Translations under genes and position numbers: made by a program | Source: a virus | Length of the DNA stretch: 27,210 bases | IMG/VR virus record: IMGVR_UViG_3300032285_000144 | Span: 1-27,210 of that record | Reading direction: 5' to 3' (one strand) | In this document: positions 1 through 27,210 of the stretch, piece by piece | Numbering within the stretch: position 1 is the stretch's first letter | How the letters are laid out: each line of letters begins with the position of its first letter | Notes under the pieces: generated by a model | The model's database searches: none | The model's input: the letters and a program-made list of their open reading frames with translations, nothing else | What the model was told of the DNA's origin: nothing

Positions 1-948
1 GAGCGTTTAACACCTGATATTGATTATTATCTATCAGCTGATGGAGCAGCAATTTATCTGAATACTTCTACGATTACAACTACGGCTGATGATGTTATTG
101 AGATAATTTCATTCTCAGACCAAGTGAGAAAAGATCCTATATCTTTTGAAATATTCAAAGATGTATTAAACAGAAACTTCTATCATAGATACAGAGATGT
201 GTCAGTAACGCTAGCCTCTGATTTAAAATACTCAGATGATGTTGCTACTCTAAGTAGTACAGCTGACCTGCCTACTCCTAGTTTTGATCAGCCAGGAATA
301 GTAACTATTAAAGGTGAAAAGATACAGTATCTAAATAAAGATGATACTACAAACACCATTACTGGGTTGAGAAGAGGCTTGTTTGGAACTGCGATAGGAG
401 ATCTCTATACAGCAGGCACTACAGTTGTTGACACTGGTTATATGGAAACAATTCCTTATAGAGAATCACAGAATAAAGAAGATTTCTTTAGCACAGGATA
501 CCCAGATGATTCTACAGTAGGTGCTGCCCAAACGATAGGACCTTTGTCGTTTGTGCCAACACAATCAGCTACTGACGGTACAGGCTATAGACAAGATTGG
601 TTAAGAACTACAATTCCTGACACATTTGGTCCTTGCGACGATATAGAAGTGTTTGTGGGCGGTAGAAGATTGAGCAAAGACCCTATCGTACACTATGATG
701 CTACTGTAGGGTCTTATAGTCCTGCTGGCGATGTTACAACAGAAGCTGAGTTTAGTGTTGACGGATCAACGCCTTACATTAGATTAACAACAACAGTACC
801 GGCCGGACAACGCATTACAGTAGTGAGAAGAACCGGTCAAATTTGGTATGCTAACGGCTTAGGAACAGCATCTAACGGTGTTACATTGAGCAGTAATTCA
901 ACACCGATAGCCAAGTTCCTACAAAATGCTACTACAAAATTGCCATAA
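1..948 (+). CDS. Large virion structural protein, C-terminal part (5' end outside window)
   Basis: The frame is open from base 1, so this is the end of a longer gene and the GTG at 124 is only an internal valine codon. About 315 residues are visible. They hold a motif I recognise from very long structural proteins of marine T4-like phages: a segment reading like 'G-I-V-T-I-K-G-E-x-I-x-Y', then 'I-T-G-L-R-R-G-L-F-G-T', then a 'D-T-G-Y-M-E-T-I-P' stretch. A later part is rich in Thr, Ser and Gly with 'DDIEVFVGGRRL', and looks beta-rich. No catalytic motif is seen. The position directly upstream of a run of fibre genes suggests a baseplate or tail-associated protein. Family membership is from memory; the exact role is unknown. 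Confidence 0.75.
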   Translation, partial: ERLTPDIDYYLSADGAAIYLNTSTITTTADDVIEIISFSDQVRKDPISFEIFKDVLNRNFYHRYRDVSVTLASDLKYSDDVATLSSTADLPTPSFDQPGIVTIKGEKIQYLNKDDTTNTITGLRRGLFGTAIGDLYTAGTTVVDTGYMETIPYRESQNKEDFFSTGYPDDSTVGAAQTIGPLSFVPTQSATDGTGYRQDWLRTTIPDTFGPCDDIEVFVGGRRLSKDPIVHYDATVGSYSPAGDVTTEAEFSVDGSTPYIRLTTTVPAGQRITVVRRTGQIWYANGLGTASNGVTLSSNSTPIAKFLQNATTKLP

Positions 949-954
949 TAAATA
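947..954 (+). promoter_or_regulatory. T4-type late promoter-like box (AATAAATA)
   Basis: The octamer matches the T4 late promoter box TATAAATA at 7 of 8 positions. It overlaps the stop of the upstream gene and lies 28 bases before the ATG at 983, which leaves room for a transcription start and a ribosome site. In an AT-rich genome a single 7/8 match is weak evidence. Support comes from similar boxes before other genes in the window. Confidence 0.4.
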
Positions 955-982
955 CAATATGAGAACAGAAGAGCCCAATAAT

Positions 983-1615
983 ATGTCACAAAATACAGAA
1001 GAAAACAAGCAAGATACCCGAGCTCCTAACGAGACATCGGGCTTTCATGTTGAAGGTCATATCAAGATTTTTGACCCAGAAACGAAAGAAGTCTTTATAG
1101 ACAAACGTAACGCTATCCATTACGAAAATATGAGTATAGCAATGGCTAGCAGCCTTTCAAACCAAGGCAGCGGCTGGATATCAGAGATGGCGTTTGGCAA
1201 TGGGGGAACAGTAGTTGATTCAACTGGGCTTATCACTTATCTAACACCAAACACGAACGGCATTAACTCTAGCCTGTATTATCAAACGTACAGCAAAGTA
1301 GTTGATCAAAATTCTGCTCTCAATACAGACGTAGCTCGTAACAAGATGGAAGTTAGACACGTTAGTGGTGCTACATATTCAGATATTGTAGTTTCATGCT
1401 TGTTGGACTACGGTGAGCCAGCAGGTCAAGAAGCATTTGACAACTCTGTAGATATGTCGGGAGACTTTGTATTTGATGAATTAGGGCTCAAATCATCAAC
1501 AGGCAAGTTATTAACCCATGTGGTTTTCCATCCAGTACAAAAGAGTTTAAACAGACTGATCCAGATTGATTATACTATCAGGATACAAAGTCTAACTGGT
1601 TTTACTGAGGTGTAA
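983..1615 (+). CDS. Putative virion structural protein (210 aa)
   Basis: I recognise the general look of a protein found beside fibre genes in marine myoviruses but cannot name it. After a charged, Asn/Glu-rich leader of about 25 residues comes 'FHVEGHIKIFDPETKEVF', then a Ser/Gly/Asn-rich body ('GNGGTVVDSTG', 'LTPNTNG') and a C-terminal 'IQIDYTIRIQSLTGF'. It has no signal peptide, membrane segment or catalytic signature. The frame is open back to an ATG at 926 inside the previous gene. I chose the ATG at 983 because an AGAAGAG stretch lies about 9 bases upstream and the late-promoter-like box would otherwise fall inside the gene; the ATG at 959 is also possible. The next gene starts 4 bases after the stop. 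Likely a tail or baseplate component. Confidence 0.7.
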   Translation: MSQNTEENKQDTRAPNETSGFHVEGHIKIFDPETKEVFIDKRNAIHYENMSIAMASSLSNQGSGWISEMAFGNGGTVVDSTGLITYLTPNTNGINSSLYYQTYSKVVDQNSALNTDVARNKMEVRHVSGATYSDIVVSCLLDYGEPAGQEAFDNSVDMSGDFVFDELGLKSSTGKLLTHVVFHPVQKSLNRLIQIDYTIRIQSLTGFTEV

Positions 1616-1619
1616 CTAA

Positions 1620-3818
1620 ATGTCATATACAGTTAACTTTACAAACACAACGATACACCCAGATCCATTAGTAGTACAAGATAATACTACTAACACAGAT
1701 ACTAGCATCAATTTGCCAGGTAGAAATCAAACAGGGTATGGCAAGATTGTAGCAGAAAATCTTTTACATCTTTTAGAAAACTTTGCCAGCGATACAGCAC
1801 CGTCTAGTGCCAAAGCAGTAACAGGGCAGTTATGGTATAACTCAACAGAACACAAGTTATATGTGTTTGACGGAGTAAACTGGGCATCTACTAGTAATAT
1901 TTTAGTTGGAGTTAAAGAACCTACAGGGTCTACTATTGGTGACCTATGGGTCAACTCTAGTACACAACAGTTATATCTGTGGTCAGGTACAGTGTGGATC
2001 CTAGTAGGTCCACAATTTAGTTCTGGTACTAAATCAGGACCACAGGTTGAAAGTTTGTTTGACATTGATAACAAGCCTCGCTCAGTTATCATTATGTATA
2101 CCAATGACGTTCCTGTTGCTATTATCAGCAAGGATACCTTTACACCTAAAGTTACTATCCAAGGTTTTACTTCGATAAGAACTGGTATTAACATTACAAC
2201 TAGAACTGATATATCGGATACTACTGTAGCTCCGAGATTAGTAGGTACAGCAACATCAGCTGATGCTTTGCTTTATGGAACAACTGAAGTTCCTGCTACT
2301 AGCTTTGTTCGAACAGATATCGTACAGACAGTACAGAAGCAATTTAACGTTCGAGATGACGCAGGTATCTATATTGGCGCAAATGGTAACGTTAACCTGA
2401 GCGTACAATCTGCTAACGCTTTGATTTATAATTCTACTCCAGGTGCTAGTATTGACTTACAACCAAGTAGAACAGGATCGTTTGGTGTTGGAACACCTAT
2501 CGTTCGAATTATTGAAAATAAAGTAGGTATTAACAACCTAAGTCCTGTAGAACCTTTAGACATTATTGGTAATTTCAAACTTAACGGCGAACTGTATAAT
2601 GATTCAGAAGTTGAATCAACTAATTTATCAAACGGATCTATTAGAACTGCGGGTGGTGTTGCTGTAACTAAAAGCATAACAGTCGGTGGCGACATTAGAC
2701 TGCTTAATGGTACACTATACACTAAATCAATTAAACCAAATACTACTAGTGAAACAATTGGCGATGGTGACAACAAATACGCAACGATCTATGCTAGATC
2801 AATTATCGCAGATACTATTACTGGTACACTAACTGGTAACATTGACGGTAACTCTAACTCAGCGACCAGCTTGCGTTCAGCTACTAATTTTAAATTAGAA
2901 GGTGACGTATCGAGTAACGTTGTGGCATTTAACGGTACAGGAAACCTAAACAAGGTCTTTACTACTACACTAACATCAGACATTATTTCAAATAAACCAT
3001 CGTTAGGTAACTATCAAGTTAACGACACGATGTTGGTGTATCGAGTAGGATCTGGTCTAAGACAAATTGATCGATCAACATTCTTAGGTGATGCTGACGT
3101 TCCTGTTGGAACTATCCTTGCTTATGCTGGTACAACAGCACCCACTGGTTATTTGTTCTGTGATGGAACAGAGCTTGAGCAATATAGATATAGAGATTTA
3201 TCTGGAGTATTAGGTACTAGATATAACGGATCAACTCCGTTGTTAGGTTCTCCGAAAGGAGCCACATTTAGAATTCCTGATCTCAGAGGAAGGATGGTGT
3301 TAGGCAATCAGGTAATGGATAACGCAACTACAGTTCCTTATCCTGCTGGAACATCAGCACCAGCTGCTAGCACAGCTTTAGCAACACCTAGAGTAAATGA
3401 TCCAAAAGCCAGCTTGCTAGGTGAATCAAGCGGTCAATCACAATATGTTATTGAATCATATAACATTCCAGATCACGATCACGATTTAAAAGGACGTAGG
3501 GCAGATAACCTACCTTCGGGCACACAATTCTATGTGATAAATGAAACAGCGAAAGCCCCGACAGACTTTGGTCCTACAACACTGATAGGAGGCAGCGGCT
3601 CTGCTAACCAATCATTTGCTGGATACGCAACATCGTCATCGGGTACTATTGTAGGTCAATTAATGGCGTCAACAGGTCTTGTAAGAATCAGCTTAGAAGA
3701 TAAGAGACAGTCAGGTCTTGCTGATTCACAGATTGGTAGGCCATTTAACGTCATGAACCCATACATGACTTTGAATTATATTATCAGAACTGGCAAACCA
3801 TCAAATGACGGAGCGTAA
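1620..3818 (+). CDS. Tail fibre-like protein 1, tail-collar C-terminus (732 aa)
   Basis: First of five fibre paralogues. Residues 1-140 hold the shared N-terminal module: 'GRNQTGYG', 'ENLLHLLENFAS', 'GQLWYN', 'GDLWVN' and 'LVGP', with two 'GxLW...LY.W.G..W' repeats. The middle (about 150-480) is a long Thr/Asn/Ser-rich beta-type shaft with 'TGTLTGNIDGNSNSATSL'. From about residue 494 a phage tail-collar domain begins ('VPVGTILAYAGTTAPTGYLFCDG', here in two parts: VPVGTILAYAG and TAPTGYLFCDG), with 'IPDLRGRMVLGNQ' near 552, 'DHDHDL' further on, and a typical end 'NPYMTLNYIIRTGK'. Tail-collar domains occur in short tail fibres such as T4 gp12. The SD TGAGGTG lies 8 bases before the ATG. Host recognition or adhesion is the likely role. 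Fibre 1 has the most divergent N-terminal module of the five. Confidence 0.85.
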   Translation: MSYTVNFTNTTIHPDPLVVQDNTTNTDTSINLPGRNQTGYGKIVAENLLHLLENFASDTAPSSAKAVTGQLWYNSTEHKLYVFDGVNWASTSNILVGVKEPTGSTIGDLWVNSSTQQLYLWSGTVWILVGPQFSSGTKSGPQVESLFDIDNKPRSVIIMYTNDVPVAIISKDTFTPKVTIQGFTSIRTGINITTRTDISDTTVAPRLVGTATSADALLYGTTEVPATSFVRTDIVQTVQKQFNVRDDAGIYIGANGNVNLSVQSANALIYNSTPGASIDLQPSRTGSFGVGTPIVRIIENKVGINNLSPVEPLDIIGNFKLNGELYNDSEVESTNLSNGSIRTAGGVAVTKSITVGGDIRLLNGTLYTKSIKPNTTSETIGDGDNKYATIYARSIIADTITGTLTGNIDGNSNSATSLRSATNFKLEGDVSSNVVAFNGTGNLNKVFTTTLTSDIISNKPSLGNYQVNDTMLVYRVGSGLRQIDRSTFLGDADVPVGTILAYAGTTAPTGYLFCDGTELEQYRYRDLSGVLGTRYNGSTPLLGSPKGATFRIPDLRGRMVLGNQVMDNATTVPYPAGTSAPAASTALATPRVNDPKASLLGESSGQSQYVIESYNIPDHDHDLKGRRADNLPSGTQFYVINETAKAPTDFGPTTLIGGSGSANQSFAGYATSSSGTIVGQLMASTGLVRISLEDKRQSGLADSQIGRPFNVMNPYMTLNYIIRTGKPSNDGA
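3808..3817 (+). repeat. 10-base junction repeat, copy 1 (ACGGAGCGTA)
   Basis: The same ten bases occur just before fibre 2 and just before fibre 4 (7675-7684). Here they code for the last residues and stop of fibre 1; in the other copy they lie after the stop of fibre 3. The GGAG core is a ribosome-binding site in both. A shared junction sequence used in two different ways fits past recombination or duplication of fibre genes. Confidence 0.6.
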
Positions 3819-3824
3819 AAATAA

Positions 3825-5804
3825 ATGTCATACCTAATAACTAAAACCGACGGCACAACGATTACTACAGTAGCAGATGGCCAAATAGATCAAGCATCGA
3901 CCTCGCTTACACTTGTAGGTAAAAATTTCAGTGGCTTCGGACAATATCTAAACGAAAATTTTATTTCGTTATTAGAGAATTTCGCCAGCGCAGGTAATAG
4001 TCCTATATCACCATTGGCTGGACAACTTTGGTATGATACTTCAGAAAATAGAATAAAAGTATATTCGGGAACAGAATGGAAGGCAGTCGGTACATCGGCT
4101 TCATCAGCATCAAGACCTTTAGATATTTCAAGCGGTGATTTTTGGTATAACACATCTACTAACCAGCTTTACTTTTTTACAGGTACAGCTGATGTATTAG
4201 TTGGCCCCGCATATAATTCATCGCAAGGTCAAAGCGGATTTAAGATAGAATCTATAGAAGATTCATCTAGAGTTTTTAGGACAGTTGCTACTTTATACTT
4301 GGCCAATACTGTTTATGGTTATTATACATCTACAGAATTTACTCCTAGAAATCAAATACCTAATTTTAAAAACATAGATGGTACGGCAGCTAGCTCATTA
4401 AAGCCTGGATTTAATCCTATCAACAATGATTTCAAGTGGCAAGGAACAGCTATTAACGCTGACAAGATGGGTAATGTTGATTACACATTTTATGCTAGAA
4501 AAAATCAAGCGTCAACGTTTACAGAATCTATTACTGTACAAAATAACACAGGATTTAGATTTGGTGATGGTCCTCAAGGACAGATAGGTGTAGAAGGTTT
4601 CGGAGATATCTTTTTTAGAAACGTTGCTAACAATAAGAGAATATTGTTTAAAGCTACTAAAGACAGCACACAAATTTCTGTATTAGAAATAACTCCTAAC
4701 AACGCCGCAGTATCTGGTACTCCTGATACATTTGATATATTGCCAGGAAACCCATCTAGTGTAACAAGAGTAGGTGGCAGCGTAGAAATCACAGGTAACC
4801 TTGATGTTAAAGGTGTTACTACTACAGTTGAAAGCAACACAGTTAAAGTAACTGACAAGAATATAGAGTTAGGAGTTACTGTTACTCCTACGGATACTAC
4901 AGCAGACGGCGGTGGCATTATACTAAAAGGTGCTACTGATAAAACGATTTTATTTGACAACCCAACTAGTGCTTGGGTAGTAAATCAAAATGTTAACGTA
5001 ACAGGTACACTTAGATCCTTGTCGATTAACGGTGATGTGGTATTATCAGATATCGGCGGCGGATTCTATGCGTTAGGATCTAAAGTAACAACAGCACCAG
5101 GACTAAACAACTTCGGTAATCAGATCAGTGCTACTATTGATAACGTAACGATCAACAACAATCGTATAGCTAACAACGGTCGCACAGGCACATATTCGAA
5201 TGGCGATACTGCTGTTTCAACGAACTTGGTTTTAGAACCATTAGGCAACGTGGTAATTGATGGAACAACATCTACGAAAGTGTTAGGTGTACATAATACT
5301 AACGAAGACAGTGTTGGCGGCAGACAGACATTGGAATCATCGGCTTTGCTTTCATCAACAGAGTTGTCAGAAGCCACAAACAAGAAATACGTAACAAATT
5401 TTGTACGTCAACGTAGTATTGCGTTGACTATGGACATTACAGGAAAATCGTTAGGAGCATACCCTAACGCAGAAACAGTATTAACTAGCAGTGAAATTGC
5501 TGCTTACCTAACCCAAATAGCTCCTGTGGCAGAATATGATGTTGGGGCAGTTGCTCGTATACATACGTTCAGATATTTCTTAGAAGACATAGCTGCTCAA
5601 CCAGTAACTGTAGCTGTAACAGGTAGTACAGGAACAGGAACAATAGCACAGCATAGACCACCACGGTTCTATGTTGTTAGAGGGTTAAGAGTGTTTACAT
5701 TGACATCATCTGGTGGTTCTAATGTATGGCAACAGTCAAGCCAATCAGAAGAATCTACTCCAGATTCATTAGGTCAAGGTTTGTCAACGTTCTTAAGAGC
5801 ATGA
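3825..5804 (+). CDS. Tail fibre-like protein 2, 'IAPV'-type C-terminus (659 aa)
   Basis: The N-terminal module is textbook for this set: 'GKNFSGFGQYLNENFISLLENFA' in two parts around residues 32-55, then 'GQLWYDTSENRIKVYSG', 'GDFWYNTSTNQLYFFTG' and 'LVGP'. A beta-rich shaft with many Thr, Val and Asn residues follows, including 'FKWQGTAINADKMG', which parallels the 'FWGTATNAxKLGG' motif of fibres 4 and 5. The last 130 residues (about 529-659) form a tip shared with fibre 4: 'LTMDITGKSLG', 'LTQIAPVAEYDVGAVARIHT' and an end around 'SGGSNVWQ'. I do not recognise this tip as a named family. Likely a virion fibre with its own receptor-binding end. It starts 6 bases after fibre 1, using the GGAG of the junction repeat. 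Confidence 0.82.
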   Translation: MSYLITKTDGTTITTVADGQIDQASTSLTLVGKNFSGFGQYLNENFISLLENFASAGNSPISPLAGQLWYDTSENRIKVYSGTEWKAVGTSASSASRPLDISSGDFWYNTSTNQLYFFTGTADVLVGPAYNSSQGQSGFKIESIEDSSRVFRTVATLYLANTVYGYYTSTEFTPRNQIPNFKNIDGTAASSLKPGFNPINNDFKWQGTAINADKMGNVDYTFYARKNQASTFTESITVQNNTGFRFGDGPQGQIGVEGFGDIFFRNVANNKRILFKATKDSTQISVLEITPNNAAVSGTPDTFDILPGNPSSVTRVGGSVEITGNLDVKGVTTTVESNTVKVTDKNIELGVTVTPTDTTADGGGIILKGATDKTILFDNPTSAWVVNQNVNVTGTLRSLSINGDVVLSDIGGGFYALGSKVTTAPGLNNFGNQISATIDNVTINNNRIANNGRTGTYSNGDTAVSTNLVLEPLGNVVIDGTTSTKVLGVHNTNEDSVGGRQTLESSALLSSTELSEATNKKYVTNFVRQRSIALTMDITGKSLGAYPNAETVLTSSEIAAYLTQIAPVAEYDVGAVARIHTFRYFLEDIAAQPVTVAVTGSTGTGTIAQHRPPRFYVVRGLRVFTLTSSGGSNVWQQSSQSEESTPDSLGQGLSTFLRA

Positions 5805-5809
5805 TTATA

Positions 5810-5817
5810 GTTAAATA
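5810..5817 (+). promoter_or_regulatory. Weak late promoter-like box (GTTAAATA)
   Basis: The box matches TATAAATA at 6 of 8 positions and lies in the 31-base gap between fibres 2 and 3. Exactly 18 bases separate it from the ATG, the same spacing as the better box before fibre 5 at 10441. A weak call resting mainly on the matching spacing. Confidence 0.25.
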
Positions 5818-5835
5818 TGAAGACGGATTAAAAAC

Positions 5836-7668
5836 ATGGCATACCAATTAAACAAATGGAACGGTGATAAATTATTAGTTCTAGATGATGGAACATTAGA
5901 TAATACCACGACTCTTGGGCTCGTAGGTAAGAATTTTGCTGGGTATGGCCAGACGCAAAATGAAAACTTTGTTTATCTACTAGAAAATTTTGCTGGAACA
6001 CAGAGTCCAGGCAAAGCTATAGTTGGTCAACTATGGTATGATTCTAACAGTAAGAGAATAAGAGTATTTGAAGGCGGTACAAATTGGCGAATAGTTGGTA
6101 ATACTGATGTACAAAATACAGCACCAACAGAGCCAGCAAGAGGCGACGGTTGGTTAGACACAACTGATAATAAATTTTATGTATATGACGGTACAGCATT
6201 TAAGTTTGTTGGCCCAGAAGCAGTAGCTGGATACACAGTAACACGACAAGTATCTACCAAAGTTAGAGATCAAGCTAGTCCTACTACGTATCACCCGGTT
6301 ATCAAGACCACTTTGAATGGTACAGTAGTTTCTATTTTTGCTGAACGAGATTTTGAAATCTATTCCGCTGACAGAGATCCTGGCTTTGATCAGCTCAGTA
6401 AAGGTGTTAATGTTTCTACAAGTTCTCGTGTAAGAGGCAACTTGATAGGTAATGCTGACACAGCAACAAAATTCGCAACATCAAAGAATATTAACGGTGT
6501 AGCGTTTGATGGATCTCTCGATATTAACATATTGGCAGTATCACCACATGCGTTACACACTAGCCAATACTTAGTAGGCACACCTTATGATGGTAGCGGC
6601 GAAGTAACTTGGTCGATAAATGCTGATTCAGATAATACCAGCAGCTCGATAGTCGCTAGAGATTCAGTGGGTAACTTCCGTGCTAGTGATATCTATGCTA
6701 CAAATTTCCGCGGCGCAGTAATAGGCAACGTAACTGGTAATGTAACTGGTGATGTTACAGGTAGAATATCTGGAACGATACACACAGCTACTGATTACTT
6801 CTCTGGAAATCTTAGAGGAAACGTAACTGGTAATGTTACTGGTAATGTTAACGGAACTATTGGCGCTATTACACCTAGTTCTGCGGCATTTACTACAGTC
6901 ACTATGTCGGATCAGTTTGTGGTTAACGGAAGTCCAGGTACAGCTGGACTAATATTAAAATCTAGAGGTGCTAATCTTTCTCCAGAATGGGGATCACCTA
7001 TTGTTGATCTTACAAATCAAGTAGCTAACATACTGGCAACAATTCATGGTGGTACAGGTCGCGGCTCATTCCCCGCAGGTCATGTAGTGGTCGGAGCAGG
7101 AGCAGGCACATTAGATGTTGTGGCTCCTGGCAACAAAGGAAATGTGTTAACATCAGATGGCGGCAAATGGACCAGTGTACCTAACGGTATATTAGCACAG
7201 GTTGTGTATTTTGCTACACCTACAGCGCCGGAAGGCTGGTTGATCTGTGATGGAGCAGCAGTTTCGAGAGATACTTATTCAGCATTGTTTAGTGCTATAG
7301 GCACGTTATATGGCAATGGAGATGGTACTCTTACATTTAATCTTCCAGACCTAAGAGGCGAATTTATACGCGGTTGGGATGGCGGACGCGGAGTTGACAC
7401 AGGTAGAACATTTGCTTCTAGACAATCATCATCAGTAGGACCACATACACACGATTTCAAAGATGTGTATGGCTCACAAGATGACGCTGGGTCTGATTGG
7501 GTTGACAGAAACGGTAATCCAGCGATATTAGGACAAGATGATCAATATTATGGTGCTGACGAAGATGGCGATATTGGTGCGGTTTACGCACTAGGCAGAA
7601 CAGACGCTAATGATGGCGCAGAATCAAGACCAAGAAACGTGGCATTACTACCATGTATCAAATACTAA
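5836..7668 (+). CDS. Tail fibre-like protein 3, tail-collar C-terminus (610 aa)
   Basis: The shared N-terminal module is clear ('GKNFAGYGQTQNENFVYLLE', 'GQLWYDSNSKRIRVFEGG', 'GDGWLDTTDNKFYVYDG', 'FVGP'). Around residues 297-343 lies a run of GNVTG-type repeats that probably forms a flexible or helical linker. The C-terminus from about residue 453 is a tail-collar domain: 'ATPTAPEGWLICDGAAVSRD', 'YSALFSAIGTLYGNGDG', 'FNLPDLRGEFIRGWDGG' (PDLRG at about 504-508) and 'GPHTHDF' near 535, ending 'RPRNVALLPCIKY'. This tip resembles tail-collar fibres of many phages more closely than that of fibre 1, so the two collar tips probably entered separately. Likely a virion adhesin. The ATG has an ACGGAT element 10 bases upstream. 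Confidence 0.85.
   Translation: MAYQLNKWNGDKLLVLDDGTLDNTTTLGLVGKNFAGYGQTQNENFVYLLENFAGTQSPGKAIVGQLWYDSNSKRIRVFEGGTNWRIVGNTDVQNTAPTEPARGDGWLDTTDNKFYVYDGTAFKFVGPEAVAGYTVTRQVSTKVRDQASPTTYHPVIKTTLNGTVVSIFAERDFEIYSADRDPGFDQLSKGVNVSTSSRVRGNLIGNADTATKFATSKNINGVAFDGSLDINILAVSPHALHTSQYLVGTPYDGSGEVTWSINADSDNTSSSIVARDSVGNFRASDIYATNFRGAVIGNVTGNVTGDVTGRISGTIHTATDYFSGNLRGNVTGNVTGNVNGTIGAITPSSAAFTTVTMSDQFVVNGSPGTAGLILKSRGANLSPEWGSPIVDLTNQVANILATIHGGTGRGSFPAGHVVVGAGAGTLDVVAPGNKGNVLTSDGGKWTSVPNGILAQVVYFATPTAPEGWLICDGAAVSRDTYSALFSAIGTLYGNGDGTLTFNLPDLRGEFIRGWDGGRGVDTGRTFASRQSSSVGPHTHDFKDVYGSQDDAGSDWVDRNGNPAILGQDDQYYGADEDGDIGAVYALGRTDANDGAESRPRNVALLPCIKY
6724..6864 (+). repeat. GNVTG-type tandem repeats in fibre 3
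   Basis: Two clusters of in-frame repeats coding Gly-Asn-Val-Thr-Gly variants (residues 297-313 and 324-343 of fibre 3) are built from near-identical 12-base units such as GTAACTGGTAAT. Similar but shorter stretches occur in fibre 1 (near 2815-2850) and fibre 5 (near 11509-11560). They lie between shaft and tip, where homologous exchange of tips would be easiest. Confidence 0.7.
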
Positions 7669-7674
7669 AAATTA

Positions 7675-7684
7675 ACGGAGCGTA
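7675..7684 (+). repeat. 10-base junction repeat, copy 2 (ACGGAGCGTA)
   Basis: Second copy of the sequence at 3808-3817. Here it lies between the fibre 3 stop and the fibre 4 ATG, and the GGAG core lies 7 bases before that ATG. Confidence 0.6.
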
Positions 7685-7687
7685 GAA

Positions 7688-9478
7688 ATGGCAGGATATT
7701 CAATATACAGATACAACGGGTCCTTATTAGCAGAGGTTCCTGACGGTACCATTGAAACCTCCAGTACTGATTTAAAGCTGATTGGTAAAAACTATCCAGG
7801 GTATGGCACAGCTGAAAACGAAAATTTTGTACATCTTTTAGAAAACTTTCGCAGCGAAACACAACCTCGTAGACCGATCATAGGTCAACTGTGGTTTGAT
7901 GAAAGCACAAACAAAATAAAATTCCGTGATCACTATTCATCGTGGCGCACACTGTCTATTACAGACACTGGTATTACAAAACCGACAGGCCTAACCACAA
8001 TAGATAAAGGTAATCTATGGTTTGATGAAGACCGCAAGCAGATTAACGTATGGGACGGAACTGATTATGTATTGATCGGTCCTGAGAATGCTCCTACGTT
8101 TGCTGAAACAAGACTTCGCTCTGTTACTATTCGAGATGATGGCAACACAGCACATCCAATTATCAAAGTAGTAGAAAACGGATCAGTAATAGCTGTATGG
8201 TCTCCTGATGATTTCGCAGTAGGTTCTATTGATACTACTCTAGGTGCTGGATTTACATATATCCACAAAGGTCTAACTCTAATTGATACACCATCGGATG
8301 GAGTAACAACCAGTAGTTATAGATTCTGGGGCACAGCAACTAACGCAGTTAAATTAGGCGGTCACCCATTGTCAGACTTTGTGCTGAGAGGATCAAGCGG
8401 ATCTACATTTGACGACTATGGATTTACTGTAGGTAACGATTCCGATATACGTATTTTTGTAGAAGATACAAATAAGCCAGTGATATCAAACCAACTAGGT
8501 ACTACATTACGACTACGAGTCACTGTAGGAACAACTAAAAATGATATCGGTATACTATCTGCTTCTGGAATGTCACCAGGCCTAGATAATTCCTATGACA
8601 TTGGCGACGTAACTCATAGATATAGAAACATCTATGGAGCAAATATATTTGGCGGAGTAGTAGGAACGCTTAAAGGAAATATGTATGCTTCAGATTCTAG
8701 TCTACTCATCGACGGTACGACCAAGAGTTTTAGTGGAACCACAATAGGAACACACCAAGGTAACTTGGCAGCAACTGACGGCGCACCTATTTTTGATGGA
8801 TTGACTAAAGCATTAACTGTAAATTCTGTAACATCTACTACTATGAACGCTAACAGTTTAACTTTAGTAGATAAACTGATTGGTAATGTCAAAGGTAGCA
8901 TATACGCCAACGATGAAACTATAGCATATAACTCAGGTACTAAAACATTTACAGGAAATCTAGTAGGTAATGCCGATACAGCTTCTAGATTAGTTTCTGG
9001 CAAATACATCAATGGTGTGTTCTTTGACGGGTCGACTAACATTGATGTTAATGATCCGCTAGCTGTAGCAAAATCAGGCAGTGTTATGAGTGGATTTTTA
9101 ACATTATCAGGAGATCCTACAGCACCAGGCCATGCTGCTACTAAGCTGTATGTTGATAACAAATTAAAAACACAGCCGATATTCTTTAGTATTGACACTA
9201 AAGGACTTGATACAACTGGCACTGGAACAGGATCAGTGGTTGCGTTGATGAACGAACTAGCTCCGGTAGGCAACTTTTTGCCAGGAACATTAGCGCATAT
9301 TACTAGCACTATACAAAATATTCAATCAACAGTGGCTCTTTCAACAGGCCGTTGGATCTCTATTACCTATGTAAGCAATGTCACAGTCACAACAACGCAA
9401 CTTAATCCAACTAGAAACAATCTGTTAATTTATAGAGTTAATTCTTCAGGCACGAGTTGGGAATATGTCTCAGGTTAA
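7688..9478 (+). CDS. Tail fibre-like protein 4, 'IAPV'-type C-terminus (596 aa)
   Basis: Shared N-terminal module: 'GKNYPGYGTAENENFVHLLE', 'GQLWFDESTNKIKF', 'GNLWFDEDRKQINVWDG', 'LIGP'. The similarity to fibre 5 continues beyond the module, through an 'HPIIKVVENG' segment and 'YRFWGTATNAVKLGGHPLSDF' (in fibre 5 'FRFWGTASNAEKLGG'), so fibres 4 and 5 are the closest pair over their first 230 residues. The shaft has 'GNMYASDSSLLIDG' and 'GSIYANDETIAYNSG' repeats. The tip (about 496-596) matches fibre 2 in pattern: 'SIDTKGLDTTG', 'MNELAPVGNFLPGTLAHIT', then a beta-rich end. Its last 14 bases overlap the next gene. Probably a virion fibre; the tip family is unknown to me. Confidence 0.82.
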   Translation: MAGYSIYRYNGSLLAEVPDGTIETSSTDLKLIGKNYPGYGTAENENFVHLLENFRSETQPRRPIIGQLWFDESTNKIKFRDHYSSWRTLSITDTGITKPTGLTTIDKGNLWFDEDRKQINVWDGTDYVLIGPENAPTFAETRLRSVTIRDDGNTAHPIIKVVENGSVIAVWSPDDFAVGSIDTTLGAGFTYIHKGLTLIDTPSDGVTTSSYRFWGTATNAVKLGGHPLSDFVLRGSSGSTFDDYGFTVGNDSDIRIFVEDTNKPVISNQLGTTLRLRVTVGTTKNDIGILSASGMSPGLDNSYDIGDVTHRYRNIYGANIFGGVVGTLKGNMYASDSSLLIDGTTKSFSGTTIGTHQGNLAATDGAPIFDGLTKALTVNSVTSTTMNANSLTLVDKLIGNVKGSIYANDETIAYNSGTKTFTGNLVGNADTASRLVSGKYINGVFFDGSTNIDVNDPLAVAKSGSVMSGFLTLSGDPTAPGHAATKLYVDNKLKTQPIFFSIDTKGLDTTGTGTGSVVALMNELAPVGNFLPGTLAHITSTIQNIQSTVALSTGRWISITYVSNVTVTTTQLNPTRNNLLIYRVNSSGTSWEYVSG

Positions 9479-9959
9479 TCTAGTGAAAAACTATCTATCA
9501 AACTATAACGAAGTTATAGAGCTAGCTGAAAAACATAGAGACAAGTTCTCGGTTAGAGCACCTAATGAGAAACACAATTTTGTTTCGCATTATGGAGACA
9601 GCAAGCTCAAGAGCTTGTTTTCGTTTGATATGGATCAGGAATTACAAGATGCTATTTTTAAAACCATACCTGATGATCGTAGATTTGTAACTAGTTATAC
9701 GATTAACAGATATGATCCGGGTGATTATCTTTTAAGGCACCGAGATCATGTTGGCGGATATTGGAAATTTAAACTGATATTCTTGCGCAGTGATCGTCCG
9801 CACTTTAAATGGTATGATGATCAAGGCGATGGTTTTGTAGTTGAAGAAGAACAGGGTGCGTTACTTGAAATGCCTATACATATAGAGCACGAAGTAACAG
9901 AGATAGAACAAGACGAACAGCCCAAATATAGCTTAGTGCTAGCATGGGGAAGGATTTAA
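9465..9959 (+). CDS. 2OG-Fe(II) oxygenase (prolyl-hydroxylase-like), 164 aa
   Basis: The protein has the layout of a small 2-oxoglutarate/Fe(II) dioxygenase. 'NRYDPGDYLLRHRDHVGG' carries the iron-binding HxD (H92, D94). A strand-rich core follows ('FKLIFLRSDRP', 'FVVEEEQGALLEMP'), then the distal histidine in 'IHIEHEVTEI' (H142) and an end 'KYSLVLAWG', where Lys rather than the usual Arg would meet the 2OG carboxylate. Such enzymes hydroxylate proteins, nucleic acids or small molecules; the substrate cannot be read from sequence. The gene overlaps fibre 4 by 14 bases and has only a weak ribosome site, so it is probably translationally coupled to the fibre. That placement suggests a virion or surface substrate, but this is inference. 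Confidence 0.75.
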   Translation: MSQVNLVKNYLSNYNEVIELAEKHRDKFSVRAPNEKHNFVSHYGDSKLKSLFSFDMDQELQDAIFKTIPDDRRFVTSYTINRYDPGDYLLRHRDHVGGYWKFKLIFLRSDRPHFKWYDDQGDGFVVEEEQGALLEMPIHIEHEVTEIEQDEQPKYSLVLAWGRI

Positions 9960-9960
9960 T

Positions 9961-10431
9961 ATGGCAAAAGTAACTAGAAATTTATTATTCATTAAAGATT
10001 CAGGTGTGTTAATTGGGGAGATTCCAGCAGATGCTGATAACTCCAGTTTCAATCTAGACAAGTTTGTAGTCAAATCGGTAGAAATAGATCACGAAGAAGG
10101 TGAGTACTGGTACGGTGATTATACTACTGGTGAGATTCGTGCTAGAACAGACAAGCCATTGATTACAGAATCTTTTGTCAAGTATAACACCAACGCAGAG
10201 ATCTTAACCGCATATCCTTTACATACGCAGATCAACATATTGATTGATATGTTAGACAAAAATGCCACAGTAAAGACTGACGAATTTATAGCATTCAAGG
10301 ACTATCTTGATGCTGCTAGAGCAAATCACGCAGAACAAGTAAACGCATATGCTTCAAATCCAGCGGCTTATACATGGATTTCAGCAGAAGAAGAAAAAGA
10401 TATCATAGAAAAGAAGCAGAAATTCGCTTAA
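9961..10431 (+). CDS. Unknown protein between fibres 4 and 5 (156 aa)
   Basis: I do not recognise a named family. The first half looks beta-rich ('LLFIKDSGVLIGEIP', 'EYWYGDYTTGEIRA'). The second half is helical and charged ('YPLHTQINILIDMLD', 'FKDYLDAARANHAEQ', 'ISAEEEKDIIEKKQKF'). A 'YPLHxQxNxL' helix followed by a Lys/Glu-rich tail is seen in some phage proteins encoded next to tail fibres, including assembly helpers, so a fibre-assembly or fibre-partner role is possible but unproven. The start is well supported by GGAAGGAT 6 bases upstream, and the ATG follows the oxygenase stop after one base. Likely one transcript with fibre 4 and the oxygenase. Confidence 0.65.
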   Translation: MAKVTRNLLFIKDSGVLIGEIPADADNSSFNLDKFVVKSVEIDHEEGEYWYGDYTTGEIRARTDKPLITESFVKYNTNAEILTAYPLHTQINILIDMLDKNATVKTDEFIAFKDYLDAARANHAEQVNAYASNPAAYTWISAEEEKDIIEKKQKFA

Positions 10432-10440
10432 AAGTCTATG

Positions 10441-10448
10441 GATAAATA
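10441..10448 (+). promoter_or_regulatory. T4-type late promoter-like box (GATAAATA)
   Basis: The box matches TATAAATA at 7 of 8 positions. It lies in the 35-base gap before fibre 5, with 18 bases to the ATG. The position would place a late transcript start just upstream of the GGAACG ribosome-site region. This is the best-placed late promoter candidate in the + strand block. Confidence 0.45.
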
Positions 10449-10466
10449 TAACAAACTGGAACGAAA

Positions 10467-12266
10467 ATGACGTATAGAGTAGACAGATATAACGGAACTT
10501 TCTTAACTAATGTAGCCGACGGCTCCATTGATACATCTACGGACATTAAATTCGTAGGTAAAAATTATACTGGCTACGGACAAGTCCAGAACGAGAATTT
10601 TTTATATCTTTTAGAAAATTTTGCTAATACAGTAGCACCATCGAAGCCTGTTAGCGGACAAATTTGGTACGATTCTAGTATCAAAAAACTGAAATTTTAC
10701 GATGGTACAAAATTCAAAGCAGCTAGTGGAGCAGAAATTGCTTCTAGTCCTCCGGCAGGACTAGCACAGGGTGATCTTTGGTTTGATACTAACACTAACC
10801 AATTGTCAGCATGGAACGGTTCTAGCTTTGTATTGATTGGACCGCAAAGCGCACCAGGTTTTGGTACATCGCAGATTGTTACACAGGTTGTTAAAGACAT
10901 TAACAACACATCACACGTTATTTTGAAATCTGTTGTTGCTGGCGTAACGACAGCTATATTCAGCAATGACCCCGATTTTACTCTTTCTTCTACAAACAGT
11001 ATCGCAGGTTTTTCTGAAACAGGGCGTCAAGTTAAGAAAGGTATTACACTAAATTCTGTTAGTGATACTGGCGTAAGCGATTCAAGCGGATTTAGATTCT
11101 GGGGTACAGCTAGTAACGCTGAAAAACTCGGCGGCCACCCTATTGAAGACTTTATTAGAAGTACTGGCGGATCAGCACAGCAATTTACAGGATCTGATCC
11201 TGTATCATTCTCGGGTGCTGGTTTAACTGTTGGTCTAGGTGATCTTACTGTAAGAAAAGATCTACGTATCTATATCAATACAGCTAACGAACCAACTATA
11301 GAAAACCAAAATAACGGTATTATCAAATTCCGTATCAGCAACGCTGCGTCTACGACTGACAGAGATGACATGATGATATTGAGCAGAGCTCAATATGATC
11401 CTGCCGATGCTACAACAACAAAAGCCATATTCCCTAATCAAACTGAAGTGATAAACCTTGGTGCTGCTACTAGACATTGGAAGTCTATATGGGCAAAAAA
11501 CATCTATGGAAATTTAACTGGAAATGTAACTGGTGATACTACTGGTATACATACTGGCGGAATCAAAGCAGATAATGGCGGAGTGGCGTATAACTCAGCA
11601 TCACGAACATTTACAGCAGACTTGTTTATTGGATCATTCCAAGGGCCTTTATCAGGTCAAGCAAGTTCGGCGGTTACAGCAAGTAAGTTAGCCACATATG
11701 ACCCAGTTGACAATTACAATCCTGGTGTTATTACTATTCCAGTTAGATCTGCTGCTGGTACTATCAAAGCAGTATTCTTTGATGGTCAGTCAAACGACAC
11801 TAGATCAGTGAACGGACGTCAAGCATCTGCTTCAACAGTTCCAGACACACTGGTAATACGAACAGTGGGCGGTGATATAAATGGCAGATTCTTTAATGGA
11901 ACGGCCACATCTGCTAGATATGCTGATTTGGCTGAGATATATAAGACTGATAAAGAATATGAAGTAGGCACAGTAGTTTCTGTGGGCGGCGAGTTCGAAG
12001 TAACAGCGTGTTCTAAAAAAGAAAGAGCTATAGGTGCTATATCGGCTAATCCTGCGTACCTAATGAATAAAGACGCAGAAGGTCAAGCAGTAGCATTAAA
12101 AGGTAGAGTTCCTGTGAAAGTGATAGGTATAGTAACAAAAGGTGACGGATTAGTAGCAGCCGATGACGGATATGCTAAGTCAGGTAACGGACCTTTGCGT
12201 TTTGCTATAGCATTAGAAAACCACAATTCGGAAGCCACTGGCATTATCGAAGCAATTATATTATAA
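10467..12266 (+). CDS. Tail fibre-like protein 5, 'ADLAE'-type C-terminus (599 aa)
   Basis: Fifth paralogue, with the full N-terminal module ('GKNYTGYGQVQNENFLYLLE', 'GQIWYDSSIKKLKFYDG', 'GDLWFDTNTNQLSAWNG', 'LIGP') and the 'FRFWGTASNAEKLGGHPIED' segment shared with fibre 4. A short 'GNLTGNVTGDTTG' linker precedes the tip. The last 115 residues (about 486-599) are of another type: 'YADLAEIYKTDKEYEVGTVV', 'RAIGAISANPAYLMN' and 'ALKGRVPVKVIGIVTKGD'. I recognise this as a common C-terminal module of marine phage fibres, reminiscent of C-terminal domains that can cleave themselves or act as assembly chaperones (Peptidase_G2-like). Whether this one cleaves cannot be judged from sequence. Probable host-recognition fibre with its own promoter-like box. 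Confidence 0.83.
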   Translation: MTYRVDRYNGTFLTNVADGSIDTSTDIKFVGKNYTGYGQVQNENFLYLLENFANTVAPSKPVSGQIWYDSSIKKLKFYDGTKFKAASGAEIASSPPAGLAQGDLWFDTNTNQLSAWNGSSFVLIGPQSAPGFGTSQIVTQVVKDINNTSHVILKSVVAGVTTAIFSNDPDFTLSSTNSIAGFSETGRQVKKGITLNSVSDTGVSDSSGFRFWGTASNAEKLGGHPIEDFIRSTGGSAQQFTGSDPVSFSGAGLTVGLGDLTVRKDLRIYINTANEPTIENQNNGIIKFRISNAASTTDRDDMMILSRAQYDPADATTTKAIFPNQTEVINLGAATRHWKSIWAKNIYGNLTGNVTGDTTGIHTGGIKADNGGVAYNSASRTFTADLFIGSFQGPLSGQASSAVTASKLATYDPVDNYNPGVITIPVRSAAGTIKAVFFDGQSNDTRSVNGRQASASTVPDTLVIRTVGGDINGRFFNGTATSARYADLAEIYKTDKEYEVGTVVSVGGEFEVTACSKKERAIGAISANPAYLMNKDAEGQAVALKGRVPVKVIGIVTKGDGLVAADDGYAKSGNGPLRFAIALENHNSEATGIIEAIIL

Positions 12267-12276
12267 GGAATAGAAC

Positions 12277-13491
12277 ATGGCAGCACAAGGCGGAGATCCG
12301 GTCAGATACAGCGACTATAACGCATTATATACCACAATTAACTCAATAGTCGGGCCATTACAACAAACTGCCCCGGGAGTTTATGTTAAAGGTACAGGAT
12401 ATGGAGTACCTAACTCAAGTCTCTCATCTTTACAATATCCTTTTGTTAGGACAATATCTAACATCTCCAATACAAATCCAGCGCAAGTTACGACTTCTCT
12501 TCCGCACAATTTAGTGTCAGGCGAAAAGATTTATATCGACGGCATCACAAATCCGACTTGGTCTACAACAGCTATTAGCGGAAACTATTTTGTAGTTGAT
12601 CAAGTTTTAAGTACAACAGTTTTTAGCTTGCTGAACGTTGATACTAGAGTCAGTCAAGGATATCCAGCATGGGCGGGCGCAGGTAACGTTTCGCAATATG
12701 TTATTTCAGCTAATCAATTTAACAATCTAAGAGCAGATTTGGCTCTAGCATATACTCACGTATATGGCGCAGCCCCTAGTGCTACTACATTGCCGATTCC
12801 TACTAGGAATTCATTGATCCAGTATTCTGTTTACCTGCCATACTATAACACAGTAACGGCAGTTAATTCTAACAAACTAGTATGTCAAGAAACAACAGTT
12901 TATGGTTGGCCAACAACGCCACAAAGGAATGGATCTTCTGCTCCATTTGGTAACGGTAGTATGTTTGTTGACTTTACACTTGAGTGGCCAACTGCCTATG
13001 ACTTTGTACAGTATTTTAACACAGGATCTTATTTTGGGTTCGCTTCAGTAGTTGATCAGACTGGTAACGGCCCATCAAACTCGGCAGCTGAAAATGCGGA
13101 TTGGTTAGATTTAAACAACAAGATGTTTCCTATGAACTATGGTGCTTATAACAAAGCAACTATGGGATACACTGATTCTTCTAAGTGGTCACCTCAAGGA
13201 GCATACGATGCTAGTTTATCAGGATTGACACAGGTACAACAGGTACAATCAACAACAGCCAACTATACTAGCAACACTATCACAATGAGACACAGGGCAT
13301 TGAGTGATAGAAAGTTACAGATACAGTTTGAATACTATAATGGACATAGCAACGGATTCTCGCCATACGTGACATCTAGATTTACATTTACGCTGACGTT
13401 CTATTATTCATACGCTAGCATTAACTTAAATCAAACGCCATTTACTTCTCCGGGAATCCAAGTAAACTTTACTAAATCGTTCTCTGCTTAA
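12277..13491 (+). CDS. Putative virion structural protein (404 aa)
   Basis: Two similar helical segments, 'YSDYNALYTTINSIVGPL' near residue 11 and 'ANQFNNLRADLALAYTHVYG' near 145, flank a beta-rich domain that includes 'SNTNPAQVTTSLPHNLVSGE'. The remainder is Tyr/Asn/Ser/Thr-rich with many aromatic residues and ends in beta-type 'RFTFTLTFYYSYASINLNQT'. There is no membrane helix and no catalytic motif. It does not carry the fibre N-terminal module. Location right after the fibres and composition suggest a virion surface protein or fibre-associated adhesin. SD AAGGAA lies 6 bases before the ATG. It is the last gene before a strong hairpin, so it probably ends the fibre transcription unit. Confidence 0.7.
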   Translation: MAAQGGDPVRYSDYNALYTTINSIVGPLQQTAPGVYVKGTGYGVPNSSLSSLQYPFVRTISNISNTNPAQVTTSLPHNLVSGEKIYIDGITNPTWSTTAISGNYFVVDQVLSTTVFSLLNVDTRVSQGYPAWAGAGNVSQYVISANQFNNLRADLALAYTHVYGAAPSATTLPIPTRNSLIQYSVYLPYYNTVTAVNSNKLVCQETTVYGWPTTPQRNGSSAPFGNGSMFVDFTLEWPTAYDFVQYFNTGSYFGFASVVDQTGNGPSNSAAENADWLDLNNKMFPMNYGAYNKATMGYTDSSKWSPQGAYDASLSGLTQVQQVQSTTANYTSNTITMRHRALSDRKLQIQFEYYNGHSNGFSPYVTSRFTFTLTFYYSYASINLNQTPFTSPGIQVNFTKSFSA

Positions 13492-13512
13492 CCAAGAATA
13501 CTGGTCTTACTA

Positions 13513-13545
13513 AAACCCTTAGCATAAGTATCATGCTAGGGGTTT
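13513..13545 (+). terminator. 13-bp hairpin at end of fibre block; possible terminator or ribosome-site hairpin
   Basis: AAACCCTTAGCAT pairs with ATGCTAGGGGTTT: 12 Watson-Crick pairs and one G-U, with a 7-base loop AAGTATC. It lies 21 bases after the stop of the 404-aa gene. The trailing sequence is CTTATG rather than a clean T-run, so it is an imperfect intrinsic terminator. Its 3' arm holds AGGGG, the only ribosome-site candidate for the ATG at 13549, so the hairpin could also mask that start. A 6/8 late-promoter-like CATAAGTA spans the loop (13523-13530). Confidence 0.6.
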
Positions 13546-13548
13546 CTT

Positions 13549-13908
13549 ATGAATGATAATCTAAAACAAGCCATAGACTTTTCCAACAAAATGCTATCTA
13601 TAAAGGTACAAAAGCAGTATCTTAAAGAGAAGTTTTCTGCTGATACCACATACGGCTATGGCGGCGGTATATTTAAAATAGACACACATCTGTTGTTGTT
13701 TATTGAATCTTTGGTAAATCAAAAAAGAATCGAAGATGTAATATTGTTAGATTCTAATCAAAACCCTATTGTAGTAAACGATCTAGTGGAATTCCAAAAA
13801 GAGATAGTTAACAAATACTGGTCTGCGGTAGGATTTTATCAGGCAGGTTACGAAGATCTCAAAAAAAGAAAAACAGATTCTGTAAGATTGGCTTTACCTA
13901 AGATATGA
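13549..13908 (+). CDS. Small conserved-looking phage protein of unknown function (119 aa)
   Basis: Unrecognised by name. The first half is helical and basic ('LKQAIDFSNKMLSIKVQKQY'), followed by 'GYGGGIFKIDTHLLLFIESL', a hydrophobic strand 'VILLDSNQNPIVVND' and a C-terminal helix with Tyr and Lys. This resembles short proteins found among late genes of marine T4-like phages, possibly virion-related, but I cannot assign a role. It is the first gene of the overlapping cassette; its stop overlaps the next ATG (ATGA). The ribosome site AGGGG, 7 bases upstream, is buried in the 3' arm of the 13513-13545 hairpin, so translation may be controlled by RNA folding. An internal ATG at codon 15 is a less likely start. 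Confidence 0.65.
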   Translation: MNDNLKQAIDFSNKMLSIKVQKQYLKEKFSADTTYGYGGGIFKIDTHLLLFIESLVNQKRIEDVILLDSNQNPIVVNDLVEFQKEIVNKYWSAVGFYQAGYEDLKKRKTDSVRLALPKI

Positions 13909-14717
13909 AAAAAGGTGCTTTGATATTCGCGCACAATAATGATGATATTGATTATGTGCGATTAGCAACTATATCAGCGAAATTGATATTGAAAAATATG
14001 TCAGTTCCTGTTTCGCTGATCACTGATCAGCCTAGCTTAGATTCAACTGCATCAGATTGTTCTATTTTTGACCAAGTGATACTTGTTGATGCTCCTCCCA
14101 AAAATCATTACAGACATTTAGAAAACAAGACTCAACTATTTTTAAATTCTACAAGACATGATGCCTGGAAGCTAACACCTTATGATAGGACTTTGTTAAT
14201 AGATTCTGACGTATTGATAATGAACGATCAATATGGAAATTATTGGGATGTTGACGAAGATTTCCTAATATGCGAATCTATGATTAACTTATCATCGATA
14301 GAACTAGCAGCAGATGAACAACGTGTTTCGGATAAATCGTTGAGGTTGAGTTGGGCTACTGCTGTTATGTTTACCAAGAACAGTTACACTAAAATGATTT
14401 TTGACACCGTGACTTACGTTCAAAATGAATATCGATACATCTCAGATGTCTATGAATTTCCTATGAGACATTTTAGAAACGATATCGCATTTTCTGTGTC
14501 TAATCATATAGTCAATGGTTTCCAACAATCTGATAATTTTTTGCCTCCTATGCTTTGGGCATCATCTAAAGACAGCTTGTTAGAAGTTGATGGCTCGCTG
14601 TATTTTTCTGTTGATAATGACGGAACTAAAGGCATAGTTAAAGTATCTGGAGTTAATCTTCATATTATGAACAAGTCAGATATTTTAAAATTTGAAACTG
14701 AGATACTCGCACTATGA
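13905..14717 (+). CDS. Glycosyltransferase-like protein A (GT-A fold, DxD), 270 aa
   Basis: It starts with an alternating beta-alpha pattern ('KKGALIFAHNND', 'VRLATISAKLIL', 'VPVSLITDQ') typical of a nucleotide-sugar-binding Rossmann half. At residues 97-103 'LLIDSDVLI' carries the metal-binding DSD (100-102) expected of GT-A enzymes. 'ATAVMFTKNS' near 151 fits the second half of the fold. The family would transfer a sugar from a nucleotide donor; neither donor nor acceptor can be inferred. It overlaps both neighbours by ATGA junctions and is related in layout to the next gene ('YTVCLDADMLF'). It might modify virion proteins, phage DNA or host glycans. No membrane segment, so cytoplasmic. The GT class is well supported by fold features, the precise family is not. 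Confidence 0.65.
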   Translation: MKKGALIFAHNNDDIDYVRLATISAKLILKNMSVPVSLITDQPSLDSTASDCSIFDQVILVDAPPKNHYRHLENKTQLFLNSTRHDAWKLTPYDRTLLIDSDVLIMNDQYGNYWDVDEDFLICESMINLSSIELAADEQRVSDKSLRLSWATAVMFTKNSYTKMIFDTVTYVQNEYRYISDVYEFPMRHFRNDIAFSVSNHIVNGFQQSDNFLPPMLWASSKDSLLEVDGSLYFSVDNDGTKGIVKVSGVNLHIMNKSDILKFETEILAL

Positions 14718-15571
14718 GAGATTTTGGCTATCTGATAGTTATTTCTAAAGACAAGAACAATCAGAATCTGTATCATCAGATGGCTTATCTGTTGGCGTTA
14801 TCTATTAAACGTACACAAAAATCTGGATACGATAAAGTAGCTGTAGTAACTGATGATGAAGAAACACTAACTTTATTAAGAGCAACTCCTGTTATTGATC
14901 GAGTGATTTTTTGGAATGAAAAACAGCATTGGGATGGTAGATCTTGGATGGACAAATTAAGTCCTTGGAGATACACTGTATGCCTAGACGCTGATATGCT
15001 GTTCACTAGAGATTACAGCCATTGGATTGACTATTTCAAAAGCAACTGCGAATTATACATAGCACCAAAGGCTTATACATTTAGGGGCGAAGTTGTAGAA
15101 TCTGATTTCTACAGGAAAACGTTTACAGCCAACGATCTACCTAATCTATATTCTGCTTATACATGGTTTGATAAAGAATCATTAATGGTAGAAAATTTCT
15201 TTAATCTAGGAAGATATATAATAGAGAACCCTACAGAATTCAAAAATCTTTACCTTGATAAAGATGTACCTAAGGTCCTTGGAACTGATGAAGCATTTGC
15301 TCTATCAGCAAAAATTTTAGATATAGAAGATGAAATATCTTATGAACTAGAATTTCCGAGATTTGTACATATGAAGCCTGCTATACAAGGCTTTACTAGA
15401 CAGGTAAAGAATACTGGTTCTGAAGTAGGCTATCATTTTGATAAAAAGAATAATTTTAAGATAGGAACATTTGCGCAGACTGACATAGTACATTACGCAC
15501 AGAAAGATCTTAATATGTTTGAAATGATGCTTAACTACCAAAACTTAATGATGGAGAATTTTAAAAAATGA
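14714..15571 (+). CDS. Glycosyltransferase-like protein B (GT-A fold, DxD), 285 aa
   Basis: Beta-alpha start 'FGYLIVISKDKNNQNLY', 'MAYLLALSIKRTQ', 'YDKVAVVTDDEET', then 'SPWRYTVCLDADMLFTRDYS' with DAD at 92-94. Later 'YSAYTWFDKES' and 'FFNLGRYI' near 160-175 and 'LGTDEAFALSAKIL' near 210 look like the acceptor half of a GT-A enzyme. The 'TDEAFALS' motif resembles the 'D-E/Q' region of GT-A enzymes that act after donor binding. Both ends overlap neighbours by ATGA, so the protein is probably made in step with protein A and they may work in sequence. Cytoplasmic, no signal peptide. Substrates are unknown. Confidence 0.65.
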   Translation: MRDFGYLIVISKDKNNQNLYHQMAYLLALSIKRTQKSGYDKVAVVTDDEETLTLLRATPVIDRVIFWNEKQHWDGRSWMDKLSPWRYTVCLDADMLFTRDYSHWIDYFKSNCELYIAPKAYTFRGEVVESDFYRKTFTANDLPNLYSAYTWFDKESLMVENFFNLGRYIIENPTEFKNLYLDKDVPKVLGTDEAFALSAKILDIEDEISYELEFPRFVHMKPAIQGFTRQVKNTGSEVGYHFDKKNNFKIGTFAQTDIVHYAQKDLNMFEMMLNYQNLMMENFKK

Positions 15572-16149
15572 CATATATTATCAACGCAAGAAAATCTACA
15601 GGAGACATTATTATGTGTGCTAGAAACACACTAGAAACTATAAATGATCCTACAGTAGAACAATTCACAGTACCTTCAGAATATGATTCTATATTCGATG
15701 ATATTATGAAAGGTATCAAGATTATACATAGATACAAAATCAATACAGAAAGCAAAGATTTAAAAATCTATTGTGTAGATGATATGGTATCAGAAGATGA
15801 CGAATCTTATAATAAATTTACTCTTATTCCGTTCTCACCAAAGTCTAACGATGCTATTAGCGATTTAGTAATCACAGTGTTTACTAGAGATCATAGCCCA
15901 AGAATGGTAGTAACGTATAACGGACCTCCAGTAACAGATCCATCTAAAAACAGTTTTGACATCTATCTAACTGACAAGAACGATATCAATACACACTATC
16001 AAACATTTAATTGTAACTTTGATCAGTTTGATGAAAACTCTTCTATGGAATTTTCTATCACTGACATTGATTCTACAAAGTTATTCCAGAACGATTTCAG
16101 CTTCTTTTACAGAAGAATTTTCAACACAGCAGTATACGTGATTAAATGA
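15568..16149 (+). CDS. Unknown protein within glycosyltransferase cassette (193 aa)
   Basis: No family recognised. The N-terminus 'MTYIINARKSTGDIIMCARN' and a helical, acidic middle lead into a beta-rich half ('DLVITVFTRDHSPRMVVTYN', 'SFDIYLTDKNDIN', 'SMEFSITDIDSTKLF') and a C-terminal 'FNTAVYVIK'. The two halves could be an alpha-helical cap on a beta-sandwich, but that is a guess from composition. Both ends overlap neighbouring genes by ATGA, so it is a firm member of the cassette and lies exactly between the two glycosyltransferase pairs. It might be an acceptor, scaffold or partner for those enzymes. No catalytic signature or membrane helix is visible. Confidence 0.65.
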   Translation: MTYIINARKSTGDIIMCARNTLETINDPTVEQFTVPSEYDSIFDDIMKGIKIIHRYKINTESKDLKIYCVDDMVSEDDESYNKFTLIPFSPKSNDAISDLVITVFTRDHSPRMVVTYNGPPVTDPSKNSFDIYLTDKNDINTHYQTFNCNFDQFDENSSMEFSITDIDSTKLFQNDFSFFYRRIFNTAVYVIK

Positions 16150-17063
16150 AAATAGCAGACCAAGACATTATCTTTATATCATATGACGAACCAAACGCAG
16201 AGATCAACTGGGCCGATCTCTCAAATAAAGCACCGTGGGCTCAACGAGTACATGGTGTAAAAGGTTCTGATAACGCACATAAAGCTGCGGCAGCATTAGC
16301 ATCGACTGAATGGGTGATCACCGTTGACGGTGATAATCAAATTGATCCTGAATTTTTAGAAATTGAAATTACTGAAATGCCTGGGATTGAAGTATACAGT
16401 TGGTGCGGAAGAAATGTGATTAACAATCTAACGTATGGTAATGGTGGTGTTAAGGTCTGGAAGAAATCTTTTATAGAAAATATGAAAACGCACGAAGCAG
16501 CTGATTCTGATTCGTCTCAAGTTGATTTTTGTTGGGAAACAGGTTACATGAATTTTCCTGCTGTATTCAGCGAAACAATTATCAATGCGACTCCGTTCCA
16601 AGCATGGAGAGCTGGTTTTCGTGAAGGTGTAAAGATGCTAACACTTAAAGGTGTTAAAGTAGATAAAGAAAATTTAAAGTCGGATATCTATTGGCATAAT
16701 ATACATAGACTGCGTATTTGGAGTTCAGTAGGTAGTCATGTTAAGAATGGTATCTATGCTATACTAGGAGCAAGACAGGGTAGTTACATGACATACTGTA
16801 CAGATTGGAATTATGTCGATGTTAGAGATTTTGAAAAATTGAAAGAAATCTATAATAATACCGCCATCTACTTTGAAGATAATGAAGCAGCATGTATTGA
16901 AGAGATTAAAAAACTAGGGGACATAATAAAAGCAGAACTAGGATTTAATTGGGCTTACTTTGACAAAGATCAAAGCCAATACATTATAGATCTATATGCT
17001 GAGTCTATAGCACTTGGCCAAACGTATTACAACAAGAGCCCGATATGGAAAAGTTCTTTCTAG
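16146..17063 (+). CDS. Glycosyltransferase-like protein C (GT2-like, DGD motif), 305 aa
   Basis: 'DIIFISYDEPNAEINWADL' opens the chain, followed by 'RVHGVKGSDNAHKAAA', a helix, and 'WVITVDGDNQIDPEF' with DGD at 61-63, the layout of a GT2-type nucleotide-sugar site. The conserved 'NVINNLTYGNGGVKVW' lies near residue 90-105 and 'INATPFQAWRAGFREGVKML' near 146-165. I recognise this family from marine myoviruses, where it is usually annotated as a glycosyltransferase; activity has to be shown. It begins with an ATGA overlap and its end overlaps the next gene by 19 bases. The next gene is a shortened paralogue carrying the same two signature blocks. Confidence 0.68.
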   Translation: MKIADQDIIFISYDEPNAEINWADLSNKAPWAQRVHGVKGSDNAHKAAAALASTEWVITVDGDNQIDPEFLEIEITEMPGIEVYSWCGRNVINNLTYGNGGVKVWKKSFIENMKTHEAADSDSSQVDFCWETGYMNFPAVFSETIINATPFQAWRAGFREGVKMLTLKGVKVDKENLKSDIYWHNIHRLRIWSSVGSHVKNGIYAILGARQGSYMTYCTDWNYVDVRDFEKLKEIYNNTAIYFEDNEAACIEEIKKLGDIIKAELGFNWAYFDKDQSQYIIDLYAESIALGQTYYNKSPIWKSSF

Positions 17064-17737
17064 CATTTGATGATCCATTTATAGATCAAAATTATGACTT
17101 AGCACACTCTAAGATCAAAGATCTGCGAAAAGTAGTAACACATAGAACAATATCTGGATCTCACAAATATTGTGCTGAACTATCTCTAACAGATCAGTTC
17201 ATGGTTTTAGATGCGGATGCTGTTCTATTAGATGATTTTAATCTCTTCGATGTATATCAACGTGTCGAGGATCCTAATTACATTTACATTTTTAGAGCCA
17301 GAAATCCTGTAAATGATCTAGAATACGGACACGGAGGAATAAAAATATTCCAGCGTAAATTTTTCAATGATGTAGAAGCTGTAGATTTTTCTACATCATT
17401 TAAAGGAAGAATTAAAACAGTAGACATGGTACTTAACGTACATGCCTTTAATACAACTCCTTTACATTCATTTCGCACAGCATTTAGAGAATGTGTTAAA
17501 TTGTCATCAGGCACGATTCCTAACAGAAATGTCGCACAAGATGAATATAGATTAAGCGTATGGTGTGAAAAATTCAACGATGTGCCGTGGGTAGAGTTTG
17601 CTAAAGAAGGTGCGTTATTAGGCAGAGAATATGGTCATAAAAATAAAAGTGACGAGTCTCAATTACGTGTTATTAATGATTTTAAATGGTTGATGAAACA
17701 ATATGAACAAGTGGCAAAGAGATCGCCTAGACTATAA
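17045..17737 (+). CDS. Glycosyltransferase-like protein D, paralogue of C (230 aa)
   Basis: It repeats the signature blocks of protein C in the same order: 'FMVLDADAVLLDDF' (DAD at 56-58), 'NPVNDLEYGHGGIKIF' and 'FNTTPLHSFRTAFRECVKLS'. Protein C has 'NVINNLTYGNGGVKVW' and 'INATPFQAWRAGFREGVKML', so the pair arose from a common ancestor, most simply by tandem duplication. D is 75 residues shorter and has a basic C-terminus. The start codon sits 19 bases inside gene C, and its own end overlaps the radical SAM gene by 35 bases. Two related enzymes of different length may transfer different sugars or act as a catalytic and helper pair. Confidence 0.66.
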   Translation: MEKFFLAFDDPFIDQNYDLAHSKIKDLRKVVTHRTISGSHKYCAELSLTDQFMVLDADAVLLDDFNLFDVYQRVEDPNYIYIFRARNPVNDLEYGHGGIKIFQRKFFNDVEAVDFSTSFKGRIKTVDMVLNVHAFNTTPLHSFRTAFRECVKLSSGTIPNRNVAQDEYRLSVWCEKFNDVPWVEFAKEGALLGREYGHKNKSDESQLRVINDFKWLMKQYEQVAKRSPRL

Positions 17738-19130
17738 AAAGAAATTAGATACCATTAGCAGTAGTTTTTGTACGGCTAAATGGAGTCAGGTGACTATCCA
17801 TTTAGGAGTTGGGCACACGCATAGCTGTCATCATCCTAGGACACACGTTATTCCTATACAAGAGATTAAAGAAGATCCTAGCGCATTACATAACACTTCC
17901 TATAAAAAGTCTCTAAGAGAAGAAATGCTACAAGGAGTTCGTCCTAAGGAATGTGATTATTGTTGGAATGTAGAAGACAGTGGCGAAGCTCTAAGTGACA
18001 GGGTTTTAAAAAGTTACGAACCTTGGTCACAAAAAATGCTAGACGAGTCTTTACGAGCAGGATCAAAAGATTCTGTTAATCCCAAGTACTTGGAAATTTC
18101 TTTCAGTAATGTTTGTAACTTTAAATGTTCTTATTGTAGTCCAGATGTTAGCAGCAAATGGATGGAAGAAATAAAAGAGTTTGGACCTTATCCTACTTCT
18201 CTTAATTTTAATAATCTAGACTGGGTAAAGGCTCAGGGCAAGATGCCTGTTCCAGAAAGAGAATATAATCCTTATGTAGAAGCATTTTGGAAATGGTGGC
18301 CTGATCTTTATCCTATCCTACATACATTCCGTATTACTGGAGGAGAGCCGTTACTTAGCAAACACACATTCAGAGTGCTAGAACACATATTAGAAAATCC
18401 TAATCCTAATTTAGAGTTAAACATTAATTCTAATTTCTGCGTACCTGATGAACTATTTGATAGATTTTTAGACAAGCTAAAATTAATACAAGAAGAAGGT
18501 GCTGTTAAAAGTATATTGATATACACCAGTTGTGAAGCATACGGTGAACAATCAGAATATATACGTTTTGGTATGAACTACAACAAGTGGTTAACAAACT
18601 GTGAAAGATATCTGTCAACAGTTCCTGATGCTAAGTTAGGTATCATGAGCACATACAATGCTCTATCAGTTACTACCTATCAGCAGTTTTTAGAAGACGT
18701 TCTATATCTTAACAAGAAATATGGAAAACCTAAATGGTATCAAAAAATTGTTAATAGAGTATTGGGTATAGATTTTGGTTCTCATCCTGTTAATCTAGAT
18801 ATACCTTATCTAAATAACCCTCCGCATCAAACTGTAGGAATACTCACACCTGATTTCATCTCAATGATTAAATCTCAGATAGCTTTTATGAATGCTAATC
18901 AGGTTACTAAAGGTGATAATTCTATTGGATTTTATAAATCAGAAATACAAAAATTAGAAAGATTGCTTGGGGTATTTGAACACAAGATGTTTATCGATGA
19001 TGCTAAGAAAATACAGAATCGCAAAGACTTTGCGATATTTGTCGATGAACATGATAAGAGACGGGGAACGAACTTTTTAAGCACGTTCCCCGAATTGACA
19101 GAATTTTATAACTTGTGTAAGACTTACTGA
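17703..19130 (+). CDS. N-twitch-type radical SAM protein (475 aa)
   Basis: 'EISFSNVCNFKCSYC' places the radical SAM cluster at C138, C142 and C145 (CX3CX2C), and 'FRITGGEPLLSKH' supplies the SAM-binding GGEP at 213-216, with a TIM-barrel-like beta-alpha order after it. The first 100 residues hold four more cysteines, C23, C42, C84 and C87 (the last two as 'CDYCW'), spaced like a ligand set for an auxiliary Fe-S cluster. This matches the twitch domain-containing radical SAM family with an N-terminal twitch region, common in marine T4-like phages. The family probably makes a radical-based modification of a protein or peptide; the substrate is unknown. It is the last gene of the + strand block and its TGA overlaps the thyX stop on the other strand. 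Confidence 0.8.
   Translation: MNKWQRDRLDYKKKLDTISSSFCTAKWSQVTIHLGVGHTHSCHHPRTHVIPIQEIKEDPSALHNTSYKKSLREEMLQGVRPKECDYCWNVEDSGEALSDRVLKSYEPWSQKMLDESLRAGSKDSVNPKYLEISFSNVCNFKCSYCSPDVSSKWMEEIKEFGPYPTSLNFNNLDWVKAQGKMPVPEREYNPYVEAFWKWWPDLYPILHTFRITGGEPLLSKHTFRVLEHILENPNPNLELNINSNFCVPDELFDRFLDKLKLIQEEGAVKSILIYTSCEAYGEQSEYIRFGMNYNKWLTNCERYLSTVPDAKLGIMSTYNALSVTTYQQFLEDVLYLNKKYGKPKWYQKIVNRVLGIDFGSHPVNLDIPYLNNPPHQTVGILTPDFISMIKSQIAFMNANQVTKGDNSIGFYKSEIQKLERLLGVFEHKMFIDDAKKIQNRKDFAIFVDEHDKRRGTNFLSTFPELTEFYNLCKTY
19062..19092. terminator. 9-bp perfect GC-rich inverted repeat in 3' end of radical SAM gene; possible terminator for opposite strand
   Basis: CGGGGAACG and CGTTCCCCG are exact reverse complements separated by 13 bases (AACTTTTTAAGCA, which can form three more pairs). 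For transcripts on the - strand the hairpin lies 32 bases after the thyX stop and is followed by TCTCTTATC, a poor U-tract. For the + strand it lies inside the radical SAM coding sequence, 36 bases before its stop. The placement at a convergent gene end favours a terminator for the - strand. Confidence 0.5.
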
Positions 19131-19795
19131 TCGCTTATGAACTCGTTGGTCATAGGAAATATCTCTGCTATTACTTTAGCACATTCAATAGCAACTTCTT
19201 GATGTTCCTTCTGTGTTCCGTTACCAGAACGAAGTTGGATAAAGTGAATCCAACTACGCAGCGTACCATTCATATATAAACGGCTTACTGTATTACCTTC
19301 TGGTAAGATAGAACGAGCTTGTTCTTTAGCGATACCTTTTTCAACAGCTTCAGCATAAATCCTCTTAACGTTTTCAATAACGAATTTCTGTTGAGCATCC
19401 CACCATGCTATTAATTCGGTATCAGAAGTATCTATGCTGTTTTGTCTATTCTTGGTGTCTTGTAGTCGTGCGTCTCGGCATACAAACGAGAGATCCTCAG
19501 TAGGGTCAGCATATCGTTGGCTGAACTCTTGGAAGCTGAAGCTTCTGTGTCTAAGGATTTGTCTTGCGATATCTCTTGTTGTGGTAATTTCGAGGCAGGC
19601 TGAGACCATTTCGAGTGGCGACCAGTGTTGGTGTTTGACCAAGTATCGGATGAGTTTTTCTGATGTCTCGGTGTTAAACTGGTTGGCTGGATTGGACACA
19701 CGGGCGCAATACGCAATGAGTTCCTGCGCATCTTCGATGCCCAAGCCCTCAAATTCGCTAGTGGGTGCGCTGTAGGATAAAAGTTTAACATTCAT
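19124..19795 (-). CDS. thyX: Flavin-dependent thymidylate synthase ThyX (223 aa)
   Basis: ThyX makes dTMP from dUMP using FAD, NADPH and methylene-tetrahydrofolate. The signature RHRX7SXR is intact at residues 82-94 (RHR 82-84, S92, R94), within 'RQILRHRSFSFQEFSQRY'. 'YLVKHQHWSPLEMV' upstream and 'SRLYMNGTLRSWIHFIQLR' downstream with 'QKEHQEVA' are other conserved ThyX blocks. Length is normal for the family. In phages it supplies dTMP for replication. The start ATG overlaps the upstream stop by ATGA, so the gene is coupled to its neighbour, and it is the last of the - strand run. Its stop overlaps the radical SAM stop on the + strand. No key residue seems to be missing. Confidence 0.97.
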   Translation of the reverse strand: MNVKLLSYSAPTSEFEGLGIEDAQELIAYCARVSNPANQFNTETSEKLIRYLVKHQHWSPLEMVSACLEITTTRDIARQILRHRSFSFQEFSQRYADPTEDLSFVCRDARLQDTKNRQNSIDTSDTELIAWWDAQQKFVIENVKRIYAEAVEKGIAKEQARSILPEGNTVSRLYMNGTLRSWIHFIQLRSGNGTQKEHQEVAIECAKVIAEIFPMTNEFISDQ

Positions 19796-20106
19796 TTGTC
19801 ACCTAATATATTCTTGGTTGATTTTAAAACGTCACTTTTCAACTTAGCTATGTTTATTTGAAAATTGACAGTTGTAATTTCTTCTTGATAATCTTTAAAA
19901 GCAGAGAACAATTTGTCTAAGATTTCTTTCTCATTTGCGAAATCTAATTGCTCCGAAATGTCTATAGACCATACACGACCGTTGTCGAATGTAATTTCAA
20001 CACCGTGTATATACTGTACAGGCATACTGCTCATATAAAGATCGTCAAACACCTCAGGCCATTCTCGTACTACGTCTGGCGGAGGACGAAACAGTTTCTT
20101 AGGCAC
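19792..20106 (-). CDS. Conserved-looking phage protein, GTG start (104 aa)
   Basis: A small acidic protein with 'KKLFRPPPDVVREWPEVFDD', 'YIHGVEITFDNGRVWSID' and a long helical C-terminus ending in Lys-rich residues. I recall similar proteins beside thyX or exonuclease genes of marine T4-like phages, but no function is known to me. The start is a GTG at 20106: the N-terminal block 'PKKLFRPPPD' reads like a conserved start and no ATG lies before residue 25. It overlaps the upstream gene by 8 bases and thyX by 4, so the three are translated as one unit. Confidence 0.7.
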   Translation of the reverse strand: MPKKLFRPPPDVVREWPEVFDDLYMSSMPVQYIHGVEITFDNGRVWSIDISEQLDFANEKEILDKLFSAFKDYQEEITTVNFQINIAKLKSDVLKSTKNILGDK

Positions 20107-20707
20107 TTACTTCTTCTTTGCCTTTAACTGCTTTCTTAACCGGAGGATCTAGTTCGTCTGCTTGTTTACGTAGCTTCTGTGCTTCTTTAAACATAGAGTC
20201 TGCCTGACTACGATATGAACGTGCTAGGTCTTGATCTGATAAAGGATCATTTGCTGACTTAGGAGCAGGAGCAGCGTCTTCGACGATTTCCTGTACTCTA
20301 GCAATTTCTCTAGTCTCGTTCTGTACGGCATTGTCTGCTACAGAAGTTCCACGCTGTTCGGCGATAAGCATGTTTAATTCATCTAATCCAATAACGTCCA
20401 TAGTGTTTGGAGTCATTTCGATTTCGTTAGTATTAAACTTCTTTAAACGTCCGTCTTGATGTAGTGCTGCTAACATAGCTCTTCCGTCTGGAAAATATCT
20501 GCTAGCTAGAATTTCACCAAATTCGAATGTATCTTGAGCTTGGATGCTTTCTACGATATTAATGATAGCATTATGATAGTCATCACTAAGACCTGCGGTT
20601 CCTACTACCAAACAACTATTGGGTTCGTCTGGTAGTGTTTTGAACACGACTAAAACTTTAGATTTAGTCGACTTTAATCGCCCCACATGTTTTAAATTTG
20701 TGGCCAT
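20099..20707 (-). CDS. Conserved-looking phage protein with helical C-terminus (202 aa)
   Basis: The N-terminal half looks like a compact alpha/beta domain ('KVLVVFKTLPDEPNSCLVVG', 'DYHNAIINIVESIQAQD', 'EFGEILASRYFPDG'). Residues from about 130 on are Ala/Glu/Lys-rich with heptad-like spacing ('DLARSYRSQADSMFKEAQKL'), which suggests a coiled coil. No catalytic motif is present. An SD AAGGAT 11 bases before the ATG supports the start. Its end overlaps the next gene. The function is unknown to me; I recall homologues in marine T4-like phages, some in virion-associated lists, but I would not rely on that. Confidence 0.7.
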   Translation of the reverse strand: MATNLKHVGRLKSTKSKVLVVFKTLPDEPNSCLVVGTAGLSDDYHNAIINIVESIQAQDTFEFGEILASRYFPDGRAMLAALHQDGRLKKFNTNEIEMTPNTMDVIGLDELNMLIAEQRGTSVADNAVQNETREIARVQEIVEDAAPAPKSANDPLSDQDLARSYRSQADSMFKEAQKLRKQADELDPPVKKAVKGKEEVSA

Positions 20708-20714
20708 GATTTTT

Positions 20715-20945
20715 TTATCCTTGAGCAGGTGCTGCTGCTGGTTGTTGTGCTGGTGCTACGCTTTCCAAGAAAGTGTTTAACTTGTTGTAGACCTTACCAA
20801 CTGCTTCAAGTTCATTTGCCTTGAAAGCACCGCGGCTAGAAGCTACGTCGATGATAGTTCTAACTGCGTTAAGGTCGTTAATTGTTAGTTCTGGTGCCGC
20901 TGCTTGTTCTGCGGGCTTCTGTTCTGCTTTTACTTCTTCTGTCAT
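20715..20945 (-). CDS. Small acidic phage protein (76 aa)
   Basis: A folded core 'ELTINDLNAVRTIIDVASSR' followed by 'GAFKANELEAVGKVYNKLN' lies between two low-complexity Ala/Pro/Gln/Glu-rich ends. The core reads as two to three helices. I recognise it as a short protein widespread in marine T4-like phages without a known role. It has the best ribosome site on this strand, AAGGAG 6 bases before the ATG, in a short gap between genes, so it is probably made in larger amounts than its neighbours. Not an enzyme by appearance; a nucleic-acid or protein partner is more likely. Confidence 0.72.
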   Translation of the reverse strand: MTEEVKAEQKPAEQAAAPELTINDLNAVRTIIDVASSRGAFKANELEAVGKVYNKLNTFLESVAPAQQPAAAPAQG

Positions 20946-20951
20946 TTTAAA

Positions 20952-20957
20952 CTCCTT
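20952..20957 (-). promoter_or_regulatory. Strong ribosome-binding site AAGGAG for the 76-aa gene
   Basis: A perfect AAGGAG lies 6 bases before the ATG at 20945 and directly after the stop of the upstream gene. Most other genes on this strand rely on overlap coupling, so this site stands out. Confidence 0.7.
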
Positions 20958-21221
20958 TTAGATATGTGGACAGGCCAACATAAAGTATGTTAGCTCTTTT
21001 TCATCTTCAAACCCTACAAAAGTGGATGTACCTGTAGTTGTAGGTTTGACAACGATACCGTATCTACCTTTTAAACGGTAGACAATCCAAGATTCGAGAT
21101 CATTGTTCCAGTGTGATAGAAAACTAGAGTCTCCTTCCGACAATTTAATTTTGGTAAAATGTGGAGGGATCCAGCTGACTTTTCTCTGGTTCAATACGTT
21201 AAGAGGGTTGATCTCAATCAT
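20958..21221 (-). CDS. Unknown small protein (87 aa)
   Basis: 'MIEINPLNVLNQRKVSWIPP' leads into 'KLSEGDSSFLSHWNNDLESW' and 'YRLKGRYGIVVKP', then a Gly/Thr-rich turn and 'FEDEKELTYFMLACPHI'. It is Trp- and Tyr-rich for its size and looks like a small alpha/beta fold. No family is recognised. A short gap of 15 bases holds a TTTAAATA box before the ATG, too close to be a useful promoter. It lies in a series of small phage genes on the same strand and probably shares their transcript. Confidence 0.65.
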   Translation of the reverse strand: MIEINPLNVLNQRKVSWIPPHFTKIKLSEGDSSFLSHWNNDLESWIVYRLKGRYGIVVKPTTTGTSTFVGFEDEKELTYFMLACPHI

Positions 21222-21236
21222 AGCTGTATATTTAAA

Positions 21237-21641
21237 TTACTCGGTGGGCTGGGCCTGGGATTCTTGGTTCAGTCTTCTTGACAGTGCTTTGCTGTAGCCC
21301 ATCTTCTTTACATCTCCTGAGAACAGATACAATTCAAAAGCTGATTTTTCAGATAGCACTGTGATATCTTTCTTTGTTATGTAGTACGGGGATTCGATAA
21401 AGTGATCTAGCCAAACTAAGATCTGAGGAGTCATAGTAAATTGGCCAGGGAATTTTATTGTGTATGTTTTTATTTTAGCATCGTTAGTGATAAAGTCAAT
21501 AGCCGACTCTGTCAGTCTCAACCCACCCTTTTCTCTAATATTGTACCACCACGCTGATCTCTTTTCTTTTAAGAGGCTTTCTGATGTTTCAATATTAGCA
21601 GCTGATAAGAATGTTTTGATGTACTGATCTTTACTAATCAT
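21237..21641 (-). CDS. Conserved-looking phage protein (134 aa)
   Basis: Recognisable blocks are 'KEKRSAWWYNIREKGGLRLT', 'KTYTIKFPGQFTMTPQILVW' and 'HFIESPYYITKKDITVLSEK', with 'FELYLFSGDVKKMGYSKALS' at the end. I recall this order from proteins found in nearly all marine T4-like phages, yet the role is not known to me. The pattern 'LTESAIDFI' to 'PYYITKKDI' has the look of a small alpha/beta domain that could bind nucleic acid, but no hallmark confirms it. The ATG overlaps the upstream gene stop (ATGA), so it is coupled to the 96-aa gene. Confidence 0.72.
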   Translation of the reverse strand: MISKDQYIKTFLSAANIETSESLLKEKRSAWWYNIREKGGLRLTESAIDFITNDAKIKTYTIKFPGQFTMTPQILVWLDHFIESPYYITKKDITVLSEKSAFELYLFSGDVKKMGYSKALSRRLNQESQAQPTE

Positions 21642-21928
21642 TTTCCACTTATAATTTCACCTGAGGTTAATTTCACAACTTGGAAATCTTCCGTTTTGAA
21701 CAACTTGTTCAATTTCTTAGATAAATTATATGCGTGTCCAGGATTACTGAAGCTCACCTTTTTATATTTCGGTCCAGGGTAACTAGTAACTAAACTGCCA
21801 CTCTTAAGATTAAATGGACTACCCTTATAAAAGACCGCCCAGATGGCTTCAGATTCTAAAATCTGTTCTACCTTGAAATTATCTTTATTAGCATATTCAA
21901 GAAGTACTTTGGGTTTTGGTCTACTCAT
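21638..21928 (-). CDS. Conserved-looking phage protein (96 aa)
   Basis: The chain has 'RPKPKVLLEYANKDN' at the start, a strand-rich core 'EAIWAVFYKGSPFNLKS' and 'SYPGPKYKKVSFSNPGHAYN', then a helix 'LSKKLNKLFKTEDFQVVKLT'. It is basic (many Lys). I recognise it as a widespread small protein of marine T4-like phages with no known function. A late-promoter-like CATAAATA on this strand lies 28 bases before the ATG, so it and the next genes may also be transcribed late. Its stop overlaps the start of the 134-aa gene. Confidence 0.72.
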   Translation of the reverse strand: MSRPKPKVLLEYANKDNFKVEQILESEAIWAVFYKGSPFNLKSGSLVTSYPGPKYKKVSFSNPGHAYNLSKKLNKLFKTEDFQVVKLTSGEIISGK

Positions 21929-21956
21929 GCGTTTCTCTGTTTATAATACACGCATA

Positions 21957-21964
21957 TATTTATG
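21957..21964 (-). promoter_or_regulatory. Late promoter-like box on the - strand (CATAAATA)
   Basis: 7 of 8 match to TATAAATA, read on the - strand, in the 38-base gap between the 82-aa and 96-aa genes, 28 bases before the ATG at 21928. It sits in a small 5-bp inverted repeat (GCATA / TATGC, 21952-21965). A TATTATAAAC stretch lies just downstream. It is the largest gap on this strand in its area, which adds some weight. Confidence 0.4.
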
Positions 21965-21966
21965 CC

Positions 21967-22215
21967 TTAAAAAGTCCCGCCGTCCATCTTAACATCAATT
22001 TGATCGCTTTGTACGGTCAGTTTATCCAGCCTTGCGTGGATATCTTGTATATGTTTGCCCAATTTAGACGTCAAAAGACTTAATTCTATAGCTATGTCTT
22101 TGGCTTCTTGTATAGTAAGACGTATTTCCTTCTGATTCGATCGTTCAGCTGAAATAGTTCGTTGAATTAGTTTTTCTACACTACCTAAGGTAGTTGGAAT
22201 ATCATTTACTGACAT
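21967..22215 (-). CDS. Small coiled-coil-like protein (82 aa)
   Basis: Almost the whole chain is predicted helical by eye: 'VEKLIQRTISAERSNQKEIR', 'LTIQEAKDIAIELSLLTSKL' and 'HIQDIHARLDKLTVQSDQID' show hydrophobic residues at heptad spacing, then a short polar end. That supports an oligomerising rod. No family is recognised. The ATG lies 14 bases inside the upstream 158-aa gene, so the two are probably coupled. It may be a partner of that gene product. Confidence 0.65.
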   Translation of the reverse strand: MSVNDIPTTLGSVEKLIQRTISAERSNQKEIRLTIQEAKDIAIELSLLTSKLGKHIQDIHARLDKLTVQSDQIDVKMDGGTF

Positions 22216-22678
22216 TTGATAGTACCTGACGCATTTCGATCTCTGTCTTAAACGGGCCTTTATATTCGTACCGTTGAAGAGTGATTAACTTAGGGCAAAA
22301 GCTCTTAACCCAGCCCTTGTCAAACCGTATCACATAATATCCGGCACAGTAGAGACTCTTGCTATCACTGCTCTTAGTAAACAGTGGAAGTTTACGCTGA
22401 ATGTCAAACATAGCATTGTGCGGAGTAGTACTGGTATCAAACCCATGTACTTCATTCTCTTTAGCATCATTTGCTTCTTTAACAATTTTAGCGATAAAGA
22501 AATCTTTACCAAACTGCTTTGTGAGACTTTCTTTGTTAGGATAAATCTTAACACCTAGTTCGTTGCTAAGAACAAAACGATTGTCTTCGTTCTTTCTCAG
22601 AGTCGCGAACTTATTTCCATCCTTCTCAACAATCCAAAACTTGTTAGGGATGATTGGTTTAGCTATTAATTCTGTCAT
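22202..22678 (-). CDS. Conserved-looking phage protein next to exonuclease (158 aa)
   Basis: Begins 'MTELIAKPIIPNKFWIVEKD' and 'GNKFATLRKNEDNRFVLSNE', with a middle 'KVKIVKEAND'-like helix region and a C-terminal 'YYVIRFDKGWVKSFCPKLIT' and 'YKGPFKTEIEMRQVLSNV'. It looks like a compact alpha/beta protein rich in Lys and Phe. I recall a similar protein encoded beside the exonuclease in marine T4-like phages but know no function. Both ends overlap neighbours, the start by ATGA with the exonuclease stop. Association with the exonuclease suggests a role in replication or mRNA turnover; that is only context. Confidence 0.7.
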   Translation of the reverse strand: MTELIAKPIIPNKFWIVEKDGNKFATLRKNEDNRFVLSNELGVKIYPNKESLTKQFGKDFFIAKIVKEANDAKENEVHGFDTSTTPHNAMFDIQRKLPLFTKSSDSKSLYCAGYYVIRFDKGWVKSFCPKLITLQRYEYKGPFKTEIEMRQVLSNVSK

Positions 22679-23661
22679 TGTGTGTACCTCGCATTGAGTG
22701 GTTCTGCGTAGCTTTGTGCCTGGTCAGCGATCTTTTTAAGATCAAATAAATTACAGAACTTCATCAATCGAATGCCAACCTGGCTGATGTTTTTATTTGC
22801 TTCGATTGATTGTTGTATCGTGTCTTTGATGACAGTCTTAATGTCATCAGGCTGATGACTAAGATCTATCAGTCTACGATTACGTTCATAATCTTCTAAG
22901 ACACGATGTTCTTTTCCTTCGTGGTCAACCCATCTCTGTAACATGAGATTGTTCCAATTAAATCCCTTGGCTTTACGATCTTCGAACGCTTCAGTAAGAC
23001 CCACTTTTTTGCTTGTGCCTTTAGTACGCACACCTGGATACGCTGAGAAGACATTATCACTGGTATCACCACGCATACATTTTTCAAACAAGAGCCATTC
23101 TGGATCAGGGGCTGCTTTATCTTCGTTTGTTTTTTTGTCTTTGACTTTCTTGCCTTTGTCATCAAAGTATCCTTCATGTGTGATAGTGACTTCACTGATG
23201 CCATTGTATTGTTTTACATTAGGGGCGATCAATTGTTCAAAGTCACTGTCTGTAGAAATGATAACATGATTATCGTTTGGATGACTTTGTACCCAACCGG
23301 CAATTAAGTCGTCGGCTTCTAGCACAGGATTCTGTAATACTGTACAGTTAGTCTTTTCTGATATAAATTCTTTAAATGTGTCAAATGCTTCCCAGAACAA
23401 CTTATCTTCTTCTTGCTCTGTAGCTGTTTGTGCGGCACGACTTTCTGCTCTATTACGCTTGTAAGGAGCATAATAATCTTTACGCCATGATCTACCTTCT
23501 AAGCAGAATACCACGTGACTACCGTCGAAATCTTTCCATGCTTTTTTAATAGAGTTTAATGTGATATGAAACGCCATACCGATTTTAATATCAGCATCGC
23601 CTCGTATCACATGTCTAGCACGGAAAAATGTATTAGCAGTATCTACTAAGATGTATGTCAT
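22675..23661 (-). CDS. rnh: FEN-type 5'-3' exonuclease / phage RNase H (328 aa)
   Basis: The chain carries the structure-specific 5' nuclease motifs in order: 'ILVDTANTFFRARH' with D7, 'RSWRKDYYAPYKRNR' near 57-71 (basic arch helix), 'LEADDLIAGW' with E115, D117 and D118, 'ISTDSDFEQL' with D138 and D140, and 'MRGDTSDNVFSAYPG' at 197-210 (second metal site and helix-hairpin-helix start). These are the acidic residues that hold two Mg ions. T4 RNase H (Rnh) removes RNA primers from Okazaki fragments and has this layout and similar length. A T5-type exonuclease role is the other option; both belong to one superfamily. Overlaps both neighbours by ATGA, so it is coupled to the 149-aa and 158-aa genes. 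Confidence 0.9.
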   Translation of the reverse strand: MTYILVDTANTFFRARHVIRGDADIKIGMAFHITLNSIKKAWKDFDGSHVVFCLEGRSWRKDYYAPYKRNRAESRAAQTATEQEEDKLFWEAFDTFKEFISEKTNCTVLQNPVLEADDLIAGWVQSHPNDNHVIISTDSDFEQLIAPNVKQYNGISEVTITHEGYFDDKGKKVKDKKTNEDKAAPDPEWLLFEKCMRGDTSDNVFSAYPGVRTKGTSKKVGLTEAFEDRKAKGFNWNNLMLQRWVDHEGKEHRVLEDYERNRRLIDLSHQPDDIKTVIKDTIQQSIEANKNISQVGIRLMKFCNLFDLKKIADQAQSYAEPLNARYTQ

Positions 23662-24107
23662 GAAATTTCCGATTTGTCCTTAGTAAGTGGAATAACATTG
23701 ATGTAGCCGGCACCGCGAGTAGTATCTTGGCCTTCTTCGCCTAACATATTACGCACGATATCTCTCCACCAACGATCAACGATTTCTTCATCTGGGTCAC
23801 CGTCAAACCCGTAACCTTCTTGCTTTAATTGTACTACAAATTGCTCGTTCCAGTCAAGCTCAAAGAATCCATTACGGATATTTTCTGGATTAACCTTGGT
23901 ATCCAAAACAGCTACCCAAGGCTCACCTTTAGCAGTAGCACGTTCTTTTGGAGTTAGCTTAGATTGTGCTTCTTCATCTTGTGCCTGTTTCACCGCTTCT
24001 TCAGCAGCTTGTTTGGCTTTCTCTAATTCTTCTAGCTTTTGAGTAGCGACAGCAATATTAGCTTCAACTTCGTCTAAACCTAGGATCTTCTTAATAATCT
24101 TTTTCAT
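23658..24107 (-). CDS. Conserved-looking phage protein with N-terminal coiled coil (149 aa)
   Basis: Residues 12-55 are strongly helical and Ala/Glu/Lys-rich ('EELEKAKQAAEEAVKQAQDE'), a coiled-coil candidate. A conserved-looking globular part follows: 'EPWVAVLDTKVNPENIRNGF', 'ELDWNEQFVVQLKQEGYGF', 'DGDPDEEIVDRWWRDIVRNM'. It is acidic overall and has no membrane helix. I recall the 'PWVAVLDTKVN' block from marine T4-like phages without a known role. It overlaps the exonuclease and the DUF2061 gene by ATGA, which ties it to that operon. Protein-protein contact is the likely activity. Confidence 0.72.
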   Translation of the reverse strand: MKKIIKKILGLDEVEANIAVATQKLEELEKAKQAAEEAVKQAQDEEAQSKLTPKERATAKGEPWVAVLDTKVNPENIRNGFFELDWNEQFVVQLKQEGYGFDGDPDEEIVDRWWRDIVRNMLGEEGQDTTRGAGYINVIPLTKDKSEIS

Positions 24108-24280
24108 ATCTTACCCCATTTAATTTTAAGCCAAATGCGCTCGTGTACATAATGTACTGCTGTTAAAATAACATGAATAATAACAGCATCACTTAACCCA
24201 GTCCACAGAGCTGTAATAAGCAACGCAATGATACGATATGTTACGGCACGAACTACAGTTCTTTTATGGATTTCGGTCAT
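24104..24280 (-). CDS. DUF2061 membrane protein (58 aa)
   Basis: 'HKRTVVRAVTYRIIALLITA' and 'AVIIHVILTAVHYVHERIWL' give two hydrophobic helices joined by 'LWTGLSD', with the family's typical 'K-R...TYR' start and 'YVHERIW' end. DUF2061 proteins are small inner-membrane proteins of unknown role, seen in bacteria and many phages. I start at the ATG at 24280, which overlaps the queE stop as TAATG and has GGGG 8 bases upstream; the frame also opens at a GTG at 24292. Being small and membrane-embedded, it could affect the host envelope, but no mechanism is known to me. Confidence 0.85.
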   Translation of the reverse strand: MTEIHKRTVVRAVTYRIIALLITALWTGLSDAVIIHVILTAVHYVHERIWLKIKWGKI

Positions 24281-25131
24281 TAAGTACCCCACTCGTTTTT
24301 AAACAGAGGTACTTGTAGTCTGTCACTATATCTGAAGCCATGCTTCATAGCCAACAAGGCGACATTCTTATTGTTCATTGCGTAGACACTTTCTACACCG
24401 CCTACTGGCATTAGATAAATGTGTCCTGTAAATCCTGCTGAACGATATGCGGCAATAGCACATTCTGCGTCAGCAAAGTCTTGTTCTGTTGCTATAACAA
24501 ACTTTAGATAGGCTGTGCCGTATTCTTCATATTGGCACACAATCTCTGGTTTGATAGCATCTTCCCACTTTTCACCTGAGCACGGAAGTTTAGCACTTAC
24601 ACTAAATGTGATCTCACGCCAGAAGTCTTTGTCATGATGATGTGCCCAAGTGTGTAAGTAACTGGCAAATTCTTTGCTTAGTTCTTGAGTACCATTTGTT
24701 TCAAATGTAATCTCTTTTAGATTAGCCATCTTAGGATGATCGAGTAAATCTGGATAAGCACGTTGCCAACCTAACAAAGGCTCACCACCGGTAATTACGA
24801 GATGTTCGTCCCGCCATTCTTTGTGAGGTAACGAATCCACAATAGCGTCGGCAATCGCAGCAGTATCCATAAGGGGAGATAGATGCTTAAAGCGAGGATC
24901 CCAAGAAGCGTAACTATCACAACCTGTGGATACCAAAGGAAGCGATTTGTACTCGGTGTACTGATCAGCATTAATATTCTCTGCTTCAACACTTAATTCT
25001 CCTCTAGGCATACCAAAACCGGCACACTTAAAATTACAACCAAATGTGCGCAAGAACACAGAAGGCACACCCATATAGCGGCCTTCACCTTGTATACTGT
25101 AAAACAGTTCAGCTATCTTTATTTTACTCAT
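24280..25131 (-). CDS. queE: 7-carboxy-7-deazaguanine synthase QueE (radical SAM), 283 aa
   Basis: QueE turns 6-carboxytetrahydropterin into 7-carboxy-7-deazaguanine, the first committed 7-deazaguanine step. 'ELFYSIQGEG' at about 9-18 and 'GVPSVFLRTFGCNF' are hallmark segments, and 'VITGGEPLLGWQ' (GGEP 115-118) is the SAM site. The iron-sulphur cysteines are unusual: C32 and C36 are followed not by CX2C but by C71, in 'STGCDSYASW' (CX3CX34C). I recall this arrangement in marine phage QueE. The start is the ATG at 25131 because the family motif begins 8 residues later; the frame is open to 25167. A consensus sigma70 promoter ends 6 bases before this ATG. No other deazaguanine gene lies in the window. 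Confidence 0.9.
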   Translation of the reverse strand: MSKIKIAELFYSIQGEGRYMGVPSVFLRTFGCNFKCAGFGMPRGELSVEAENINADQYTEYKSLPLVSTGCDSYASWDPRFKHLSPLMDTAAIADAIVDSLPHKEWRDEHLVITGGEPLLGWQRAYPDLLDHPKMANLKEITFETNGTQELSKEFASYLHTWAHHHDKDFWREITFSVSAKLPCSGEKWEDAIKPEIVCQYEEYGTAYLKFVIATEQDFADAECAIAAYRSAGFTGHIYLMPVGGVESVYAMNNKNVALLAMKHGFRYSDRLQVPLFKNEWGT

Positions 25132-25137
25132 TGTATT

Positions 25138-25167
25138 ATTATACATCCTTTTCTTCGGTTGTGTCAA
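25138..25167 (-). promoter_or_regulatory. Consensus sigma70 promoter (TTGACA-18-TATAAT) for queE and downstream genes
   Basis: TTGACA (25162-25167) and TATAAT (25138-25143) are both exact and separated by 18 bases. The TAA stop of the AbrB-like gene falls inside the -10 box, so the promoter is embedded in that gene's 3' end. With the usual distance of about 7 bases, transcription would begin at or next to the A of the queE ATG, giving a leaderless or near-leaderless queE message. Promoter function is inferred from sequence. Confidence 0.75.
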
Positions 25168-25354
25168 CCTTTTTTGATAGGCTGAAAGAGCCGTTGCCTT
25201 CGTCTTTCCAAACTAAGACATCGCCCGGTTTAAATCCTGCTTTTTCTAAAACTTCTTCAGGCAACGGCAATACCAAATCGCCTGTTTCTGGATCTTCTTC
25301 TACATGGACGATGAGGCGACCGACTGTAGGATCTGTTCTCTGATCATCTGACAT
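25139..25354 (-). CDS. AbrB/MazE-like (SpoVT-AbrB fold) small protein (71 aa)
   Basis: The middle has a swapped-hairpin AbrB look: 'GDLVLPLPEEVLEKAGFKPG' and 'DVLVWKDEGNGSFSLSKKV', with the typical 'LP.EVLEKAG.KPGD.L' order. AbrB-type proteins bind DNA as dimers and act as regulators or as antitoxins. Both flanks are acidic and low in complexity. No toxin gene is recognisable beside it, so antitoxin is not favoured. SD AAGGAA lies about 10 bases before the ATG. The start is inside the 3' end of the SGNH gene (55-base overlap), and its stop lies within the -10 box of the queE promoter, so it could influence that promoter; this is a guess. Confidence 0.68.
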   Translation of the reverse strand: MSDDQRTDPTVGRLIVHVEEDPETGDLVLPLPEEVLEKAGFKPGDVLVWKDEGNGSFSLSKKVDTTEEKDV

Positions 25355-25914
25355 AACTTTTTATTTCCTTCTTCTGAATAGTGATTTACTTCACCTTTAT
25401 TTTCTAACCAAAAATCTGATAGATCAACTTTGTTTTTCTCGATAGAAAAGATAGCAGCGTCTTTAAAATTATCTATGGCTATGTACGATGAGAAAGCCAT
25501 CAGTCTTGCTATTTCGCTGCGTATTAGATAGTAGATACCTTTGCTCTGACTTTCGTCATAATGATATTGAAAGAAATCTTTGGCTGCTTTAAGGCTTGGA
25601 TTATTCTTGTCGTTGTGTGCTTCTAGGTCTGTATAAATGAGATCACAGTTAATATGTAATCCTTCTTTGTGTACAGGATGCTCTCTTGTATGTATACGAC
25701 TAAAACTGGTATGACATACGATAACACAGTCAAACCAAGTTACATCTACACTGTGTACCTGACGTAAGATTTTATATTCACCTACACCAGCTTGTGCTAG
25801 ATTAGTTACATCAAAATATTCTTCTAGTAATTCTGCCCAGCCTGGATATTTGCCAGGCCATTTGGCAGCAAAACTGTCTCCTGCGATTAGAACTTTTAAA
25901 CGTTCTTCAACCAT
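25300..25914 (-). CDS. SGNH-like hydrolase, shorter copy (204 aa)
   Basis: 'VLIAGDSFAAKWPGKYPGWA' carries the block I Ser (S14) and 'NLAQAGVGEYKI' the block II Gly. Near the C-terminus 'EVNHYSEEGNKK' gives a His (H178) with Glu rather than the usual Asp three residues before it (E175). The Asn of block III is not obvious: 'VCHTSFSRIHTREH' has Ser where the neighbouring paralogue has WNR. Activity may be altered or lost. SGNH enzymes cleave esters, often acetyl groups on sugars. The ATG lies 19 bases inside the longer SGNH gene. No signal peptide, so if active it works in the cytoplasm or after lysis. Confidence 0.7.
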   Translation of the reverse strand: MVEERLKVLIAGDSFAAKWPGKYPGWAELLEEYFDVTNLAQAGVGEYKILRQVHSVDVTWFDCVIVCHTSFSRIHTREHPVHKEGLHINCDLIYTDLEAHNDKNNPSLKAAKDFFQYHYDESQSKGIYYLIRSEIARLMAFSSYIAIDNFKDAAIFSIEKNKVDLSDFWLENKGEVNHYSEEGNKKLCQMIREQILQSVASSSM

Positions 25915-26714
25915 TCTAAATACCTTGATGCTATCATGTCGTGATAGTCTTTGTTATAGTGTTCGCCGTCTGAAATATAAAATTTTGTGTGATCAACAAA
26001 CTTGCTTCTAAAGTAAGATTCAACAGTCATTGGTGCTAACTTAGTTGCTTTTAGTTTTCCATAAAACTCAAAAGACTGCGGAAATTTCATTCGCTCAGTC
26101 ATGTTAAAGAAATACAGTTTACACCCGTGATCGTGACACATATTGTCCATAGCATAGACATCTTTAAAAAAGTCTCTTTGTTCTAGATGAGTATTTAGAT
26201 CAAAGAATAATTTTACCTTCATAAAGCTATCTCTACGAATGTCGGGATCTACTAATGCGTTCTCATAATTAAATGACACGCTAGCACCACTGCTAAAATC
26301 TTCCCATGTAGGTTTATTATACAGCTGGAAACGATCACCTTTAAACAGTTCGTCTTGATAGACATCGACAAGATTATCTTTGTTCAATATATGTTTAGTG
26401 AAATAGTCTACAGGCAATACATCTGGAGATAACTTTTCATTAAACGCTAAAATAAAACGATTCCAACTAGACAGCAGTACAAACACTTCATCAATATCTG
26501 GATGAGTGTCTAGCATAGTTCGTAGCCAGTCTGGATATACTCTATTACATGATCCAGGCACTGCGTATATGGCTGTTTGTTTATTGTGTTGTCTTGCGTA
26601 TGATTCTGCGTAGTTGTTGTCTTGCCACATTTCGTAGCTACCAGGACCTTGCTTTCCTGGTACTGTAACATAACCGCAAGTGTGACTGTCGCCTAGGAAT
26701 AATGCTCTGCTCAT
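25896..26714 (-). CDS. SGNH-like hydrolase, longer copy (272 aa)
   Basis: All four SGNH landmarks can be placed: 'LFLGDSHTCGY' (S10), 'YAVPGSCNRVY' (Gly), 'VLLSSWNRFIL' (Asn) and 'YISDGEHYNKDYH' with D249 and H252. The middle third is unlike the shorter copy, so the two are distant paralogues. Substrate unknown; an O-acetyl or other ester on a host or phage polymer is typical of the class. The start is ATG 26714, which overlaps the previous stop as ATGA; the frame also opens at a GTG at 26741. Its position among early genes, and not beside the fibres, is unusual for a surface esterase. Confidence 0.78.
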   Translation of the reverse strand: MSRALFLGDSHTCGYVTVPGKQGPGSYEMWQDNNYAESYARQHNKQTAIYAVPGSCNRVYPDWLRTMLDTHPDIDEVFVLLSSWNRFILAFNEKLSPDVLPVDYFTKHILNKDNLVDVYQDELFKGDRFQLYNKPTWEDFSSGASVSFNYENALVDPDIRRDSFMKVKLFFDLNTHLEQRDFFKDVYAMDNMCHDHGCKLYFFNMTERMKFPQSFEFYGKLKATKLAPMTVESYFRSKFVDHTKFYISDGEHYNKDYHDMIASRYLEWLKNV

Positions 26715-26938
26715 AGTTTTTCGCTTAATAGTAAACGACACATAAAAGCATCTTGTTCGTCGATAAAATGGAATTTCATATTGTTTACGCTAACTTCGGT
26801 TCTATACTTATCGCCCGGCAGACCGAAGTGTTCTATTACTTGAGCACAGGTATCATTCCACCAATAGTTAGATTGACTCACCCAAGGAACTTCAATAGTT
26901 GTCATGGCGTCTAAATCGTTGGATAAAACTTTCAACAT
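26711..26938 (-). CDS. Small phage protein (75 aa)
   Basis: 'TTIEVPWVSQSNYWWNDTCA' and 'QVIEHFGLPGDKYRTEVSVN' then 'MKFHFIDEQDAFMCRLLLSE' form a compact core I recall from marine T4-like phages without known function. It is Trp-rich at the start. The ATG at 26938 overlaps the upstream gene by 47 bases; an ATG at 26905 (64 aa, beginning MTTIEV) gives a 14-base overlap more like the neighbours, and lies right at the start of the recognisable core. Neither start has a good ribosome site. Its stop is coupled to the longer SGNH gene by ATGA. Confidence 0.62.
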   Translation of the reverse strand: MLKVLSNDLDAMTTIEVPWVSQSNYWWNDTCAQVIEHFGLPGDKYRTEVSVNNMKFHFIDEQDAFMCRLLLSEKL

Positions 26939-27101
26939 AGCAGCTATATTCTCTTTCGCCTGGTAGCACTTCTTCTAAAATGTTTACTTTATGTTCTTCT
27001 ATATAGTGTACCCAAGTGTGACCTTCGACTTCGATAACACTTAGTACATGAAAAATTTTACCTTCTGGACTTTTCCATTTAGATCCTTCTTTTACTACCA
27101 T
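26892..27101 (-). CDS. Unknown small protein (69 aa)
   Basis: 'KEGSKWKSPEGKIFHVLSVI' and 'EVEGHTWVHYIEEHKVNILE' look like a small beta-barrel of the kind seen in many unknown phage proteins; the chain ends 'YVESFIQRFRRHDNY'. No family is recognised. I chose the ATG at 27101 because AAGGAG lies 5 bases upstream; the in-frame ATG at 27116 overlaps the HIT gene stop but has no ribosome site of its own and would place AAGGAG inside the gene. It shares 14 to 47 bases with the next gene depending on which start that one uses. Confidence 0.65.
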   Translation of the reverse strand: MVVKEGSKWKSPEGKIFHVLSVIEVEGHTWVHYIEEHKVNILEEVLPGEREYSCYVESFIQRFRRHDNY

Positions 27102-27106
27102 AGCTG

Positions 27107-27112
27107 CTCCTT
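27107..27112 (-). promoter_or_regulatory. Ribosome-binding site AAGGAG deciding the 69-aa start
   Basis: AAGGAG lies 5 bases before the ATG at 27101, which selects that start over the in-frame ATG at 27116 (a 5-codon longer form). Confidence 0.7.
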
Positions 27113-27210
27113 TCATTTAACTTTTTTATAATTACCTTTTTCAGGAATAACATGTCGCACACCGCCTGTGGGATCTTCCATGTCACCTTTACGTCTAGGA
27201 ATCAAATGTA
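27113..27210 (-). CDS. HIT-family protein, C-terminal end only (gene continues outside window)
   Basis: The last 31 codons can be read up to a TGA at 27113-27115. They encode 'HLIPRRKGDMEDPTGGVRHV' followed by 'IPEKGNYKKVK'. The 'HLIPRR' strand and 'P-x-G-G-V-R-x-V-I-P' turn resemble the C-terminus of HIT-domain hydrolases (diadenosine polyphosphate type) that I recall from phages and bacteria, in which the HxHxH motif ends with this His. Only the end of that motif is within the window, so activity cannot be judged. The TGA overlaps the ATG at 27116. Confidence 0.65.
   Translation of the reverse strand, partial: HLIPRRKGDMEDPTGGVRHVIPEKGNYKKVK

Follow-up and report, generated by a model that had tools for sequence, protein, structure and literature searches.

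Streptococcal serine-rich-repeat adhesins are encoded in clusters in which the adhesin gene is followed by its own GT8- and GT2-type glycosyltransferases (GTs). Viruses offer further cases: mycobacteriophage GTs glycosylate virion proteins, with activity shown (Freeman et al. 2023, cited in PMC12619734), and the GTs of chlorovirus PBCV-1 build an unusual glycan on its capsid protein (PMC7826918, PMC11571054). The accessible sections on the pelagimyophage host-recognition island describe fibres, mostly GT8 GTs and radical SAM cassettes together (PMC7029224), and those on the T4-like ocean genome TARA_ERS488813_N000010 list 12 radical SAM genes (PMC5332604).

The locus described here lies in a viral stretch of 27,210 nt, analysed whole (the window; all coordinates are positions therein). 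The initial annotation reported seven overlapping genes at 13549-19130, and the ORF list confirms them, all on the + strand, with successive overlaps of 4, 4, 4, 4, 19 and 35 bases; the radical SAM start overlaps the GT D gene in homologues too (in locus L004, GT D at 9343-10023 and radical SAM at 10001-11404). A scan with gene 5 (GT C) alone gave 74 non-redundant viral loci, in nearly all of which the fibre-like gene is followed by u1, GT A and B, the slot-4 gene, and GT C and D, in that order; since only the best 80 matches per scan were kept, the sample leans to near relatives. Scans begun with u1 or the fibre-like protein returned the identical gene order, with u1 through GT C present on every continuing contig. 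Dozens of independent contigs share this order at protein identities of 25-65%, far more than chance would give, and the combination is a real gene unit. The seven genes stand as claimed, and the unit has to be extended by the preceding fibre-like gene (12277-13491). The GT genes and fibres are syntenic as had been proposed, usually with the radical SAM gene, so that the GT-like and radical SAM genes do co-occur in relatives. An oxygenase gene at 9465, previously named as a companion, is a neighbourhood member only in the window's own clade. We found no description of a pathway of this make-up, in line with the earlier view that the combination is undescribed.

The cassette occurs in hundreds of contigs of uncultured T4-like phages from aquatic metagenomes, and a T4-type gp23 capsid gene is present in 6 of the 8 large cassette-bearing records. 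Against deposited phages, neither the cassette DNA, the window's radical SAM protein (tblastn) nor GT C, u1 and GT A of relatives gave a match; the GT, u1 and radical SAM proteins likewise had none in 50,697 deposited phage records, apart from distant radical SAM proteins in two Vibrio phages. Widespread in aquatic T4-like contigs yet unmatched in these proteins, the cassette represents common yet unstudied aquatic phage biology. An identity with the 'moraphages', which have four core GT orthogroups (PMC12619734), was not supported, LysRS being absent from the eight cassette records, and a defence-system reading was set aside, with weak superfamily matches and nothing else behind it.

The fibre array next to the cassette is real (1620-12266). 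Its last member (10467..12266, +) is a long tail fibre-type protein with tblastn matches to fibre-region proteins of cultured phages (jumbo and Campylobacter phages), and it is followed by the fibre-like virion protein, tp (12277..13491, +), assigned to the GYG...FFN-GG family by same-family alignment. The tp gene lies immediately 5' of u1 in 51 of 57 testable loci of the GT C scan. The T4-type late-promoter core ATAAATA occurs three times in the window against 11.8 expected, each time 25-35 bp upstream of a start codon; a motif scan places one copy 5' of the last long fibre gene (10442..10448, +). In relatives, T4-late motifs precede u1 (53/90) and fibre genes (52/86) far above the 2.2% background, and an early-type sigma70 promoter precedes u1 in 16/90, fibres in 0/86 and tp in 1/119; most clades thus have the T4-late type at u1 and some the sigma70 type. 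Promoter motifs sit upstream of u1 and none was found inside the cassette, which makes u1 to radical SAM one operon. Its late motif, common to u1 and fibres, indicates production with the virion in most clades, and in the clade of the window, transcription from the late promoter of the fibre gene probably continues into the fibre-like protein and the cassette. Just 5' of the first cassette ATG lies a leader hairpin with an 11-bp stem (13514..13544, +), supported by covariation: 7 of 11 pairs are preserved via changes on both sides in 10 loci of the window's clade. It may not be a plain terminator, as L085-type loci lack a T-run.

The putative metal-binding motifs named earlier are all present: DSD 100-102 in GT A, DAD in GT B, DGD 61-63 in GT C and DAD in GT D. 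As to the folds, prediction supports the GT assignment for A and C. The GT A model (13905..14717, +; pLDDT 92.9) finds its nearest PDB entries among GT8/GT6 and related enzymes (E about 1e-6, probability 1.00), led by GlyE (PDB 5gvw, E 9e-7) and followed by glycogenin, LgtC and LARGE1, in support of a GT8-like GT-A fold. In the alignment of GT A and GT B, D102 is invariant and D100 is conserved in at least 90%, and GT A sequences carry a His in the C-terminal stretch (His253 in the window), putatively metal-binding. GT B (14714..15571, +) is a paralogue of GT A; their profiles recover each other, while pairwise BLASTP is weak, and from this common profile we infer a GT-A fold for GT B. As neither protein matches a Pfam or NCBIfam GT family above cut-off, we name them GT8-like rather than file them as GT8.

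GT C (16146..17063, +), whose D61 and D63 are invariant in its alignment, is more weakly supported as a GT2-like GT-A enzyme: its model matches the GT2-type enzymes WrtF, PcManGT and SunS (E 1e-4 to 1e-3, TM about 0.3), with a GT of mycobacteriophage Che8 among the weak fold matches. Its profile had no match in PDB sequences, and against the Glycos_transf_2 gathering score of 23.3, GT C reached 19.7 bits and GT D 13.5. GT D (17045..17737, +) is a shorter GT C paralogue (E 3e-17), and its predicted fold follows from GT C as that of GT B does from GT A. Profile comparison detects no homology between the A/B and C/D pairs, so we treat them as two families. By hydropathy, none of the seven window proteins has a transmembrane segment, as expected of enzymes acting on a cytoplasmic protein substrate; family searches of the cassette found neither a flippase or polymerase nor a step that uses a lipid carrier, and the window proteins do not match the serotype-converting gtr families (GtrA, GtrB, GtrC type membrane GT/flippase).

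The two remaining small genes are less readily assigned. The operon opens with u1 (13549..13908, +), a small soluble protein of 119 aa defined by the ORF list and locus scans; the full u1 set was too divergent for its profile scan, which used a clade alignment. The gene at 15568..16149 (+; 193 aa), initially left as an unknown, proves to be a divergent member of a family occupying that position in nearly all cassettes: compared with the family profile built without the window's clade, it scores a probability of 92.9% (E 3.6e-7). Slot-4 proteins and GT B have in common an accessory domain found nowhere else. We do not claim this domain as CBM5/12 (E 0.044 only), and profile comparison did not support a likeness of the slot-4 protein to u1 or to the neighbouring gene at 9961.

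The last gene (17703..19130, +) encodes an N-twitch radical SAM enzyme, as first called: it matches NF033640, 'twitch domain-containing radical SAM', full-length (residues 19-469 on profile 1-398; E 2.7e-102, 342.8 bits against a cut-off of 170). All of 20 homologues retain the predicted auxiliary-cluster cysteines of its N-terminal part (23, 42, 84 and 87) and its CxxxCxxC motif (138, 142, 145). As a cassette member it is a frequent 3' partner, present at that end of 56 out of the 67 testable loci, yet a facultative one: several intact cassettes lack it, and one subclade (L085/L089/L091) has a distant homologue in its place. The enzyme also occurs apart from the GTs in other contexts, including Bdellovibrionota chromosomes; in Bacteriovoracia, it stands with GT C in surface-polysaccharide-type clusters.

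We tentatively interpret the cassette, at somewhat under an even chance, as an operon dedicated to virion glycosylation in large T4-like aquatic phages, whose soluble enzymes would attach sugars to the fibre-like virion protein encoded next to it, radical tailoring being facultative. Enzymatic activity, substrate, step order and the roles of u1, the slot-4 protein and the radical SAM enzyme are what we infer. We envision cytoplasmic synthesis of the fibre-like protein, perhaps with that of neighbouring fibres, and stepwise assembly on it of a short glycan by GT A, B, C and D, which would draw on host NDP-sugars and use Mn2+ at their DxD motifs. The u1 and slot-4 proteins may be chaperones or acceptor-presenting adaptors, and the radical SAM enzyme, if present, would tailor the sugar or side chain via hydrogen abstraction. 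The effect of such decoration would be altered receptor binding or a shielded virion. The stronger version, a virus-encoded maturation pathway in which a tail-fibre protein receives a glycan from the four GTs and the radical SAM enzyme afterwards rewires either the glycan or the site that carries it, we consider unlikely; if true, it would give a fibre chemistry unlike that of any known phage.

As to the target, the virion is somewhat favoured over the host surface, which we nevertheless regard as a serious rival, doubtful yet well ahead of the other alternatives. On that account the GTs, with or without the radical SAM enzyme, would act on the envelope glycans of the infected cell, be it the LPS core, an O-chain precursor or some other glycan, blocking superinfection or keeping progeny off debris, with host recognition as the common theme that would place the fibre gene beside them. 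LPS core synthesis typically involves GT8 enzymes, and host-surface modification is the published reading of the GTs in the pelagimyophage island, in the sections available (PMC7029224). The sigma70-type promoter at u1, where fibres and tp have practically none, fits host take-over better than virion modification. Some relatives carry downstream sugar-nucleotide-type genes (UDP-glucose/GDP-mannose dehydrogenase, NTP-transferase, cupin), and the Bacteriovoracia pair has GT2, PMT-like, DegT and epimerase neighbours, a setting that also speaks against the virion. The strict linkage to one fibre-like gene, the late promoters of most clades, the lack of a membrane GT, flippase or polymerase, and the absence of a sugar-nucleotide gene from the window's cassette all argue the other way.

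That the genes merely share an inherited structural-module neighbourhood, serving separate purposes where T4-like genomes rearrange slowly, seems improbable. Shared descent of a T4-like module may account for part of the linkage, in keeping with the gp23 count, and Pseudomonas phage Paride, which has no cassette, carries a distant tp homologue at the end of its fibre array, a case also awkward for virion glycosylation. Simple inheritance, however, sits poorly with overlapping starts and promoter motifs before u1 only, an order kept at 25-40% protein identity in an island that the available account calls hypervariable in related phages, a radical SAM gene swapped in place, and a domain confined to slot-4 proteins and GT B. 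Still less probable is a RiPP-like pathway, in which the radical SAM enzyme would be a peptide maturase working on the tail of a virion protein, and that peptide would be glycosylated by the GTs: cultured Agrobacterium phage Atu_ph07 has a fibre and then three radical SAM genes, a protein between two of them ending in CHSSCHASCHNSRSRR, and the glycocin S-glycosyltransferase SunS is among the GT C fold matches, but this Cys/His/Ser tail is confined to Atu_ph07 and absent from every ORF of the window and other loci, the window's tp has a single Cys, and the Atu_ph07 enzymes give at best a weak match to the N-twitch profile. Hypermodification of phage DNA bases is the most improbable reading, although modified pyrimidines are known substrates of phage GTs and ThyX and a QueE-like gene lie nearby in the window, because 6 of 7 large, possibly incomplete cassette-bearing records lack PF00303 (thymidylate synthase/dCMP hydroxymethylase), so that the usual hydroxymethyl acceptor is not evident, and the cassette goes with a fibre gene and a late promoter rather than with replication genes.

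If fibres are glycosylated, receptor binding would depend on a phage-attached sugar that sequence-based host prediction ignores, and the radical SAM partner offers a genetic handle on an unassigned N-twitch family that is chromosomal in Bdellovibrionota too. To our knowledge, neither mycobacteriophage virion glycosylation nor that of the PBCV-1 capsid has a radical SAM partner, and we know of no u1 or slot-4 partner in the former. The mycobacteriophage system further differs in its capsid and tail-tube targets, its other GTs and its shown activity, the cassette being known from sequence. Streptococcal adhesin clusters provide the best solved match of GT A, GlyE, but are bacterial and serve a secreted Ser-rich-repeat adhesin with accessory Sec, all absent from the cassette. 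PBCV-1 is a eukaryotic algal virus with unrelated GTs, one of GT-B fold (PMC7826918, PMC11571054). TARA_ERS488813_N000010 shares the wealth of radical SAM genes of large marine T4-like phages, which the accessible text merely counts, leaving a GT cassette undescribed (PMC5332604). The pelagimyophage island is, in the sections available, a hypervariable collection for which a fixed operon, gene order, promoter or GT-fibre tie is unreported; it is like the cassette in joining fibres, GTs and radical SAM genes in one island of T4-like aquatic phages (PMC7029224).

The window is a 27,210-base IMG/VR record, and its cassette comprises seven plus-strand open reading frames that overlap by 4, 4, 4, 4, 19 and 35 bases, as the initial annotation had read them: u1 (13549–13908), the glycosyltransferase (GT)-like genes GT A (13905–14717) and GT B (14714–15571), a slot-4 gene (15568–16149), GT C (16146–17063), GT D (17045–17737) and a radical SAM (rSAM) enzyme (17703–19130). 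The proposed association of the four GT-like genes with fibres, and usually with rSAM, was borne out as a recurring order. A GT C profile scan, blind to rSAM, returned 589 relatives, and order was counted in 74 non-redundant loci, with denominators varying by testable position. GT C is preceded by the slot-4 protein (71/74), GT B (72/73) and GT A (70/72), and further 5′ by u1 (57/62) and a fibre-like gene (51/57; 12277–13491, plus strand, in the window); its paralogue follows in 71 of 73 loci. A same-strand rSAM comes next in 56/67, and nine loci have none within three genes. Scans started from u1 and the fibre-like gene, limited to one clade, gave the same order in every contig extending far enough. 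Sampling the best 80 hits per scan biases towards near relatives; despite this, the order persists at 25–65% identity. It also recurs in phage-type contigs binned in MAGs (loci L129, L131, L135, L140, L142 and L146), and 6/8 large cassette-bearing records carry a T4-type major capsid gene. Judged by gene order, the cassette is a real, conserved unit. The MAG bins are Neomarinimicrobiota, Betaproteobacteria, Rickettsiales, Pelagibacter and Verrucomicrobia, which may be host hints or binning errors.

All the sequence motifs named initially were located in the GT-like proteins. Neither GT A nor GT B has a GT match in Pfam or NCBIfam; their D-x-D and a late His are conserved in a 24-sequence alignment. 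Modelled with AlphaFold (pLDDT 92.9, pTM 0.91), GT A matches GT8/GT6 enzymes in the PDB at probability 1.00, with GlyE on top (E = 9e-7), followed by blood-group GTA/GTB, UGGT, LARGE1, glycogenin and LgtC. GT C has a sub-threshold Pfam GT2 match (E = 9e-4), its model (pLDDT 89.9) resembles GT2-type enzymes, among them WrtF, PcManGT, SunS and TarP, with modest scores, and GT D is its paralogue (E = 3e-17). The "unknown" at 15568 is, by profile comparison, a divergent member of the family that fills this slot in almost every relative: its C-terminal domain matches a family profile built without the window's clade (92.9%, E = 3.6e-7). Family members range from 114 to 446 aa. Some have an accessory domain whose sole other occurrence in the dataset is as an insertion within GT B, a link between that enzyme and slot 4.

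The last gene encodes a full-length NF033640 N-twitch radical SAM protein, with 7/7 cluster cysteines invariant among 20 homologues. An rSAM-only scan found 532 stretches encoding the enzyme; 45 non-redundant loci were retained, 30 with GT C and 15 without. Intact cassettes can lack rSAM (L221, L222, L228) and others carry one to four tandem copies; by this distribution rSAM is a partner of the cassette, not a core component. L085, L089 and L091, otherwise syntenic with the window, hold an rSAM of a deep separate branch (41% identity) at the same place, which suggests that selection in that clade acts to keep an rSAM at this very position. A second phage context has no GT cassette (L012, L013, L022, L036, L043, L047, L050, L059); the L013 group reads DNA ligase, Bax inhibitor-like, 277-aa protein, rSAM, 405-aa and 484-aa proteins, QueD-like, UvdE and DUF6492. 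Single phage records G001, G005, G006 and G008 (behind L004, L091, L007 and L059) hold 9–13 matches to N-twitch or related rSAM proteins, frequently grouped in tandem clusters far from the GT cassette. In L058 (7558–11380) a 188-aa ORF, and no GT gene, separates a fibre-like gene from the rSAM downstream, possibly a reduced cassette. In the cultured Agrobacterium jumbo phage Atu_ph07 (L383, 10811–17549), a fibre gene precedes genes for a cupin/JmjC-like protein, three rSAM enzymes and gp170; gp170 terminates in CHSSCHASCHNSRSRR and is a candidate for a radical-modified peptide of the virion. N-twitch rSAM genes on chromosomes come mainly from MAGs of Bdellovibrionota type, where a contig often has several copies (L098–L151). 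In two Bacteriovoracia contigs a GT C homologue and rSAM are adjacent or close to each other within a cluster of glycan type (two GT2, PMT-like, amine oxidase, DegT, epimerase); these clusters are the best evidence for a functional tie of GT C and rSAM outside phages, and they point to glycans.

Promoter calls here are motif matches, which are no evidence of transcription. Over distinct upstream regions, the T4-late core (TAAATA within 60 bp; background 2.2%) lies ahead of u1 in 53/90, of fibres in 52/86 and of the fibre-like gene in 40/119, and a sigma70 consensus (background 0.4%) lies ahead of u1 in 16/90 and of fibres in 0/86. Genes 3′ of u1 have rates near background, so the stretch from u1 to rSAM acts like a single operon with a predicted promoter of its own, which is of late type in most clades and of early type in some. 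The window has neither motif upstream of u1; its three ATAAATA motifs each lie 25–35 bp 5′ of a start codon, one at 10442 before the last fibre (10467–12266), so that the cassette is likely transcribed by read-through across that fibre and the fibre-like gene. Just 5′ of the first cassette ATG, members of the window's clade have a hairpin (13514–13544 in the window) whose 11-bp stem covaries; it may be an attenuator, operator or translational switch.

Among neighbouring genes, a 2OG-Fe(II) oxygenase-like gene (9465–9959, weak Pfam match) and a phrog_13209 gene (9961–10431) are syntenic and 55–73% identical within the window's clade only. Minus-strand genes encode ThyX (19124–19795, beside the cassette; Thy1, E = 9.7e-44), a QueE-like radical SAM protein by sequence (24280–25167) and two adjacent SGNH/GDSL-like proteins (25300–26741, one with a sub-threshold GDSL match); SGNH-like proteins also lie 3′ of rSAM in several relatives.

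We favour a model in which GT A–D would glycosylate the fibre-like protein one after another in the cytoplasm, assisted by u1 and slot 4, with rSAM, where present, providing facultative radical tailoring. A virion target is somewhat favoured by the strict linkage to a single virion-protein gene, the late promoters and the absence of membrane or lipid-carrier steps; hydropathy finds no transmembrane segments in 7/7 window cassette proteins. A role at the host surface is favoured instead by the sigma70 promoters seen in certain clades, by genes of sugar-nucleotide type that lie downstream in some relatives and by the bacterial context of GT C with rSAM. Pseudomonas phage Paride encodes a fibre-like homologue without the cassette, thus the protein does not depend on it everywhere. 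A role in DNA modification is unlikely: 6/7 large records have no gene of the thymidylate-synthase/hydroxymethylase family.

We found no description of the ordered operon in the open-licence literature, and as far as searched the cassette is undescribed as a unit. Pelagimyophages have an island that combines fibres with GTs of GT8 type and "radical SAM" cassettes, interpreted as modifying the host O-chain (PMC7029224). One T4-like ocean genome is on record as carrying 12 rSAM genes (PMC5332604), and jumbo "moraphages" share four core GT orthogroups with no role assigned (PMC12619734). We envision the cassette as a variant of phage glycosylation genetics, with a putative target on the virion or the host surface.
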